DNA of 64,000 nucleotides, from positions 124,001 through 188,000 of the IMG/VR virus record IMGVR_UViG_3300025881_000985; one strand, given 5' to 3'. The DNA is from a virus. A program made the position numbers and the translations under genes. Shown here piece by piece: positions 1 through 64,000 of this stretch (the stretch's first letter is position 1; each line of letters opens with the position of its first letter). The notes beneath the pieces were generated by a model. That model had not been told where the DNA came from. It made no database searches and saw nothing but the letters and a program-made list of their open reading frames with translations.

Positions 1-1
1 T

Positions 2-208
2 AACACTGTGTCGTTTAGTCGTGAAAAACTAAATTGGGACAACTGTTATATCAACCCATACGAACAAGACGGAACATATTACTATTACCTAAAGAAACAG
101 GGTTATAGTACAGTAAACAAAAATAGTTATCATTACCCAAAATTAGCACATCGTGCTTGGGCAGACTATTTAAGACAATATCTCCAAAGAGGCGGAAATC
201 ACATTTAA
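2..208 (+). CDS. C-terminal part of an unknown protein (partial at window edge)
   Basis: An open frame enters the window from the left and stops at 206-208. A GTG at position 8 could be a start, but there is no visible ribosome binding site before it, so I read this as the tail of a gene that begins outside the window. The visible part is rich in Tyr and Asn (YYYYLKKQGYS) and ends in a basic segment (RQYLQRGGNHI). No family is recognised. A strong promoter begins six bases after the stop. Confidence 0.5.
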   Translation, partial: NTVSFSREKLNWDNCYINPYEQDGTYYYYLKKQGYSTVNKNSYHYPKLAHRAWADYLRQYLQRGGNHI

Positions 209-213
209 ATTGG

Positions 214-242
214 TTGACTTAATCAAAAATATGTATTATACT
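214..242 (+). promoter_or_regulatory. sigma70-type promoter for the exonuclease gene
   Basis: TTGACT (214-219), a 17-base spacer and TATACT (237-242), preceded by GG as in the other promoters of this window. TTATA-CTA-TATAA forms a short dyad over the -10. The next gene starts at 277 with AGGAT before its ATG. Confidence 0.8.
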
Positions 243-276
243 ATATAAAATTTGAATATTATAATAGGATATACAC

Positions 277-1266
277 ATGAAGTATCTGTTAGTTGACACC
301 GCAAATACGTTCTTTCGTGCCCGGCATGCGGCATTTAGAGGATCTGATACTTGGACTCGATTAGGTTTTGCAATGCATGTTACCTTAGCCGGACTCAACA
401 AAGTTTGGCGTGATCAACAAGGTGAACATATTGTATTCTGTCTTGAAGGACGCAGTTGGCGTAAAGACTTTTATGATCCGTATAAGAAAAATAGGGCAGT
501 GGCTCGTGCCGCCCTTACAGAAGCAGAGCTAGAAGAAGATAAAGTATTCTGGGAGGCATTTGACGACTTTAAAGACTTTGTGTCAGAAAAAACCAATTGT
601 ACTGTTATGCAACACCCCCAACTAGAGGCAGACGATCTTATTGCAGGTTGGATACAAAGTCACCCAGACGATGAACATATTATTGTTAGTAGCGACAGTG
701 ATTTTTACCAGCTACTATCAAGTAACGTAAAACAGTACAATGGCATAACCGACGAGTTGCATACACTTGAAGGTATCTTTGATAAGAAAGGTAACAGAGT
801 ATTGGATAAAAAGACTAAAGAACCTAAAGTAATTCCAGACCCTGAATGGTTATTGTTTGAAAAATGTATGCGAGGTGACTCTAGTGATAATGTATTCAGT
901 GCATATCCTGGGGTACGTAAGAAAGGTACTAAGAACAAAGTTGGTCTACTAGAAGCATATGCTGATAGAAAGACTAAAGGATATAATTGGAATAACCTAA
1001 TGTTACAACGTTGGGTTGACCATAACGAAATTGAGCACCGTGTGCTTGATGACTACGAACGTAATGTAACATTGGTTGATCTTTCTGCTCAACCAGATGA
1101 CGTTAAACAAATTATTGCTACTACTATTGCAGAAAATAGTGTAACAAAAAACATCTCACAAATAGGAACTAAGTTTCTTAAATTTTGCGGCAAGTATGAA
1201 CTTAACCGCATGAGTGAAAATGCTCAGCAGTTTGCTGAGATACTATCATCGGAGTATAAAGAATGA
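277..1266 (+). CDS. 5'-3' exonuclease / flap endonuclease (T4 RNase H-like)
   Basis: A PIN/FEN-type 5' nuclease, expected to remove RNA primers and 5' flaps during phage DNA replication. The 329-residue length fits phage RNase H/5'-3' exonucleases. Metal-binding acids are visible: Asp7 in LLVDTANT, Glu117-Asp119-Asp120 in LEADDLIA, and Asp140/Asp142 in VSSDSDFYQLL. A basic helical-arch segment (DPYKKNR) lies near residue 67. Further on, MRGDSSDN followed by PGVRKKGTKNKVGLL looks like the helix-hairpin-helix DNA-binding part. The stop overlaps the next start by 4 bases. Transcription is probably from the promoter at 214-242. Confidence 0.88.
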   Translation: MKYLLVDTANTFFRARHAAFRGSDTWTRLGFAMHVTLAGLNKVWRDQQGEHIVFCLEGRSWRKDFYDPYKKNRAVARAALTEAELEEDKVFWEAFDDFKDFVSEKTNCTVMQHPQLEADDLIAGWIQSHPDDEHIIVSSDSDFYQLLSSNVKQYNGITDELHTLEGIFDKKGNRVLDKKTKEPKVIPDPEWLLFEKCMRGDSSDNVFSAYPGVRKKGTKNKVGLLEAYADRKTKGYNWNNLMLQRWVDHNEIEHRVLDDYERNVTLVDLSAQPDDVKQIIATTIAENSVTKNISQIGTKFLKFCGKYELNRMSENAQQFAEILSSEYKE

Positions 1267-1751
1267 CACAAAAAACAGCCACTCCAGTTCTAAAAAATAA
1301 ATTTTGGATTGTAGAAGATAACGGTAAAAAGATTGCCACTATTCAAGCCGTTGAAGGCGGCGGGTTTACGTATGTTAAAGGAGCAACATACAGAGAACGA
1401 TTCCCGGCACTCAAAGATATTGAAGTGAAATATAACGTTAGTATCAGCGACGAAAACAATGAATCAGCTAAAACTAAAGACAATTCATTGTACGGATATC
1501 CAGTTGGAGATACAAAAACTTTTAACGAAAGTTACAATGCTCAAACTAAAATGCCGGTATTTACTAAAACTCCAGCAAGTAAAAGTCAATATTGTGCAGG
1601 GTTTTATTGTATTGAACTTGACAACGATCAATGGATCAGTCACTTCTGTCCCAAGCTAATTACGGTCAGAAGGTATGCATATATGGGTCCATTTAAAAAC
1701 GAAAATGAAATGTTGGAAGCATGGAAAACAGCCTACCCACACCTAAGTTAA
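1263..1751 (+). CDS. conserved-looking phage protein of unknown function
   Basis: A 162-residue soluble protein with no motif I recognise. It begins MTQKTATPVLKNKFWIVED; the segment KIATIQAVEGGGFTYV suggests beta strands. Its ATG overlaps the exonuclease stop in an ATGA arrangement, which implies translational coupling. It shares the promoter at 214 and probably a role in replication or early takeover, by position only. Confidence 0.75.
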   Translation: MTQKTATPVLKNKFWIVEDNGKKIATIQAVEGGGFTYVKGATYRERFPALKDIEVKYNVSISDENNESAKTKDNSLYGYPVGDTKTFNESYNAQTKMPVFTKTPASKSQYCAGFYCIELDNDQWISHFCPKLITVRRYAYMGPFKNENEMLEAWKTAYPHLS

Positions 1752-1978
1752 CTCGTAACTTACAAACTTTAAGTGACCGTGTGCAAGTTGCACAACAGAC
1801 AGGTAAACGAGAAGTTGTATTGGATATAAAACTTGCTAGTGGTGTGGTAAGTGAAATTGTTAAACTATTATCGCTTAATATTGAATTACACCAGCAGTAT
1901 TTAGAAAACCAACTTATTCAAGTTGAGCTTGATGCCGGAAATTACATTTTAGATCCTAACGAAAAAATAGATAAATAA
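1721..1978 (+). CDS. small unknown protein
   Basis: An 85-residue protein overlapping the previous gene by 31 bases. GGAAG lies just upstream of the ATG. It is mostly helical in appearance (QTLSDRVQVAQQTGKREVVLD, then VVSEIVKLLSLNIELHQQYLE) and could dimerise as a short coiled coil. No known domain. Confidence 0.65.
   Translation: MENSLPTPKLTRNLQTLSDRVQVAQQTGKREVVLDIKLASGVVSEIVKLLSLNIELHQQYLENQLIQVELDAGNYILDPNEKIDK
1970..1978 (+). promoter_or_regulatory. possible T4-late-like promoter element
   Basis: GATAAATAA overlaps the stop of the upstream gene and lies about 50 bases before the next start. It resembles the TATAAATA late element of T4-like phages and is identical to the one at 42197-42205. 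In AT-rich DNA a chance match is quite possible. Confidence 0.25.
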
Positions 1979-2030
1979 AAGTAGCATATAATAGAGGTAT
2001 GCGGTTAACTCAATAAAAGCGATTTAAACT

Positions 2031-2318
2031 ATGTCAAGACCTAAGCCAAATATCATCATAGAGCATGTAAATAAACAATCATTTAAAAGTGATCAGGTAC
2101 TCGCCAGTGAAGGAATTTGGGCAGTGTATTATGAAGGCAAACCGATCAATCTTAAAACTCATAATATTCTTATTAGTTATCCTGGACCAAAATACAAAAA
2201 GGTTTCATTTAGCAATCCAGGACATGCAATTAATTTAGCAAAGAAACTAAACGAGTTATTTAACAATGACGGTTTTACAGTAGTACTGTTGAAAAAAGGT
2301 GAAACAATTTACCCCTAA
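2031..2318 (+). CDS. small unknown protein
   Basis: A 95-residue protein with no recognised domain. The sequence alternates beta-like stretches (EGIWAVYYEGKPINLKTH, VSFSNPGHAINLAKKLNEL). No good Shine-Dalgarno is seen before the ATG. The following gene begins inside its last 20 bases. Confidence 0.6.
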   Translation: MSRPKPNIIIEHVNKQSFKSDQVLASEGIWAVYYEGKPINLKTHNILISYPGPKYKKVSFSNPGHAINLAKKLNELFNNDGFTVVLLKKGETIYP

Positions 2319-2685
2319 ACGTTACAGTCAATCACAAGTGGCTAAGATTATATTAACTTTGCCAGATTTGCCTCCTGAATTAAATTCCCTACCAAAACTA
2401 AATTTAACAATTTGGAAGAATCCTCTCAATAAAGAGAGTTTACACCTTAGTCATCAAGGTTGGTTGCTTGCCAACAAACTAAAAATGACCATGTACAAAT
2501 TTGAGCTTCCCAGTGCCTTTACTCCCAAACAACTACTAGAGCTAGAGAGATATCTCGCTGGACCTTACCATGTATATCATAAAGGATTGCGTCTAGCAGT
2601 TCTCGATGAGTCAGATTCTGTGATGTTAAATCTTCAAAAAGACAATATTCCAGGATATTTAGACAATTTATCTAAATATTCGTAA
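2299..2685 (+). CDS. small unknown protein
   Basis: A 128-residue protein that begins with GTG inside the end of the previous gene. It starts MKQFTPKRYSQSQ and contains a Leu/Pro-rich part (LTLPDLPPELNSLPKLNL). No family recognised. It ends just before the next strong promoter, so it is probably the last gene of the first transcription unit. Confidence 0.6.
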   Translation: MKQFTPKRYSQSQVAKIILTLPDLPPELNSLPKLNLTIWKNPLNKESLHLSHQGWLLANKLKMTMYKFELPSAFTPKQLLELERYLAGPYHVYHKGLRLAVLDESDSVMLNLQKDNIPGYLDNLSKYS

Positions 2686-2693
2686 TTTTTTGG

Positions 2694-2722
2694 TTGACTT
2701 TTTGGGTATCTTATAGTACTAT
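2694..2722 (+). promoter_or_regulatory. sigma70-type promoter with palindromic -10 region
   Basis: TTGACT (2694-2699), 17 bases, then TACTAT (2717-2722). The -10 lies in a perfect 14-base palindrome, TTATAGTACTATAA (2711-2724). The leader to the hydrolase gene is about 90 bases and ends with a strong AGGAGGT. Confidence 0.7.
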
Positions 2723-2822
2723 AAACTTATAACAGTAGAGAACTAGGACGACTACTGGTATTAAATAATAGTTAGAGACACACACTACGAAAGTTTACAA
2801 TAAAAATACAGGAGGTTGTAAC

Positions 2823-3617
2823 TTGAAAAAACTAACATTTATTGCCTTGGTAGGTATTCTTGGATTTGTTTCTATTAACATCTCTGGGATTAATGTGAAA
2901 TCTGATCAAGCTGGACTTAATCTCAATGAAGCAAAAGCACAACAACATAATATTGGCACAGACGAACTTGTTTCTGATCAAGAAATTGCATCAGAACATA
3001 ATTGCACAGACGATGGATGTGCAGAGTTTGATGCCCAATCCAAAATTGTTGACGCAACCATATCAACAAAGAATCAGATCGAAAATGAACTACCGGCAAT
3101 CATTTATTTAACTGGTACTTCCGAACATCAATCAATGGAAGATTTAAGTGATGCAATTAATGATGAAATTAAATGCATGGCAGAAAATATTTATTGGGAA
3201 GCCCGGAATCAATCCAAACTAGGAATGATTGCAGTTGGTCGTGTTGTAGTAAATCGTGTACGTAGCAAAAACTACCCTGACACAGTATGCGGAGTAATAC
3301 TGCAAGGACCAACAAGAGAGAGCTGGAAAACTCGTCAACACAAACATCTTAAAGACAGTGAAAGACGTTATTACCCAGTACGTAATAGGTGCCAATTTAG
3401 TTGGTATTGTGATGGAAAAAATGACGAAGTTCGTCGCAATGAAGGGGACATATTTACTCAAGCATGGCATATTGCCAGTGCTATTGTCCTAGACAACAGA
3501 TGGGATGGTTTTATTGGTGGTGCAACTCACTATCATGCAGACTATGTAACACCATCTTGGAGACATGAACTTGTAGTTGTTAGCAAGATTGACAACCACA
3601 TTTTTTATAGACCGTAG
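2823..3617 (+). CDS. exported SleB/CwlJ-type cell-wall hydrolase (Hydrolase_2)
   Basis: The 264-residue protein starts with TTG behind a near-perfect AGGAGGT. It has an N-terminal signal-like segment (MKKLTFIALVGILGFVSI) and an acidic, probably unstructured linker to about residue 110. The rest is a Hydrolase_2 domain with the characteristic MAENIYWEARNQ (putative catalytic Glu), VVNRV and CQFSWYCDG, ending near SWRHELVVVSKIDNHIFY. Family members are lytic transglycosylases or amidases acting on peptidoglycan. Export would let it act from the periplasm, as a SAR-type endolysin or wall-remodelling enzyme. No holin is visible nearby. Its own promoter is at 2694. Confidence 0.82.
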   Translation: MKKLTFIALVGILGFVSINISGINVKSDQAGLNLNEAKAQQHNIGTDELVSDQEIASEHNCTDDGCAEFDAQSKIVDATISTKNQIENELPAIIYLTGTSEHQSMEDLSDAINDEIKCMAENIYWEARNQSKLGMIAVGRVVVNRVRSKNYPDTVCGVILQGPTRESWKTRQHKHLKDSERRYYPVRNRCQFSWYCDGKNDEVRRNEGDIFTQAWHIASAIVLDNRWDGFIGGATHYHADYVTPSWRHELVVVSKIDNHIFYRP

Positions 3618-3646
3618 TTGACAAAAGAATAAAAGTTTGCTATAGT
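3618..3646 (+). promoter_or_regulatory. sigma70-type promoter for the ParB/DUF262-like gene
   Basis: TTGACA (3618-3623), 17-base spacer, TATAGT (3641-3646). It begins at the stop of the hydrolase gene. A 13-base inverted repeat covers the -10 and the predicted start of transcription. Confidence 0.8.
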
Positions 3647-3667
3647 GTAAAAATTATAGCAAACTTT
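3632..3667 (+). promoter_or_regulatory. 13-base perfect inverted repeat over the -10: candidate operator or 5' hairpin
   Basis: AAAGTTTGCTATA (3632-3644) and TATAGCAAACTTT (3655-3667) are exact reverse complements with a 10-base spacer. The repeat spans the -10 element and the likely transcription start, the usual place for a repressor site. It stands before a gene for a ParB/DUF262-like protein, so autoregulation is conceivable, but this is inference. Confidence 0.6.
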
Positions 3668-3723
3668 ATCCTTGCTAAAGGCATTGTGCTGATAGCAGTT
3701 TTATTGTAAAATGGAGAAACACT

Positions 3724-4749
3724 ATGAGACTTACTCGTAAACTTACCGATGTCATTGAAGAAGTTCGTATTATATTACAAACAGACTTTGACATAACCAC
3801 AGAAAAACTTAAAGCCTTAAGAGAACGTGTAGAAAAGAATGGTCACGATTATCCTATAGGAACAAACTTTATTCCGTTTAGTGAACAATGGCTTGACTAT
3901 GAAGTTCAACGTGCCGCTATTCCTCAACATATTCTTAACATCATGCGAAACTACGATCCACGACTTTGTGGGCCGGCTAGTGCATGTCAAATTGAAGGTC
4001 AAGATATAACAACCATATATGATGGACAACAAAGAAGTATTGCAACTGCCTTACTAGGATATCAAGCAGGACCTTGTAATGTTGTACGTACCGATGATGT
4101 TGCATTTCCAAGTTATGCATTTGAGATGTTAAACGAAACTGGAGTTAAACGATTAACACCAGGAGATCTTCATCGTAATGCTTTGACTCGTTACCGGTTA
4201 GGATCACGAGAAGAAAAGAATGTTCGTGCAAGGAGTTTACAAGATCAATTTGATGATTGTGAAATTGACTTAGAAGATAAGAATACCCGAAAAGGAAATA
4301 ATCGAGGTGAACACGATTACTTCTTTAGTCATTTCAATTATGCATACAAGGCAATTGATCTTGACTCAACAGGCAATGTACTCTTTAATATATTAAACAG
4401 TATTAAAGATGTATTTCCGTTACAAGAAGAAATTGATCAAGGTGTTTTTATTGGACTATATGAGATTGCACGTCTTGATAAAAGACAAGAGCTACCTGAA
4501 GATTGGATGAATACAGTTCTTAGGTCTGCTAAAAAACTATTTCCTTCAAGTGCAATAGTTCACAGTAAAGGTAGAATGCAATGGGGACATATTAACCCTG
4601 GTGCTTCATGGAGTGCTCCAAGTGCAATGGCTAACTTTCTAAGAGAGATTTATTTGCTCAATGAAAGCGATTTAAACTTGCCTTATCACGGAGAAGGTGC
4701 TATAATGCAGGTTGCTACTAACCCTGAGCCTTCTTTAATTAGGAATTGA
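3724..4749 (+). CDS. ParB/DUF262-like protein (DGQQR motif)
   Basis: A 341-residue protein. The N-terminal half carries FIPFSEQWLDYEVQRAAIP and then TIYDGQQRSIATALLG (about residue 100), matching the DGQQR/DGxHR signature shared by ParB-like, sulfiredoxin-like and DUF262 (GmrS-type) folds, which bind or hydrolyse nucleotides. The C-terminal half is helical and unrecognised. GGAG precedes the ATG. Possible roles are DNA binding, nuclease or nucleotide-dependent modification. No HNH (DUF1524) domain is seen, so a complete GmrSD enzyme is unlikely. Confidence 0.6.
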   Translation: MRLTRKLTDVIEEVRIILQTDFDITTEKLKALRERVEKNGHDYPIGTNFIPFSEQWLDYEVQRAAIPQHILNIMRNYDPRLCGPASACQIEGQDITTIYDGQQRSIATALLGYQAGPCNVVRTDDVAFPSYAFEMLNETGVKRLTPGDLHRNALTRYRLGSREEKNVRARSLQDQFDDCEIDLEDKNTRKGNNRGEHDYFFSHFNYAYKAIDLDSTGNVLFNILNSIKDVFPLQEEIDQGVFIGLYEIARLDKRQELPEDWMNTVLRSAKKLFPSSAIVHSKGRMQWGHINPGASWSAPSAMANFLREIYLLNESDLNLPYHGEGAIMQVATNPEPSLIRN

Positions 4750-4750
4750 A

Positions 4751-5035
4751 ATGGAACCTAACCTTTACAAATTTACTAAGGTATTACCAAAAGCATACGA
4801 TAAAGTATTGCGAGAGGCTGTATGGAGCGAAGACGAATCTGAGTTATACGATTTGTGTTATCATTATCATAACAAAGATTCAGAACGCGATGTACAAATG
4901 GCGGCTGAACGTTTATATGATCTAATGATGGATGTTGCTAGTGTACGTCAACTTGATATGAGTCTTAATGTAGTAGAAATACTTGAAGAAGTTCGTGAAG
5001 ATCTAAGGAAGGAATATCCTCAAGATGGATCTTAA
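4751..5035 (+). CDS. small acidic unknown protein
   Basis: A 94-residue, acidic, helical protein (YDLCYHYHNKDSERDVQMAAERLYDLMMD; VVEILEEVREDLRKEYP). It starts one base after the previous stop with AGGAATT upstream. No recognised family. It overlaps the next gene by 11 bases and is probably co-transcribed from 3618. Confidence 0.65.
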   Translation: MEPNLYKFTKVLPKAYDKVLREAVWSEDESELYDLCYHYHNKDSERDVQMAAERLYDLMMDVASVRQLDMSLNVVEILEEVREDLRKEYPQDGS

Positions 5036-5582
5036 AGAAAGAATAAGCAAGTTTAGGCAACCCAAGTTTGCTAATCGTAAACGTAATAAAGAGTCCTACG
5101 TAAACATTGCCAAGTATGCATATGCCAATTTAGATAGGTTGTGCAAGGAATATAATAGTACTGTAAACAATGAAGATACTGTTAAACTAATACGAACAGA
5201 TGTCGATCAAGTACTACGAAGGTTTCACAAGTACTGTATTAAAGAACGTATTGGATCTCATTATATTGAAATAGGAGTAGACATCGATGATGCCGAATTT
5301 GAACATATGGTTCCTAATACCGTTACTTTGGATTTGCTTTTACACAATGTTATAACTGTGACAGATGCATGTAACATGCCAACTTGTACATTAAGCAAAG
5401 AACGACATAATTCTCTTAGAGAAAAAGGTTGGGGTAGCAAGACACCAGACATATACGAGTTTTGGAAACGTTACGAATATTGTTTTGAAGTTGATGGACA
5501 GTTTACAACGTGGGACGGAATTCCAGTTGATGTTAATCAGACTTTGCTAAAGCATCTTCAAACAGAGTCTTCATGGATTTAG
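5025..5582 (+). CDS. HNH-like phage protein of unknown function
   Basis: A 185-residue protein. The central segment DDAEFEHMVPNTVTLDLLL followed by NMPTCTLSKERHN resembles the strand-turn-helix of HNH nucleases, where the EH-x-P part supplies the metal-binding His. The later SKTPDIYEFWKRYEY looks like the C-terminal part of the same family in other T4-like phages. Whether all catalytic residues are present cannot be judged by eye. The end overlaps by 50 bases with the convergent gene on the other strand. Confidence 0.45.
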   Translation: MDLKERISKFRQPKFANRKRNKESYVNIAKYAYANLDRLCKEYNSTVNNEDTVKLIRTDVDQVLRRFHKYCIKERIGSHYIEIGVDIDDAEFEHMVPNTVTLDLLLHNVITVTDACNMPTCTLSKERHNSLREKGWGSKTPDIYEFWKRYEYCFEVDGQFTTWDGIPVDVNQTLLKHLQTESSWI

Positions 5583-6543
5583 TATCCTGCCAGTCAGTGT
5601 TCATCATAACGTCATAATTGTGATCTAATATCTGTTGAGGCACTTCCGGGTCATGTGTCAGATTGTCTATTAGAGATGCTATACGATCTACCCGAGAATA
5701 CAAATTGGTAATTTTATCATATCCTTCGTCAATGATTCCATCGAATGTTTTAAATCCAAGATAATGTAATACTTGTAAACTAAAAGGATTGCCAACAATA
5801 ATAAATGGCATCTTGGCCATTATAGGTTTAGCAATTTTTTCAGTGAAAAATACAAACTCGCTTTGATAATTTGTTTCTGCAACAATACACCAATTGGTTT
5901 TCTTATAAACATCAATTGGAACCACCTGACTTAAACTAACCTGTTCGCCATCATATTCGATATTGTCAATTGTATAACTAACTGGCTGTGGTTTTCCTTC
6001 CCATATAAATTGCGAGTTATCAAGAACTGCTTCATCAATTGTATGTTCTGATTGTATATATGTACTGAGTACCTGTTTATTCTTGTATATACATTTGTAT
6101 ATCAAGTCACGGTGCTGTTTTTTACGACCCAACAGGGCATTAAAGTGTACAAGATTATCACCTATAGGAGTTTTATTGTGCAGTTCTTCTAGTATATGGA
6201 GGCGTTTCTTGTAGAAGTGTGTCGTTGTAGCAAACCAATCCATATACGGGTATTGATTTGCTTTTATATTGTGTATGCGACCACTAAGATACACATGAGC
6301 CTTCTTGGGTAACGTGGATAACCAATCAACTGTAGGAGGATGTAGTTCAGTGCTGAACACTATAACATCTTTTGCTTTTTTAATTAACTTGTTGGCAGTT
6401 TCTACCCATGTAACGTCCCAAGGATAAGGTGTATGTAATAATAACACCGCACCCTTAGGATCGTTAGTTTGTGTAAATGGAATGTTTGCTTTAGACAGAA
6501 TATGATTAAAAAAGTAAAAATCTCGATCTAAGCAATATATCAT
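5533..6543 (-). CDS. glycosyltransferase-like protein (GT10/exostosin-type C-terminus)
   Basis: A 336-residue protein, paralogous to the gene at 21647-22729. Both carry the C-terminal signature TEK-x-x-KPI-x-x-x-MPF-(I/V)-x-x-G followed by GFKTF and DE(G/S)YD. That signature is typical of the nucleotide-sugar-binding half of GT-B enzymes such as fucosyltransferases and exostosins. The N-terminal half begins MIYCLDRDFYFFNHIL and is less conserved. Substrate unknown; a sugar transfer to virion or host-surface glycan is inferred. The ATG overlaps the stop of the SAP-like gene by 4 bases, so the two form one unit. Confidence 0.6.
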   Translation of the reverse strand: MIYCLDRDFYFFNHILSKANIPFTQTNDPKGAVLLLHTPYPWDVTWVETANKLIKKAKDVIVFSTELHPPTVDWLSTLPKKAHVYLSGRIHNIKANQYPYMDWFATTTHFYKKRLHILEELHNKTPIGDNLVHFNALLGRKKQHRDLIYKCIYKNKQVLSTYIQSEHTIDEAVLDNSQFIWEGKPQPVSYTIDNIEYDGEQVSLSQVVPIDVYKKTNWCIVAETNYQSEFVFFTEKIAKPIMAKMPFIIVGNPFSLQVLHYLGFKTFDGIIDEGYDKITNLYSRVDRIASLIDNLTHDPEVPQQILDHNYDVMMNTDWQDTKSMKTLFEDALAKSD

Positions 6544-6806
6544 TTTTTAGTAAGTTTAAGAACTTGATCTACTAGGTCAGATTTCTTAAGTCTTCTGTCT
6601 AGTTCATGATCCCATTCTTTACGAGCTAGGTCTTCAAGTTGAACTTTTGTAAGTTTGGTCAACGAAGCCTTTGTATGTTTAACTGCCTTCGAAGCTTTCT
6701 TTTCCATTAACGAAAATGAGCCTTCTGCACCAACTACTGTGGCAACTTCTTCGGCCTGCTTCTTTATCTTTGAAGGGCTAAACCAACTCATAATTGATTT
6801 AAACAT
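6540..6806 (-). CDS. small basic protein with SAP/Rho-N-like C-terminus
   Basis: An 88-residue Lys-rich protein. The C-terminal 40 residues (LTKVQLEDLARKEW, then LDRRLKKSDLVDQVLKL) match the helix-extended-helix pattern of SAP, HeH and Rho-N domains, which bind DNA or RNA. The N-terminus (MFKSIMSWFSPSKIKK) is amphipathic. AGGAGAC precedes the ATG, and a TATAAATAC element lies 27 bases upstream, so it is probably expressed late. Confidence 0.6.
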   Translation of the reverse strand: MFKSIMSWFSPSKIKKQAEEVATVVGAEGSFSLMEKKASKAVKHTKASLTKLTKVQLEDLARKEWDHELDRRLKKSDLVDQVLKLTKK

Positions 6807-6832
6807 GTTTAGTCTCCTTTAAGGTTACGATT

Positions 6833-6841
6833 GTATTTATA
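6833..6841 (-). promoter_or_regulatory. T4-late-like promoter (TATAAATAC)
   Basis: On the minus strand the sequence is TATAAATAC, a full match to the T4 late consensus TATAAATA. It sits 27 bases before the ATG of the SAP-like gene, leaving room for a short leader with AGGAGAC. No -35 is seen, as expected for T4-type late promoters. Confidence 0.5.
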
Positions 6842-6862
6842 AGGTAGTTAGAGCTAATCGTA

Positions 6863-6890
6863 GAAAAAGGTGCCCTGGAGCACCTTTTTC
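6863..6890 (-). terminator. Rho-independent terminator after the TRAP solute-binding protein gene
   Basis: An 11-base perfect stem, GAAAAAGGTGC and GCACCTTTTTC, with a 6-base loop; the T-run lies in the stem and tail. It lies 25 bases beyond the stop of the minus-strand DctP-like gene and separates it from the next unit. Confidence 0.8.
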
Positions 6891-6914
6891 AATTTTAAGA
6901 TATTGAAACTTAAA

Positions 6915-7883
6915 TTAAGCTTCTTTAATCTTGTTAACTAGTCCGTCTGCGAACATATGATCTAGTGTGTCGTATACACTTTCAGTTTTTGCACGGAAGT
7001 CTTCCATGTCAGCTTGTGAAAGATAAACAACGTCAACATTGTCTGACTCAAGGCGTGCCTTGTTCTTTTCAATGTCTAGTAGAGCTTCGCGACGCTCTTC
7101 TAAAGCGGCTTCTTGTGCGGCTTCTAGGAAAGCTTCTTTTAGCTCTGCATCAAATGATGCCCAAAGATCCTTATTAATTAACACTGTGGTTAAGAATAAG
7201 CTATGCTCTGTATTAATAACAGCCTTTGCAGTTTTGCTTGGCTGAATTGTTTGCTCAGAACCATATAAACGTGGGTATGTGCTTTCGCCAGCTACGATAC
7301 GACCATCTCCGATAGCCGCTCCGATTTCTTCAATTAGAAGATCGCCAACAACGTCACAACCTAAGACTTTGAAAGTTTCTTTGGAAACTTCAGAGCCGGT
7401 ACGTACTTTTTCTCCAGCTAGTTCAGAAAGGTTTTCAATTTTCTTACTAGAAGGTAGTACGCGGAAACCACCGGAGTAGGTAAAGCATAATGGCTGAGCA
7501 TTGGTTTTGGATGCAAAGCCGTCACGTAGATTGTCACCAATCTCGCCATCTAGTACGCGAGCAACATGATCGTGATCATTAAACAAGAAAGGCATGTCTA
7601 ATGCTAGTAGATCTTTGTGGTACTGGCTACCTAGTGTAGTGGTATAAAGCTGAGTCATTTCTAGCTGACCTTCTTCAAGGTGCTTCATTAACTCATAGCG
7701 ATATTGTGTGTTAACTTGGTCAATATTATGATATTTCTTGGCATACTCGTCGCATGATAGAATTTCAATATTAATTGCGCCATCTGTCTTTTCACTGATT
7801 ACTCTAGCGAAACGATTAGCGGCACGAATGAATATCTCAATTGGTTCATGTGCTAGTACCCAACGAAGTGTTCTTTTTTCCAT
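6915..7883 (-). CDS. DctP-family TRAP transporter solute-binding protein, no signal peptide
   Basis: A 322-residue protein of the DctP family, normally the periplasmic binding component of TRAP transporters for organic acids. Family features: TLRWVLAHEP at the N-terminus, FARVISEKTDGAINIEI, LDMPFLFNDHDHV, and the ligand-gripping Arg region GEKVRTGS. I chose the ATG at 7883 because GGGAG stands about 10 bases before it; an in-frame ATG at 7943 lacks a ribosome site. With either start there is no credible signal peptide, unlike cellular DctP, so the product may stay in the cytoplasm and bind a ligand there. No DctQ or DctM is nearby. A terminator follows. Confidence 0.85.
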   Translation of the reverse strand: MEKRTLRWVLAHEPIEIFIRAANRFARVISEKTDGAINIEILSCDEYAKKYHNIDQVNTQYRYELMKHLEEGQLEMTQLYTTTLGSQYHKDLLALDMPFLFNDHDHVARVLDGEIGDNLRDGFASKTNAQPLCFTYSGGFRVLPSSKKIENLSELAGEKVRTGSEVSKETFKVLGCDVVGDLLIEEIGAAIGDGRIVAGESTYPRLYGSEQTIQPSKTAKAVINTEHSLFLTTVLINKDLWASFDAELKEAFLEAAQEAALEERREALLDIEKNKARLESDNVDVVYLSQADMEDFRAKTESVYDTLDHMFADGLVNKIKEA

Positions 7884-8135
7884 TTTAAATATTCTCCCGG
7901 GAATGTTAAAGATAAGCAATGTAATAACTCGATTTGGTACCATTGCTATTACTGTGCTTAGTAATATTATTTATGCTAGAAGCAGATTTAGATACTTTTT
8001 AACTAGTATATTAAAAGGCCTTGTAATGATGGGGATCTGCTCTTTCAACTACATTTATTTATGGATAAAATATCAAAAAAATGTAATTTTTTTAGGTTTT
8101 CAATGATTTCAATAGGTTAGCACCCCATAAAAAGG
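7884..8135 (-). other. intergenic region with two CATAAATAA motifs
   Basis: No gene is supported here on either strand. Reading on the minus strand, CATAAATAA occurs twice (8063-8055 and 7975-7967), similar to the other late-type elements and pointing towards the DctP-like gene. The right end merges into the plus-strand promoter at 8136. A short A-run/T-run pair near 8085-8098 could form a weak hairpin. Confidence 0.4.
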
Positions 8136-8164
8136 TTGACCTTTTGGGAAAGATGCCGTATACT
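8136..8164 (+). promoter_or_regulatory. sigma70-type promoter
   Basis: TTGACC (8136-8141), 17 bases, TATACT (8159-8164). The -35 lies in AAAAGGT-TG-ACCTTTT (8130-8145), a 7-base inverted repeat, and the -10 lies in GTATAC-T-GTATAC. The leader ATAAGGAATTAGGAG is shared almost exactly with the promoters at 10542 and 11879. Confidence 0.8.
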
Positions 8165-8194
8165 GTATACATAATAAGGAATTAGGAGCAAGAC

Positions 8195-8539
8195 ATGAAA
8201 TACCAAATTCACCAAGTGCAACTTACAGACGCTGAAGTAGATAAGATCAACGCCGAAGGGCACGATGCGGTAGAGCGTCATGCAATGAAGTTGAAGATGT
8301 CCTTTAGCGAAGATGCTGGTGGAATTGCTAGCCGCATGTATGGTCAGGGCTTTTATGATCACGTTGCTAACATTACTGCTGATAGCCTCGAGGGTGTGTT
8401 CCATACAGGTAACATGGGTCCTGAGGAGAACATCGAGCGTTTGGCGCAGATGAGCAGTGTTAGCGTTGGTGACTTAGTTATTGCTGAGAACGGTGATAAG
8501 CATGTAGTTGCTAGTTTTGGTTTTAAGGAGGTATTCTAA
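8195..8539 (+). CDS. small unknown protein
   Basis: A 114-residue protein with an Asp/Glu-rich start (QVQLTDAEVDKINAEGHDAVERH) and a C-terminal beta-like part (VSVGDLVIAENGDKHVVASFGF). No family recognised. AGGAG lies before the ATG. First gene of a set of three small genes downstream of the promoter at 8136. Confidence 0.7.
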   Translation: MKYQIHQVQLTDAEVDKINAEGHDAVERHAMKLKMSFSEDAGGIASRMYGQGFYDHVANITADSLEGVFHTGNMGPEENIERLAQMSSVSVGDLVIAENGDKHVVASFGFKEVF

Positions 8540-8540
8540 A

Positions 8541-8714
8541 ATGACTGTATACGAGCTGATTGATTTTCTTCAGGGTGCCAATCCCTTGGCCGAAGTATTC
8601 ATTGAGACGTACTCATGCGGTGAAACGTTTCGTGAACCTCTAACTGGCGAATGGTTGGAATTTCACGATATTGATGACAAACGAGCTGTTGTAATTGACG
8701 CGGCCATCAACTAA
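8541..8714 (+). CDS. very small unknown protein
   Basis: A 57-residue protein starting at the ATG at 8541, chosen because AAGGAGGT stands 8 bases upstream, overlapping the end of the previous gene. The sequence MTVYELIDFLQGANPLAEV resembles the start of small phage proteins that bind or inhibit host factors, but no function can be given. Confidence 0.65.
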   Translation: MTVYELIDFLQGANPLAEVFIETYSCGETFREPLTGEWLEFHDIDDKRAVVIDAAIN

Positions 8715-8743
8715 CATCAACGAACACAAATAGAGGATTTGAC

Positions 8744-8899
8744 ATGTATTATTATAATGTTTATGCTGGCACCAAACATATTAATTTAGTTCGTGCAATT
8801 AGCGAACAAGATGCTATTAATCAGGTGTACATGAAGTTTGGTGGTGCTAGTAGATACACAGGATATAGTGCCGATAATTTTGTTGCAATCCGAGCATAA
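8744..8899 (+). CDS. 51-residue unknown protein
   Basis: A short gene with ATG at 8744, AGAGGA upstream, and TAA at 8897-8899. The product starts MYYYNVYAGTKHINLVRAI and continues SEQDAINQVYMKFGG, an arrangement like small phage proteins in which a YxVxA-type strand is followed by a helix. It ends right where the next promoter/terminator element begins, which supports it being real. Confidence 0.6.
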   Translation: MYYYNVYAGTKHINLVRAISEQDAINQVYMKFGGASRYTGYSADNFVAIRA

Positions 8900-8904
8900 A
8901 AAGG

Positions 8905-8934
8905 TTGACCCTAAGGACCTTTTAGTGTTATAAT
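8905..8934 (+). promoter_or_regulatory. sigma70-type promoter inside a terminator-like hairpin
   Basis: TTGACC (8905-8910), 18 bases, TATAAT (8929-8934). The -35 is enclosed by AAAAGGT (8899-8905) and ACCTTTT (8917-8923), which can form a hairpin that would end the upstream transcript. A TATAA-TAAG-TTATA dyad covers the -10. Confidence 0.75.
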
Positions 8935-8969
8935 AAGTTATAGTTAAACAACTTGAGGTAATTATTAAA

Positions 8970-9218
8970 ATGTCTACATACACCACACAACAACAACTTT
9001 TTCTGTTCCTAGGCGAGATTACCATTAACCCTAACGTTCCTGCAAGTGTGCAAGAGGACGCCCTAGCGTTACAAGCAAAAATGGGAGATTATGCTAGTAT
9101 GCAACTGCCTTACCACCCCAGCGAGGAGGAATTTGTAGCAGTTTATACTAACACAGCAAAAAAGCACCCCTGTGCTACTCTTAATCCCAAGCAATACATG
9201 TACACACACAAGGATTAA
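8970..9218 (+). CDS. small unknown protein
   Basis: An 82-residue protein with its own promoter. It starts MSTYTTQQQLFLFLGEITI; GAGGT lies upstream of the ATG. No domain is recognised. The single-gene transcription unit suggests an early host-takeover function, by analogy with other phages. Confidence 0.65.
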   Translation: MSTYTTQQQLFLFLGEITINPNVPASVQEDALALQAKMGDYASMQLPYHPSEEEFVAVYTNTAKKHPCATLNPKQYMYTHKD

Positions 9219-9265
9219 AATCCACTTGTTGACTAAATTAATTTGATATTTTGGCAAGAAAATGG

Positions 9266-9294
9266 TTGACATATTACATTTTATCGTGTACTAT
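9266..9294 (+). promoter_or_regulatory. sigma70-type promoter for the MoxR-type ATPase
   Basis: TTGACA (9266-9271), 17 bases, TACTAT (9289-9294). Downstream, AGCTAA-AAAA-TTAGCT (9304-9319) can form a hairpin at the 5' end of the transcript. Confidence 0.75.
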
Positions 9295-9347
9295 GTATAT
9301 ATAAGCTAAAAAATTAGCTATTAACAGATAGAAAGGCCCGTGACGCT

Positions 9348-10457
9348 ATGACTACTATTACTACTGAAAGAACTGTTACTGTACGAGACGCAAAGACTCG
9401 TTTACTTCGTTGCTTTAAAAAACAACGTCCTGTATTTTTATGGGGACCTCCGGGTGTTGGCAAATCTGAGGTTGTTAATGACCTTACTACCGAACTTGGT
9501 GGGTTTATGATTGATCTTCGTTTAGGTCAAATGGATCCTACAGATATTCGAGGTATTCCATACTTCAACAAAGAACTTGGTGTAATGGATTGGGCACCGC
9601 CAATTGATCTTCCTACTGAAGAGATGGCCGCTGAGTACCCAATGGTTACTTTGTTCTTAGACGAAATGAACAGTGCCGCACCGGCTGTACAAGCCGCTGG
9701 TTATCAGCTAATTCTTAACAGACGAATTGGCAAGTACAAATTGCCCGACAACGTTGTGATTGTTGCCGCAGGTAACCGTGAAAGTGATAAAGGTGTTACT
9801 TACAGAATGCCTAGCCCACTTGCTAATCGTTTTGTACACCTTGAAGTCCGTCCAGAATTTGAAAGCTGGTTGGAGTGGGCAGTAAACAAGAAGATCCACA
9901 AAGATGTGGTTGGTTACTTGTCTTTTGCTAAATCAGACTTGTTTGATTTTGATCCTAAGAGCCCAAGCAGAGCTTTTGCTACACCACGTACCTGGACTTT
10001 TATGTCAGATCTTCTTGAAGACGAAGATATTGGTGTTGACGAACTTGCTGACTTAGCATCTGGTACTATTGGTGAAGGGCTCGCTATTAGGTTCATGGCT
10101 CACCGTAAGGTTGCTAAAGATATGCCTAACCCAGAAGATATTCTTTCTGGCAAGGTTAAAACAATGAAGGTTACTGAAGTTTCAGCAATGTATGCTTTGG
10201 TTACTGGAATGTGCTACGAACTGCAAGAGCAGTTTAAGAAGCCTGAGACCAAAACAGATATGACTGAGTGGCACAAAATGGCTGATAACTTCCTTCGCTT
10301 TATGATGGACAACTTCACTACTGAGTTGGTTGTTATGGGTGCAAAGGTTTCGTTGGCTACTTACAACCTTCCGTTAATTCCTGGAAAGCTCAAGAACTTT
10401 AACGAGTTCCACGAAAGTTATGGCAAGTACATAACGAATGCGAGTGCCAAAAACTAA
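9348..10457 (+). CDS. MoxR-type AAA+ ATPase
   Basis: A 369-residue ATPase. Walker A is GPPGVGKS (33-40), Walker B TLFLDEMNSA (about 101-110), sensor 1 around Asn143 in VIVAAGNRESD, and an Arg-finger candidate in MPSPLANRFVHLEV. This is the MoxR/CbbQ group, whose members work with VWA proteins as chaperones for metal insertion or complex remodelling. The next gene encodes such a VWA protein, so the two are expected to form a complex. It has its own promoter (9266). A GC-rich stem-loop (10481-10510) follows the stop. Confidence 0.9.
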   Translation: MTTITTERTVTVRDAKTRLLRCFKKQRPVFLWGPPGVGKSEVVNDLTTELGGFMIDLRLGQMDPTDIRGIPYFNKELGVMDWAPPIDLPTEEMAAEYPMVTLFLDEMNSAAPAVQAAGYQLILNRRIGKYKLPDNVVIVAAGNRESDKGVTYRMPSPLANRFVHLEVRPEFESWLEWAVNKKIHKDVVGYLSFAKSDLFDFDPKSPSRAFATPRTWTFMSDLLEDEDIGVDELADLASGTIGEGLAIRFMAHRKVAKDMPNPEDILSGKVKTMKVTEVSAMYALVTGMCYELQEQFKKPETKTDMTEWHKMADNFLRFMMDNFTTELVVMGAKVSLATYNLPLIPGKLKNFNEFHESYGKYITNASAKN

Positions 10458-10480
10458 CTGAATCGCTGTCACGGGCGGTA

Positions 10481-10510
10481 TGGGGGCAGGTTTTATCCGT
10501 AAGACCCCCA
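10481..10510 (+). terminator. possible stem-loop between the MoxR and VWA genes
   Basis: TGGGGG (10481-10486) and CCCCCA (10505-10510) can pair over an 18-base loop, followed by CTTTATT. The stem is GC-rich but the T-tract is weak, so it may attenuate rather than fully stop transcription. Confidence 0.4.
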
Positions 10511-10541
10511 CTTTATTACCGTTGATATCGACACTTTTTGG

Positions 10542-10570
10542 TTGACATTTGGTAAAAGATGTTATATAAT
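10542..10570 (+). promoter_or_regulatory. consensus sigma70 promoter for the VWA gene
   Basis: TTGACA (10542-10547), 17 bases, TATAAT (10565-10570): both hexamers match the consensus exactly. GTTATATA-ATG-TATATAAC (10561-10579) is an 8-base perfect inverted repeat over the -10. Leader: CAATTAGGAATTAGGAG. Confidence 0.9.
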
Positions 10571-10601
10571 GTATATAACAATTAGGAATTAGGAGTTTTT
10601 T

Positions 10602-11873
10602 ATGTCTCAGGCAAGTTCAACATTAGCAGAAAAATCTAAAGAAAAAACTGTTACAGATCCTGTTGCAGATAATAAAGCCAGAGAGATGCTGATTACTGCT
10701 CGTGTTGGTTTGTTGCTTAAGGCACCATTCTTTGGTAACATTGCTACTAGAATGGATTTGATTAATGCAGACGATTGGTGCCCGACAGCGGCAACAGATG
10801 GCCGTCGTTTTTATTATAATTCCGCTTTTGTTAATTCACTTCCGTTGCGTCAGCTAGAGTTCTTAGTAGGACACGAAGTATTACATGCGGTATATGATCA
10901 CTGTGGTAGACGTATTGACCGTGATCCTAAGATATGGAATATTGCCGCTGACTATTGTGTGAACTCAGATCTATTAGAACAAAAAGTTGGTGAACGTATT
11001 ACTGTGGTGCCAATTTTGTTTGCTCACAAATACGTTGGTTGGGCATGTGAAGGTGTATATGATGACCTTATTGAAAACTCATCTGAAGAGCAACTAAGCG
11101 AATTACTTCAGCAGGTACTTGACGAACACCTTGATGGTGATGATGGTATGGGTTCTGAAACTGATTCAAAGGATGGCAAAGGTCGTCCTACAATGTCAGA
11201 TGCTGAACGTAGACAGATACGTGATGACATTAAAGAGGCTGTTCTTAATGCGGCTGAAACTGTAGATGCTGGTGATTTGCCTAGTGGTGTTAAACGACTT
11301 ATTCAAAATATGACTAAGCCAGTTATCCGTTGGCAGGATCTCATTGAGCAACAGATACAGAGTGTTATCCGCAATGATTTTTCATTCTCGAGAATCAGCC
11401 GTAAGGGTTGGCACAACGATGCAATTATGCCAGGTATGATTCCTGGAGAGCAGATTGATGTTTGTATTGCTTTTGATATGAGTGGGTCAATTGGAGTAGA
11501 AGATGCGAGTGCCTTCCTAAGTGAGGTACAAGGTATTATGGAACAGTACACAGAATACAATATTCGTATTTGGAGTTTTGATACTGCCGTATACAATGAG
11601 CAGATGTTTACAAGCGACAATATGAGAGATATTACTGAATATGAGCCACAAGGTGGTGGTGGTACCGACTTTATGTGTAACTGGGAATATATGAAAGAAC
11701 AAGGGATTGAACCCAAAAAATTCATTATGTTTACAGATGGTATGCCATGGGATAGTTGGGGTGATGAACACTATTGTGATACAGTATTCATTATCAAAGG
11801 CAACGAAGATGTACAACCACCATTTGGTATTTGGGCTAGTTACGAAAAAGAAGTTAGTAAACAAGCGGCATAA
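10602..11873 (+). CDS. VWA-domain protein with DUF2201-type metallopeptidase-like N-terminus
   Basis: A 423-residue partner of the MoxR ATPase. The N-terminal domain has HEVLH (91-95) followed by IWNIAADYCVN, the zinc-site pattern of the putative metallopeptidase part of DUF2201. A charged linker follows (about 175-225). The C-terminal VWA-like domain has the MIDAS residues D292-x-S-x-S (FDMSGSIG), Thr355 in GGGGTDF and Asp379 in MFTDGMP. VWA domains bind a target through a metal ion, and the ATPase would then remodel it. The target is unknown; phage or host complex assembly, or counter-defence, are possibilities. Confidence 0.85.
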   Translation: MSQASSTLAEKSKEKTVTDPVADNKAREMLITARVGLLLKAPFFGNIATRMDLINADDWCPTAATDGRRFYYNSAFVNSLPLRQLEFLVGHEVLHAVYDHCGRRIDRDPKIWNIAADYCVNSDLLEQKVGERITVVPILFAHKYVGWACEGVYDDLIENSSEEQLSELLQQVLDEHLDGDDGMGSETDSKDGKGRPTMSDAERRQIRDDIKEAVLNAAETVDAGDLPSGVKRLIQNMTKPVIRWQDLIEQQIQSVIRNDFSFSRISRKGWHNDAIMPGMIPGEQIDVCIAFDMSGSIGVEDASAFLSEVQGIMEQYTEYNIRIWSFDTAVYNEQMFTSDNMRDITEYEPQGGGGTDFMCNWEYMKEQGIEPKKFIMFTDGMPWDSWGDEHYCDTVFIIKGNEDVQPPFGIWASYEKEVSKQAA

Positions 11874-11878
11874 AACGG

Positions 11879-11907
11879 TTGACTTTTCTTAAGAACTATC
11901 GTATACT
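11879..11907 (+). promoter_or_regulatory. sigma70-type promoter
   Basis: TTGACT (11879-11884), 17 bases, TATACT (11902-11907). TATACT-ACA-AGTATA (11902-11916) is a perfect 6-base inverted repeat. The leader ATAAGGAATTGGAG matches that at 8136 and 10542. Confidence 0.85.
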
Positions 11908-11936
11908 ACAAGTATAATAAGGAATTGGAGAAGCTC

Positions 11937-12794
11937 GTGATTACGAAAACCTTAAAATTAATTGCAGTAGCTGGTTTACTAGCTGGAACTTCAGCATGTA
12001 ATTCAGCTACACTTAGTACCGTTTATGAAGGTACTCACAAGGACCTTAGTTATAAGAGTTCACAGGCATATGGAATTGGAAACAGGATTTTCAAGCCTGC
12101 TAATTTTAACGGTGGAGCAGTATTGTTTCTTCCTAGTTGTACTGGTGTACAACATTTTAATTCAACAGACATTAAACGTAACTGGATTGATCCGTTATTG
12201 GAGCAAGGTTACGTAGTTGCCGTTACTGATTACAACGAAGGTCGTAGTGCAAGCCGTCCTTGGAACTGTGGTAAGAATAAACATCTATCACATGATCGTT
12301 TAGTACGTGATGTATACAACGGTGTGCAGGCTCTTGCTGAAGTGCCAGGTGTAAACAAAAATCAAATCTTTACCATTGGAACCAGCCTAGGTGGACAGAT
12401 TGGTGCCGCGGCAATTGATGGTCATGTTATTGACAAAGCCGAAAAGCAGGGTCTTGCTACTCCAAGAGCTCATGTAAGTTTGTATGCAGGTTGTGCTTAC
12501 CCAAGCCAAACTTATCTTGATAGCAGTATTAAACGTCCGGTACTTTGGATGTCTGGAAGTGATGACGTTGAAGTTGGCGAAGGATGTAGCAGTTGGTTAT
12601 ATAGTAGTATCACAAAGAAGTTGCCTGAGAGCAAGTTTATTGAGTATGATGCAACTCACTGTTGGGATTGCCAACAACTAAATGGTTTTAGCAAAAACAC
12701 TTACTACGGACATCAAGTTTATACATACAACGAAGATGTAACTGCAAAAAGCCAAGACGAAACTTTTAAATTTATTGATAGGTTTATGAAATGA
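11937..12794 (+). CDS. exported alpha/beta hydrolase, dienelactone-hydrolase-like, possible lipoprotein
   Basis: I place the start at the GTG at 11937, six bases after GGAG, giving 285 residues; a TTG at 11925 would place the start over the ribosome site. The N-terminus ITKTLKLIAVAGLLAG then TSAC looks like a signal peptide, with a Cys that could be lipidated although the lipobox is imperfect. The hydrolase core has the nucleophile elbow GTSLGG, a later Asp in MSGSDDVE, and His in DATHCWDC, giving a Ser-Asp-His triad. It should act in the periplasm or at the membrane on an ester substrate not known from sequence. Confidence 0.75.
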   Translation: MITKTLKLIAVAGLLAGTSACNSATLSTVYEGTHKDLSYKSSQAYGIGNRIFKPANFNGGAVLFLPSCTGVQHFNSTDIKRNWIDPLLEQGYVVAVTDYNEGRSASRPWNCGKNKHLSHDRLVRDVYNGVQALAEVPGVNKNQIFTIGTSLGGQIGAAAIDGHVIDKAEKQGLATPRAHVSLYAGCAYPSQTYLDSSIKRPVLWMSGSDDVEVGEGCSSWLYSSITKKLPESKFIEYDATHCWDCQQLNGFSKNTYYGHQVYTYNEDVTAKSQDETFKFIDRFMK

Positions 12795-13105
12795 CAGCAA
12801 TGGATCCAGAAACAACAAAAGAAGAAATTGATATTGGCCCCAAGTGGGCCAATATTCCTGAAGATTTAGAGAGTGCCATCGAACGAATTAAAAGACTTGA
12901 ATGGGTACTTTCTGATCTAAGTCGTAGTGTTGAAATTGCAATAGCAATGGACAGGCCCGAGTTAATGAATGAGTTCATAGTTACTGCAAACAAAGAACTT
13001 GAAACTAAAATTGATCAGATTCACAATGACGATCAACAGCCTATTAAAATTGTTCGTGTAGTAGACGACGTCAGTGATAAGGAAGAAAAAGATGCTAAAG
13101 TTTAA
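12791..13105 (+). CDS. small coiled-coil-like unknown protein
   Basis: A 104-residue protein whose ATG overlaps the previous stop (ATGA). Helical and charged (AIERIKRLEWVLSDLSRSVEIAIAMD; ELETKIDQIHNDD), suggesting a short coiled coil. No domain recognised. Confidence 0.65.
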   Translation: MTAMDPETTKEEIDIGPKWANIPEDLESAIERIKRLEWVLSDLSRSVEIAIAMDRPELMNEFIVTANKELETKIDQIHNDDQQPIKIVRVVDDVSDKEEKDAKV

Positions 13106-13388
13106 TGAGCCAAATGCTATTGAAGTACAAGGTCTCAGACGTTTATATCATCTTCCACCGCATTTTGACAGTGTAACATTCAATCTTTATGTACATGAAA
13201 AAGATGTTACAGATTGGATTTATGAAAACTTAAATAGTCGTTTCTATGTTGGACCTTTTGCACAAAAAGATATGCAAAATATTGGATCAAGAGAGATGAC
13301 ACATATAGCAGGATTTGAAGAAAATAGCGAAGCCAGTTACTTTGCTTTATTGATGGATACGTTCAATAGTTCAAAAATTACGTACTAA
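13092..13388 (+). CDS. small unknown protein
   Basis: The likely start is the ATG at 13092 with GGAAG upstream, giving 98 residues and overlapping the previous gene by 14 bases; an earlier in-frame ATG at 13074 lacks a ribosome site. The sequence starts MLKFNEPNAIEVQGLRRLY and ends with a helical part. No family recognised. Confidence 0.65.
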   Translation: MLKFNEPNAIEVQGLRRLYHLPPHFDSVTFNLYVHEKDVTDWIYENLNSRFYVGPFAQKDMQNIGSREMTHIAGFEENSEASYFALLMDTFNSSKITY

Positions 13389-13466
13389 CCGAAATAATAT
13401 TTGGATACAGTACAAATACACGTTAAATAACAGAGTAGTTTATTCAATTAAAGGAGACTAAAAACT

Positions 13467-13823
13467 ATGAGTGATGAAGTAGAAAACGAAGTAGTTGAAG
13501 CACCAGAGCCAGTAAGTACTGAGCCAACTCCCCCAGGCGACACACCAAGTGCCGCAGGATTAGGCGTTAGTGACTTATTGTTAATGTTGCAAACTATCCA
13601 AGTTATTGCCAGACGCGGTGGTTTTCGTGCCGATGAAATGGCAAATGTAGGCGGACTTCATGACCGTTTACTTAACTTTCTGGAAACTAGCGGAGCAATC
13701 ACCAGAGAAGCTCCTAAGACAGAAGGTACACAATCAGAAGGTTCTATCTCAGACGCACCAGCAGAAGGCGATAATATCGCTAGTGAATTAAGTGGTGACG
13801 ATGAGGAGCCAGCAGGAGAATAA
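13467..13823 (+). CDS. acidic, Pro/Glu-rich unknown protein
   Basis: A 118-residue protein, strongly acidic and low in complexity at both ends (VVEAPEPVSTEPTPP; SGDDEEPAGE), with a helical core (VSDLLLMLQTIQVIARRGG). AAGGAGA precedes the ATG. A weak TTGGAT-17-TAAATA pair lies at 13401-13429 but I do not rely on it. A scaffold-like or protein-binding role is possible; no homologue is recognised. Confidence 0.65.
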   Translation: MSDEVENEVVEAPEPVSTEPTPPGDTPSAAGLGVSDLLLMLQTIQVIARRGGFRADEMANVGGLHDRLLNFLETSGAITREAPKTEGTQSEGSISDAPAEGDNIASELSGDDEEPAGE

Positions 13824-13825
13824 AA

Positions 13826-14518
13826 ATGGCAGGTTTTACAAAACACGTAGCTCAGCATAATCAACGTAAATGTGTAGTCGCATTTAGACAAGTACCAGAT
13901 GAAGCACATATGGCTCTCGTTGTATATACTGATGATTTACCAGCACAAGTACACGATGAATTAATTAAAGCAGTTGATAGCGAGCCGGCTCAAGCCACTC
14001 CAGATCTAGCTGATGTACTTCATCGTACAACTATGTCGGACAATAGAAATTTACTAGATGTTCTACACAACGAACATCGTATTAAAAAGGTACCAACTAA
14101 TCAGGTATTGTTGACTCCTAATGTTTCAACCAAGCAAAGATTAGATGAGGTTAATACATTACTAGCAGATATTAAAGCTGGTAATGAAGCCGCACAAAAG
14201 GCCAAAGCACTAGATGAAAATCAAGGTATGGCCGCTAATCATGCAAGGGCTTATAATAGAGGAAGAGATGTTGGTGAACCGCCAGCACCTATGGAGACAG
14301 TTGCACCGCCAGTAATTAATGCACCGGATGGTGGAGTATTATCCAATGAGGCAATCGCAACTAATTTACTGGAACAAGCCAAAGCTCATGAAACCAATGC
14401 AAAGGGATTAATGGCTGAAGCAAAGCGATTAAAAGAAGAAGCTAAAGGGCTCAATCCAAATGTCAAAAGTACCACAACCCGCAAAAAGACGACGAGGACC
14501 AAAAAGCAAACGGCTTAA
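13826..14518 (+). CDS. conserved-looking phage protein of unknown function
   Basis: A 230-residue protein starting MAGFTKHVAQHNQRKCVVAF with CAGGAGA before the ATG. The first 70 residues look folded, a Pro-rich linker follows (GEPPAPMETVAPPVINAP), then a helix rich in Ala, Lys and Glu (AKAHETNAKGLMAEAKRLKE) and a very basic tail (TTTRKKTTRTKKQTA) that could bind nucleic acid. It overlaps the next gene by 59 bases. Confidence 0.7.
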   Translation: MAGFTKHVAQHNQRKCVVAFRQVPDEAHMALVVYTDDLPAQVHDELIKAVDSEPAQATPDLADVLHRTTMSDNRNLLDVLHNEHRIKKVPTNQVLLTPNVSTKQRLDEVNTLLADIKAGNEAAQKAKALDENQGMAANHARAYNRGRDVGEPPAPMETVAPPVINAPDGGVLSNEAIATNLLEQAKAHETNAKGLMAEAKRLKEEAKGLNPNVKSTTTRKKTTRTKKQTA

Positions 14519-14816
14519 GATTACCAAGAAAGACAAGTGGGAACGAATACTAAACGATGTTGATAAAGCTCAAGTTCCAATCACTTGTTTGGAGTCGTTA
14601 GACGTTAATCTTAAAGACGGGTCTGTAGTAAGAATTGATATTCAGGAATTGCTTGACGAAGGTCAGCTACACCCTGATGAAATTGAGCTACAAATTAATA
14701 CTCGTTTATCCGATATGGAAGATATTATACGAGATGTAGATTTTTATATTAATCTCGACTCAGTTGCAAATAGTGTGCAACCATTAACAGATAAAATATT
14801 AAAGGATCTTACATGA
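14460..14816 (+). CDS. small unknown protein with basic N-terminus
   Basis: A 118-residue protein. The N-terminus is very basic (QPAKRRRGPKSKRLKITKK), the rest acidic and helical (LLDEGQLHPDEIELQINTRL). It starts inside the previous gene with AAAGGG upstream and ends in an ATGA overlap with the DHFR gene, so it belongs to the same translation-coupled unit. Confidence 0.65.
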   Translation: MSKVPQPAKRRRGPKSKRLKITKKDKWERILNDVDKAQVPITCLESLDVNLKDGSVVRIDIQELLDEGQLHPDEIELQINTRLSDMEDIIRDVDFYINLDSVANSVQPLTDKILKDLT

Positions 14817-15319
14817 TATCAGCATTACTAGCAGTAGATTCAAGAGGAGGAATGGGATATAAAGGCACATTGCCTTGGTATGTTCCAGAAGACTTGCAAA
14901 AGTTTAAAGACCTCACTATGAATAATGTTGTAGTAATGGGAAGAAAGACTTGGGACGATAAGAAGATGCCCAAGCCATTGGTAAACCGAACTTGTTACGT
15001 AGTAACTTCTCGCCCTGATACACTAGGTGATCATGCTTTACCAATTAACGGAACTAACCTTGAGAAGTCCATATTAGATTTAGAATTCAAACATCAAGAT
15101 AAAAAAATATATGTTATTGGTGGACCTAAAATAATCATGCAGGTTCATAATATATTAGATCAAATACACATCACTCAAATTCAAGGTCAATTTAAAACTG
15201 ATGTTAGAATCAATGTTGACAATTTAGTAACTCGTGATTTTATTCCAAGAAGCAGTTCATCAGGGCCAGACCAAAAAGCGACATTTATACGTTATGAAAA
15301 ATTATTTAAACGCCATTAA
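14813..15319 (+). CDS. folA: dihydrofolate reductase
   Basis: A 168-residue DHFR that regenerates tetrahydrofolate with NADPH, needed because the following ThyA oxidises the cofactor. Motifs: ISALLAVDSRGGMGYKG, LPWYVPEDLQKFK with the substrate-binding Asp, VVMGRKTW (NADPH site) and IYVIGGPKII. Length is normal for the family. It starts on ATGA with the previous gene and overlaps ThyA by 26 bases. Confidence 0.95.
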   Translation: MISALLAVDSRGGMGYKGTLPWYVPEDLQKFKDLTMNNVVVMGRKTWDDKKMPKPLVNRTCYVVTSRPDTLGDHALPINGTNLEKSILDLEFKHQDKKIYVIGGPKIIMQVHNILDQIHITQIQGQFKTDVRINVDNLVTRDFIPRSSSSGPDQKATFIRYEKLFKRH

Positions 15320-16124
15320 AGAAGTACTAATAAACGGACAAGAACGCAGAGATCGCACCGGCGTTGGTACCATTGGTTTATTTGGTATGCAACAACGTTA
15401 TGATCTAAACAAAGGTTTCCCAGCAGTAACTACAAAGAAACTTGCATGGAAAAGTGTAGTTAGCGAGTTGCTCTGGTTCTTAGAAGGCAGTGGCGACGAA
15501 CGTAGACTAGCCGAAATATTACACAAAACAAGAGATGAAAACAAGAAAACTATCTGGTCTCCTAATGCAGAAGCAGACTACTGGTTACCTAATGCGGAAT
15601 ACAAAGGCGACCTTGGTAGAGTGTATGGTGTACAATGGCGTGAATGGGGAACAGATCAAATTGAAAAACTAATTGAAGGTATTAAACAAGATCCATTTTC
15701 ACGTAGACATATACTAAGTGCATGGAATGTAGGCGAGCTAGATCTAATGGCATTACCACCATGTCATATTATGGCTCAGTTTTATGTTAGCACAGACAAC
15801 AAATTAAGTTGTCAAATGTACCAACGAAGTTGCGACATGTTTCTTGGAGTACCATTTAACATTGCAAGTTATAGTCTACTCACACATATGATTGCCCAAG
15901 TATGCAATCTAAAAGTAGGCGAGTTTGTGCATACATTAGGCGATGCACATATATATCTTAACCATGTCAATCAAGTTAAAGAACAACTTGCAAGAGAACC
16001 GTTGCCTTTACCTACACTTTGGCTAAATCCAGAAAAAAGACATATTGATCATTTTACAATGGATGATATACGTTTGCAGAATTATCAAAGTCACGAAACA
16101 ATTAAAGCGGAGATGGCAGTATGA
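15294..16124 (+). CDS. thyA: thymidylate synthase (ThyA type)
   Basis: Converts dUMP to dTMP using methylene-tetrahydrofolate. The start at 15294 gives a family-like N-terminus (MKNYLNAIKEVLINGQERRD) and 276 residues; a longer frame to 15234 is not needed. Motifs: RTGVGTIG, the catalytic Cys in ALPPCHIMAQFY, CQMYQRSCDMFLG and PFNIASYSLL, in which the Asn keeps dUMP specificity and argues against a dCMP hydroxymethylase. Coupled to DHFR upstream and to the epimerase downstream (ATGA). Confidence 0.95.
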   Translation: MKNYLNAIKEVLINGQERRDRTGVGTIGLFGMQQRYDLNKGFPAVTTKKLAWKSVVSELLWFLEGSGDERRLAEILHKTRDENKKTIWSPNAEADYWLPNAEYKGDLGRVYGVQWREWGTDQIEKLIEGIKQDPFSRRHILSAWNVGELDLMALPPCHIMAQFYVSTDNKLSCQMYQRSCDMFLGVPFNIASYSLLTHMIAQVCNLKVGEFVHTLGDAHIYLNHVNQVKEQLAREPLPLPTLWLNPEKRHIDHFTMDDIRLQNYQSHETIKAEMAV

Positions 16125-17128
16125 CCAGAGCATTAGTAACAGGCGGATTAGGACTTATTGGTCATAATATAGTACAAGAACTTGTTAGTCAAAATATCCC
16201 TACAGCCATTGTTGACAACCTAACAAATTATAACAATGCAATTAGTATGAAAGAATTAGGATATCTATTTGGTGAAAGACTTAAACTAGTACACGACCTG
16301 CCACCTAATCTTGTTAGTTTAAATTACCTACACAAAGACATTGAAACAAACGATTTTGAATCTTGTTTTAACTTTGTAAAACCAACAGTTTTGTATCATT
16401 TGGCTTGTCCTCCTAGACAAAAGATTGTTGGACTAAGTCCACAGTTCTGCGGTAATACAATGATTGGCGGATTGCTTAATACTTTAAAACACTGTGTCAA
16501 ATACAATGTAGAAAGAATTGTTTATATTAGTTCTAGTATGGTATATGGAGACTTTGAAGATAATGTTACTGAAGATGCAGTACTAAATCCACAAGGTGAA
16601 TACGGTATTTTAAAACTTGCTGGTGAACAATTGGTCAAAGACTATCACAGAAAGTATGGACTAAATTATACTATCATTAGACCAAGTGCAGTTTATGGTC
16701 CGCTTGATTTAAGTGATAGAGTTATTAGTAAGTTTCTGTTAACTGCAATGGGAGGCGGAGAGCTTACTGTCAATGGTGAACACGAAACACTTGATTTTAC
16801 ATATGTTGGTGATGCCGCACAAGGTATTACGAGTGCCGGATTAAGCGAAGAAGCAGAAAATAAAACCTATAACATTACCAAGAGCCACAGTAAGACTTTA
16901 TTAGCGGCCGCTGAACTAGCAGTTGAGATTGCTGGAAAAGGTACTATTAAGATCAATGAAAAAGATGATGATTTTCCAAGTCGTGGAGCATTAGACATTA
17001 CCGCGGCAAAACAAGACTTTGGGTTTGATCCCCAAGTTGATATTGAAGAAGGATTTGGCTTATATCATGAGTGGCTTTCAAATTCCGTTTACTGGAACAA
17101 AGCGGCAATATCAAAGTTTGCGAAGTGA
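16121..17128 (+). CDS. NAD-dependent sugar epimerase/dehydratase (extended SDR)
   Basis: A 335-residue extended short-chain dehydrogenase of the nucleotide-sugar group. The NAD-binding motif is VTGGLGLIGHNI at the N-terminus, followed by VYISSSMVYGDF (catalytic Ser) and YGILKLAGEQL (YxxxK). The PSAVYGP segment fits UDP-glucose 4-epimerase/dehydratase-like enzymes. With the aminotransferase encoded next it could make an activated amino or deoxy sugar. The exact substrate is not deducible. Confidence 0.88.
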   Translation: MTRALVTGGLGLIGHNIVQELVSQNIPTAIVDNLTNYNNAISMKELGYLFGERLKLVHDLPPNLVSLNYLHKDIETNDFESCFNFVKPTVLYHLACPPRQKIVGLSPQFCGNTMIGGLLNTLKHCVKYNVERIVYISSSMVYGDFEDNVTEDAVLNPQGEYGILKLAGEQLVKDYHRKYGLNYTIIRPSAVYGPLDLSDRVISKFLLTAMGGGELTVNGEHETLDFTYVGDAAQGITSAGLSEEAENKTYNITKSHSKTLLAAAELAVEIAGKGTIKINEKDDDFPSRGALDITAAKQDFGFDPQVDIEEGFGLYHEWLSNSVYWNKAAISKFAK

Positions 17129-18230
17129 GCTTCTTGATACTGCTGATAAAGTTTGGTCTACAGGACAACACCTAAACGGATACTACACAGAGACTTTTGA
17201 AAGTGTAATTGCTGAACGATGCAATCGCAAATATGCTATTGCTGTTAACAGCGGAACACAGGCGTTGATATTCGCTATTAGATCTCTCAAGCTACCCTTT
17301 CGTAGCAAGATAGCAATACCAGGTTTAAGTTTTGTTGCAACTCTTAACAGTATAATTGAAACTGGTTATATCCCACATTTAATTGATGTTGACAAAGATG
17401 GTCTAATAGATCTGACAACCGATGAAGATATTGAAAAAACCTATGATGCTTTGGTATATGTTAACCTATATGGTAACATGGTTGATTATAGTAAAATTAA
17501 ATTAATTACAGAATTTTTTGGACAAATTACAAAGTTACCTGTTATTGAAGATGCCGCTCAGAGTTTTGGATCCACGTTTCAAGGTAAACCAAGTGGTAGC
17601 TTTGGAGACATTAGTATATTAAGTTTTGATCCAATGAAAAACTTTAACAGTTATGGCAGTGGCGGAATGGTATTAACTGATGACATGGCTATTGCATCAA
17701 GTGTTAGAGACCTTGCTACCAATGGCAAAGAAAATAACTATTCTCACAGTGGAACCAACAGTCGTATGAGCGAACTGGATTGTGCTTGTATGTTAGTGAA
17801 GTTGGGCCACTTTGATAAATGGCAAGCACGCCGAAAGAAGATTGCAACTTACTGGAATGATGAATTTAACAATCATATTAGAACACTTGTTGTACATGAT
17901 GATGTTGAATCAAGTTATCACAAATATCCAATATTTGTTAATCCAAATGTAACCAGTAGAAATAGATTAAAGTATAACCTACAAGAGTTAGGAATTGCAA
18001 CAAAAGTACACTACGATAAAGCTCTTGGCAACTATCAATCCTTTATTGAATGTGCTTATAGTATTTACGATGCCGACCTTAGAGCCGGAATAGAACACCA
18101 AGCCACACAAACCAACATGGCTGTAACTATAGCAAATAACCAATTGAGTTTACCTATATATCCTGAACTAACTGATGCTGAAGTTGAATTTATTGCAGAA
18201 CAAGTTAAAGATAATGCATCCAAGTACTAG
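17067..18230 (+). CDS. DegT/DnrJ/EryC1-type PLP-dependent sugar aminotransferase
   Basis: A 387-residue enzyme from the start at 17067 (MSGFQIPFTGTKRQYQSL), which overlaps the epimerase by 62 bases; AAGGA lies 13 bases upstream. Family motifs: AVNSGTQALIFAIRSL, PGLSFVATLNSI, VIEDAAQSFGS and SFDPMKNFNSYGSGGMV, in which the Lys should bind PLP. These enzymes aminate keto-sugars attached to nucleotides, fitting the SDR partner. The C-terminal YPELTDAEVEFIAEQV is typical for the family. Confidence 0.9.
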   Translation: MSGFQIPFTGTKRQYQSLRSELLDTADKVWSTGQHLNGYYTETFESVIAERCNRKYAIAVNSGTQALIFAIRSLKLPFRSKIAIPGLSFVATLNSIIETGYIPHLIDVDKDGLIDLTTDEDIEKTYDALVYVNLYGNMVDYSKIKLITEFFGQITKLPVIEDAAQSFGSTFQGKPSGSFGDISILSFDPMKNFNSYGSGGMVLTDDMAIASSVRDLATNGKENNYSHSGTNSRMSELDCACMLVKLGHFDKWQARRKKIATYWNDEFNNHIRTLVVHDDVESSYHKYPIFVNPNVTSRNRLKYNLQELGIATKVHYDKALGNYQSFIECAYSIYDADLRAGIEHQATQTNMAVTIANNQLSLPIYPELTDAEVEFIAEQVKDNASKY

Positions 18231-19005
18231 AAAACTTGATAAGTTTCTTTACAGTAACAAAGTACATGCTTCAGCATTTGAAAAAGGCTTGAACGGAGAT
18301 ATCCGTGACTTTAGAGGCCAAACCCTTGACTGGCTTCCAACGGATACCGAAAAGCTATACCTAACAAATATTAAAAAGTTTCCTGAGTTTTTTGCAGACA
18401 AGGAATGGACACAACCAGGAAATATTACATATCATATCAATGCACACGGGTTTCGTGGAGAGTTCTATACTGAGCCAGATATAGTAGCACTAGGATGTAG
18501 TAACACTATGGGCATTGGGTTACCCGAGGATAAGATATGGTGCTACCAACTTGGTCAAAAATTAAATATGACTGTAACCAATTTAGGAGTTGGCGGAATT
18601 GGTACAGACAGTATATATAATATTGTTAAGTCAATGATATTATCAAAGATAGTAAAACCTAAATTTGTTGCAATGCTTGTGCCACCAATTGGAAGACTTG
18701 AAATACGTACAAATCATCATGATGTTCAACAAGTGAACACTGCGTCAGATAGTGCTACATTAATAGGTAAACATTGGTGGCTTAATGATGAGAATAGCAC
18801 ACTGTTTGATGAAAGAAATATTATGGCAATTTACTTTCTACTAGAAAGTTTAAATATTCCAATTATACACTTAAACAGTAATCAACTCCTGCACCGGCAA
18901 CACCCCAAGGGAGATCTTGCAAGAGACATGATGCATCCTGGTCCTGTATCACACAACGGACTATCTCAACTTATGGCAAACCTAGTAGAAGCAAAACTAA
19001 CTTGA
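18214..19005 (+). CDS. SGNH-hydrolase-like protein (GCS in place of GDS)
   Basis: The start at 18214 gives 263 residues. Block I of the SGNH fold appears as IVALGCSNTMGIGLP, with Cys where Asp is usual but the nucleophile Ser kept. Block II is NLGVGGIGTDS, and the catalytic His region is MMHPGPVSHNGLSQL. This points to an esterase or O-acyltransferase/deacylase of carbohydrate substrates. Last gene of the dTMP/sugar unit; its end overlaps by 9 bases with the convergent 883-residue gene. Confidence 0.6.
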   Translation: MHPSTRKLDKFLYSNKVHASAFEKGLNGDIRDFRGQTLDWLPTDTEKLYLTNIKKFPEFFADKEWTQPGNITYHINAHGFRGEFYTEPDIVALGCSNTMGIGLPEDKIWCYQLGQKLNMTVTNLGVGGIGTDSIYNIVKSMILSKIVKPKFVAMLVPPIGRLEIRTNHHDVQQVNTASDSATLIGKHWWLNDENSTLFDERNIMAIYFLLESLNIPIIHLNSNQLLHRQHPKGDLARDMMHPGPVSHNGLSQLMANLVEAKLT

Positions 19006-21648
19006 CTCAAACTTTTCTTTGAGCCACGCCCAATCAAAACTCTTTTGTAGCTCTATAGGATCACCATCTACTTCTTCATAATATCTAAGTGCATCACTTG
19101 CACCTTGTATACTATAAACACCATTCAAACTATCTCGACCTTTTGTTAGCCAAGAAGTAAGTCTAGCTTCATTTTCAATACTAGGGTTTATGTCATCAAA
19201 CTGTTTCAGTTTCAATACTTCACGAAATGCTGTACGCCAAGTCATCCACGGGTCTGTATTGTAATGAGCAGTGCCGCTAAGAACTGGTACAACTTCATGT
19301 GGAGCACTCAGTGTAAAGTCCAGTCCTGGTTGGTTTGTGGCTAGTGTAAGACGCTTATTATAAGCTATAACCCCCATGTGTCCGTATTCTAATCCGTTTA
19401 CTGGATTACGTGCATTAAAAATATAGTGCTTTGCTTGTTGGAAATAGTCTGGTTGCCAAGTAAAATCAAAGTCTCGTTCTACTTCAATTTTAGCAAACAC
19501 TGCAAAGAACCATTCAGTGTTTGATGCATGGGCCGCGGCTTGGTATGCTTTTACACGACCATCAATACCTTCAATGTGATGTATTGTATTCTTATGTTCT
19601 AATGCTCCTGCTGGATCTTTTGTAATTGCTACATCTATTAGATGTGTGTACCAACGATTTGCTTCAGTCTCGCCGTTACTGATAAAACATATATCCAATG
19701 GTCGTGGTATAAAATCAGAACGTCCCGGAGACTTTTTATTAATATAAGGAAAGTCATATACCTGTTCAATTTGACGTTTACTAATATCACGAGGTATAAC
19801 AGCCAAGCTATTGTCGCTGGTTAAACTTACAACCTCACGGTCTTTTTGCCTCCACAAACATATAGCACCATATACTTCGGAAGTGTAACGTATTGATGCC
19901 CCCATGTTAGGTAATAGATTATCTTGTTTCTGAAAAACGGCATATGGAAAATTGGGCCAAACATAATTGTTAATTGTATCAACCATGTTATCAGTGGTGT
20001 ATTCAACAACAGGCATTGGCCATCTTTTTAGTTCTTGTTCTAATGTATAATTAATAACGTTGAACCAATCCAGTATTTCTAAATCATACATCTGAGTTTT
20101 AAAACTCTCAACGTGTATATAAAAAGTATCTCCTCGTTTTTGTCCGTTACTAGGAAATACGTGTATCATTTCGTTTTGCCAAGGCTCAGGTTGCCAACTA
20201 AAATCAAAACGAGCATAGTCACAAATACTGTTGATGATCCAAATGTATTCATGTCCTTCGTGGTTGTTAATAATTCTTTTGAATGTATCCAGATAGTTGT
20301 CAACAAAACGTGTAACAGTTATATTATTGTGTTGACTTTGCAGTTTGTCAAGTTGAACTTGACTTTGTTCATTACCCCAATCAACATATACAATAGCATG
20401 TAGATCATCAGGTACAGTAACAGATTGTTCTTTAACAAAATTTAAATTTGGAAACTCCGTTATGGAGTTGGCCCATTGACTTGATCGTTGAAATTCAAAC
20501 TTGTTAATTAAAAAAGTATCACTCCATTTTTGCCATTGGCTACCAAACACATGAGTCATATAACTTTGCCAACTCTCAGGACGCCAATCAAAATCAAATT
20601 CATCATATACATTTTCGCTACTAATAATCCAAAATCTATTGGTACTACTACGACTAACACATCTGCGTACTGTTTCCAACATTGAGTTGGCGTAGCGAAT
20701 CTTTTGCATTCCAGGGTACTTTTCTAGTAGTTTTTCGTACCTTGCCTTAGCTAAACTATTGTTTTTATCTACGTAAAATACATCTATTTCTTTGAAGGTG
20801 CCAATGTCGTGTCCTGGAAAATAATCCATCAATTTAACTTCTGTAGCACCTTCAACAGTGTACATCAATCCGCTTGATTGTATATCACCAATTGGAAAAT
20901 GGTATATGTACGGAGGATCAAGTACATTGGGTTTCCATGTAAAGTCAACTGTTGATTCATCAACATCGTCGGGTATTGTCCAACATTCTTTGCTTTCGTC
21001 TTGCGTACTTATAAAGTCTGCAATTTTAATTTGTTCACCCATTCCGTATGTAATGCCACCTGCACTTTGCCACTTAGTAGGAAAATGGTATGTGTATTCT
21101 GGATCTAATATGTTAGGATGCCAACTGGTATCAATTGACATGTCATTGGGAATATGCCAATTATCTAATACTGGAAATGCTGTTGCTATTTGTGCATCAA
21201 CTAACTTAACTCCAGCAGTGCCAGAATACACAGGACCTCCTGCACTTTGGTGTTGTGTAGGAAAGTAATAACTGTAGTCAGGTTCATGTGGATCAGGATG
21301 CCAACTATAATCAAAATTTTCTGTATATTCAGTATTAATAAATTTTGATTTGTCTGACAAACGTGTTACAGTTTGATCTGTGCAGAAATGGTATTGCATT
21401 TCTTGTATACGTTTACTCACAAGATATACTTCGCCATCACGTTGCCATTGGCTGGCCCAACAATGTACATACTTTTCCATCCAAGGCTCTGGAACCACAT
21501 GAAAGTTAAAGTTTGAGTAGTCATTACCGCCATATAAATAGAAACAATACCTAGTACGACTTAGTTTGATAGCTTCAGTTAAACTTGAAGCAGGCTTCTC
21601 AAACTCAAATAAACCAGGCTTAGGGCCAAAGTAAAAAACATCAAACAT
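18997..21648 (-). CDS. 883-residue repeat protein with degenerate GT-A-like units
   Basis: A large protein with seven copies of an aromatic motif of the form F-x-(F/Y/T)-x-W-x-P, about 10 residues, then Y/H-x-F-P and Q-x-x-G-x-x-Y (near residues 47, 112, 172, 235, 351, 481 and 727). Units near 285-380 and 415-510 also carry a Rossmann-like lead (IDVFYVDKNN; AIVYVDWGNE). The last part (650-850) resembles the GT-A protein at 36129-37061, sharing NGLxYGxxG, AFRE and the Gly-Val/Arg-Tyr end, but lacks its DGD metal motif. I read it as a tandem array of decayed glycosyltransferase domains, perhaps for glycan binding. Start overlaps the divergent gene on CATG. Confidence 0.6.
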   Translation of the reverse strand: MFDVFYFGPKPGLFEFEKPASSLTEAIKLSRTRYCFYLYGGNDYSNFNFHVVPEPWMEKYVHCWASQWQRDGEVYLVSKRIQEMQYHFCTDQTVTRLSDKSKFINTEYTENFDYSWHPDPHEPDYSYYFPTQHQSAGGPVYSGTAGVKLVDAQIATAFPVLDNWHIPNDMSIDTSWHPNILDPEYTYHFPTKWQSAGGITYGMGEQIKIADFISTQDESKECWTIPDDVDESTVDFTWKPNVLDPPYIYHFPIGDIQSSGLMYTVEGATEVKLMDYFPGHDIGTFKEIDVFYVDKNNSLAKARYEKLLEKYPGMQKIRYANSMLETVRRCVSRSSTNRFWIISSENVYDEFDFDWRPESWQSYMTHVFGSQWQKWSDTFLINKFEFQRSSQWANSITEFPNLNFVKEQSVTVPDDLHAIVYVDWGNEQSQVQLDKLQSQHNNITVTRFVDNYLDTFKRIINNHEGHEYIWIINSICDYARFDFSWQPEPWQNEMIHVFPSNGQKRGDTFYIHVESFKTQMYDLEILDWFNVINYTLEQELKRWPMPVVEYTTDNMVDTINNYVWPNFPYAVFQKQDNLLPNMGASIRYTSEVYGAICLWRQKDREVVSLTSDNSLAVIPRDISKRQIEQVYDFPYINKKSPGRSDFIPRPLDICFISNGETEANRWYTHLIDVAITKDPAGALEHKNTIHHIEGIDGRVKAYQAAAHASNTEWFFAVFAKIEVERDFDFTWQPDYFQQAKHYIFNARNPVNGLEYGHMGVIAYNKRLTLATNQPGLDFTLSAPHEVVPVLSGTAHYNTDPWMTWRTAFREVLKLKQFDDINPSIENEARLTSWLTKGRDSLNGVYSIQGASDALRYYEEVDGDPIELQKSFDWAWLKEKFESS

Positions 21649-22729
21649 GTATAATATTCACTCTCATTATGAAAACATCTTCGCGTTAGCAAACCAACAT
21701 TGGCCCGAAGGTGTTGTGTTAGTATATCCGTTTCCTTTTGGTTCTAGCACTGTTGAAAGCCTCGAATGGTTAAACAGTGGCGACGATGGCCCTGTATTGT
21801 TTTGCTATGATCAAGAACCTCTTATTCCAGGTTACAATGATCCGTTATTTGATTACGTTAGAGACTCATGGCCTAATAGACGTATAATATTACTTAACAC
21901 TGAATACCACAGTGAGTCAAAAAACTATTTCAACGACAAGTACGGCTTTGAAGATTGCTATTACTTTTATCATGTATTTGCCGCACATGATTGGTTCCGC
22001 GGTTATCAATACTGTCCAGATATTATAGCACCAGTTGATCGAAAAGTCAAGAAGAAATTTATTACATTTAACCGAATTACAGGTAATGCTAGAAGTTATC
22101 GTAGTTTGCACGTTGCTGATTTAAAACGCAACAATCTATTACAACACGGAAATATCAGTTATAGTGTTGATTGTCCAGAACACGGAAACAACATTAAACA
22201 ACTTGATTGGGCAGAAGATACTTACAAGTATGATTTTACCTGGGCTAAAAACGAACTAAAAGATTTAGAAGAGTTACGTATTGATACAGAATCATTGAGT
22301 CATATACCAAACGGAAGTATGGTACTTAGTGCAGTTAACCAATGCATGGAAAGTTTCTTGTTTGTTGTTACAGAGACTGAATTTTGGACTAACAAATGTC
22401 ACTTAACAGAAAAGATATTCAAACCTATAATCAGCGAAATGCCATTTGTATTACTTGGTCCTCCGGGTAACTTGTTATACTTTAGAAGTCACGGATTTAA
22501 AACGTTCAATGACTGGTGGGACGAAAGTTACGATAATATAGTTGACCCTGTTGATCGTTTGTTGGCTGTTAATAAAGTTATTAAAGATATCTGTGCAATG
22601 CCACATAGTGAATTAGAATCTATGCTTAAAGATATGGCTCCTGCACTAAAGTCTAATAGACAAAAGTTTGAAAGTCAATGTTTTCTTAATTCTATGTGGG
22701 ACGAATTAAAACACAATCTATTTAAGTAA
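21647..22729 (+). CDS. glycosyltransferase-like protein (paralogue of 5533-6543)
   Basis: A 360-residue protein with the C-terminal signature LTEKIFKPIISEMPFVLLG, then GFKTFNDWWDESYD, as in GT10/exostosin-type sugar-binding halves. N-terminal half: PVLFCYDQEPLIPGYND and IILLNTEYHSES, then FITFNRITGNARSYR. It is a lone plus-strand gene set into the minus-strand cluster, starting on the same CATG as its divergent neighbour, so its promoter must lie inside that gene. Its stop overlaps the deformylase gene by 12 bases. Confidence 0.65.
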   Translation: MYNIHSHYENIFALANQHWPEGVVLVYPFPFGSSTVESLEWLNSGDDGPVLFCYDQEPLIPGYNDPLFDYVRDSWPNRRIILLNTEYHSESKNYFNDKYGFEDCYYFYHVFAAHDWFRGYQYCPDIIAPVDRKVKKKFITFNRITGNARSYRSLHVADLKRNNLLQHGNISYSVDCPEHGNNIKQLDWAEDTYKYDFTWAKNELKDLEELRIDTESLSHIPNGSMVLSAVNQCMESFLFVVTETEFWTNKCHLTEKIFKPIISEMPFVLLGPPGNLLYFRSHGFKTFNDWWDESYDNIVDPVDRLLAVNKVIKDICAMPHSELESMLKDMAPALKSNRQKFESQCFLNSMWDELKHNLFK

Positions 22730-23215
22730 CTTCTTTGCTTTCTTTGTAGCCATATCCCATTTTAGTTTACTACATCGATCTTTGAATGTAATACCCATTA
22801 AATGATCAAACTCATGCAAGTAGCACCTGGCAGTATAACCAGTTAATGTTTCTGTTTGCAACTCAAGTTTTTCATTATAAAACTCAGCAATAACAGTTTT
22901 AGGTCTGGCAATCTTAACAAACACCATTGGAAAACTTAAACAACCTTCATAGTCTACTACAACCTCATCATCAGTTGTTTCGTCAATACGTATTGTTGGA
23001 TTGATACACAATGTACTATTTTCTTTGCTGTCGCCAATAACAAACAAACGGTGATCAATTCCAACTTGATTAGCACTTAAACCCATGCCTTCATGTTGTA
23101 CCATCAAGTCTACCATTTCGTTTTTCATTTGCCCAGGATCAAATCCTGGGTTATCAATATCCACTGCGGTTACTGCTTTCGCTAACCAAGGATCTGGTGC
23201 TAGTATTAATTCCAT
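22718..23215 (-). CDS. def: peptide deformylase
   Basis: A 165-residue metallo-deformylase removing formyl groups from N-terminal Met. All three family motifs are seen: GMGLSANQVG (Ser where Ala is common), YEGCLSFP with the metal Cys, and CYLHEFDHLMG with the HExxH metal site. The ATG at 23215 overlaps the upstream stop as TAATG; an upstream in-frame ATG would extend it by six residues without reason. Phage deformylases are known from marine phages. Last gene of the long minus-strand cluster. Confidence 0.92.
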   Translation of the reverse strand: MELILAPDPWLAKAVTAVDIDNPGFDPGQMKNEMVDLMVQHEGMGLSANQVGIDHRLFVIGDSKENSTLCINPTIRIDETTDDEVVVDYEGCLSFPMVFVKIARPKTVIAEFYNEKLELQTETLTGYTARCYLHEFDHLMGITFKDRCSKLKWDMATKKAKKLLK

Positions 23216-23634
23216 TATTGCCTTCCTGCCCAAAAGTCTCTGTTAAAATGTTGCTTTTCAGCAATCGTTGTTTTAGTTTCAAGTGGTTCAAGATCTTTAT
23301 CAATATGTATACGTTCAACATCATAACCAATTGTACGTCCGTAGAAAACATTAGTAATATTTGGAACTTGAATTATTTCAATCATTTTAGGATAATCAAC
23401 TTTGAGATCATCTTCGATTGTTTTTTTAATTTGTTCAAATGTGTAAGGATCTTTCTTGTGTGGTGCTCGCACCATTATAACAACTTGTTGAGCTTTGCTT
23501 GTTCTATACATTTCTGGAGTTTCGATTCTACCTTTATAGATCATAGAATCAAGTATAGCACGATGTCCTGGATCCCAAGGTTGAAATCTTCCTAAGAATT
23601 GAGCAGTGGGTCTACTCCAATCTTCAATACTCAT
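23215..23634 (-). CDS. cytidylyltransferase-like nucleotidyltransferase (HIGH fold), altered motif
   Basis: A 139-residue protein. The N-terminal AQFLGRFQPWDPGHRAILD matches the nucleotide-binding GRFQP-x-HxGH loop of NadM, CoaD and CTP-type transferases, but the first His is Asp (DPGH). A second feature, YGRTIGYDVERIHI, could be the ISSTxIR-type region in altered form. It would make an NDP- or CDP-activated compound, if active; the altered His makes this uncertain. Coupled to the deformylase by TAATG. Confidence 0.65.
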   Translation of the reverse strand: MSIEDWSRPTAQFLGRFQPWDPGHRAILDSMIYKGRIETPEMYRTSKAQQVVIMVRAPHKKDPYTFEQIKKTIEDDLKVDYPKMIEIIQVPNITNVFYGRTIGYDVERIHIDKDLEPLETKTTIAEKQHFNRDFWAGRQ

Positions 23635-23646
23635 TTTATTGTCCTC

Positions 23647-25131
23647 TTAACTGCAAACATCTATGCCGTATTGATCTTCAAAACGATCAGCATCAGCTCT
23701 AGTGTTTACTATTGGTTCACCTCTGATATTTAAACTGGTGTTTAGTAACATTGGGCATCCAGTTAGTATAAACCATTTTTCTAACATCTCTCTAATATGT
23801 TTAAACTCTGGCTCTTTACCTACAGTTTGTACTCTGCTTGAATTGTCAACATGACATATAGCAGGAAACTTTTTTGGAGATTTACATATTCCAACACTTT
23901 GCATATACGGACTATGAACCCAAGCCTTGGGCAAATCAAAATATGCTTGTGCTTGTTCTTCTAATATCATTGGAGCAAACGGCCTAAACTTTTGTCTACG
24001 TTTAATTTCGTTTACTCTATCTTTAATATCATCTCCTCTTGGATCTGCTAGTAAACTTCTATTGCCTAATGCTCGTGGTCCAAACTCTGCACGACCACTT
24101 GCTACACCTACAATTTGTTTTTCTAATAATAGATCAAGTAATTGGTCCACTGGATATTCACCCGGGATATCACAGCCCAAAAACGGACCTTGCCAGTTAA
24201 GTTTCTTTTTATAACTCAATGCCGCCGCACCTAAACTGCTACCTGCATCACCTGGGTTAGGCATAATCCAAATATTATCAAAACTATCAATTTTACTATT
24301 AGCGACACAATTGAGAGCAACACCACCCATTAATACCAAGTTGTTGCTGTAAAAACTATGCCTTGCTCTATTGCATAAACGAGTTACCAAGTGTTCAGTT
24401 ATAGCTTGTACACTAGCCGCAAGATCAATATCCAATGCTCCTGGCAAATAATCTTCGTCAATACCAGCATGACAATTTTGTCTAAATGTAAAGTCTCGTG
24501 AGTTTAGAATAAAGTCGTTGTATATTGTATCAAAATGTTTATTCTCACCCCAAGCGGCCATGCCCATAAAAATATACTCTTCGTCCATTGGCTTTAAACC
24601 AACATGTTTTGTCATTGCACTATAGAATAATCCCAAACTATGAGGATAACCTTGCTTCCATATTTGACGGTATCGTGCAATGCCTTGGTTATCATACATT
24701 GCTCGCCATATACTAGCGGTTGTAAATTCGCCAATGGCATCTATTACAACTACTGTAGCAACATCATATGGTGATGTTTGAAACCCTGCGGCCGCATGTG
24801 ATAAGTGATGATCATACTTATGAATTTTAGTGTTACACTGAAAAGGAACGCCTTGATTCTTTAATACATGCCTTACTGTAATGTTTGACCAATCAATTTT
24901 TTGGCCTGCATAACACTGTCTTACTTGTTTCTTAATTGGATCTTCGTAGTATGCAATAGTATCAATATCGTCAAAATCAACTTCGCTCAACAGCTCACGA
25001 CATAAGTCTTTATCATTTTTATTTCTACTATATCTTTCGCTATGACTTGCAAATGAAATATTTCCTTGTTCGTCTACAACGCTTACTGCCGCATCATGAA
25101 ATCCAGCTGATATTCCTAATATACTCATCAA
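23647..25131 (-). CDS. NodU/TobZ-type O-carbamoyltransferase
   Basis: A 494-residue carbamoyltransferase that transfers a carbamoyl group from carbamoyl phosphate, through carbamoyl adenylate, to a hydroxyl, usually of a sugar. The N-terminal Kae1-like domain has ILGISAGFHDAAVSVVD, the metal site KYDHHLSHAAAGF, VVVIDAIGE and MGGVALNCVAN. The C-terminal YrdC-like domain has GRAEFGPRALGNRSLLADPR and FRPFAPMI, ending with GCPMLLNTSLNIRGEPI. Close to full family length. It overlaps the SGNH gene upstream by 38 bases. A tailoring role on a phage- or host-made glycan is the natural reading. Confidence 0.95.
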   Translation of the reverse strand: MMSILGISAGFHDAAVSVVDEQGNISFASHSERYSRNKNDKDLCRELLSEVDFDDIDTIAYYEDPIKKQVRQCYAGQKIDWSNITVRHVLKNQGVPFQCNTKIHKYDHHLSHAAAGFQTSPYDVATVVVIDAIGEFTTASIWRAMYDNQGIARYRQIWKQGYPHSLGLFYSAMTKHVGLKPMDEEYIFMGMAAWGENKHFDTIYNDFILNSRDFTFRQNCHAGIDEDYLPGALDIDLAASVQAITEHLVTRLCNRARHSFYSNNLVLMGGVALNCVANSKIDSFDNIWIMPNPGDAGSSLGAAALSYKKKLNWQGPFLGCDIPGEYPVDQLLDLLLEKQIVGVASGRAEFGPRALGNRSLLADPRGDDIKDRVNEIKRRQKFRPFAPMILEEQAQAYFDLPKAWVHSPYMQSVGICKSPKKFPAICHVDNSSRVQTVGKEPEFKHIREMLEKWFILTGCPMLLNTSLNIRGEPIVNTRADADRFEDQYGIDVCS

Positions 25132-25750
25132 TAACCTTTGCTATTCTTTTGTGTCCAAGTTCTAAAGGATGACCTCCAGGACCTTTAACACAATTTCCTT
25201 GCCATTCTAGTATGCCGTCTTTAGGCCAACCAACAAAGAATCTTTTATCAATTTCTCTAAACTGAGCTTCAAGAAGTTGATAGTATTCGTCATAGTAACC
25301 TTGTAAACCAGCTACATTATACATTAGATAACGTTGATTACGATTTAGTAAAAATCCTTGCAATGCAATTATCTGATTAAACTGTTTTCGAAATCCCCAA
25401 GCGATATCATAACTATACTTATAATAGTCTGTTATCCAGTCTGGTTCTTTTTGTGTTCGAGCACGAATTGACATGAACTGCGAAGGTTCTGTATTTGGTA
25501 AATCAAGTGCTTCAAAACGACTTTGTTCCGGCCAACTTATTAATACTAAATCAAATGTTTCGTTGATTAAAGTTTCAATTGTTGTTCTAAAAACATAATC
25601 AGAACTAGCACCGCAAAGTCCTAGATTAACTACTTCGTCAAAGCCCAATAAGTTTTTCATTAGATATGGGTAGGCATCAACTTCTCTATTAGGAAGTTCA
25701 TCTCCATATGTAAAACTATCACCAACGGTTAATAATCTACGTTTACTCAT
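25094..25750 (-). CDS. SGNH/GDSL hydrolase-like protein
   Basis: A 218-residue protein. Block I is LTVGDSFTYGDEL with the nucleophile Ser, then NLGLCGASSDYVFR (block II), and a C-terminal GGHPLELGHKRIA holding the catalytic His. The Asp of the usual DxxH is Gly here. Probable carbohydrate esterase or acyltransferase. Its ATG overlaps the stop of the 34-residue gene (ATGA). Confidence 0.75.
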   Translation of the reverse strand: MSKRRLLTVGDSFTYGDELPNREVDAYPYLMKNLLGFDEVVNLGLCGASSDYVFRTTIETLINETFDLVLISWPEQSRFEALDLPNTEPSQFMSIRARTQKEPDWITDYYKYSYDIAWGFRKQFNQIIALQGFLLNRNQRYLMYNVAGLQGYYDEYYQLLEAQFREIDKRFFVGWPKDGILEWQGNCVKGPGGHPLELGHKRIAKVIDEYIRNISWIS

Positions 25751-25851
25751 TTATAGATAAACGGATCCCGTTTGCGTAATTCTTTAAGTTTTTTGCGATA
25801 TGCAATCTCTAATTTCACACGGTTAATTAAACTCTTAAACCATTTGATCAT
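25747..25851 (-). CDS. 34-residue basic peptide gene
   Basis: ATG at 25851, TGA at 25749-25747. The product begins MIKWFKSLINRVKLEIAY and ends in a very basic helix then KRDPFIYK. GGAG stands about 8 bases before the ATG. It overlaps the neighbouring genes at both ends (17 bases and ATGA), which strongly supports a real coupled gene. The ending KKLKELRKRDPFIY reminds me of tiny conserved proteins in marine T4-like phages. Amphipathic; possible membrane or nucleic-acid binding; function unknown. Confidence 0.65.
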   Translation of the reverse strand: MIKWFKSLINRVKLEIAYRKKLKELRKRDPFIYK

Positions 25852-26617
25852 TGAAAAACTCCTGCATTAGGTTTGCGGCTGATTTATGTGCATCTTCTAA
25901 GGGGTGTGTAGTGCCTACCTTGTATTTATTCTCTAGTGCCCACTGGTAAAAACCTCTAGGGTTCTGAGTTTCACCATTCTTTGTTCCTTCTGGAAACCAA
26001 AACCATTTGTTCATATCTATTAGATTGTACAAAGTTTTGATTGACACATCGGCATTTTCTATTGTATAATTGTATAATATACAGTTGTCAGCACAGGTAA
26101 ACATGTAGGGAATACTATTAGATTTTAAGTAGTTTTGTAAGTACACTATTTCTTTTAGTGTGCTATATATTTCCCAGTATTCACTGCTACCAACATGTTT
26201 ATAGAATGTTTGAGCAAAGCCAGCAACACCTGTCTCGTTTGCTCTTTTAATAGTATCTTGTTGAGCCGTTAGAATACCATCATCTTGGGTATGGAACTCT
26301 TTTTCAATTGAAGATAAGTCACTTTCAATTGTCCACGAGTTAATTGAATACCAATGCCCTGTACGTTGTTTGGTATCGTAATTGAAACGAAACTCATAGC
26401 GTCCTGGAAATGTCCAACTAACTATAGCAAACTTATCTTTTGTTAATGACTCTAATGCATTAATTGTTTGTCTAGCGATTGCTTCGTTGCTATTGCCAGG
26501 TGTTGCTACATTTATATAATTGGTATATTGTTGACTAACCAACTTTGTAAAATTATTATCAGAGTGTTCTAGTTCACTTCCTGCAACAAAACTATCACCC
26601 CCGGCTACTATAATCAT
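25835..26617 (-). CDS. SGNH/GDSL hydrolase-like protein
   Basis: A 260-residue protein with IIVAGGDSFVAGSEL (nucleophile block), NVATPGNSNEAIARQ (block II with Gly and Asn) and GTTHPLEDAHKSAANLM (catalytic His region). More divergent than its neighbour, with a long aromatic middle part. Candidate O-acyl esterase or transferase acting on the product of the cluster. It overlaps the 357-residue gene by 23 bases. Confidence 0.7.
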   Translation of the reverse strand: MIIVAGGDSFVAGSELEHSDNNFTKLVSQQYTNYINVATPGNSNEAIARQTINALESLTKDKFAIVSWTFPGRYEFRFNYDTKQRTGHWYSINSWTIESDLSSIEKEFHTQDDGILTAQQDTIKRANETGVAGFAQTFYKHVGSSEYWEIYSTLKEIVYLQNYLKSNSIPYMFTCADNCILYNYTIENADVSIKTLYNLIDMNKWFWFPEGTKNGETQNPRGFYQWALENKYKVGTTHPLEDAHKSAANLMQEFFNDQMV

Positions 26618-27668
26618 AACCTGGTTTTAACCTTTCAATTTGTACGTCATAATAATCCTTGTCTGTCCAGCAATAATCAAAATCACATGAAGCCTCAAGT
26701 GTTTCAATTTTTACAATGTCTAAGTGTTCGCCAATGATCTCCCACACTGTTTCAGGATTGTCTGTACCAAAACTACCTACTAGATCAACTTGTCCAACTG
26801 AATGATATCCATAGTTGTATTGTGTGTCATTGTGATTAAAACCATTACGCTCTAACCAATCTGCATATTCATCCATTCGTTGCTTGTGCCACGGATATTC
26901 ACCAGCATAGGTAATATCACGTGACCATTCAATGTCAAACTCGCCACTGTAGTAACGCAAATGAGTAATCTCTTCACACATTGCGTCTGTTAAATCAGGT
27001 GCGCCTTCATCAACGAACACTTCATATAATGTTTTTCCTACTTGAGTCCAGTGTTGGTAAACAGTACCAAAGGTACGATCATATCTTTCCTTGTTGAATG
27101 TCCGCTTATGCTCGTCGGGATAATCAAATCTAGGAGCATTTAAAAATGTTGTGATCTGAGACGGACGCATCCACTGCGGTGCCTCAATTTGTTTCTTCTG
27201 GCTCAGCATTAATGATTCTGCTTCGTGACACAAATTGTTTAACTGTCTAATAGCAAACTTAGTTTCGTGATTTGCTTTTTTATACCAGTCACTCAATCCC
27301 CATGCACTACCTTGTAGTACTTCAAAATGATTATGCAATCTGTTCATAATATCCTGATTTGGGTTCATGCCATCTCTCAATGTTTTTGGTGTAAATATTT
27401 CTCTTATTATATACTCCTTGTTAAAAAAATCATTGATAGTATTTTTGACCCACTGTAACTCTTTACATATGAAGTTAATATCTCTAGCAGTATTAGGAAA
27501 ACCCAAGAATAAAAAGTTCTTTTCTAAGTAGGAATCATTTATTAATAATCCATTTAATGCACCTAGCCAGTTACGTCCCATTATAGTTTGCTCAACGTCA
27601 ATATGAAAATCAACTGTTTTACTTTTGTTAACTGGATTTCTTAATACTACTTTAACTTCTCGTGTCAT
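26595..27668 (-). CDS. unknown 357-residue protein linked to the radical SAM array
   Basis: The start at 27668 is set by an ATGA overlap with the radical SAM stop. The protein has beta-like ends and a helical, His- and Trp-rich centre: NRLHNHFEVLQGSAWGLSD, IRQLNNLCHEAE and EEITHLRYYSGEFDIEW. The His/Glu-rich helices might bind metal, but no family is recognised. Its place between radical SAM and SGNH genes suggests it acts on the same substrate. Confidence 0.65.
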   Translation of the reverse strand: MTREVKVVLRNPVNKSKTVDFHIDVEQTIMGRNWLGALNGLLINDSYLEKNFLFLGFPNTARDINFICKELQWVKNTINDFFNKEYIIREIFTPKTLRDGMNPNQDIMNRLHNHFEVLQGSAWGLSDWYKKANHETKFAIRQLNNLCHEAESLMLSQKKQIEAPQWMRPSQITTFLNAPRFDYPDEHKRTFNKERYDRTFGTVYQHWTQVGKTLYEVFVDEGAPDLTDAMCEEITHLRYYSGEFDIEWSRDITYAGEYPWHKQRMDEYADWLERNGFNHNDTQYNYGYHSVGQVDLVGSFGTDNPETVWEIIGEHLDIVKIETLEASCDFDYCWTDKDYYDVQIERLKPGYDYSSRG

Positions 27669-28963
27669 ATTTCTAACCACCAATCTAATATATCATGCCG
27701 TGAAGATAGAATATCTGTCATCGTCAGATCTTGTGTTCTAATTTGTTCTAATTTTAATATACGTGCTTTGCCTTTTTGTAGTCCTGCTTCATACTGATCT
27801 GGCCATTGTTCTGCAAATGTTGGTCTATTCTTTAGTTGTACTAGCACATCTTTTAACGCACCATCAACTGAAGGAATAAGTTCATCTAACCATTTATCCA
27901 ACAGGTTACGAGGCAATGCCAATGGCGACATTACAATGTCAGGACTAAAACTAAAGATTACTTTAGCAAGTATTCCTACACCTAATCTTTTTGCGAGTTC
28001 TTGTATTTTTTGGACTTCAAAGAGTCCTGGTAAGGTAAGAGTGAAGTCAATACGAATTTGGCGCGAGTGGTTGCTGACCTCAACTCCTTTATTGAAGTTT
28101 TCAAGCCACTGGTCAAAATTGAGACCTGTTCGAATATACTCTCCAATTCGTCCCGTGCCATCGAGGCTTGCACATATTTGCCAATCACGTAGCCTAGCCA
28201 AAATATCAGTATAAAGATTAGTGCCAGAATAACTAATCCTAGATAAGTTAGTGTTATATCTTGCATAAACATTTGGTCCATCTCCTAGCTCTATAATTCT
28301 CTTCATATACCTCCAATGCTGTTCATACATTAAAGGTTCGCCACCTACCCAGTAGACTTCTTCTACGCGGTGACTTTCAACTGCTTCAGCAAACTCCTGT
28401 TCTATCTGAGTTGACTGAAATTTTTCTATTTGTTTTTTGAGATTAGGTCGCATCCAGTTGTTCTTAGGATCTTCCCAATTTATCATATTATGCTTACGTT
28501 GCTCGGCTTCCCAACTTGAACTGAGCATATCACCACACATACGACATTTGAAGTTGCATAGGTTTGAAAACCTATAATCCCAACTAACTGGCTTTAAACG
28601 GGTCGTACCATCAGGATCGGTGTGATCCCATATACTATCATATTTATGTCCAAATAGGTTATTAAAATAACTTCTGTAAACATCTGTGTTTAATAACTTG
28701 TTAGTACAAACTTCACATTCACTAAGTTCTTCACCAGACATCATTCTACGCCTAACACTTTTCATGTGTTCGCTGTTCCAGTGTTCGTCTAGTGTGGTAG
28801 GTTTATATTCACCTGTTCCTGAGTCTGTATCAATATACTGCTCAAAGTTCTGTGCTGGTTCTCTACTAGCACAACAAAGTCTGCGTTCTGTTTGCGGACT
28901 TAGGTAGGTATGTGTCCACGGAGCCATACACAAATTTTCAGGTTTTTTGTCTGGTTTTATCAT
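27665..28963 (-). CDS. radical SAM protein 6 of the array (CxxPW-type, with twitch-like Cys domain)
   Basis: A 432-residue radical SAM enzyme. The cluster-binding CNFKCRMC has Cys136, 140 and 143. EEVYWVGGEPLM is the GGEP SAM-binding motif. Before the barrel there is an extra Cys domain: Cys12 in CMAPW, Cys30-Cys31 and CEVC (83-86), fitting an auxiliary Fe-S cluster as in twitch/SPASM proteins but placed N-terminally. Use of 5'-deoxyadenosyl radical is expected; substrate unknown. It is separated from the other five by the 2OG oxygenase gene. Confidence 0.88.
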   Translation of the reverse strand: MIKPDKKPENLCMAPWTHTYLSPQTERRLCCASREPAQNFEQYIDTDSGTGEYKPTTLDEHWNSEHMKSVRRRMMSGEELSECEVCTNKLLNTDVYRSYFNNLFGHKYDSIWDHTDPDGTTRLKPVSWDYRFSNLCNFKCRMCGDMLSSSWEAEQRKHNMINWEDPKNNWMRPNLKKQIEKFQSTQIEQEFAEAVESHRVEEVYWVGGEPLMYEQHWRYMKRIIELGDGPNVYARYNTNLSRISYSGTNLYTDILARLRDWQICASLDGTGRIGEYIRTGLNFDQWLENFNKGVEVSNHSRQIRIDFTLTLPGLFEVQKIQELAKRLGVGILAKVIFSFSPDIVMSPLALPRNLLDKWLDELIPSVDGALKDVLVQLKNRPTFAEQWPDQYEAGLQKGKARILKLEQIRTQDLTMTDILSSRHDILDWWLEI

Positions 28964-28964
28964 A

Positions 28965-29474
28965 TTAAAAATTTACATATAAAGATTTTCGAATAACATT
29001 GTTAGGAACTTTACCTTTCATGCCGTGTTGTATTGTGTGCGAATTTAATAACATTAGTCCAGTATTTACTTCATAGTCAACTTCGTACTTGATATCATTT
29101 TCATACCAGTAAGTACCCATTGATTCACTGTTACTTTCTTCTCCTAAGTACAACATAATAATATTACAAACACTATTAGGATCATCAGTATGCATTGCGT
29201 TTTCATAGCCAGCATGATCAAACCATATTTCAACACCACGCACCTTTTGCTTGTCAATATCAAGGCTAGAAAATCTACCTGCTATTTCATTGCGTACAAT
29301 ACTATCACGATCAATATCTAACCACCACAACTCTCTGTAGCCTCCAAGATGCCATGTTTCAGTAATAGGGTCAAATTGCGTTGTATGATTAAACAACTTA
29401 TTTTTAACACCATTGGGGATATTGTGTTTTAACTTGTATCCGTTTGTGGATATTTGTTGTACCTCACGTATCAC
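28965..29474 (-). CDS. 2OG-Fe(II) oxygenase-like protein
   Basis: A 169-residue double-stranded beta-helix oxygenase. Iron ligands are seen as HxD in NAMHTDDPNSV and a distal His in HTIQHGMKGKV, with Arg in VIRKSLYVNF for 2-oxoglutarate. This resembles the prolyl-hydroxylase-like phage oxygenases. It should hydroxylate or oxidise a peptide, sugar or other part of the cluster product. It overlaps the radical SAM gene upstream by 11 bases, so the two are co-expressed. Confidence 0.8.
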   Translation of the reverse strand: MIREVQQISTNGYKLKHNIPNGVKNKLFNHTTQFDPITETWHLGGYRELWWLDIDRDSIVRNEIAGRFSSLDIDKQKVRGVEIWFDHAGYENAMHTDDPNSVCNIIMLYLGEESNSESMGTYWYENDIKYEVDYEVNTGLMLLNSHTIQHGMKGKVPNNVIRKSLYVNF

Positions 29475-30687
29475 TGTAACCCATTGCCTTTGCTATTTGT
29501 GTATGTGTTTCTAAAAAGTTTTCTTTACGATATGTATCTGTTTGTTTCATTAATCTAACAAAGTCTTTACCATTACTGCTAGGTCCATTGTCAATAAACT
29601 TTATTAGTTTATCAATTTCATTTTTATCGTGTGGATGAAATTGATCTTGTTTTAAACGATTGGTTACTATTTGTTTTGCTTCTATTGTCATTTCACCAAT
29701 GTTTTGGTGGCGCGGATCATGTAACATATTAAAGTGATGATAATCAAAGTCCTGTGTACGCATCCAGTCACATAAATCTTTCAAGTAGTAGACATTCTGA
29801 ATATTTACAGTTAAACAAATCTGTAACTTAATATTGTTATTCTGATCACGCAAGTCTCTAAAACGTTTTATATTTTCGCATACTTCGTCCCAGCGAGCTC
29901 CAAAACGTTCGTACTCAAATCGTTTGCCTACGTTATCAATACTAAATGCAATCTCAACATACTTAAACTCTTTCCATAAATGTACAAACTCTTCTGGATA
30001 TTGTGTGCCGTTGGTATTGTAATGTATTTCAATATCTTTTGCAAAGCCGCCGTCAACTGCTTGTTGTAGCAATTGAAAGTGTTCTTTGATCATAAAAGGT
30101 TCACCACCTGTAAACTCAAAGTATTTTATGTTAGGCAGTAAGTCAATCATGTTCTCCCAAAATACTTCAGACTCACGAGGCCACTTGCCATCTTTAAGCC
30201 ACTTGTATGCAATATGATCCTTGGCATTTCTATTTTTGTATTTGCGTATATAATCAATTTCTTCTCTTGCCCATTTACTGCTTGACCAACTTCCACATAT
30301 ACGACATTTAAGATTACAAATGTTTCCAAGTTTTAGATCAATAAACCATAAACTGTCAGGATTGGTGTCAGAAAAATCTATCAACGGGCGTTCATGTTTG
30401 AAACGCACATCTGTGTTCATGCGTTTGCTTGTGCGTCCTGCATCTTCTTCATCCCAACAGCGACTACATGTTTTAGGTTTTTCTCCACGCAAAAACTGTT
30501 CACGTAAATCAACCATGTATTCGCTTTTATATATTTCTTCAAGTGTATTTTCTCGTAGTGCATACTTTGTACCATCTGGTTTTGTAATTTCGTCCATTGC
30601 TAAACAACAAGGTCGACTGGTACCCATTGGTGTTGTTTCCATACTAACCCAAGGTAACATACATATTGTCTTGGAATTATTATCCAC
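29464..30687 (-). CDS. radical SAM protein 5 of the array (CxxPW-type)
   Basis: A 407-residue radical SAM enzyme. CNLKCRIC has Cys124, 128 and 131; KYFEFTGGEPFMI carries GGEP. The N-terminal Cys domain shows ICMLPW (Cys9), PCCL (27-28) and CSRC (74-77). A later Ser-Ile-Asp strand (EIAFSIDNVG) matches the barrel. It overlaps its neighbours by 11 and 8 bases. Paralogue of proteins 3 and 6; the sequence is clearly divergent, so a different step or substrate is likely. Confidence 0.88.
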   Translation of the reverse strand: MDNNSKTICMLPWVSMETTPMGTSRPCCLAMDEITKPDGTKYALRENTLEEIYKSEYMVDLREQFLRGEKPKTCSRCWDEEDAGRTSKRMNTDVRFKHERPLIDFSDTNPDSLWFIDLKLGNICNLKCRICGSWSSSKWAREEIDYIRKYKNRNAKDHIAYKWLKDGKWPRESEVFWENMIDLLPNIKYFEFTGGEPFMIKEHFQLLQQAVDGGFAKDIEIHYNTNGTQYPEEFVHLWKEFKYVEIAFSIDNVGKRFEYERFGARWDEVCENIKRFRDLRDQNNNIKLQICLTVNIQNVYYLKDLCDWMRTQDFDYHHFNMLHDPRHQNIGEMTIEAKQIVTNRLKQDQFHPHDKNEIDKLIKFIDNGPSSNGKDFVRLMKQTDTYRKENFLETHTQIAKAMGYSDT

Positions 30688-32005
30688 GTGCCGACTCCAA
30701 CTCCGGAAATGTTTTCCAAAAATCTTCGTTGCGTATGCGATCTAACTTTGTAATTTCTTCTTCAAACCTTGGCCATTCTTTTGATCCATCGTTGCTCATC
30801 ATAAAGTTAATAGCACTTTCAAATCCTGTTGTTGCTCTACGTAACTTATCTTGTGGATCTAACCATTCAATGTGTTTGCGATATGCAGGTTCAATAACTT
30901 CTTTTTTAAACTTCTCTGGAAAAATATCAATACGATACCATTCAGGACTTTGACAAATATTAACATTAAAATCCTGTGGTTGAATAAACCCTTTTTCAAC
31001 CCAGTCTTTGTGAAAGTCTAGTACATGTAAAACGTTTTGACTAGTGACTGTAGCACTAACATAAAAGTCAACATGTGGCACTTCAGCCATCATACGTACT
31101 CTGTTTTCTTCAGTCTGTTTCCAATCTGCACCTTTGCGTATTAGCTCTGCTTGTGGACCCATGCCATCAAGACTAGCACCAACATTTACTGTTTTAAACT
31201 GTTTCCAATAATCAAATACATGCTTTTTCTTGTAACGCATTTCACTAAAGTTTGTATTGTATACCAAACGCACATCAGTCTTGCCTAGTTCAATTAAACG
31301 CTCAAGCAAGTAATAATGCTCCTTCATAATCAAAGGTTCACCACCTGCAAAATATACTTGTTCTAAATACGGAATATGTTCTTCCATTTGATTCAGCATT
31401 CCGTCTTCATCGCCAGTTGTGTACTCTACTCTGGCCATGTCTCTTTTAAGCACATCAGGTACTCTTCCGTACAGTTTTACATGATCGTTGAACCAGTTAC
31501 TGCTAAAAATAGGACCACAAGAACGGCATTTAAAGTTACATAGGTTACTGAAGCGTATATCCCAATAACGCAACTTAAACTCAGGATGTTCGCCATCTTC
31601 TGTTGTTTGATTTACTTCTTCGATCAAATGTCCGTAGTTTCTATTAGCATCATTTCGCATACTAAAGAAACCGTTTTGTTCTTGTTCATAGCATTTAGTA
31701 CATTCTTTACATGGCTTGTCTTCAAGCATGTTTTTACGCATTGTTTTATACGCATCTTGATTCCATACTTCACGCATTGTGTCTTTGCGTAAGTCTCCAA
31801 TTGGATGCCAGTAATCACCTAAACAACAAGGATACACTCTACCATCTGGAAAGGCATGCATGTGAACCCAAGGCAACATACAAAAGTTATCCTCTTTGAC
31901 AAGTCTGCTAAGTTGCTTGTCTGTTAAATCTTCAGGCTTGACAAAGTGCGGAGTTCTTTCGTTATAATCATATTTTTCATAAAAGTCTTTTTTACTTGAG
32001 TCCAT
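30680..32005 (-). CDS. radical SAM protein 4 of the array (CxxPW-type)
   Basis: A 441-residue radical SAM enzyme with a longer N-terminus. The Cys domain shows FCMLPW (Cys42), PCCLGD (60-61) and CKECTKC (99-105). CNFKCRSC is at Cys156, 160 and 163. VYFAGGEPLIM is the GGEP motif and GASLDGMGPQ the later strand. The C-terminus KLDRIRNEDFWKTFPELES resembles the ends of proteins 1 and 3, suggesting a shared docking tail. It overlaps its neighbours by 8 and 14 bases. Confidence 0.88.
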   Translation of the reverse strand: MDSSKKDFYEKYDYNERTPHFVKPEDLTDKQLSRLVKEDNFCMLPWVHMHAFPDGRVYPCCLGDYWHPIGDLRKDTMREVWNQDAYKTMRKNMLEDKPCKECTKCYEQEQNGFFSMRNDANRNYGHLIEEVNQTTEDGEHPEFKLRYWDIRFSNLCNFKCRSCGPIFSSNWFNDHVKLYGRVPDVLKRDMARVEYTTGDEDGMLNQMEEHIPYLEQVYFAGGEPLIMKEHYYLLERLIELGKTDVRLVYNTNFSEMRYKKKHVFDYWKQFKTVNVGASLDGMGPQAELIRKGADWKQTEENRVRMMAEVPHVDFYVSATVTSQNVLHVLDFHKDWVEKGFIQPQDFNVNICQSPEWYRIDIFPEKFKKEVIEPAYRKHIEWLDPQDKLRRATTGFESAINFMMSNDGSKEWPRFEEEITKLDRIRNEDFWKTFPELESARG

Positions 32006-33347
32006 TGTACCACTCCGCTAAGGTTGGAAACGTAGCGGTAAAGTCTTTACCTCTGCGTTGGTCGTATTGTGAATAAAATTGTTTAAAATCGTTGTGAAGT
32101 TTAGGCATTTCAAATGTTTCTCTATGTGGAGTTTTAACAACATCTAAGTAATCAATTAAACGCTGTACATGATTAATTTCGTGTTCATGTAACATTGCAT
32201 GGTTACGAAAATTAGATAACCAATCTTGTAATCTTTGCTTGTGATGTTCCCTAATCTCGTCAGGTAACACAAGAGGTGATTGGAAACTTGGAAAGCGTAA
32301 AATATTGAGTGTAAAGTTTGGAAAGTCTCTGCCAAACTTTGATTTCCATTCTAGCATCCACGTTAAGAACTCAGGTAAACTTTCTAAGCATAATGCATTA
32401 ATGGTATTCATTACATGCAATCCTCGTAGTTTACCACTTCGTATCAGTAGCTCTACGTTTGCTGTCCATTGTTTCCATTCTAATCCATCACGTATATATT
32501 CGGCTTGTAGACCCATACTCTCGTTGCTGGTATATAAGTCTAATTCAAGATGTTCTGCCGCATCAAGCAATTTCTCAACTTTTTCGCTTTCAAATCCCAA
32601 GTTGCTGTTAATAGCAATTCGAGTTTTTGACTTACCTTTGTTTTCTTTAAACCAATCAAACAGGTCCCATGTGTGACCGCTCATCAACGGCTCTCCGCCA
32701 GTGATACGTAATTCTTGTAATGTTTCGTGCAAGTCACTTTCCCACCATTTGAAAAATGCTTCAACGTATGGGTTGGTTTCGGAATACTTGTACAAACTTG
32801 CTTCGTTGTGTTCATGTGTAAAGTGATTACGACCATCGCTTTCTAGACCGGCATATGCTCCATTCTTTTTAATATCTTTAACCCATGTAGTACTGAACGC
32901 TGGGTTACAATAACTACATGCAAACTGACAAGTTCTATCAAAAGCAATTTCAAGTGTACGCAAGTTAACATCATCTTCCGGAGGTGTATTGTATGCATCT
33001 TGTAATAATTTGTCACTGTAGATTACACTTTTGTAAACTCTATCACTGATATTATCTCGTTTAATATCTTCAATCTTCCAGCAGTATTCGCAACCTTTGG
33101 GCCTTACACCTGTGAGCATATCAGCACGATCTTGTTTCTTTTGTGAACTGTTGTGCAATGCTCTTGGATTAAATTTAACTTCATCAACATCAACTTTGTG
33201 TGCTGGTGGATGATGACAACTTGTAGTCATACCACTGCCTAACCATATAGTAGCATTATACCATTTGGCTCCACAAAAACTTGCACTCTTTGGATCAAGA
33301 ATTCTTTTTCTAAATTCTAAATCTGTTTCATTAACTAACTTAGGCAA
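31992..33347 (-). CDS. radical SAM protein 3 of the array (AKW/CHHPP-type)
   Basis: A 451-residue radical SAM enzyme of the second subtype. CQFACSYC has Cys140, 144 and 147; RITGGEPLM is the GGEP motif. The N-terminal region differs from the CxxPW subtype: CGAKWYNATIW then SCHHPPAHK (44-51) and CEYCW (86-90). The tail QYDQRRGKDFTATFPTLAEW is shared with protein 1. It overlaps its neighbours by 14 and 8 bases. Substrate unknown. Confidence 0.87.
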   Translation of the reverse strand: MPKLVNETDLEFRKRILDPKSASFCGAKWYNATIWLGSGMTTSCHHPPAHKVDVDEVKFNPRALHNSSQKKQDRADMLTGVRPKGCEYCWKIEDIKRDNISDRVYKSVIYSDKLLQDAYNTPPEDDVNLRTLEIAFDRTCQFACSYCNPAFSTTWVKDIKKNGAYAGLESDGRNHFTHEHNEASLYKYSETNPYVEAFFKWWESDLHETLQELRITGGEPLMSGHTWDLFDWFKENKGKSKTRIAINSNLGFESEKVEKLLDAAEHLELDLYTSNESMGLQAEYIRDGLEWKQWTANVELLIRSGKLRGLHVMNTINALCLESLPEFLTWMLEWKSKFGRDFPNFTLNILRFPSFQSPLVLPDEIREHHKQRLQDWLSNFRNHAMLHEHEINHVQRLIDYLDVVKTPHRETFEMPKLHNDFKQFYSQYDQRRGKDFTATFPTLAEWYNGLK

Positions 33348-34431
33348 AGTGTTCCTCCATTTCGGATATATAGTTTACTATCTTTGTGCCACGATGTCTA
33401 TCTCTAATAGTAATCATATCTAAAAATTCTTTCCAGTTTTCTTCATTGGAGTTATCCAATGTATTGATAATTCCTTCTAAACCATTTTGTGCTTCGTAGT
33501 CAACAGCACGAAGTCTATCTTGTGCAAGTTGAGCTAATTCTTTTGGCAAACATACAGGTGCCAGATAATGAGGCTTTGTTAATATATCAAACTGTACAAA
33601 AAGCTCTTCCTGTTCAGCCCACTCTAATAATCTATCAATATATAATACATTTAAATTTTGTACGACTGTGTTTACAAAAATATTAGCATCGGGTATTTGA
33701 CGCATCAACTCTATATTATTAGTTATAACATTCCATTTACTTGGATATCTTATGTAATGATTAAGTTCTGCATATCCGTCAATACTTAAACACATCTTAA
33801 TGTCGTGTGCTGACAATACATCAACCCAACTTTGATCAAATTTAGTTCCATTTGTTGCAATCATTATTTCTTTACGTTGTGTCAATGATGAAAGAATATC
33901 GCGAACCCAAGGCAACATAAACGGTTCGCCTCCTCTTAGAATAAAACTATCACAGTGTTCCATTATTTCAAGTATCTTGTAATTGTCTTTTTCATTCCAA
34001 TCGTATTTCTTCTGATCCCATACCTTGTCAAACAGTTTGTTTTCTTCAACTAAAAATTGACTACTAGATTGCGGATTACACATCAAGCATTTCAAGTTAC
34101 ATAAATTTGATAACTGTATTTCCCAATCCAGTGGCTGTTCTGTTTGTTCTGTTATGTCACTCCAACGTTCATTGCTGTACTGTCGAAAACTTTTTGATCC
34201 TTGCTCCTCTTGTTTATAACAACGAACACATTCATCACTGTGTTCATTGTTCTTTATACGCTTTCTTAGATCATTGAGATAATCGCTATTCCACCACTCG
34301 TCAACAGAGTGTGTTTTCATATTAAAATCTGTTGTAACAAAACTACGACAACAAGGCATAAAACGTCCTTGGGTGTCTACTAGACTATGCATAAACGGAC
34401 GCACACAAAATTTATCGTTATCTTTGAGCAT
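33340..34431 (-). CDS. radical SAM protein 2 of the array (CxxPW-like, short)
   Basis: A 363-residue radical SAM enzyme, the shortest of the six. FCVRPF (Cys9) takes the place of CxxPW, then PCCRS (27-28) and CVRC (68-71). CNLKCLMC has Cys111, 115 and 118; FILRGGEPFML gives GGEP. The C-terminus ends with ITIRDRHRGTKIVNYI rather than the WKTFPELE-type tail. It overlaps its neighbours by 8 and 14 bases. Confidence 0.87.
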   Translation of the reverse strand: MLKDNDKFCVRPFMHSLVDTQGRFMPCCRSFVTTDFNMKTHSVDEWWNSDYLNDLRKRIKNNEHSDECVRCYKQEEQGSKSFRQYSNERWSDITEQTEQPLDWEIQLSNLCNLKCLMCNPQSSSQFLVEENKLFDKVWDQKKYDWNEKDNYKILEIMEHCDSFILRGGEPFMLPWVRDILSSLTQRKEIMIATNGTKFDQSWVDVLSAHDIKMCLSIDGYAELNHYIRYPSKWNVITNNIELMRQIPDANIFVNTVVQNLNVLYIDRLLEWAEQEELFVQFDILTKPHYLAPVCLPKELAQLAQDRLRAVDYEAQNGLEGIINTLDNSNEENWKEFLDMITIRDRHRGTKIVNYISEMEEHFA

Positions 34432-35824
34432 AATATCTACACTGTTTCCAAAACTCTTCCATCTCAGGAAATGTTGCTAAAAAGTTTGTGTCTCTGCGTT
34501 TATCGTGTTCAGTAAAGAACCTATAAAAGTCTGCACGATTGTTTTGCAAATATTGTTCAGGTAATTCATCTCCTTTACGCATCCACGCTATATCTCTACG
34601 CATACGCTGTACTTCATAATCTTTAAATCCGTGGAATGGATCGTCTTTGGTTTCTAAGTTTCGTTCCATCCAATTTGCAACTTCTTCTAATTTTTCAGCA
34701 TAAGGCCATGGCAATATCTGTAGACTTTGCCAAGTTGGTTGACGCAACAATGGTGTATCAAACCATATACGCTGATAAGTTGAACTAAACGCTTTACGTA
34801 AATCAAGTATCCATTCTAACTGCTTTTTAATTCCACTCACACTCAAGTTATTCATTGTAATAATAAATGTTAAACTATTACGCTCGGGCACCTCTCCTAA
34901 ATACCTATATACATTATGATGCATACGAGTCCATTGAAGTCCGTGCCTAATATATTCTGCTTGTTCTGGCACACCAGTGTCAAGGCTAACATATTGCATA
35001 AAATGTTCTATTTGTGTTTTACATAACTTTTTTACGTAACCAATATACTTTTCAAACAGTTTATCTTCAACACTGAAGTTGCTTGTTACATTTAGATGTA
35101 ACTCTGGATTTGGTAATGCTAGTACATAATCAAACACACGATATGTATTGTTATCCATCAACGGTTCACCACCAGTCATACGGAAATGTTTTAGGTGTGG
35201 GTATAACGAGGGCCACCATTCCCAAAACGCATCAACATATGGATTTTCTTCTCTGTGTGGAATTGGTCTATTACGCCCAACAAAATGTTCAGGTGCATTA
35301 TGCGGAACACTAGTAGGATATGCTCCTACTTTTTTAGTTTCCTTCATCCATGTGCTACTAAATTGTGGACTGCAATACGAACAGGCCAAGTTACATGCAT
35401 TATTAAAATTAACTTCAACGTAACTAGGTTTCCAGTCTTCGTCACCAGTACTGTTTTTAATTGCTTCGTAATCACTGGCCGCCCAAGGTTCTCCACTGCG
35501 ATAATGTCTATCGCTTAGGTTACCTGAATCCTCAATGTTCCAGCAATACTGACACTCTGGAGGACGTTCACCTTTGAGCATCATTTTACGCTGTTCTTTT
35601 TTGTGTTCTGTATTGTGCAATGCATTAGGATCGAGTTTTACTTTCTCGCGATCCATTTGATGCAACGGAGGATGATAGCAACTATTATTCAGCCCTGTTG
35701 GTAAATGAAAACTTACTTGTTTCCATTTTGCTAAACACAAGCCGTGGCCAAGATTATCTTTCATAAACTCGGCACTAGCCATAAACTTACTTTTATTACC
35801 TACGGATTCGTCACCCTTGTTCAT
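34418..35824 (-). CDS. radical SAM protein 1 of the array (AKW/CHPP-type)
   Basis: A 468-residue radical SAM enzyme, closest to protein 3. CNLACSYC has Cys144, 148 and 151; FRMTGGEPLMD is the GGEP motif. N-terminal part: LCLAKWKQVSFH, SCYHPPLHQMD (49-58) and CQYCWNIEDS (91-100). The tail FFTEHDKRRDTNFLATFPEM matches that of protein 3. It starts directly after the stop of the DUF59 gene, so Fe-S factor and enzymes are made together. Confidence 0.87.
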   Translation of the reverse strand: MNKGDESVGNKSKFMASAEFMKDNLGHGLCLAKWKQVSFHLPTGLNNSCYHPPLHQMDREKVKLDPNALHNTEHKKEQRKMMLKGERPPECQYCWNIEDSGNLSDRHYRSGEPWAASDYEAIKNSTGDEDWKPSYVEVNFNNACNLACSYCSPQFSSTWMKETKKVGAYPTSVPHNAPEHFVGRNRPIPHREENPYVDAFWEWWPSLYPHLKHFRMTGGEPLMDNNTYRVFDYVLALPNPELHLNVTSNFSVEDKLFEKYIGYVKKLCKTQIEHFMQYVSLDTGVPEQAEYIRHGLQWTRMHHNVYRYLGEVPERNSLTFIITMNNLSVSGIKKQLEWILDLRKAFSSTYQRIWFDTPLLRQPTWQSLQILPWPYAEKLEEVANWMERNLETKDDPFHGFKDYEVQRMRRDIAWMRKGDELPEQYLQNNRADFYRFFTEHDKRRDTNFLATFPEMEEFWKQCRYYAQR

Positions 35825-36127
35825 TTACCATCCCATCATAAATCGAGTTTCTTCAGGTACCATTTCTATTGTAAACGGTGGATCAAATGTTGTGTTAACA
35901 ATAACACTCAACACTTCTGGTGCATACCCTGCTTGTTGTATATCACTAACAATTTGATCTGCAAACGGACAGAATGCACTTGTTAATGTGTGCGTGATTG
36001 TAACTTCGTATTCGCTTTGATCTATCGCAATATCGTATATCAATCCTAAATCATATACATTACAACTTATTTCTGGATCAAAAACTTTACGTAAGTTTTC
36101 AATAACAATATCTTTATCTATTGCCAT
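35825..36127 (-). CDS. SufT/MIP18 (DUF59) family Fe-S assembly factor
   Basis: A 100-residue protein covering exactly one DUF59 domain: KVFDPEISCNVYDLGLIYDI, the TLTSAFCPFADQI loop with the conserved Cys53, then VNTTFDPPFTIEMV and a final ETRFMMGW. Members such as SufT, PaaD and eukaryotic MIP18 help mature or target Fe-S proteins. Placed immediately upstream of six [4Fe-4S] radical SAM genes with 1-base spacing, it most likely supplies or repairs their clusters; this link is inference from position. Confidence 0.85.
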   Translation of the reverse strand: MAIDKDIVIENLRKVFDPEISCNVYDLGLIYDIAIDQSEYEVTITHTLTSAFCPFADQIVSDIQQAGYAPEVLSVIVNTTFDPPFTIEMVPEETRFMMGW

Positions 36128-36128
36128 T

Positions 36129-37061
36129 TTACCAACCCTCTATTCTGCGAATAACATCAATTTCTTTTGTCATTAGCTCTAAGTTTTTATGACCAGTTGC
36201 ATAGTGATATTTAAAGAAAGCACTTTGTTCTGCATCAAGTTCAACAATATTTAATGCTAATCTATTATTAAGTAATTCTGTAATAGTTTCCATGTCATTA
36301 TGATTTCCTATTGCAGTAACTTCGAGGTATTCTTCATGTAAGTATGCAAGTTTATCAAAGTCTTGTACTTGAGTAAAATCCCAATCCGACAACATTGTTT
36401 TGTATGTGCCGTACCGAGCTCCGTTGATTGCTTCTTCTCCGTGTTCAACATCACGACCAATTGTTTGCCAAATCTGCAAGTGATCTAGATTACGTTTCTT
36501 TGCGTTATCATCGAACTCTTGCAGACTTGGCTTGCGTCCACGATCTAAGCACATTTTAACACCTTCGCGAAAACCAGCCCTCCAGGCATGATATTGACTT
36601 CCGTTAGGATATGTAGTGCTATAGCAGTTGTGCATAGGGTAGTAAGTTTCCTCGAAACAAAACTCTACAGCCGTTTCGTGACTCCCGTCACTTGCTTCGT
36701 GGGTTCGCATATTGTTAACAAAGCCTTTGCTCCAGACACTCATGCCACCATTACCATACATTAATCCATTAATGTGGTTACGTGCTTTCCATCTAAAAGC
36801 AGAGTCTTCGCCAGGCGTTTCAATTTGTAAATTAAAAAACTCTGGATCTGGAATATTATCGCCATCAATTAAAACAAAAAAGTTAGTGTCACTTGCATCA
36901 GCACACGCCTTATGAGCCGCATCTGATCCTTTAACGTTATCTACTCGTTTTGCCCATGGAACAATATTCTGTATTTGTAGCCAGAATTCTTCTTTCTGAG
37001 GTTCGTCATAACTTAAATAGATGCAGTCTAAATCTGCAACATCAGTGATTTTCAAATCCAT
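36129..37061 (-). CDS. GT-A-type glycosyltransferase
   Basis: A 310-residue protein with a Rossmann-like start (LDCIYLSYDEPQKEEFW), then KACADASDTNFFVLIDGDN, where DGD is a DxD metal/nucleotide-sugar motif. The middle AFRWKARNHINGLMYGNGG and AWRAGFREGVKM recur in the last unit of the 883-residue protein, so the two are related. GGAG lies before the ATG. It overlaps the 95-residue gene by 20 bases. Donor and acceptor unknown. Confidence 0.72.
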   Translation of the reverse strand: MDLKITDVADLDCIYLSYDEPQKEEFWLQIQNIVPWAKRVDNVKGSDAAHKACADASDTNFFVLIDGDNIPDPEFFNLQIETPGEDSAFRWKARNHINGLMYGNGGMSVWSKGFVNNMRTHEASDGSHETAVEFCFEETYYPMHNCYSTTYPNGSQYHAWRAGFREGVKMCLDRGRKPSLQEFDDNAKKRNLDHLQIWQTIGRDVEHGEEAINGARYGTYKTMLSDWDFTQVQDFDKLAYLHEEYLEVTAIGNHNDMETITELLNNRLALNIVELDAEQSAFFKYHYATGHKNLELMTKEIDVIRRIEGW

Positions 37062-37329
37062 AGTATTGCCCTTCTCCGGAGTTAATTAATATACCAGCAT
37101 GATTCTTAGCAGACTTATACGAACTGATTTTACATTTTTGTAATAACATTTGATCAGGATTATCTGTTGCACGAGTAAGTTTTCCATTGACTACTCTTAG
37201 GCGTGTATACTCAGGTCTATCGTACATTGCTTTATTGATACGAATAAATCTACCAGGAACCTCTTCATTGACTGTTATCCTAATAGGCATTCCTGCCTCA
37301 TCATAGTATAACCTGTAGATAAAATCCAT
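37042..37329 (-). CDS. 95-residue unknown protein
   Basis: The start at 37329 is fixed by a TAATG overlap with the 41-residue membrane-protein gene; a longer frame to 37386 lies over that gene and lacks a ribosome site. The product begins MDFIYRLYYDEAGMPIRITV and is mostly beta with basic patches (RPEYTRLRVVNGKLTRATD). No family is recognised. Confidence 0.6.
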   Translation of the reverse strand: MDFIYRLYYDEAGMPIRITVNEEVPGRFIRINKAMYDRPEYTRLRVVNGKLTRATDNPDQMLLQKCKISSYKSAKNHAGILINSGEGQYYGFENH

Positions 37330-37454
37330 TATTTTAAAATCCATAGCAGAGTTAATCCCACTGTAAGGAATGCAAGTAAATGCCATATCTTAAGTTTAGG
37401 ATACACAACGTGGCCTTTGTTTTCGTCTTGTAAATCATCCCATATGTTTTTCAT
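37329..37454 (-). CDS. 41-residue single-span membrane protein
   Basis: ATG at 37454, TAA at 37331-37329. The N-terminus is polar (MKNIWDDLQDENKGHVVYPK), followed by one hydrophobic span, WHLLAFLTVGLTLLWIL, and a final Lys. AAGGAG lies upstream. It overlaps the GT gene by 20 bases and is coupled to the next gene by TAATG. It could anchor the glycosyltransferases at the inner membrane; this is inference. Confidence 0.6.
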   Translation of the reverse strand: MKNIWDDLQDENKGHVVYPKLKIWHLLAFLTVGLTLLWILK

Positions 37455-38289
37455 AGTCTTGTATTAACTCCTTAACTTTAAATTTTTTATCATGATAATG
37501 TACTGGTTGAAGTTGTTGTACGTTATTAATACGCAATTCATTTAATTCATTTTCAACCAGCACACTATCAAATATTTGTGTACTCTCAGCCCAACCTTGT
37601 ATACCCGGTTTCATATGTGCAAATGTAAAGAAATCTAAGCTAGGAACATAAGGCTCAATTTCTAACATTGCTGATACAATACTGTAAACAACATCAGTTG
37701 TAGGATTTTCATCACGTATATTAGTAAGTGCAAAATCACGCACTTCAGTCCAGTTACGATATACGTCACGAGCTAGGGTAAAAAACTCTGTTGCTTCGCG
37801 ACTGTACCGGAAATACATCATACCATTATATACATCAGGTAAATTATTATCACTGAATAACTTACGATAGCGATTGCCTGTGTATAAACGTTGTTGCAGA
37901 TCTACTACTCCATGACTTAAAACTACATTTCTTAATCTAAGTGCTGGCCACCAATGGGAGATATTCCTTGGAAACAGCAAATCAGATTCAAGTTTGATGG
38001 TCTCTTTAAACGGCGTTAACCAGAATGATTGCCATTCGTTGGCCAACTTCCATTCATCATTTTCAGCTTCATCAATTTCTAGGGTAATAACGTAGTCGAA
38101 CGCACGGCGTTGAGTGTCTGTTATTTGAGACTTAGTAAACTCGTCAACTATGACAGCATATAGACTGTCGGGCTGAGTTACCTTTATATTTAGCGCCTGA
38201 AGGTAGGCCAGCTCTAAATAATCCACATCATTTGTGTTCTGTGCAATAGTTAGAAATCCTCTTTGAGCACAATGTGGTTGTTTACGCAT
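37435..38289 (-). CDS. glycosyltransferase-like protein (GT8/GT-A type)
   Basis: A 284-residue protein resembling nucleotide-diphospho-sugar transferases. GFLTIAQNTNDVDYLELAYLQA is parallel to the start of the 248-residue protein encoded next (GVLIFATNTKEIDYIKIA), so they are paralogues. The expected DxD is seen as KLESDLLFP, with Glu-Ser-Asp in place of DxD, and NGMMYFRYS follows. A late His (PVHYHDKKFK) may bind metal. Overlaps both neighbours slightly. Confidence 0.6.
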   Translation of the reverse strand: MRKQPHCAQRGFLTIAQNTNDVDYLELAYLQALNIKVTQPDSLYAVIVDEFTKSQITDTQRRAFDYVITLEIDEAENDEWKLANEWQSFWLTPFKETIKLESDLLFPRNISHWWPALRLRNVVLSHGVVDLQQRLYTGNRYRKLFSDNNLPDVYNGMMYFRYSREATEFFTLARDVYRNWTEVRDFALTNIRDENPTTDVVYSIVSAMLEIEPYVPSLDFFTFAHMKPGIQGWAESTQIFDSVLVENELNELRINNVQQLQPVHYHDKKFKVKELIQDYEKHMG

Positions 38290-39028
38290 TTAATACCTCT
38301 TCAAACTCTATACTTTGTAGATATTGTTTGTCGTGGAAATGCAAAGATATGTATGGTAAAACATATGCTCCGTCGTCTGTAATAACTTTGATCCAATCGT
38401 CTATAATAATTTGGTTAACTTTGCCTTGAATAGTTTGTATACTCCACGGTATTTTAGTAGAAGTATCTTCAACATAACCATTTACTAACCTATCTGCAAT
38501 AGTAAAAGCGGCATCATTGCGAAAATTACTTGTCTGTAATTTATACAATGCACGATAATAAGGATAGTTGTTTTGTATCATTTTAGCAAACTCAAATAAA
38601 TCCTTTGACTTCTGTGTCTTATTAAATACAATTACTGTAGCCCATAACATAGGACCAATCGATAACTGTCCAAGAGTATCAACCAAGTTTTCTTTGTTAA
38701 CATAAGTGTTCTTGTCTACTATAGCATAATCTTGTACAGTGTCAAGTACTTTGAGTAAATTACTATCAAATATTAGATAATCGCCGTCAACTAATATAGT
38801 TTGATCATATGGAGATAAGTCGTATGCTTCACACCTTCCGGTATTTTGCCATTCGACTATTTCATTGTCCACTCTTCTTTTATTACTTGACTTTGTACCA
38901 CTTACAATAGTTGTTGGCAATCCAAGATACTTTTTAATTAGTTTAGCATTAATTTTTGCAATCTTTATATAATCAATTTCTTTTGTATTAGTTGCAAATA
39001 TTAATACACCTTTAGACTTTTCTGACAC
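38282..39028 (-). CDS. glycosyltransferase-like protein (GT8/GT-A type, DGD)
   Basis: A 248-residue protein. The N-terminus GVLIFATNTKEIDYIKIAKI is followed by DQTILVDGDYLIF, a clear DxD motif. The late SLHFHDKQY holds a His that in GT8 enzymes binds the metal. Paralogue of the preceding product with an intact motif, so the pair may be an active enzyme plus a divergent partner. Overlaps neighbours by 8 and 17 bases. Confidence 0.65.
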   Translation of the reverse strand: MSEKSKGVLIFATNTKEIDYIKIAKINAKLIKKYLGLPTTIVSGTKSSNKRRVDNEIVEWQNTGRCEAYDLSPYDQTILVDGDYLIFDSNLLKVLDTVQDYAIVDKNTYVNKENLVDTLGQLSIGPMLWATVIVFNKTQKSKDLFEFAKMIQNNYPYYRALYKLQTSNFRNDAAFTIADRLVNGYVEDTSTKIPWSIQTIQGKVNQIIIDDWIKVITDDGAYVLPYISLHFHDKQYLQSIEFEEVLNA

Positions 39029-39317
39029 GTTTTAGTTCCTGGTGTTGAGTATGCCAATCATTCATTACTGCTTGGTAACGTTGATTGGCTAACTCTAATA
39101 ATTCATAACGTTTAATAGCAATAGGATTATTATACGTATCTTCGAGGAACATGTCTTCGTCGTTCCAGGTTGACAAAAAAGAAATTAGTTCAGGTGTGAT
39201 ATAAAACAGTCCACCATTATAGGTTACATGTAACTCTGTAACCATTTTTTCTCTAAGTGCTTTTTTATTTGTTTGGAATTTAGTAGCTGACTTAACACGT
39301 TCTACTATATCAGTCAT
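39012..39317 (-). CDS. unknown phage protein
   Basis: A 101-residue protein with a basic N-terminal helix, a short beta part (TELHVTYNGGLFYITPELISFL) and a long C-terminal helix (IKRYELLELANQRYQAVMND). Reminiscent of small conserved proteins in T4-like marine phages, but I cannot name a function. Second gene of the cluster, 1 base after the ACP stop. Confidence 0.65.
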   Translation of the reverse strand: MTDIVERVKSATKFQTNKKALREKMVTELHVTYNGGLFYITPELISFLSTWNDEDMFLEDTYNNPIAIKRYELLELANQRYQAVMNDWHTQHQELKRVRKV

Positions 39318-39318
39318 A

Positions 39319-39573
39319 TTATTTTCCTTGAACTTTTCTTACATTCTCTATAAAGGTAATTGCATCCTCTACGGTATGAAAATTTTCAGCATCGCTATCA
39401 TCTATTTCAATCTGAAATTCTTCTTCAAATGCCATAGCCAACTCAATGGTATCCAGGCTATCGGCCCCCAGATCATCAACAAAGTCTGAATTTAAATATA
39501 TATTTTGTTCTTCAACACCTAGGTGTTCTTCTAAGATATTGATTATTCTAGGTAAAGTGTCTTCGTAAACCAT
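39319..39573 (-). CDS. acpP: acyl carrier protein
   Basis: An 84-residue acyl carrier protein. The phosphopantetheine site is Ser in DDLGADSLDTIELAMAFEEEF, an almost canonical sequence, and the protein is strongly acidic. It would need a host or phage phosphopantetheinyl transferase to be charged. It is the first gene after the cluster promoter, so highly expressed. It could deliver an acyl group to the SGNH or GT proteins of the cluster, or divert host fatty-acid flow. Confidence 0.93.
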   Translation of the reverse strand: MVYEDTLPRIINILEEHLGVEEQNIYLNSDFVDDLGADSLDTIELAMAFEEEFQIEIDDSDAENFHTVEDAITFIENVRKVQGK

Positions 39574-39601
39574 GTAATACTCCTAAACGAAAGTTGCTAG
39601 T

Positions 39602-39630
39602 AGTATATAACAAAAAACCCACTCTGTCAA
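39602..39630 (-). promoter_or_regulatory. sigma70-type promoter of the biosynthetic cluster
   Basis: On the minus strand: TTGACA (39630-39625), 17 bases, TATACT (39607-39602). The -35 lies in the loop of the terminator hairpin at 39613-39640, so termination and initiation share the same DNA. The leader to the ACP gene is short and contains AGGAG. Confidence 0.85.
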
Positions 39631-39640
39631 GTGGGTTTTT
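39613..39640 (-). terminator. bidirectional terminator between structural genes and cluster
   Basis: An 11-base perfect stem (AAAAACCCACT and AGTGGGTTTTT) with a 6-base loop and T-runs on both strands. It follows the stop of the tail protein at 39670 and should stop late transcripts before they enter the ACP cluster. Confidence 0.88.
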
Positions 39641-39669
39641 CTTTTTTTGGTTTAATTAGTGGAAATTTA

Positions 39670-40593
39670 TTAACCTGGAGTAATGGATCCCCATGTATTT
39701 GCTAAATTAGTTGTTTCTGGTGGGCGAACAGTAAGAGAAGTAACAACATTTACACTAACCGCATCATCAAATCCATCAGCGGCTGTATCAGTTAATTCTA
39801 CAGTCAATGTTACAATCTGACCAACGTCTGCGTTAGAACCTTGTACACCATTTGTATGGATTTTAACTTGTACATCGTTGTTGTTATAGTCTGCTGTACC
39901 TGTGGCACCGAATAGTCTTAGAATTGATGCGGCGCTTGTGCCTGCATTCCAATATCCTAATGCTGTATTAGATGAGTTTAATGTACCACCTGTTCCTGTA
40001 CGACTGTTAGTTTGACCGCCAATGATAATAGTTCCAATGTGGCCTAGTAATGTAACCCAGTCACCACTTTTTGATGTACTGTTTTGATTAGTTGATGAAA
40101 AGTTCCAAATTAGTTTACCACCTGCGTTAAAGAAATAACGTGCTTGGTCCGCACTAGCGAATGTTGCTGTACGTGTAAAACTTTGTGTTCCAGTATTAGT
40201 TGTATAGTTGTATGTTGAACTGCCTGTTGCAGTTGCATCAGATCCGTTTGAATTTGCATCTAAACGATTGTTCATTCCGTCTGTAATCTTAGAACTTAGT
40301 GTGCTTAGGAAAGCAATGTTACTTCCTGCTGTCGGAGCACTAATTCCTGATCCAGATCCTGCTTGGTGTGTTAGGATAGAATCAAGTCTAGCAATCAATG
40401 TAGCCCATTGCGTTGCTGTTACGGTTTCAACTCCAACTGTTGATAGTGTTGATGTTTGGCCGTATCCTTTGTTTCCTGTTCCGACACCCCAAACTGTGTT
40501 AATGTTCGCAGTTGTATGCGTTACAGACGCACCACCTTGTGCGAATGTATTGTAATCAACCGCTTGGATTAATCCACCTTGGCTATATGTCAT
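39670..40593 (-). CDS. tail/fibre-associated structural protein
   Basis: A 307-residue protein rich in Gly, Ser, Thr and Asn, typical of beta-rich tail or fibre proteins. N-terminus MTYSQGGLIQAVDYNTFAQG, then TATQWATLIARLDSILTH. The C-terminal half (IIIGGQTNSRTGTGG; IVTLTVELTDTAADG) looks like a beta-sandwich. Last gene of the late structural unit, with a terminator behind. The exact position in the virion is not known. Confidence 0.7.
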   Translation of the reverse strand: MTYSQGGLIQAVDYNTFAQGGASVTHTTANINTVWGVGTGNKGYGQTSTLSTVGVETVTATQWATLIARLDSILTHQAGSGSGISAPTAGSNIAFLSTLSSKITDGMNNRLDANSNGSDATATGSSTYNYTTNTGTQSFTRTATFASADQARYFFNAGGKLIWNFSSTNQNSTSKSGDWVTLLGHIGTIIIGGQTNSRTGTGGTLNSSNTALGYWNAGTSAASILRLFGATGTADYNNNDVQVKIHTNGVQGSNADVGQIVTLTVELTDTAADGFDDAVSVNVVTSLTVRPPETTNLANTWGSITPG

Positions 40594-40611
40594 TTTGTTT
40601 TTACCCTATAA

Positions 40612-42156
40612 TTATGATGTTAATTTAACAATGGCTTCGACTTGGCCTTCCTCGTCTGTCCATTTATCTTCTAAAGAACGTCCGATGACGTTCCAAGGGG
40701 TAATTTCATCTTTAGTAGCGGATCTAGCACGGCCATCACCTGCACTCACTAATCTGTCACCCTTATTGACTGTTCCAACTACTGTTACCGGAACTCTTCC
40801 ACTAACTGCAATCGCTGGATGCGTTTCATCGTCTCCGGCACCACTATTCATTAAGTATGCCGCTCTACTACTTACCACGCCAAAGACATCGTCTGATAAA
40901 TCATTGGCCACTTTGGTAATTTCTTCTGCTCCACCTAGTGCAACAACTGTTCCAGGAGCATAACTGCCATCACTGGCAAAACGCTCCGCCAAGTCAGCGT
41001 ATTGTGCTTGGGTTGAAGTTCCATTAAATGTGGAAGCATAAATTGTGTTAAATTTGTGTGTAGCATTACCTAAACTAAATGAGTTTCCTGTTGAAACTCT
41101 AATACTACCTGTAATTTCATTTGTACCGTCATGTTTTAGTAATGACGCTAACTGTGTTTGAATATCTGAAATGCTACTACCTGAACCAGCAATAGCGTTT
41201 GTTAATGTAGTAATTTCACCATCAACATAACCTTTAGTCGCAATACCATTTGTAGTTGTTGGAACACCAACTGGAACTTCTGCACGGCCTGCGCCTGTTA
41301 ATGAAAGTACTTTGGTGTTAACGTTGCTTGATTTAACATAAAAATCAAGATCATTTCCGTTTGTTACACTAGTAACGTTACTAGCACCCGATGTAACAGT
41401 TAAACTCATATCGTTACTTGAACCAATGTTTAGTCCGCTGTTATTCTGAATTGATTGTGCGGCTGTAAATGCTGTGGTTCCTGCTAGTGTAGCATATGCT
41501 GTTGCCGCAACACCGTTAAGTGAAGTAGCGTTATCTGCATCGCCCCAATATTTAAGTCCTGAAATTGCTGTACTTAAATTAAAGCCTGGTTTGATTGTAG
41601 TGAAACCTGGAGCAGAACCTGCTGTTAATGGAGTAAACTCTGCATCTCTACTTAGTATACTAGTTAATTGGTTATTAACGAAGAACTTAACAACAACGTG
41701 AGTAGCGTTACTAACTGTGTTATCAGCAATAATATCTGCTACTGCACCTGTTTGTCCTGATGTTGCTGTAAATGCTGGGCCAATTGTTACAAAGCTAGTT
41801 CCGGAGTAAACTTTAAGCTGAGTATTTGTGGTATCCCACCATAAATCGCCAACAACTGGATCAGCTGGGGCGGATGAACTACTAATTGAACTCGAAATAA
41901 CTTTCCAAGCACTTCCTGTGAACACTTTAAGTAGTTTGTTAGCACTATCATACCAAAGTTGTCCAGTAAGTGGATCATCTGGGGCGGCAGAGTTTGAAAA
42001 GTTCTCTAATATTTTGACAAAGTTCTGGTTAAGGAAAGCACCGTAACCTGAATAGTTTTTTCCGATTAGTACAAGACTTGTGGTTGTTTCGTCAGTCAAC
42101 CCGTCTGCTAAGTTAATTAGCGTAGTACCATCTGTTTTGGTAATTGTATATGGCAT
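40612..42156 (-). CDS. tail fibre protein, modular
   Basis: A 514-residue fibre. The first 90 residues (TLINLADGLTD, IGKNYSGYG, NFVKILENF, LTGQLWYDS) recur in the genes at 42218 and 45153, marking a shared attachment domain. A repeat of the GDLWWDTTNTQLKVY kind follows. The C-terminal 150 residues (QYADLAERF, GTVVALGG, VFGVVSSRAAYLMNSGAG) are nearly the same as in the 602-residue collagen-like fibre and resemble an autoproteolytic chaperone-like end domain. It should bind the host surface. Confidence 0.75.
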   Translation of the reverse strand: MPYTITKTDGTTLINLADGLTDETTTSLVLIGKNYSGYGAFLNQNFVKILENFSNSAAPDDPLTGQLWYDSANKLLKVFTGSAWKVISSSISSSSAPADPVVGDLWWDTTNTQLKVYSGTSFVTIGPAFTATSGQTGAVADIIADNTVSNATHVVVKFFVNNQLTSILSRDAEFTPLTAGSAPGFTTIKPGFNLSTAISGLKYWGDADNATSLNGVAATAYATLAGTTAFTAAQSIQNNSGLNIGSSNDMSLTVTSGASNVTSVTNGNDLDFYVKSSNVNTKVLSLTGAGRAEVPVGVPTTTNGIATKGYVDGEITTLTNAIAGSGSSISDIQTQLASLLKHDGTNEITGSIRVSTGNSFSLGNATHKFNTIYASTFNGTSTQAQYADLAERFASDGSYAPGTVVALGGAEEITKVANDLSDDVFGVVSSRAAYLMNSGAGDDETHPAIAVSGRVPVTVVGTVNKGDRLVSAGDGRARSATKDEITPWNVIGRSLEDKWTDEEGQVEAIVKLTS

Positions 42157-42196
42157 TTACATGTTCTCCGTACAAGTATATTTCACTTTATATGTT

Positions 42197-42205
42197 TTAT
42201 TTATC
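42197..42205 (-). promoter_or_regulatory. possible late promoter (GATAAATAA)
   Basis: In the gap between two fibre genes, the minus strand reads GATAAATAA, 41 bases before the downstream start. One base differs from the T4 late consensus core. Confidence 0.35.
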
Positions 42206-42217
42206 AACATCGTAGTC

Positions 42218-43747
42218 TTACTGATCAACGACAAACCAAAAATCTCCATCAACTCCAGTAGCACTATCTGGCGTTTCTGTGGAAACAAATTTCTTAGATC
42301 CATGCCATTTTTCATCATTGATAATTGCCTGCGTAACAAACTCTGTATTTGCAATCTGCTGATCGCTTTGGTTTGCTGTTGCAGTAGGCGTTAATGGTTG
42401 ACCTGCAAGTTGAGGTGATGCAAGAGGTGCTTTTGGTGTGATTTGAGCTATTACCTCAGATCTTACTTCGTTGTCTCTATTTTGTGCCCAGTTTTGTATT
42501 TCTGCTATAACTTGAGCTTTGATTGCTTGAACATAAGCCGTTGTTGCTAACTTTTGACTGTTATCAGTTAGGTTTGGTGTTGCGGCTTGTGGTGTCCCAA
42601 TGAACACTGGGGCATTCAATGGTGCTTTAGTATTCAATACTGTATTGATTGTTGATATATCTGCTGTATGACCTGATATAGTAGTTTCAGCTGAAATCAA
42701 TCGAGTATTAATTCTACTAATAGTATTGTTTAATTCATCTTTAGCAGTGTTAATTGCTGTTGTATAATCTGCTGTAATATCACTTCTAACACTTGTAACA
42801 TATCCTCTATGAGCAACTCCTTGCTCAGTTGAAGGTTGTGTACCAGCAAAACTTGGACCCACTTGGATTTCTCCTGTGTTTCCTTGAATAGTCATTGCTC
42901 TAGTTCGTGTTCCATTAAAATTAATAAAGAATTCAAAATCAGCATTTAATTGTTCGTTATCAAAACTTATGCTTTTAATATTTTGATCAGTGTATATTCT
43001 ACCGTGTGTAGTTCCACCAGATGCAATCTTTAATCCTTGAGATCCATTGATTGTTACATTGGCATTGATTGTGCTATCTTGATTCTTTCTAACATATTCA
43101 GTTGCTAGTTGATTTCCCAATTTGGTTGAATCTTCGCTTATGCCGTGGAAATGAAAGTTTGGTGTTGATTTGTTAATATTAATTCCGTTTTTAATAGTAT
43201 CAAATCCAACTAGTGCTGGTTGAGGAACAAATTCAGCATCTTGGTTAATAATTGCGGCAATAGTGCCGCCTGTAACTATTTTAAGAACAACGTGTGGAAT
43301 AGTATTGTTGTCAGGTACAATAAAAGGTATACATCCTGACTCGCCCCAGTTCTTTTCATAATCTGGACCAATAACTTTAAAGCCTGATCCGCTGTATACT
43401 TTTAATTGATCTTTACCTGTGTCCCACCAAAAATCACCAACTGCTGGGTTTGCTGGTGTTTCAAGCGATATACTTTCAGATGCCAATGGCTTCCAACCTG
43501 CAGATGATCCTTTAAATACATAAAGTATCTTGTGTGCGGTATTATACCAAACTTGCCCAGTAACTGGTCCAACTGGAGCACTAGGGGAAGCAAAGTTTTC
43601 AGCTAATTTGTATGTATTTTCGTTTAAGACTTTACCATAACCTGCAAAGTTACGCCCTGCAAGAATAACAGGTGCGTCATTAACTGTGGTAGTTGTACCA
43701 TCAGCTAGTGTAGTAAATAAGTCTCCGTTACTCTTGTAAATATCCAT
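42218..43747 (-). CDS. tail fibre protein with shared N-terminus and coiled-coil stalk
   Basis: A 509-residue fibre. The start (GDLFTTLADGT, ILAGRNFAGYGK, TGQVWYNTAHKILYVF) matches the other two fibres. The centre (LNNTISRINTRLISAETTISGHT) has heptad-like spacing of a trimeric coiled coil. The end repeats APLASPQLAGQPLTP and TNTEFVTQAI-type units, as in phage tail fibre repeats, and finishes with TGVDGDFWFVVDQ. It lacks the ADLAERF end domain of its paralogues. Confidence 0.75.
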   Translation of the reverse strand: MDIYKSNGDLFTTLADGTTTTVNDAPVILAGRNFAGYGKVLNENTYKLAENFASPSAPVGPVTGQVWYNTAHKILYVFKGSSAGWKPLASESISLETPANPAVGDFWWDTGKDQLKVYSGSGFKVIGPDYEKNWGESGCIPFIVPDNNTIPHVVLKIVTGGTIAAIINQDAEFVPQPALVGFDTIKNGININKSTPNFHFHGISEDSTKLGNQLATEYVRKNQDSTINANVTINGSQGLKIASGGTTHGRIYTDQNIKSISFDNEQLNADFEFFINFNGTRTRAMTIQGNTGEIQVGPSFAGTQPSTEQGVAHRGYVTSVRSDITADYTTAINTAKDELNNTISRINTRLISAETTISGHTADISTINTVLNTKAPLNAPVFIGTPQAATPNLTDNSQKLATTAYVQAIKAQVIAEIQNWAQNRDNEVRSEVIAQITPKAPLASPQLAGQPLTPTATANQSDQQIANTEFVTQAIINDEKWHGSKKFVSTETPDSATGVDGDFWFVVDQ

Positions 43748-43767
43748 TGATGCTCTCTATCTTTGTA

Positions 43768-43776
43768 GTATTTATG
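43768..43776 (-). promoter_or_regulatory. possible late promoter (CATAAATAC)
   Basis: CATAAATAC on the minus strand, 21 bases before the fibre start at 43747, overlapping the stop of the small gene upstream. The spacing is like that of the element at 6833. Confidence 0.4.
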
Positions 43777-43957
43777 TTATCTTATGAGACTTTGCTTGTG
43801 CAAGCCTAGGCATGCCTTCAAATAATTCAGGACCAAGAATTTTAATTAATGTAGTTGCATGTTCTTCGCGTACTGCTTCTCTGATATGTTCTTTTTCTAC
43901 TTCTGATAGTGCATCATACCTACTTTTAACAGCTATTTTATATTCGTCGAATGTCAT
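43772..43957 (-). CDS. 61-residue unknown protein
   Basis: The ATG at 43957 is preferred because AGGAGAT stands 7 bases upstream; the GTG at 43984 would overlap this site. The product is helical and charged (MTFDEYKIAVKSRYDALSEV; EHIREAVREEHATTLIKIL). No domain recognised. Placed between fibre genes under a CATAAATAG element, so probably a late protein, possibly a fibre assembly factor. Confidence 0.6.
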   Translation of the reverse strand: MTFDEYKIAVKSRYDALSEVEKEHIREAVREEHATTLIKILGPELFEGMPRLAQAKSHKIT

Positions 43958-44001
43958 TGATTGATCTCCTATGTGATTGTACACAGTTCTCTTAATATAA
44001 A

Positions 44002-44010
44002 CTATTTATG
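44002..44010 (-). promoter_or_regulatory. possible late promoter (CATAAATAG)
   Basis: CATAAATAG on the minus strand, 45 bases before the start of the 61-residue gene, in a gene-free gap. Confidence 0.4.
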
Positions 44011-44022
44011 GTCTTTTATTCA

Positions 44023-45138
44023 TCAAAAATCCAGGCCGCCGAAGTCGGAATCACCAGTGTTTGGATTGTTTGGTTCACGTACTGGCGGCGGTGGGGGTGG
44101 TGGGGGTGGATCAACATATTGAGCACTTGCAGGAGCATGGCCAAAAATACCATCGTTGGGTACAAAAGTTAAATCTGGTTCTTCACCGTAGTTGTTAACT
44201 ATATTCCAAGATCCAGTGGCAAAATGATCGCCTTGTGTTTTTAAATAAGCTGATTGTATCTTTTTCCAATCTCCATTAATTTTTTGATGTGCAGTAACAA
44301 TTTCTTGCCACTCACCTGATCTTTTGACGTGTCCAATCTTTCCAATTGTAAATTCTATTTCAGCATAACCGTTGGCACCAAGTTCGTAATTAGTAAGTCC
44401 ACCTTGACCGTATCTAAATGTTCCATCATCAAATTTGACTGGTGTACGACCAATTCCAAGTTCAGCGAACCCTCCACCGGTGGCACTTAATATGTATCCG
44501 CCGGAACTTCCACCGCCTCCACCAGAGACATTATCTGCACCAAAGTGTCCGCCGCGTCCAGAGTTTGGGCCGCCACCACCGCCTCCGCCTCCGGCGCCAT
44601 TGCCAATCATTTCCTGTCCTTGTTGACCGGGGCCAAATGCGTAATCACCAGGTGTTGTGGTTCCATGGCCGCCTGCGTGTCCAACACTTGCACCTCCACC
44701 ACCACCGCCGCCTCCTGCGGCGGCAAGAACTAGGTTATTAACTAATACTAAACTTGCACCTCCGCCGGCGCCACCTCTACCCATAGAATTATTAGAGTTT
44801 TTGTGCCCGTGCCAGCCGCCAGCACCTCCAGATGTTTTAAAACCGTTTTCTTCGTATAAGGACTTACCACCTAGTGCTAAGTTACTTCCAGGATGGGAGC
44901 CAGATTGTCCGCCGCCTGCACCTACAGCAACTGTCATAGTTATATGTTTTTTTAGATAAAATAAATTGGTTCTTATATGAACTCCAGCCGCACCACTTCC
45001 ACCTGCTTGACCAGTACTATTGGCACCGGCCCCGCCGCCGCCTCCCCATAATCGTACTTTTGCATATGCTTCTATTCCTTCAGGAAGAGTAATAGTGTAA
45101 ACACCTGGATGCGGAAAAGTAATTAATTTTCTAGACAC
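44023..45138 (-). CDS. glycine-rich fibre-tip/adhesin-like protein
   Basis: A 371-residue protein starting with GTG behind AGGAT. Residues about 30-235 hold many Gly runs (for example AAAGGGGGGGGASVG and GNGAGGGGGGGGPNS), as in the polyglycine-helix domains of T-even gp38-type adhesins. Then a beta part (VKRSGEWQEIVTAHQKINGD) and a proline run (VDPPPPPPPPPVREP) before a short acidic end. It could be the receptor-binding tip of one of the fibres. The Gly runs create long spurious open frames on the other strand. Confidence 0.7.
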   Translation of the reverse strand: MSRKLITFPHPGVYTITLPEGIEAYAKVRLWGGGGGAGANSTGQAGGSGAAGVHIRTNLFYLKKHITMTVAVGAGGGQSGSHPGSNLALGGKSLYEENGFKTSGGAGGWHGHKNSNNSMGRGGAGGGASLVLVNNLVLAAAGGGGGGGGASVGHAGGHGTTTPGDYAFGPGQQGQEMIGNGAGGGGGGGGPNSGRGGHFGADNVSGGGGGSSGGYILSATGGGFAELGIGRTPVKFDDGTFRYGQGGLTNYELGANGYAEIEFTIGKIGHVKRSGEWQEIVTAHQKINGDWKKIQSAYLKTQGDHFATGSWNIVNNYGEEPDLTFVPNDGIFGHAPASAQYVDPPPPPPPPPVREPNNPNTGDSDFGGLDF

Positions 45139-45152
45139 TTAGTTGATCCTAT

Positions 45153-46961
45153 TTACGAATTTAGTCGAACAATAGCTTCAATTGTTCCAAAGGCCTCATC
45201 ATCTTTATTTTCTAAACTGCGACCAATAACATTCAAGTTTGTTATTTCTTCTTTAGTCGCTCCTTTTGCAATGCCATTGCCGGCACTTATAAGTCTTTGA
45301 CCTTTTTTAACTTTGCCTACTACTTTAACAGGAACTCTTCCGCTAACAGCTACAGCCGGGTGTGTTCCGTTTGTACCTGCACCGGCATTCATTAAATGTG
45401 CTGGTTTAGTACTAATAACTCCAAATACTTCTTCACTGGCTTCTTCAACTGCCGCTGTAATTTCATTTACACCGCCTAACGCAACCACTGTGCCTGCATC
45501 ATATAAACCATCTGCATGAAAACGTTCTGCAACGTCAGCGTATTGTGCAGTAGTGGAAGTTCCGTTGAATGTGCCAGCATAGACTGTACTAAAAGTCTTA
45601 GATGACGATCCAAGATCCAGTGTACCATCAGCAATAGGAACTATGTTACCAGTTAGTGCGGCCGTTCCAGCTAGTGGAATAGACGTGTTTCCAGTTAAGT
45701 CTGCGTAAGCACCAGTTGTGGCTACCGTAGCAAAGGCTGGCTGATTGATTAAATCTCCATAATCTCCTGTGGTAGCCACAGTAGCGAAAGATGGTTTTCC
45801 AGTAATTTCTGTCCATGCATTTGATCCTGCTGGTCCTTCAGGTCCAACTGGTCCTTCAACTCCTTGAACTCCTTGTGGTCCAGTTGCTCCCTGAGCTCCT
45901 GTGGCTCCTTGTGATCCAGTAAGTCCAGTTGGTCCTTGTGGTCCTGCCGGTCCTTGTGGTCCAGTTGCTCCTGTGGGTCCTGCAACTCCTTGACTACCTG
46001 TTGGTCCAGCATCTCCTTGAGAGCCAGTGGGTCCTGCTGGTCCTTGTGGTCCGGTTGGTCCTGCAATTCCTTGCGGTCCTGTGGGTCCAGTTGGTCCTTG
46101 AATACTACCAACATTCTCCCAAGCTGTTCCATTCCATACATATAAACTACCACTGATTAAATATCCATCTCCAAGTGTACCTAATGCGGGTAAATCAACC
46201 TCAGCCGCTACGCTTCCAAGAATAGTAATACTAGTACCATCAGTACCTTCAGCACCAGTTGCACCTTGTGGTCCAGTAGCACCTTGTATTCCTTGTTCGC
46301 CTTGTATTCCTTGAATACCTCTAAGTCCTTGTACACCAGCTGATCCTGCTGGGCCTGCAACTCCTTGTGGTCCTTGGTCTCCAGTAGAGCCTTGCGGTCC
46401 AGCTGGGCCTGTAGGTCCTTGTACTTCACCAACATTAGTCCAACGCTCAGTGTCCCAAATATGTAAGTCACCGTCAATTAAGTATGCATCGCCTGCAACT
46501 TGTCCTGATGTAGGTAGCTGGGCTACATTGGTTAGTGTTCCTTTAATAAAGACACTTGCTAATCTAGATAAATCAGTTGGACCAATTAATGTCCAACTTG
46601 TACCATTCCACATATAAAATTCGTTTTGATCAGTGTTGAACCATTGGTCGCCAATATTAGTATTTAAAGGCCTGCCTAATTCACCTGCCACTGTCAAGTT
46701 ACTAATTGGTTTAAAAACACTACCGTTGTAATATTTCAAAGAACCAGTTGCTGTATCATACCAAAGTTGCCCTGTCATTGCTTGACTAGGTCTTGTTGAA
46801 TTTGCAAAGTTCTCTAACAACTTAATAAAGTTTTCTTGTTGGATTTCGCCATAGCCGATATAATTTCGACCAACCAGCGACAATCCTGTACTATTATCCA
46901 ATGCACCATCGGGTAAGTTAATTAATATATCACCATTGGTTCTGTTTATAACGTATGACAT
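45153..46961 (-). CDS. collagen-like tail fibre protein
   Basis: A 602-residue fibre. The N-terminal 90 residues match the two other fibres. Two modules of the form GDAYLIDGDLHIWDTERW and GDGYLISGSLYVWNGTAW alternate with two collagen-like Gly-X-Y regions (about 182-243 and 289-380; GPTGPQGPAGPTGSQGDAG is typical). These should form triple helices. The C-terminal ADVAERF domain is nearly the same as in the 514-residue fibre. No phage-encoded prolyl hydroxylase is certain, although a 2OG oxygenase is encoded in the window. Confidence 0.85.
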   Translation of the reverse strand: MSYVINRTNGDILINLPDGALDNSTGLSLVGRNYIGYGEIQQENFIKLLENFANSTRPSQAMTGQLWYDTATGSLKYYNGSVFKPISNLTVAGELGRPLNTNIGDQWFNTDQNEFYMWNGTSWTLIGPTDLSRLASVFIKGTLTNVAQLPTSGQVAGDAYLIDGDLHIWDTERWTNVGEVQGPTGPAGPQGSTGDQGPQGVAGPAGSAGVQGLRGIQGIQGEQGIQGATGPQGATGAEGTDGTSITILGSVAAEVDLPALGTLGDGYLISGSLYVWNGTAWENVGSIQGPTGPTGPQGIAGPTGPQGPAGPTGSQGDAGPTGSQGVAGPTGATGPQGPAGPQGPTGLTGSQGATGAQGATGPQGVQGVEGPVGPEGPAGSNAWTEITGKPSFATVATTGDYGDLINQPAFATVATTGAYADLTGNTSIPLAGTAALTGNIVPIADGTLDLGSSSKTFSTVYAGTFNGTSTTAQYADVAERFHADGLYDAGTVVALGGVNEITAAVEEASEEVFGVISTKPAHLMNAGAGTNGTHPAVAVSGRVPVKVVGKVKKGQRLISAGNGIAKGATKEEITNLNVIGRSLENKDDEAFGTIEAIVRLNS

Positions 46962-46974
46962 TTTATTCTATTCC

Positions 46975-47673
46975 TCAACTAATACTACTTAGATTTGTTA
47001 ATGTTTGAATTCTAACAGTATAATCGATTTGGATAAGTCTATTCAATGACTTTTGCACGGGGTGAAACACAACGTGAGTAAGTAGTTTGCCTGTTGTTGT
47101 TAATCCGCTTGTACCATCTGTACTCCTGGCTCTTAGACCTAATTCATCAAACACATAATCTCCGTTTAAATCTTGTACGTTATCAAATGCACTTTGATCA
47201 CTTGGTTCACCATAATCAAGTAAGCATGTTACTAATATATCTGTATATGGCTGACCTGGTGTGTGTCTAATTTCCATTTTATTCCTTGTTGCATCAAGGT
47301 TGTTACTGTCTGTATCGTCTACAATTTTACTGTATGTTGGATTGTATAAACTACTGTTCTGTGCATTGGTGTTTGCAGGGTTGTATGTAATAACACCAGT
47401 AGCATTAACAGTTGTGCCACCATTTCCAAAATGCATTTCGTAAACGTAATTACTATTTTTATTTGCTAAATTGAACGCTAGTGCTTCACTTATGTTTTCA
47501 TAATGAATTGCATTACGTTTATTAACAAATACTTCACCAGAATCTGGATCGTGTATTTTGATATGCCCTTGAAGATGGAAACCACCTTGTTCGTCGGGCA
47601 CTCTAGTTGTTTTTGTATCATTTTTCATATTATCAGTATCCTGCTCTACTGTTGTATTATCATTATTTATCAT
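46975..47673 (-). CDS. tail/baseplate-associated structural protein
   Basis: A 232-residue protein. After a disordered start it reads GGFHLQGHIKIHDPDSGEVF then VNKRNAIHYENISEAL and NSNYVYEMHFGNGGTTVN, a pattern I associate with virion proteins of marine T4-like phages, though I cannot give a gp number. The ATG overlaps the stop of the giant gene (ATGA), so translation is coupled and the two proteins may interact. Confidence 0.65.
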   Translation of the reverse strand: MINNDNTTVEQDTDNMKNDTKTTRVPDEQGGFHLQGHIKIHDPDSGEVFVNKRNAIHYENISEALAFNLANKNSNYVYEMHFGNGGTTVNATGVITYNPANTNAQNSSLYNPTYSKIVDDTDSNNLDATRNKMEIRHTPGQPYTDILVTCLLDYGEPSDQSAFDNVQDLNGDYVFDELGLRARSTDGTSGLTTTGKLLTHVVFHPVQKSLNRLIQIDYTVRIQTLTNLSSIS

Positions 47674-50600
47674 GGGTTATAAGCCGTTGCTTTGGATAAG
47701 AAAGTGGCTTGCTCAGATGCACCTCCACCCGACGAAATACTAATACTGTAATCGAATGGTGCATCACCTGGATCACTGTCTGCATCGTTTGGACTATCTG
47801 GGAAACTTTGGTTGAATGCATAACCAAATCCTGGACCAATGTAGTCAAAATCGCCAACTTCAATAAATCCAAATTCATTCAAACCATTCATCCAGTCTGT
47901 GTGATCTGAATTGTCTGGTAATGATTGTAAGTATCCTAGATCGTCTGCTCTAGTACCGACTGCGATAGTAGCCGGTACACTAGTTCCTAGTACACCTCTG
48001 CGTATTCTACCAACGGTATTATTAACAGTATCTTTTTCATAGTAGTATATGATTTCTCCCTGACAATACAGTACTCCTGGTTTTCCAAGTCCTGGGTCTG
48101 GGTCTGGAATTTTACTAACATCTTGTAGATGTAGTGTAGTATCCGACCAATCAAAGGGTTGTGTTAATACTGTTGAACGTGCTTCTGCAATTCTATAATA
48201 CTTACGTGAAGTTTCTGGAGCAAATTTAACCGGACATGTTCCTGTATTACTTTCAACATTGACCTGTTGCCATATAATTGGCATACTTAATGGTGTACTA
48301 CCTAACGTTTCTGAAATCTGTGTTAATCCTAACCAAAAAGCTGGTTGGTTGGCTGGAGTTGATCCAGCTACTGCCCAATTAAAGCCATTCCAGTAATAAT
48401 AGTTTGATTGATCTGTAACAAAATGTACATCACTTTCAAGTTGGTCAGTTGATGGCAATGAAGCTATATCAGCAACTTCTGTTTTGTAATTAAATCCACG
48501 TCGTGATTTATAAAGTGTTCCATTGTATACAATGCTATCACCTTTTCTATAGACAGACTTGGGTACCCAAGTGTCAGCACTTGCAACTAGCCATGCATTG
48601 TCAGTATCTTTCCAGTAATAGTGTGTTGATTCTGCTGTTACGTAGTACAGATCAAAATCTATATTTGATGCTGACACCGGTAAGTCTGCTGTTTGTGCTA
48701 CTGTGCCTTTATGATCTATTTTATGCCTGGTTACATATGTATGTCCATTATAGGTAGCGTATGCCGTTTTGTCATAATCAGCATCACTATTCCATGCAAC
48801 CGGAGGCTTCCAAACAAATCTCCAACGTGCATTAGTATCTGGTGTTAATGTAAGTTTATTTTTAACATCTGCAATAGCAACATAATAAATTCCGTTGTAT
48901 TTTACATAATCGCCTTTGTTGTATGTTATAGACGAAGTCCAATCGGTTGGACATAACTCTTGACTTCCAGTTAAATCATGCACAACTCTATATCCTAGTG
49001 GAGGTCCACTAACTATTGCACCTGTGTTATCTGTTACTCTTGTAAACACACTTAAAATTAATGTATCAAAATTAATTCCTGGAACTAATTCTTCTGGGGC
49101 ATGCGAGCTATACTTGTCAACAAATGCTCCACCGTCAATGCTGATATCTTCAGCACGAGTACCCAAAGCAGTATCAAGATACGTACTTTGAATGTATGAG
49201 TCAATAAAGTCTCCTGCAACATTTTCATCACTAAATTTTAACCCTGTGACTATTACACCTGGGTAGTTGATACCAATGATCAAGTTTGTAAGTAAATCTT
49301 CACCAGCTACTCCATCTTCATTGACATAGTACGCAACAATTCTATCAAGTGCGTTTCCATATTCATGACTTAGTTGTGTAAAAAATCTAAAATCAAATAT
49401 TGTACTTGCTGGTACATCTTGCGTGGCTTGGTAAATTTCGTTTTGGTAATAAACATAATCACCAGACACAACATCTAATGTAGATGTCCATTTAACCAAG
49501 TTACTTCTATATGTTGTTCTATCAAATTTAATTGTAGTGTTTAGTCCTCTAACTTTGTTATTAACCATAACAGGATATGCTTTGCCACCTGTTCCGTTAC
49601 CGTTAATGTTAATGATTGGACTAGAATTAAATGTGTATGTTCCACTGAATGTAATACTTGTAACTTTTCCTGTTGATGGATTAATCTTAGCAATTGGTTT
49701 AACACTAGACAATGCTCCAGTTACACCATCGTTAACTGTAACAACCGGAGGAACTGTATAGCCTTCTCCACCTTGTGCAACTTGAATACTTTCAAGTGTC
49801 AATGCTTTATTTGATACCCAATCCTGGTATTGTGTTTGCTCAAGTAATGTATTATCATTGATACCTTCTCCTGACGGACTACGGAAAGCATCAATAGTTT
49901 CCTCGTAGTATGAAGGTAAATCAAAGTCTGACACGTTGCCAAAGAAAGTATCGTTACCAGCATAACTAATTAAATATTCACGTATCTTACTTCTATACGG
50001 TTTAACCTCATTGATATAATCAATGTAATAATTTTGATTGTCTTTAACATAACTTGGATACTGAGTTAATTCACGTAACTGATGGAAAACAGTTATGAAA
50101 CTGGTTTTAAATATCCAGTCAGTATTTCTTTGTGTGTAAAGAATATAGTAAACCAATGTAAAGAATAACTTGTTAAACTCTTCACGTAGTTCACCAATGT
50201 AGATATCAAATCTAAGTGCATTAAAGATATTGCGTATTTCAACACTAGGATTAATATCAAATCTTTCACTGTCAAAGTTTTCAGTAGCAAATCCTAATGT
50301 ATACTTTGAACTATCATAAAGTTTATCTGTTATTTGAACTGTTCCGTTACCAAGACCAATTAATGTTAGATTATTAACGTCGTTGTAATTTATAGTCCTG
50401 TATAGTGTAAATGTCCCAATTTGGTTGTATCTAACTTTAATAACACTTCCTGCTGGAACTAGACTTAGTTTTTTAACATCTGCTTCGTAATCAACAGTAT
50501 AGTCTGGCCTATTTGTTACTGACCAACCTTCAGCGTACCAATCAACATAATCCCAAAAGAAATTTGTATCATATGATTGTACTCTAGTTAAAACAAAATC

Positions 50601-53600
50601 ATTTGCACTGTTCAATGTATATATTGACCAACGGTTTTCAATCGTACTATCAACCTTAACATATACTCTATGTCCTGCAGATAATGCTGTTAAATCAAGA
50701 TATGCTAATTCATCATAAATGTCAACCACTGAATCAAATTCAGTTACTCCTGGTACAGGCTCAGAACTAAGTAGTCTAGTTAAAATCTTTTGTTGTCTAA
50801 TAGGATGTTTTATTAATACAGCATTGGCTGAACCAACAAAGTTTTTTAGTGCTTCTTGTCTATTAATAATCATTGTCTGTCGAGGTCTAACATTGATGCC
50901 GTAACGATCCTGCTCAAGTAATCCAGAGTCTGGAACAACAAAACCTGATGAATCTTCACCTGCTAAACTATCAATTAATTTACTAATAATACTTTCTGGA
51001 ATATTACTATCAGGATTGCCTTCTTGTATCAATTCATATTCAGTGTGTACAGTATTAGAGTTGCGTATCTTATCGTAACGAATTTGTAAGACTGTGTCTG
51101 TACCACTTAGTTTATCATTTACATTGTATAAACTTATTGCGTTTTCTGCAACCAATGCGGCATACGGAATACCTTGTAATTCAGGTTGCTCAATCATTTC
51201 TGCAATACCAACAATACTTCTAGTTTTGTTAATAGCACTATTTTTATTTGTTACCCAATAATAGTATTTTTCTTTAACAATTCCTGTGCTTTCGTCAACG
51301 GCAGTAGTAGTAACAAATGTTCCTTCGCCAGTATATTTTGGCACTCCGTCTGCATCAGTTAATGAAGTATATTCACTTGGCTTAACAGTACTTTCAATCC
51401 ATTCGCTAACACTTACTACACTTCCTGGGAATAATTTACCCCAGTTCTTAATACGATAAGTTAAGGAATCTTGTTCGTAGTCTACGTACCTAACCAAACT
51501 TAAATCCCACCAAGTTGTTCCAACTTGATCTTCACCCCAGTGCATGTTTTCGTCAACCTGTACGTCAACTCTGCTACTTGGGTTAGTTGTATAAAAAGCA
51601 GGATCAGTTGCTGTTTTGTAATCAAGGTTTATTTCAGCTTGTCCTAGTACCTTTCCTTTAGCAGGATCAATATAATCAAAGTTTGAAATAATTGAATTTG
51701 ATTCTTTGCTATATATCAACATACGACTTAGTGTATCAATATCAACATGTGTACCTTCTTGCCTTGTACGTGACCAGATTCTGGTGTTATTAGTTTTGTA
51801 TAACCAAGCAGTACCACCATTGGGCACAATATTGTCATCACCTGGATCGCCTACAATAATATATTGGTTTTTAAGATCAAGTCCCAGACCAAAGAAATCA
51901 AATCTACGATTCTTTATTAAGTCAAATTTCTGTGCAAATATTTGTAATCCTGTATTGGATACGTGAGTTTCTTTGTTTTCAAATAGTTCGTAAATGTATG
52001 CATTACTTCCAAAGATTTGATCAATAAATGCAGTACTGTTTCCATCAAATGTAGTAGTTGATTCTGTAGTATCTTCTGCTTTGTCAATTATTAATGCTTG
52101 TAATGTTTTACTATTTCCGCTTCCAATTAGTAGCGTTTCATCTGAGTCGCCAACGCTGATACTTAATCCAAAGCTCTCACTACGTGCTCCGCCTGGCACT
52201 GCAATAGTTTGTTCGTATTCAAATTTACCAATATCTAAATCATCACATATTGTATGATCCATACCAGTAACAAATAGTTTGTTTCTTTTTAGTTTACTAG
52301 TGCTTTCAATAGTTAACAAACCATTGGCAATTGAACTGCTAATTCCTGGAATGCCGCTGGCATTAATCTGTTCACTCAATGTTTCAATTGAAGTGTCGTT
52401 TAGTGTAATTCTAAATCCATTAACGTACAAGTTGTCACCAGCAGTGAGTGATGGGTTTGCAACCTTAGCTGTTGCTTTACCAAGATATCTATTTTTCTTT
52501 GTGTATCTGTAAACCTTACCACTATCATAAAAACTTGTTTTATATCCTGGTGCAGTAACATAAACACCTGCACCACTAGAGTCAACTGCAATCTGCGATC
52601 CAAACAATGTATTAGCAATATTATCTTCGCTTGGAGCAGTAAGTTCTTGTACTTTGTCCCAATGTGTAGAACTAAATTTAATCTTTTGTCCTGATTCAAC
52701 TGTTTCGGTTAAAATAATTTCTGACGTACTTGATAATGCATCTGTATAGCTTGTGCCATCAAGTAGTTCTTGTTCACCAACATAAACATTTGCCATGCTA
52801 GTAATATCAGGTGTTGGAGTATATGAAGTTGTGAGTGAATTAGATTTTTGGAATTCAACTCTTCGTTGATAGCAATATACTTTACCTGCGTCTGCTAAAC
52901 CACCAACTGTTTCGCTTGGTGCTCCAACAAATAACTCTGACCCATCTTTGTTGCAATAAAGAAACTTGCCAAACTCTGCATCTGCATTAATACCAGGTGT
53001 TCCTAACGATGGATCTGCTCCATTTATTGTATTTTGCTCTGCATAGTATGGTGCTTGTGTTATTTCAAGTGACGTTATATTAGTATCAATTGCAGGTATA
53101 ATAGTAATTACACTACCAGTAATAGTATAATCAATACCTGGTGTTAGTATATTAGTAGCACTTGCTTTAACAACAACTGAATTAATATTAGTTGGTGTCC
53201 ATCCTATGTCATATGTTTCGCCAGCACTAACACCGTCGTGTACCAACGCCGGAGTTGTACTTGAAGTCAATGTTATTTGATTGAATTCAACATTATTCTT
53301 TTTGTGATAAACATACACTTTGTTAGCATCTGGTGCACCAACAAAAATCCAATTACTGTCTTCACTGATTCTGACAGCCTTACCAAACCCTTCGGTACTC
53401 GATGAACCGGCTGGTGCAGGTAATATTTGTACTCCGTGTTCTTTTTCACTAACTCTAAAGTTGTGTACAAACGCTATTCCTGGATCAGTTCTTGGTGCTC
53501 CAACAACACAAACATATCCACTTAGGTCTACAGCATCTCCATAACCAGTAAATGTTCCGGTGTGCTGATAAGGAATAAGTTTAGCTGTTTGTGCAAACTT

Positions 53601-56600
53601 GCCTTCCGGTAACAATGAGAATATATTAACACGACCGTTTTGTCCGTTTCCGGCGCCAACTGCTATTAGGTCTCCGTGAATATTAATTTTAGTTGCACCA
53701 CCGTATCCATCATTTCCTACGTAATCACTGCCTTCACTGTTTAGTTCTTGACTTTGTGTCCAATTGTTTTGTTTTTCGTAGACACCCCATTTTTCAGTAT
53801 CATCAAAGTTTTCAACCCAAACTCTATCGCCATTTTTCCATCCACGTTTAGGAGCAACAGTATCAAGCAACATTGGATTTTCAATTCTCATACTATCCAT
53901 TTCAAATAGTATTCCTGTGTCATTGGATATCGAACGAGCTTCTTTGAGGAAGTCCTCTCCTTGATACATTGCAACCAATACTGTTTGTTGTCCTTCTACA
54001 GATTTTACTCTATAAAAACCATCATAACTAGCATCAAAGCCTTTTATGCAAAATACTTCGTTAACTTTTAAGTTGTGTGGTTCAGTGAAGTCAATGCTCA
54101 TTACTCCATCAATTTCAAAACTAATAGTCTCTGGTGCGGCATCGCTTGCGGTTAATCTATATACGTTCCAGTCTAGGTCAAAATCTTTAGCTACCCAAAT
54201 TTTAAATCCATCACCAAGTTTCTTTAGATGAGTGTTAAGTGCATTAAAGTTTGTAATATCGTATAATGTTGCATCAATATCGGCACTGTTTACAAAACCT
54301 GCTTTAGCAATATCTTTTGAATAGTCACTATCATCACTGCGTGAATGGAAGATATTCTTTTCAAACTTTGCTCCAGTTTTCTTATACAGGCCAGCTGACT
54401 TAACACTAATAATATCCGGTATGTCTGGATCTAAATTATCTAACAACTGAAGCGAACTTGGATTGTCAGTTAGTTTACTATCATCTAGTTCTATTTCAAT
54501 TTGTGCATCACTTTCTAGTGATCCGTATTCTCCAACACGTACCGCCCATTCTTCGTAAGTATCAATTTTACTTGATATATTATTAAAGCTGGCACTTGTT
54601 AATGCTGTAATACTATTGTTAGATCCTTTTTCTTTGATAAATCCTTGATAGAACTTTGTTTGACTTTGGAAGTCTAAGTTTAAATCTGCTAGGTATTTTC
54701 TATTGCGTAATCCAATCAGTCCAGTTGAAAATTGCTGTAATGATTCATCGACTGGCATGTCTTCAATATTGTATAGGTTAACAAACTTCTGTGCATTGAA
54801 TGCAAAGTTTGGAAGTAATCCAGTTTTAATTGCAAAGCGATCAACTTGTTGCCAATTGTTTAAATCAAACTCATCGCTTCCAATAACATTGTTAAGAGCT
54901 ACATAGTAGTTTCCTTTGAATGTAACCAATGATCCTTTTTTGTAATCAGTATTTGTTACCCAAACATCAATTTTAGGATCGTTATAAACAAATCCTGCAG
55001 GTGCTAATTCGCCTGTCCAGTCTGCTGTTTTATTACCAACAACTTTTAATCGGAACTGTCTATTTCCTAATTCTGGCAAATAGATAATGTCATTGAACAC
55101 TGTAGTATTATCAAATACCAGTGCATGTTCAAATTGTACAATTCTACCTTCAAACAAGCAAATAGTATTGTTGTTTAGTGTCTCTAAACTAAATTCGCCC
55201 GGCTGTCTATTAATTGTAAATTCAGTGTTTTTAATAACTCCAAAGTTTTGATTTAATACTTTATTACCATTGCTTTCGTTTGTGATATGATCAATAGTTC
55301 CGCCAGTTGTGTTAACTTCAATACGATCAAACGTTGGACTTAATATTAATATACTACCTGGTGCCCATTCTTGCTGTTCCCAGGATAAAAATTCTTTACA
55401 ACTTAATTCCCAGTTGCGTTGCTCGTTTAGTGCTGGATCATTTACGTTAAATGTAAATCCTTGACCTACTAGATAACGCCCATAACTGATTAGAAAGTCG
55501 CATACTTGCTGTACGTTAGCAAATTCATGTCCGTATGGTACAAGTATTTTCTTACGTTGATAATTGTGATACACTACTGCTCGTCTATCTAGTACAACCA
55601 ATGTATGATTTTCGTTGTCAGCAATACTTGGAATAATTGGAAAGTACGGATTAGTTAAATCGTACCCAGAAATTGTAAACCCGTTTCCGCTACGCTCAAC
55701 AACAACTCCACTGTATACTAGTTTCCTAACTGGTGTACTTTTGTTTAGAATAATTTTATAGTTCTCGTCAGGTACAATAATACTTTCGTTGTTACTGGTT
55801 GGACTACTTTGTTCAGCCAATACATTGATATAATTTTTACCTGTGAAACTTGCAGTTTTATAACCTAGTTGAACATCAATATTTTTAAATTGTTTAGTTA
55901 AAGTTGTTTGAGGATCAATCCCTCTGTACTTCATATAATCAACAATCCAGTTCAAATAACCAGCAACGAAATTGCGTGATTCTTCTGTGTTTGCAGTAGC
56001 CGGAATAACGCTGTCCGGAACGACCACTGTATCTGGACTGATACGTTTCAGAGTGCTAACATTTACAAGTTGCTTTAATTTACTATCTCTGTAATAGCGT
56101 TTGATGTTTAACAAACTACCAAAGTAGAACGCTGGTTTAAGTAAACTTAGTCCACGCTGTACTGCAAATGGATAATCACTTGATCTTCTCCAGGAGAACT
56201 CAGCAGGTCCAACAGAACCAACTGAAAAACTTTGATTTAACTTTGGCGGATTTAGTGCTCTAACTATAAACTGATCTGGGCTCTTTAATACACCATACTC
56301 ATCAACAGGGATAATACTGGTTAATCCTGGACGTTTATAATTGTCATCGTATCCTGCTCTGTTACCAGCATAAATGTATCCTTTTTCAAGGTCTTCCCAC
56401 AACAATAAGTTGCCGCCAGTATATGGTGCTTTGCCGTAACGGTCTTCCCACCAACTTGGAATAATACTGAACCCAAGCATTTCCCATGGATGCGTATGTG
56501 GGCGAACTGTATCAAATACACTTAGATAAACTGCTCTAGCACTGCCTGGTAATTTAGTATCGTCTAACTTGTTTAACTGATCTTTGTAGTTCCATGACCA

Positions 56601-59600
56601 CGGATCGTTTGATTGGAAGAAACTGTTGGTTGAGTAATCAACTTGGTTGGCTCCTGCCCACTTCAAGAAACTACGACTAATAATACGTTCCCATTCAACT
56701 TCTGTGTAATCAGTATCTCTGAAATTTCCTGGAATATAAGTGTTAATATCAAAGATGTTAGTTGAATAATCTATTTTAATATTGTTATAAATTCTACGCT
56801 CAAATTCTAATAGCAAGTCATCTCTAAAATCATTGAACGCTGGAATAATACTTCCGTCATGTCCTTGTATAACAAAAATTGGAGTTTGATAGTTATCATC
56901 TTTAAACTTGAGAGGTCTAAACGCTGGAAACAATCCTAATTTACTTGGAGTTGCAGGTAAGTAACATCCATCTGTATTATGATAAACTGCAATCCTAATT
57001 TTATCATCAACAACCAATGTATAGTTTTCGTTAATAATAACTGCTGATCTATCCTGAGGGAAATAATAGTCTTTACCTTTTACTAATTGTACATCATTTA
57101 CATAAACAAGTATTGCAGTATTTCCTAATTGATCATCATTGAATACTGATGGTAAATCAAATTGTTTAAGATTTGGATTGATAACAGTGTCGGCATATAT
57201 TGTTCTATTGTTACCATACGGCAACATGTCTGTGTGGTAGAAAGGAAACGAACTGTCTTTTGTTAAGTTGATAGCATCAATTATAGCATCAACATGTTGT
57301 TCAGTTGTCTTAGAATCAATTGATGCAATCTGTCCAGAAAGTTCAAGAAACTTGTTTTTAAATTTTGTATATTCTCTACTGGAAAATTCAATACTTTCAA
57401 TAAAGTTTGTATTATCTTGTGTTAGGAATAGGTTGCTGTACAACAATGGAAAACCATGCTGTAATATAGTTCCTGAACTATCCTTGTAATAAATGTCTCG
57501 TTGACTACTAAATGCTCCAGTTGCTTCATATATAACATTTGTGTTTTCTTCTAATTTAGAAATATGATCCTTGAGTTGACCAAGTGTTAAACTACTAAAG
57601 TCAGAATTTTTACTGTTAAAGTCCAAGTTACTTGGAACTTCGTAATATCCCTGTTGACTAATACTCTTTCTACTATACAACAGAATGTCAACTTTGTCAA
57701 ACTCTTGTGTCAAGAAAGTTGGATTAATTACCACACATAACTTTTCACCAATTAACTCTAGTGTAAAATTACCTCTACTCAACAGTGTATTTTTAACCCA
57801 AACTTTGATGTTAGGCATTGTTACAACTTCGTCACTGATAATATCAATCTCAAAGTAATTGGTAAGCCCATCAAATTCAAATGTTAATATTTGAAACTGT
57901 TTACTTTCTTCTTTGTTCTTAACCCAAGTATTACGATACTCTTTGTTTGTCTTGGTATAATTTTTAATTAAAAATCCTGTATTGATACTTTTGGATACTG
58001 TGTCCAATGCAATACTACTAGTAAACGTATCGCTGTTATACGTTGCTTCAAATTCTAAATCACTGATGCTGTTAAAGTTTCTATAACTGACAGGAAATCC
58101 TAGTACGTTATCATTGACAGTGCCTGTTCCTTGCTTGTATTGGAATAGCGTTGTTCCTGTAAAAGTAGTGTTAGGATAGGTTGTTGTATTAGAAAAACTA
58201 ATGTCGTTGCTGTCAAAAACATCAAACAAAGGACTTTCGTTTACTTTTGTTTTTAGTTGCCCTTCGTACCAAAGGTTGCCGTCATAATGATAGTTCTTTT
58301 TACTGTTCTTACCAGATAACACAATAACCACGTCGCCGTCTTCAAGTAATCTTGATCCTGCTTTTTCTTCTAAGTGAATTGTAGGGGAACCAGCAATAGT
58401 CACCAAACTAATTGTGTAAACACGCTTTCGAATTTCAGGATCTTCTTCGTTTGCAAAGATAATACTTTTGTTATCTTGTAAAGAGAACAGCAATTCCCAA
58501 CTAGAACTTGTTGTGGGATCCTGTGCAATGTTCTCTTTTGCTTCATATGCAATACCATTGTAAATAACATACTCTTCAGCAAGTATTGTATTTGCTGTTG
58601 ATGTATCATACACTGAGTATGCAAATAATTCAAACCAAGTAGTTCCAATATTCTCAACAGCAGGAACAACATTTATGCCAACGTTTTGAAGTGCTTCGTA
58701 TGCTTTATTATTATAAGCCATACGCTCGCCTTTTTGATATGTACGTGAATCATCAAAAGGTATTAGTGGAAAATGTTCTTTCCAAACAACAGTATCAGTG
58801 GGCAATGTTTGTGTATTCTTAATAGCACCATAAACACTCGTTCCTGATATAACAACTGATCCTTTAAGATAATGAGAAATATTTGAATATATACTTCCTG
58901 AGCGTTCAATGTCACTAAAGGCATCTTTAACAGTAAAATCTAAATAGTCAACTGGTTCAATGGCTTGAATACCAAAATTAAGTAATCTTAATGAATGTTC
59001 AAACTCAATGACTGGGCGTTTAGCTCTAAACTCTTGATCTGGCAAACTAGTATTCTTAGCTCGGTAATTAGGAAGTTCAACTAGTGTTACTCCATCAGAC
59101 TGAAGTTGAAAAAAGTTATCTTCGCCGTATGCATAAAATATCTGGTCTGGATTATATTCGTATGCTAAATTTTGTATTGCTACTTTACTTCGTAGTGTAG
59201 TTACTACCTGCACATCATCTGGTATAGGAACAAATTCATTGTTTAAGTTTGGATCAAATGTGAAAGTATATATTAGTACTTCTTTATTAAGTTCAGCAGT
59301 CTTAGTTAAGACATCAATATGGAACCAACGATTACTTCTTGACCAACCGTTTAAATCATAACTTCCTCTATTAATAGTAATATAGTCAGGTGTGTTTAAC
59401 CCACCTATAGCATATGTTTCGTTTGGTGTTAAGTCAGCAACTGAAATCAATCTAATACTTCTACCAACACCTTCAACATAATATTCTTTATTTGCCCACC
59501 TTGCTGGAGTTACACTATCATTAAATAAAATCTTTAATCCATTTGTAAACTCAACGCCGTTTGGACTTGCATAACTAATTTGTCCAATAATGTCTTGGGC

Positions 59601-60911
59601 AACATCAATGGTAAAGTTATCAGCATCAACAACACGAATCTCTCCAAAGAATACATCTGATGTTGAGTCTTGGTAATACAATCTATCAAGTATACTGGTA
59701 ATAACTGGTACTTCGTGGTATGTATTATCAAAGTCTAAATAGTACTCTTTAGTTCCACTAGCAATTCCGTTCTTTACATAAACTTTCTCATCAAATGCCA
59801 CGGCAGTTGAAGGCACAAGCGTAATAATATAATCATCGGCTAATCCTGTGTCTAAATCTATATCACTGGTCGCAATAAGTGTTACTCTCCAAATATTTCT
59901 TCTAATGTTAAACGGAACAACTTGATCATCTGTAGCAATTCCATATCGTAACATATCAAAAAATTCATTGTTTGTCCATTCAATGTCTGTTACAACATCG
60001 TCATTGGTAACAAACACCATGCTTTTATTGTGCAAGTTAGCATATGTTTGAGCTCCGTCAATTCCGTTTTGGTGTGTCTTTAAGAACTGACTTAGTAAAA
60101 CACCTTGTATCTCATCATAATGAATACCACTTGCAATATCAACCTGCTCAATAGTGTCCATAAGAGTAAATCTATTTTGTGCATCAGCTAGTGGAACTTT
60201 GAAAGTAACTGTACCATCATCTGTTCCGTTGTTTTCTACACCAAATACTTCACGTGTACTAATGTTGCTTTGGTTTGTACGAACCCCGCTTGTGCCGGGC
60301 TCAGTTTGAATCCAAAATTGATGTTCTGGATCATCAATTTTAAAAGTATAAGTTCCACCACGTGCTAGAACTAGCACAGGATTACTTTCAATTCCTTTTT
60401 CACTGAAGTTAAAACCACTAACACTAAGGTTACGTGTTACGCTGTAGTCTTCGCTGGTTTCAACGTTGCCTGCAAATACATCTACACTTGCTGGTCCGTC
60501 TGGAACCCAGTAGTAATTCTTAAAGTTTGTAAACTTGTCATAATCAAACAATCCATCAAAACTATAACTTTCATTGGAAAACAATCTATTATGATTGTCA
60601 ATGATGCCGCCGTTGTATTGAATCTGTTGCAATAGGTCAACATACGAGCTAAAGAAATCAATGGTGTCAGTGTCTTTGTCTTTAACAACAACAGCTGGTT
60701 CTAATTGATAGTTCTGTCTTGTAATACTTGGTTCAGCGACATAGTTGTCGTTTGTTTTATATGTAGGACTAAACTTACGGCCAATGTAGCCATTTACTTT
60801 TGTAAAGTTTGGTTCAGATACTAATTGATCGAGTGTAGCATTTAAGAACTTCTTGTTAGTCTCTGTTCTAAATACTTCTGGAAGAAAGTTAACTGTTTTA
60901 ACGATTGCCAT
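47670..60911 (-). CDS. giant (4,413-residue) tail/baseplate structural protein
   Basis: One continuous frame of 13.2 kb. The N-terminus (TVNFLPEVFRTETNKKFLN, then FTKVNGYIGRKF) looks like the start of large structural proteins of T4-like marine phages. Residues about 2400-3030 hold six or more FG-GAP-like blades (GYGGATKINIHGDLIAVGAG; FGKAVRISEDSNWIFVGAP; FGKFLYCNKDGSELFVGAP), suggesting a beta-propeller. Carbohydrate-binding-module-like units (W-Y-x-KG-D-V-YNG-Y) occur near 707, 755, 1982, 3810, 3990, 4037 and 4117. It may be a long fibre or baseplate spoke that binds surface glycans. No frameshift or stop is seen. Confidence 0.8.
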   Translation of the reverse strand: MAIVKTVNFLPEVFRTETNKKFLNATLDQLVSEPNFTKVNGYIGRKFSPTYKTNDNYVAEPSITRQNYQLEPAVVVKDKDTDTIDFFSSYVDLLQQIQYNGGIIDNHNRLFSNESYSFDGLFDYDKFTNFKNYYWVPDGPASVDVFAGNVETSEDYSVTRNLSVSGFNFSEKGIESNPVLVLARGGTYTFKIDDPEHQFWIQTEPGTSGVRTNQSNISTREVFGVENNGTDDGTVTFKVPLADAQNRFTLMDTIEQVDIASGIHYDEIQGVLLSQFLKTHQNGIDGAQTYANLHNKSMVFVTNDDVVTDIEWTNNEFFDMLRYGIATDDQVVPFNIRRNIWRVTLIATSDIDLDTGLADDYIITLVPSTAVAFDEKVYVKNGIASGTKEYYLDFDNTYHEVPVITSILDRLYYQDSTSDVFFGEIRVVDADNFTIDVAQDIIGQISYASPNGVEFTNGLKILFNDSVTPARWANKEYYVEGVGRSIRLISVADLTPNETYAIGGLNTPDYITINRGSYDLNGWSRSNRWFHIDVLTKTAELNKEVLIYTFTFDPNLNNEFVPIPDDVQVVTTLRSKVAIQNLAYEYNPDQIFYAYGEDNFFQLQSDGVTLVELPNYRAKNTSLPDQEFRAKRPVIEFEHSLRLLNFGIQAIEPVDYLDFTVKDAFSDIERSGSIYSNISHYLKGSVVISGTSVYGAIKNTQTLPTDTVVWKEHFPLIPFDDSRTYQKGERMAYNNKAYEALQNVGINVVPAVENIGTTWFELFAYSVYDTSTANTILAEEYVIYNGIAYEAKENIAQDPTTSSSWELLFSLQDNKSIIFANEEDPEIRKRVYTISLVTIAGSPTIHLEEKAGSRLLEDGDVVIVLSGKNSKKNYHYDGNLWYEGQLKTKVNESPLFDVFDSNDISFSNTTTYPNTTFTGTTLFQYKQGTGTVNDNVLGFPVSYRNFNSISDLEFEATYNSDTFTSSIALDTVSKSINTGFLIKNYTKTNKEYRNTWVKNKEESKQFQILTFEFDGLTNYFEIDIISDEVVTMPNIKVWVKNTLLSRGNFTLELIGEKLCVVINPTFLTQEFDKVDILLYSRKSISQQGYYEVPSNLDFNSKNSDFSSLTLGQLKDHISKLEENTNVIYEATGAFSSQRDIYYKDSSGTILQHGFPLLYSNLFLTQDNTNFIESIEFSSREYTKFKNKFLELSGQIASIDSKTTEQHVDAIIDAINLTKDSSFPFYHTDMLPYGNNRTIYADTVINPNLKQFDLPSVFNDDQLGNTAILVYVNDVQLVKGKDYYFPQDRSAVIINENYTLVVDDKIRIAVYHNTDGCYLPATPSKLGLFPAFRPLKFKDDNYQTPIFVIQGHDGSIIPAFNDFRDDLLLEFERRIYNNIKIDYSTNIFDINTYIPGNFRDTDYTEVEWERIISRSFLKWAGANQVDYSTNSFFQSNDPWSWNYKDQLNKLDDTKLPGSARAVYLSVFDTVRPHTHPWEMLGFSIIPSWWEDRYGKAPYTGGNLLLWEDLEKGYIYAGNRAGYDDNYKRPGLTSIIPVDEYGVLKSPDQFIVRALNPPKLNQSFSVGSVGPAEFSWRRSSDYPFAVQRGLSLLKPAFYFGSLLNIKRYYRDSKLKQLVNVSTLKRISPDTVVVPDSVIPATANTEESRNFVAGYLNWIVDYMKYRGIDPQTTLTKQFKNIDVQLGYKTASFTGKNYINVLAEQSSPTSNNESIIVPDENYKIILNKSTPVRKLVYSGVVVERSGNGFTISGYDLTNPYFPIIPSIADNENHTLVVLDRRAVVYHNYQRKKILVPYGHEFANVQQVCDFLISYGRYLVGQGFTFNVNDPALNEQRNWELSCKEFLSWEQQEWAPGSILILSPTFDRIEVNTTGGTIDHITNESNGNKVLNQNFGVIKNTEFTINRQPGEFSLETLNNNTICLFEGRIVQFEHALVFDNTTVFNDIIYLPELGNRQFRLKVVGNKTADWTGELAPAGFVYNDPKIDVWVTNTDYKKGSLVTFKGNYYVALNNVIGSDEFDLNNWQQVDRFAIKTGLLPNFAFNAQKFVNLYNIEDMPVDESLQQFSTGLIGLRNRKYLADLNLDFQSQTKFYQGFIKEKGSNNSITALTSASFNNISSKIDTYEEWAVRVGEYGSLESDAQIEIELDDSKLTDNPSSLQLLDNLDPDIPDIISVKSAGLYKKTGAKFEKNIFHSRSDDSDYSKDIAKAGFVNSADIDATLYDITNFNALNTHLKKLGDGFKIWVAKDFDLDWNVYRLTASDAAPETISFEIDGVMSIDFTEPHNLKVNEVFCIKGFDASYDGFYRVKSVEGQQTVLVAMYQGEDFLKEARSISNDTGILFEMDSMRIENPMLLDTVAPKRGWKNGDRVWVENFDDTEKWGVYEKQNNWTQSQELNSEGSDYVGNDGYGGATKINIHGDLIAVGAGNGQNGRVNIFSLLPEGKFAQTAKLIPYQHTGTFTGYGDAVDLSGYVCVVGAPRTDPGIAFVHNFRVSEKEHGVQILPAPAGSSSTEGFGKAVRISEDSNWIFVGAPDANKVYVYHKKNNVEFNQITLTSSTTPALVHDGVSAGETYDIGWTPTNINSVVVKASATNILTPGIDYTITGSVITIIPAIDTNITSLEITQAPYYAEQNTINGADPSLGTPGINADAEFGKFLYCNKDGSELFVGAPSETVGGLADAGKVYCYQRRVEFQKSNSLTTSYTPTPDITSMANVYVGEQELLDGTSYTDALSSTSEIILTETVESGQKIKFSSTHWDKVQELTAPSEDNIANTLFGSQIAVDSSGAGVYVTAPGYKTSFYDSGKVYRYTKKNRYLGKATAKVANPSLTAGDNLYVNGFRITLNDTSIETLSEQINASGIPGISSSIANGLLTIESTSKLKRNKLFVTGMDHTICDDLDIGKFEYEQTIAVPGGARSESFGLSISVGDSDETLLIGSGNSKTLQALIIDKAEDTTESTTTFDGNSTAFIDQIFGSNAYIYELFENKETHVSNTGLQIFAQKFDLIKNRRFDFFGLGLDLKNQYIIVGDPGDDNIVPNGGTAWLYKTNNTRIWSRTRQEGTHVDIDTLSRMLIYSKESNSIISNFDYIDPAKGKVLGQAEINLDYKTATDPAFYTTNPSSRVDVQVDENMHWGEDQVGTTWWDLSLVRYVDYEQDSLTYRIKNWGKLFPGSVVSVSEWIESTVKPSEYTSLTDADGVPKYTGEGTFVTTTAVDESTGIVKEKYYYWVTNKNSAINKTRSIVGIAEMIEQPELQGIPYAALVAENAISLYNVNDKLSGTDTVLQIRYDKIRNSNTVHTEYELIQEGNPDSNIPESIISKLIDSLAGEDSSGFVVPDSGLLEQDRYGINVRPRQTMIINRQEALKNFVGSANAVLIKHPIRQQKILTRLLSSEPVPGVTEFDSVVDIYDELAYLDLTALSAGHRVYVKVDSTIENRWSIYTLNSANDFVLTRVQSYDTNFFWDYVDWYAEGWSVTNRPDYTVDYEADVKKLSLVPAGSVIKVRYNQIGTFTLYRTINYNDVNNLTLIGLGNGTVQITDKLYDSSKYTLGFATENFDSERFDINPSVEIRNIFNALRFDIYIGELREEFNKLFFTLVYYILYTQRNTDWIFKTSFITVFHQLRELTQYPSYVKDNQNYYIDYINEVKPYRSKIREYLISYAGNDTFFGNVSDFDLPSYYEETIDAFRSPSGEGINDNTLLEQTQYQDWVSNKALTLESIQVAQGGEGYTVPPVVTVNDGVTGALSSVKPIAKINPSTGKVTSITFSGTYTFNSSPIININGNGTGGKAYPVMVNNKVRGLNTTIKFDRTTYRSNLVKWTSTLDVVSGDYVYYQNEIYQATQDVPASTIFDFRFFTQLSHEYGNALDRIVAYYVNEDGVAGEDLLTNLIIGINYPGVIVTGLKFSDENVAGDFIDSYIQSTYLDTALGTRAEDISIDGGAFVDKYSSHAPEELVPGINFDTLILSVFTRVTDNTGAIVSGPPLGYRVVHDLTGSQELCPTDWTSSITYNKGDYVKYNGIYYVAIADVKNKLTLTPDTNARWRFVWKPPVAWNSDADYDKTAYATYNGHTYVTRHKIDHKGTVAQTADLPVSASNIDFDLYYVTAESTHYYWKDTDNAWLVASADTWVPKSVYRKGDSIVYNGTLYKSRRGFNYKTEVADIASLPSTDQLESDVHFVTDQSNYYYWNGFNWAVAGSTPANQPAFWLGLTQISETLGSTPLSMPIIWQQVNVESNTGTCPVKFAPETSRKYYRIAEARSTVLTQPFDWSDTTLHLQDVSKIPDPDPGLGKPGVLYCQGEIIYYYEKDTVNNTVGRIRRGVLGTSVPATIAVGTRADDLGYLQSLPDNSDHTDWMNGLNEFGFIEVGDFDYIGPGFGYAFNQSFPDSPNDADSDPGDAPFDYSISISSGGGASEQATFLSKATAYNP

Positions 60912-60927
60912 GTTACTGTACTTTACC

Positions 60928-63900
60928 TTATGTTACCACTGACGTGGATTGGTTCAGTTGACTTGCTGTAATTGATGCGATAACTTCAACATCATCAACT
61001 GTAGCAGAGCTAATAAGAATTTCATCTGGTTCAGCATTAATTTGATACAAGTTACCAAATTGTGCCGCACTGTTATTTGGAACAATAATAATACTTGCTA
61101 ACTCAGGTGTTAGTTCTGAATGCAAGTAAGCACTTAGTTCACTAAAATAAAATGTTTCGCCAAAGTCCCAGTTATTAATATCAAAGTATGCGTTAATAGC
61201 GTTAATAACACTAGTCTTAACATCACTGTCTGAAATAATCATATTAGAATTTTTAACAACTTTAAACTTGGCCTTTAATGCTGTGTCTGCTAGTTCACCA
61301 AATATTGGTTTAAATCTAGCACTGTTATAGATTATTGCATCACTCATTGCTTTAAAGTTTTCAAGACTTGCAAATTCTGATTTAAGTTCTTCTTGTGAAG
61401 GTGCTACTGGTAACGTTAAAGTATTACTAGTGTCTGTAATAAAAGCGGTATAATCTGTTGCATATTGCTTGGTTAGTATGAACATATCCATTAAGTTGTT
61501 AGGACTTGGATCAACTCGTCTGTTGTTAGGACTTGTATGGATATACTGGAAGTTCAATGAATCTCTACCAACACGAGCCAAATATTCAGAACTAACATCT
61601 GTTGCATTTCGTAATCCAACAGTATCAATATCTAATCTATAAAACTTATCTTCATCAGAAGCATAAAAAATTTGTTTGTCTGTATAATTGTCTAGCGATA
61701 ATTTAATAGTTTCAAGTGTAGCATCAATTACAACATCATTGTATGGAACCGGAGTATACTGAATAAAACTGGTTGCTGATTGTTCTTTAGTGAAGAACAC
61801 AAACTTTTCACTTACGTTAACGTTACTTGCAACAATTAAGTCAAACAAGTCTGGATTATCTGGAACGCCGTCGCTATCAAAGTCAGGAAAGGTAACTAAT
61901 ACTTTTCTATTGTCTCTATATCCATCACTGGCAACAATGCTTCCATATACATTCCAAGTTAAGTTCTGCGCCAATGGCAAAGCACTATCGGCTTGACTGT
62001 TAAACTTGAGAACTGTTACTTCGTCGTTTTGTGTTTTACCAGTTTTACTGTCAAACACTTTTGCATTATCGTCAAAGTAGAATTTAGTTTCTGCCGCACT
62101 TTCAAAGTAATAATCAAGACCTCTATAACTGATCACGTATTCTGATCCAGTATAAATTAGTTTAATAATCCAACTTGAATCTAATCCAGTACCTGCTGTT
62201 GAGCCAGCATTGTCATTGCTGTATACATTGCCCCCGATGTCAGCACTATCAATTAGTGCCCAACCGTTAATTGTTGTGTCATAACGTAGTGCAAAGTTTT
62301 TATAAATCTTAATAAATGTAACCATCTGGTTAATAAGACTGTCACTTAGTACACTCTTAAACACTGGAATAATCTCTAACGGAATAGCGTTTGTTGGAAC
62401 TGTTTCGCTGATAGTAATAGCGTTTGTTGTTTGGTTAATACTGCTTACACTTGCATAGATATATGTACGATCTTTATCTTTGCTGATACTTCCTGTTTTA
62501 ATTTTGTTACGTGCATCAAAGTAATTTCCGTCGCCGGCACCAAACTTAATAATAGCACCTGGAACAACATGTTTTAAGACACTAGAAATACCAGCACCAA
62601 TTGGCATTGTTATAAAAGGCAATCCGTCAGCATCGTTGCTGTCAGGACCTTTAATATATCCAATACTTTTGTTTGTACTAGCACTTTCAAAACTCCAACT
62701 TAAATCCGTTACAAGTGTGCCGCTACTACCAATTGGCCATGTAAGTTGTGAAAGTGGAAAACGATCAGTTTTATTATAATGCAAGTGCGATACTGGCTTG
62801 TCTCTAAGTATAGGAGCAATAGTATTAAAGACTACATTAAAAATTTCATTTACTGTTTGGTAAGTGAAGTTTGTTGTTTTAACATATTCATCTTTGTACA
62901 GTAATCCGTCAGCACTAAAAATATTAGTACTGGAATACTTTCCTGTTACGTCAACAACATCAAGGAAACGACTTACACCACTTGAGCTACGATTGGTACT
63001 CTTAACTTTCTGAATGTTATTAAATGCTGTATACGGAAAGATATTATAATCTTCTCCTGTAATCATTCTATTTTGAGTGTAATATTGCTGGGGTGCTTTA
63101 CGTCTAATTTCAGTAAGTGTTTCACGTGGACTGGAATTAGCTACTGTATATTTCAAACTTACTTTTGCTGTTAATACAGCATTTCTTCCATTACGATCAA
63201 CATACGAAATAGGAATATCAACATTTTGAATTTCGTCAGGAGTAATTTTATAGCGTGTTCCAATACTTTGTCTATAAAATAATCTAAATCCTCCTTGCGG
63301 AATATTAGCAAACGATCCGTCACCAAAGCTCAGTGTTATTTGATCATCATTTCTAGTAACCACTTGATACAAGTTACGCTCAGATTCGTTATTGTAAGTG
63401 ATATTGATTCCGTTGATTGCTGGAACTTGAGTCCACTTATCTCCAATAGAGCCATCTGTATTTAATTTGTATAACCAAACGTCATTGTTGTTAATGTTAC
63501 TAAAATCAATGTTGACACCTCTATTAGGCAATGCATCAGTGATGTTAAAGTCAACACTGTTCATTGTACCTTGTTTAAAATAAACAAAGAATCCTGTGTT
63601 ATTAGAACTGTTACCAAGATTGTCAGTTCTATACAAAATATTAAACTGTCCTAAAGGCTTTGGAGGTATTTCATAAACAAATGTTCTGTTAACTGATGTA
63701 GCACTAATTGTTTCAAAGTTCAATTGGTTACCTTCAACTTCTGTTGAAAAACGGAAAGTTGGTAAAATTTGATCAAGAATTCTAAGTGTGTATTCTTGTG
63801 TACTAACGCCATTGACTATTTGTGAATTACCACTTTTGCCAACAGTTTGAGAATCAATCAATGCGGCATTAAGAATAGTATTAAATTGTTCTTGCCAGTT

Positions 63901-64000
63901 ATCATTACTAGGATCGTCCCAGTTGATGATTAGATTGGATAAGTCTGATCCGTTGCTATCAAAAACTTGTTCTGTGGTTGTTACACTTTCAACTTTTAGT
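60928..64000 (-). CDS. gp6-like baseplate wedge protein (5' end outside window)
   Basis: The frame is open through 64000 on the minus strand, so the gene begins outside the window; a TTG at 63861 is not the start, because coding continues upstream (NWDDPSNDNWQEQFN). The visible part has over 1,000 residues. ISLKYTVANSSPRETL-like sequence followed by TEIRRKAPQQYYTQNRMITG and EDYNIFP is the baseplate gp6/gpJ-type signature, preceded by SFGDGSFANIPQGGFRLFYR. The C-terminus carries ELSAYLHSELTPELASI. Together with the giant protein it forms the baseplate part of the late unit. Confidence 0.75.
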   Translation of the reverse strand, partial: LKVESVTTTEQVFDSNGSDLSNLIINWDDPSNDNWQEQFNTILNAALIDSQTVGKSGNSQIVNGVSTQEYTLRILDQILPTFRFSTEVEGNQLNFETISATSVNRTFVYEIPPKPLGQFNILYRTDNLGNSSNNTGFFVYFKQGTMNSVDFNITDALPNRGVNIDFSNINNNDVWLYKLNTDGSIGDKWTQVPAINGINITYNNESERNLYQVVTRNDDQITLSFGDGSFANIPQGGFRLFYRQSIGTRYKITPDEIQNVDIPISYVDRNGRNAVLTAKVSLKYTVANSSPRETLTEIRRKAPQQYYTQNRMITGEDYNIFPYTAFNNIQKVKSTNRSSSGVSRFLDVVDVTGKYSSTNIFSADGLLYKDEYVKTTNFTYQTVNEIFNVVFNTIAPILRDKPVSHLHYNKTDRFPLSQLTWPIGSSGTLVTDLSWSFESASTNKSIGYIKGPDSNDADGLPFITMPIGAGISSVLKHVVPGAIIKFGAGDGNYFDARNKIKTGSISKDKDRTYIYASVSSINQTTNAITISETVPTNAIPLEIIPVFKSVLSDSLINQMVTFIKIYKNFALRYDTTINGWALIDSADIGGNVYSNDNAGSTAGTGLDSSWIIKLIYTGSEYVISYRGLDYYFESAAETKFYFDDNAKVFDSKTGKTQNDEVTVLKFNSQADSALPLAQNLTWNVYGSIVASDGYRDNRKVLVTFPDFDSDGVPDNPDLFDLIVASNVNVSEKFVFFTKEQSATSFIQYTPVPYNDVVIDATLETIKLSLDNYTDKQIFYASDEDKFYRLDIDTVGLRNATDVSSEYLARVGRDSLNFQYIHTSPNNRRVDPSPNNLMDMFILTKQYATDYTAFITDTSNTLTLPVAPSQEELKSEFASLENFKAMSDAIIYNSARFKPIFGELADTALKAKFKVVKNSNMIISDSDVKTSVINAINAYFDINNWDFGETFYFSELSAYLHSELTPELASIIIVPNNSAAQFGNLYQINAEPDEILISSATVDDVEVIASITASQLNQSTSVVT

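Follow-up and report, generated by a model that had tools for sequence, protein, structure and literature searches.

Why does a virus encode six radical SAM (rSAM) enzymes side by side? We analysed a 64,000-nucleotide stretch of the IMG/VR record IMGVR_UViG_3300025881_000985 (hereafter the window), in which six intact rSAM genes, all on the minus strand and each with the CX3CX2C and GGEP motifs, lie where the initial annotation had placed them: rA (34418..35824), rB (33340..34431), rC (31992..33347), rD (30680..32005), rE (29464..30687) and rF (27665..28963). The overlaps of 8-14 bases that it described hold for five of the seven junctions (14, 8, 14, 8 and 11 bases in order from rA to the 2OG gene), whereas the 2OG and rF genes are separated by one base and the DUF59 gene abuts rA with a 0-base gap. 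The gene just ahead of rA indeed codes for a DUF59/PaaD/SufT-like Fe-S protein (35825..36127, minus strand; PF01883, E 4e-11); its nearest NCBIfam model is TIGR02945 (SUF_assoc), although the score is below that cut-off. The 2OG-Fe(II)-oxygenase-like gene (28965..29474, minus strand) does lie between rE and rF. Its putative identity rests on an HxD...H(G/A)...RxS motif that visual inspection revealed in seven different sequences (the window, L015, L035, L251, L285, L286 and L292), without a supporting match in Pfam, NCBIfam, PHROG or PDB. The operon extends well past the span of 27665-36127 originally delimited.

A set of N_Twi radical SAM enzymes

Against the NCBIfam profile NF033640 (N_Twi_rSAM, twitch domain-containing radical SAM protein), which has a curated cut-off of 170 bits, the six rSAMs all reach 281-406 bits (rA to rF: 318.8, 280.8, 307, 406.4, 351 and 299.3 bits). 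A seventh rSAM encoded elsewhere in the same record, beside a clpP-like gene, is also above this cut-off. NF033640 is a subfamily model, however, and its name gives neither the reaction nor an ordered five-paralog operon.

Motifs were counted in best-match sets of 50, 7, 44, 33, 44 and 30 sequences for rA to rF, respectively, window sequence included; the rB set is not purely orthologous, as it takes in Vibrio-phage rSAMs. Every sequence of all six sets has the three Cys residues of the SAM cluster and the four of the N-terminal auxiliary motif, and the GGEP motif is found in 49/50 (rA), 5/7 (rB), 44/44 (rC), 32/33 (rD), 44/44 (rE) and 30/30 (rF). Thus, the SAM motifs are intact; their disruption in most copies would have spoken against the initial proposal. 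The four-Cys auxiliary motif is of the twitch type, and, as N_Twi_rSAM family members, these proteins would be predicted to bind two [4Fe-4S] clusters and to cleave SAM. rF is 62-86% identical across 29 orthologs. The omega values of all six rSAMs range from 0.035 to 0.126, with dS saturated in several pairs. Together with the gene order kept in other contigs, these values indicate that the array is more than a chance assembly.

Conserved frame and variable cargo

Using rF as an anchor, we collected loci of uncultured viruses, 65 with enough upstream DNA and 67 with enough downstream DNA. rA, rC, rD and rE precede rF in the same order in 65, 65, 62 and 64 of the 65 loci, respectively, and both h362 (26595..27683, minus strand) and a NodU/TobZ/NovN-type O-carbamoyltransferase (23647..25131, minus strand) accompany it in 67/67. 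Gene order is therefore kept in other contigs, and the tightly packed multi-rSAM set is real; genes carried singly at unrelated places, the other outcome named in advance as refuting the initial proposal, are not what the related phages show. The conserved set nevertheless consists of five enzymes, and not of six plus 2OG and DUF59 as initially proposed: at 33% identity, rB and 2OG are found in 0/65 rF loci and DUF59 in 1/65. When no identity threshold is set (E 1e-5), rB-like proteins (25-27% identity) and 2OG-like proteins (29-32%, all downstream of rF) each appear in 3/65 loci, and DUF59 remains at 1/65, there also downstream of rF. The loci harbour six to eight rSAMs in 23/65 cases, five in 39/65 and four in 3/65. 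rB is an accessory gene, probably swapped in; its dS to the relative L015 (0.29) and that of 2OG (0.17) are lower than the values of 1.0-2.2 for the five core rSAMs, which fits a recent exchange. The operon also includes an accessory acyl carrier protein gene (39319..39573, minus strand; PF00550, E 4e-14), found in 0/65 rF loci.

Downstream, h362 is the constant partner of rF, with no insert of at least 110 aa in the 102 rF-h362 junctions examined. Its AlphaFold2 model (pLDDT 86) gave no convincing fold match by structure comparison. Two less constant genes on the same strand code for an SGNH-like protein, h260 (25835..26617; 29/67 loci), and an SGNH/GDSL-type protein (25094..25750; 35/67 loci; PF19547 just above and PF13472 below cut-off), weakly similar to each other (E 1e-5). 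The NodU-type protein has both the Carbam_trans_N and _C domains (PF02543, E 6e-40; PF16861, E 1e-49) of its nearest relatives NovN, GdmN and TobZ (PDB matches: NovN, E 9e-53; TobZ, E 1e-36), but is 494 aa long versus 576-702 aa for these PDB chains. For NovN and TobZ, the acceptors are sugar hydroxyls.

Upstream of the array, all on the minus strand, are the genes of the glycosyltransferase-like GT310 (36129..37061; putative GT-A fold), the small protein h114 (37042..37386), the GT8-like glycosyltransferase GT284 (37435..38289), the glycosyltransferase-like GT248 (38282..39028) and the small protein h101 (39012..39317). GT310 is in view in 51/65 rF loci, and its DGDN motif is invariant in 37 sequences. 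Its AlphaFold2 model (pLDDT 85.7) aligns with GT-A enzymes with VIA-align Z scores up to 9.4 over 135 residues, although the best Foldseek match is weak (E 1.4e-3). The GT284 profile matches glycogenin in the PDB (E 4e-4); GT248 has invariant D81 and D83 residues and no PDB match of note. The conserved frame runs GT248-GT284-GT310-rA-rC-rD-rE-rF-h362-NodU and has slots that take up variable cargo, in many cases a further rSAM. Two convergent neighbours on the plus strand code for an NDP-sugar epimerase/dehydratase (16121..17128; PF01370) and a DegT/DnrJ/EryC1 aminotransferase (17019..18230; PF01041, E 6e-74). Among the 54 loci with 11 kb downstream, homologs are found in 25 (on the minus strand) and 37, respectively.

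The block adjoins tail-fibre genes in most of 80 loci found through GT310, three of which, L059, L062 and L063, are alike and have no rSAM after GT310. In the window, a hairpin and T run after h307 overlap a sigma-70-type promoter, TTGACA-17-TATACT (39602..39640, minus strand; the site is near-palindromic, and the scan scored the hairpin on the plus strand). At the same boundary, 39/60 relatives have a hairpin and 26/60 a TG-10. Judging from these terminator and promoter motifs, the operon looks like its own transcription unit following the tail-fibre genes.

Proposed glycan editing and competing explanations

Five conserved rSAM paralogs are thus located between glycosyltransferase-like genes and an O-carbamoyltransferase gene, directly after tail-fibre genes, and we infer from these neighbours that the operon tailors a glycan of the host envelope or the virion. 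With moderate confidence, we favour the array being the core of a phage operon of ~17 kb for building a glycan and editing it chemically, with a host surface glycan as the likeliest acceptor. The glycosyltransferases would assemble a short glycan. rA, rC, rD, rE and rF would each perform one hydrogen-abstraction step on a sugar (oxidation, epimerization or deoxygenation), as a nucleotide-sugar or on the glycan, with h362 working with rF. NodU would add an O-carbamoyl group and the SGNH proteins would attach O-acyl groups or take them off. The product may vary with the accessory genes (further rSAMs, 2OG, the acyl carrier protein and others), and DUF59, where present, may help load Fe-S clusters. 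The acceptor would most likely be the host LPS core or O-chain. Its alteration ahead of lysis would keep sister and rival phages from adsorbing through the receptor of the neighbouring tail fibres. That the rSAMs work as a single assembly line towards a common product, as first suggested, is plausible. Nevertheless, the five core enzymes need not act in series, since rF has no other rSAM in view in 4/11 Bdellovibrionota stretches.

The glycan-editing reading is supported by the fixed order and constant partners of the core rSAMs and by the neighbouring predicted carbohydrate enzymes NodU, GT310, GT284, DegT aminotransferase and NDP-sugar epimerase. The sigma-70-type promoter of the operon, unlike the late-type motifs of the tail fibres, fits an action on the host before assembly, as far as motifs alone indicate timing. 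The cultured Vibrio phage K566 independently links rSAM and GT8 genes: its rSAMs, ~23% identical, differently ordered and with 2/6 above the NF033640 cut-off, are interspersed with two GT8 genes and one weak match to GT4, and an annotated PagP lies nearby. NodU-like ORFs also recur in hand-classed cellular loci (10/65 versus 0.54 expected), although the ten include close relatives and represent an estimated six independent cases. Lastly, the N-terminal auxiliary domain of the rSAMs aligns with residues 166-257, the twitch domain, of the butirosin biosynthesis enzyme BtrN, which acts on an aminocyclitol; this match is weak (E 0.004-0.006), and the twitch domain is C-terminal in BtrN. On the other side, the rSAM core has its closest PDB relative in an enzyme that acts on protein, the Foldseek match of GT310 is weak and the GT-A fold common, and three loci have GT310 without a following rSAM. 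Moreover, cellular neighbours in aggregate are only mildly glycan-like, and in Vibrio phage QD01 the rSAMs and the GT9 match fall below the NF033640 and Pfam cut-offs, respectively. No flippase, membrane glycosyltransferase or ligase was recognized in passing.

The same glycan chemistry might be directed to a virion protein, most likely the tail fibre encoded just upstream, which we consider rather unlikely. The adjacency of tail-fibre genes in most GT310 loci, the glycogenin-like GT284, a nearby collagen-like tail fibre and the presence of the PBCV-1 capsid glycosyltransferase, LH3 and COLGALT1 among the GT310 fold matches (Z 7.7-8.0) fit this idea, but many other GT-A enzymes match equally well, and few GT310-found loci have a labelled homolog of the collagen-like fibre. 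The operon also has a separate, sigma-70-type promoter, unlike the tail fibres with their late-type motifs. It is less probable still that the rSAMs modify residues of phage or host proteins, in a RiPP-like or sulfatase-maturase-like manner, next to sugar genes that are unrelated cargo. Many SPASM/twitch rSAMs do act on peptides, and the sulfatase-maturating enzyme anSME is the top PDB match to the rSAM core (E 1e-8), followed by SkfB. Nevertheless, no precursor-like gene or RRE-type extension was noticed in passing (8-41 residues precede the first auxiliary Cys), and NodU is a constant partner in phages and recurrent in bacteria.

That the set is an auxiliary metabolic module, serving a cofactor or Fe-S-dependent metabolism of the host, appears very improbable. 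The DUF59 gene within the operon and the clpP-like neighbour of the seventh rSAM would suit it, as would a 2017 survey that grouped phage rSAM, ATC, grx and paaD genes and suggested Fe-S metabolism (PMC5332604, section 14); however, DUF59 is nearly absent from the rF loci, and the rSAM set is in fixed linkage with carbamoyltransferase and glycosyltransferase-like genes. We give hardly any credence to viperin-like defence or nucleotide-analogue production, suggested by weak pVip matches, of 44 bits at best, to rB (E 4e-12) and rE (E 1e-10). The six rSAMs reach at most 40.2 bits against the viperin model NF038283 (cut-off, 180), no better than against several other rSAM families, and they carry the four-Cys N-terminal cluster motif.

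Relation to described phage gene sets

The initial statement that no described phage pathway of this composition was known was too strong, as comparable rSAM gene sets are in print. The T4-like environmental viral genome TARA_ERS488813_N000010 has 12 rSAM genes together with paaD, A-type carrier (ATC) and grx genes (PMC5332604). Compared by description only, it differs in that the relevant section presents the genes as Fe-S metabolism, without gene order or linkage to glycosyltransferases or carbamoyltransferases. The host recognition cluster of pelagimyophages, the same kind of site among tail-fibre genes, harbours rSAM cassettes and glycosyltransferases, with GT8 most represented, and its authors propose host O-chain modification (PMC7029224). 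In the passages on this cluster, though, the cassettes are variable additions, and there is no mention of a conserved set of five enzymes, of NodU or of a promoter boundary. In the literature searched, we found neither the ordered rSAM set nor its division into core and accessory genes nor its counterparts in Bdellovibrionota described.

Tentatively, and with less confidence than in glycan editing as such, we propose that five ancient rSAM paralogs, with h362 as dedicated partner and a carbamoyltransferase, convert a surface sugar step by step into one that the host does not make. This set would occur in hundreds of uncultured large phages and also in some predatory Bdellovibrionota, its apparent source or exchange partner. 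If true, the fixed set of radical enzymes would be unusually large for a viral operon, and it would offer a defined target in the search for new sugar chemistry. The division into core and accessory genes and the constant pairing of rF with h362 indicate which proteins merit purification first. It would also provide a testable account of the clustering of rSAM genes in the host-recognition region of aquatic phages.

Operon composition and related viral loci

The six radical SAM (rSAM) genes sit where the initial annotation had placed them, in a dense string of minus-strand genes that spans 39.6 to 22.7 kb of the window. The operon order is ACP (acyl carrier protein), h101, GT248, GT284, h114, GT310, DUF59, rA, rB, rC, rD, rE, 2OG, rF, h362, h260, GDSL218, NodU, h139 and peptide deformylase. 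The core rSAM genes are rA, rC, rD, rE and rF, rB being accessory; the GT genes are glycosyltransferase-like, h260 and GDSL218 SGNH-like, DUF59 codes for an Fe-S protein and 2OG for a 2OG-Fe(II)-oxygenase-like protein. The heading ACP gene (39319-39573, minus strand) was seen in none of 65 rF loci at 33% identity, and the final gene, for peptide deformylase, lies at 22718-23233 on the minus strand (PF01327). All six rSAMs exceed the NF033640 (N_Twi_rSAM) profile cut-off, and the integrity of their motifs held up, as no sequence in the best-hit sets examined lacks any of the seven expected cysteines. Upstream of the operon are genes for tail fibres, a virion protein of 4,413 residues (47670-60911; PHROG 10938) and a baseplate wedge protein. 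Most of the top cultured matches to the wedge protein come from phages of 350-490 kb, with identities of 31-34% (best 15 of 60 records). No structured RNA reached gathering score between 22 and 48 kb of the window. Elsewhere in the viral record, which has 194,556 bases and of which the window covers 124001-188000, a seventh N_Twi rSAM is found at G000:C1:39073-40113 (L009:9073-10113), with small lipoprotein-like genes 5' and, directly 3', a gene that we read as clpP-like.

Related loci were collected from viral contigs. The rD scan yielded 16 loci and the GT310 scan 380 relatives, 80 of which were kept; these loci were annotated through similarity to the window genes. The rF alignment scan confirmed at least 479 relatives, possibly including paralogs. 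The best 80 rF loci were used, chosen by rF similarity (at least 69% identity); they represent related phages, with duplicates retained. Of these, 65 have 8.5 kb upstream (15 of 80 being short) and 67 have 4.5 kb downstream (13 being short). Genes of the rF loci were named at 33% identity in one count and at E 1e-5 alone, at any identity, in the other. L010 and L011 were left out of the analysis.

Most rD and GT310 loci share one gene order, running from the giant virion protein through h232, tail fibre, h307, h101, GT248, GT284, h114, GT310, rA, rC, rD, rE, rF and h362 to NodU; among GT310 loci with enough upstream sequence, most have a relative of the 4,413-residue protein ahead of the cassette. 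Upstream of rF, at 33% identity, rA and rC are present in 65 of 65 loci, rE in 64, rD in 62 and GT310 in 51. Downstream, h362 and NodU are each present in 67/67 loci, and h260-like and GDSL218-like genes in 29/67 and 35/67, respectively (E 1e-5). In three mutually alike loci (L059, L062 and L063) no rSAM gene follows GT310; glycosyltransferase-like genes can thus exist apart from the rSAMs.

The particular six-enzyme unit proposed initially was dropped: rB was found in none of the 65 rF loci at 33% identity, yet 23 of them harbour some additional rSAM beyond the five core types. Up to rF, five rSAM-like genes were counted in 39 loci, six in 18, seven in four, eight in one and four in three. 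The array slots seem to recruit more members of the same rSAM family. Without identity limit, rB-like genes appear in three of the 65 loci (25-27% identity). The 2OG gene, absent from all 65 at 33% identity, has three counterparts without limit (29-32%), all of them on the downstream side of rF at distances of 3.9-5.2 kb. DUF59 occurs in a single rF locus with or without the limit, 6.0 kb downstream of rF, an occurrence (1/65) that rules it out as an obligatory maturation factor.

Insertions of at least 110 residues, counted over 88-119 distinct junctions per gene pair, are common between GT310 and rA (59/111), rA and rC (72/119), rE and rF (54/110) and h362 and NodU (40/88). They are scarce between rC and rD (13/113) and rD and rE (16/112), and none was found between rF and h362 (0/102). 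Adjacent pairs overlap in 96/99 cases for rC-rD, 93/95 for rD-rE and 93/96 for rF-h362. From this insert pattern and the presence counts, rB, 2OG and DUF59 of the window occupy variable slots in a fixed frame. Divergence from locus L015 agrees with this reading for rB (dS 0.29) and 2OG (0.17), the five core rSAMs being at 1.0-2.2 and h362 and the tail-fibre-region gene tfG2 at 0.70 each; DUF59 is at 1.35. Omega is 0.035-0.126 in all six rSAMs, mostly under the values of the tail-fibre genes tfG2 and h307 (0.12-0.25), several dS values being saturated. One slot-filling family has 69 members in 45 loci (e.g. L041:12096-13109) and resembles window segments 5533-6543 and 21647-22729. No Pfam or PDB family matched it; our impression is that it resembles GT10.

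Transcription of the operon

In the window, h307 is followed by a T-run hairpin that overlaps the promoter motif TTGACA-17-TATACT just 5' of ACP; being near-palindromic, this hairpin was scored on the plus strand by the scan. Among 60 distinct gaps between h307 and the operon, 39 contain a terminator-like hairpin (0.2 in shuffles preserving base composition only, as for all gap shuffles), 26 a TG-preceded -10 (2.1 in shuffles), 36 any -10 (17.4) and one the T4-late-like ATAAATA (1.8). The gap 5' of h232 has ATAAATA in 14/36 cases (shuffles 1.8) and one hairpin, and that 5' of the next tail-fibre gene in 28/48 (2.3) and no hairpin; it is these xATAAATA sites in gaps that suggest late promoters. 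Neither pattern is clear in 22 tfG2-h307 gaps. Over the whole window, TATAAATA matches two sites versus 8.3 expected, and sigma-70-like sites across the region barely exceed shuffles (85 versus 72.7, sd 8.9). Where GT310 and rA, or rE and rF, are adjacent, gaps as long as 25 bases were never seen between them. Based on the gap motifs and the tight gene packing, the operon looks like a separate sigma-70-type transcription unit, outside the late tail-fibre message.

Counterparts in bacteria and in other viruses

In the genome collection, 138 stretches encode a relative detected with the rE/rD alignment, from which 77 distinct loci were retained. Twelve were excluded as phage-like, judged by eye on gene content, leaving 65 (1.09 Mb). 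A NodU-like ORF is present in 10 of these versus 0.54 expected, a background overstated because it derives only from the ten genomes with such a gene near an rSAM (19 such genes), some of the ten loci being close relatives of one another. The nearest rSAM is one gene away in five of them and three to seven genes away in the rest. When 148 of the 311 cellular neighbours sampled were scanned against Pfam, the families detected were Radical_SAM (14), GT2 (4), carbamoyltransferase (3), ribosomal L21 (3) and further housekeeping families, which makes the cellular context only mildly glycan-like.

Array-bearing contigs occur in MAGs of unrelated taxa. A Bacteriovoracaceae MAG harbours a chromosomal array of seven N_Twi-type rSAMs of the phage types (L115:4830-14506). 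The order on the Bacteriovoracaceae contig is rC-rF-rE-rD-rE-(143 aa)-rA-rC, flanked by genes that we read from their sequences as obgE/rpmA-like and lgt-like, and the locus has no ORF similar to the glycosyltransferase-like genes or NodU of the window. Other Bdellovibrionota loci hold additional rSAM paralogs, and in one genome an rF homolog lies between apparent glmU-like and glmS-like genes (L212:8244-12831). Matches to rF of at least 250 bits were obtained in 11 of 368 Bdellovibrionota genomes, query genomes counted; other rSAMs of these types are in view in seven of the 11 stretches and none in four. Around a Flavobacterium MAG, only the starting contig matched at that level among 296 sampled genomes. 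In a midpoint-rooted tree of 129 sequences, some Vibrio sequences being present twice, the 11 sampled phage members form exclusive clades for rC (0.97), rE (0.95) and rF (1.0), among the clades listed; rA (0.45) and rD (0.47) also take in sequences from bacteria and from other phages, rB is not resolved, and phage rF nests among Bdellovibrionota sequences. There is thus a cellular counterpart of the rSAM set, and the set can exist without the phage sugar genes, which qualifies the initial idea of an assembly line.

At E 1e-5, no cultured phage homologs were found for GT310, GT284, h362 or rC. Four records contain a weak match to rD, namely three Vibrio phages and Marine virus AG-345-D19, and two Vibrio phages contain one to rF; no rF homolog was found on plasmids. 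In Vibrio phage K566, six genes match NF033640, two of them above cut-off. These K566 genes show about 23% identity to rD and alternate with two GT8 genes (E 8e-8 and 2e-12) and a weak GT4 match, with an annotated PagP nearby. The four matches of Vibrio phage QD01, which can be grown on the laboratory strain Vibrio natriegens Vmax, are all under the cut-off and lie near an annotated heptosyltransferase-like gene whose GT9 score is slightly under the Pfam cut-off. A marine virus contig from a single cell carries NodU, an rSAM and two SGNH-like genes consecutively (two SGNH-like, NodU, rSAM; L297:2585-7955), with an adjoining gene that we read as amidinotransferase-like.

Earlier work describes 12 rSAM genes in a T4-like genome, together with ATC, grx and paaD, classed as Fe-S metabolism (PMC5332604), a host-recognition cluster with glycosyltransferases and rSAM cassettes, for which O-chain modification was proposed (PMC7029224), and rSAM genes among marine viral genes (PMC7150976, PMC9301287). 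In the literature searched, from which preprints and most subscription papers were absent, no listing that describes this set was seen.

Sugar enzymes around the array and a putative role in glycan tailoring

NodU is a clear O-carbamoyltransferase, its closest solved structures being NovN, GdmN and TobZ. The putative GT-A domain of GT310 is well modelled (pLDDT 85.7) and aligns with VIA-align Z scores up to 9.4 (rmsd 3.3, 135 residues) and a best Foldseek E of 1.4e-3, and its DGDN motif is invariant. The GT284 profile matched glycogenin in the PDB (E 4e-4). An 883-residue protein encoded nearby has a GT310-like region (pair E 7e-13), and past it genes for a DegT aminotransferase and an NDP-sugar epimerase are convergent to the operon; minus-strand homologs of these are present in 37 and 25, respectively, of 54 rF loci with 11 kb downstream. 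The h362 fold has a best Foldseek E of 1.2 and Z scores up to 8.5 in VIA-align to mitoribosomal proteins and cyclophilins, a range that the tool terms common.

The rE/rD profile of the rSAM core matched anSME (E 1e-8), then SkfB, and the cytosylglucuronate decarboxylase BlsE at 3e-4; no solved homolog of rF was found in the PDB at E 0.01. The N-terminal auxiliary domain of the rSAMs aligns with the twitch region of BtrN (E 0.004); that is, it would be a twitch domain shifted to the front of the protein. A viperin identity for the array was tried and dropped.

A putative role in glycan tailoring best explains why five twitch-type rSAMs are surrounded by a carbamoyltransferase, by glycosyltransferases and enzymes of sugar nucleotides, and by SGNH proteins. 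The main rival to a host acceptor is that the glycan modified is on the virion itself. The putative sigma-70-type promoter of the operon's own, its position in the host-recognition region and its distant relatives in K566, which accompany GT8 and PagP genes, lead us to favour a host surface glycan as the probable acceptor.
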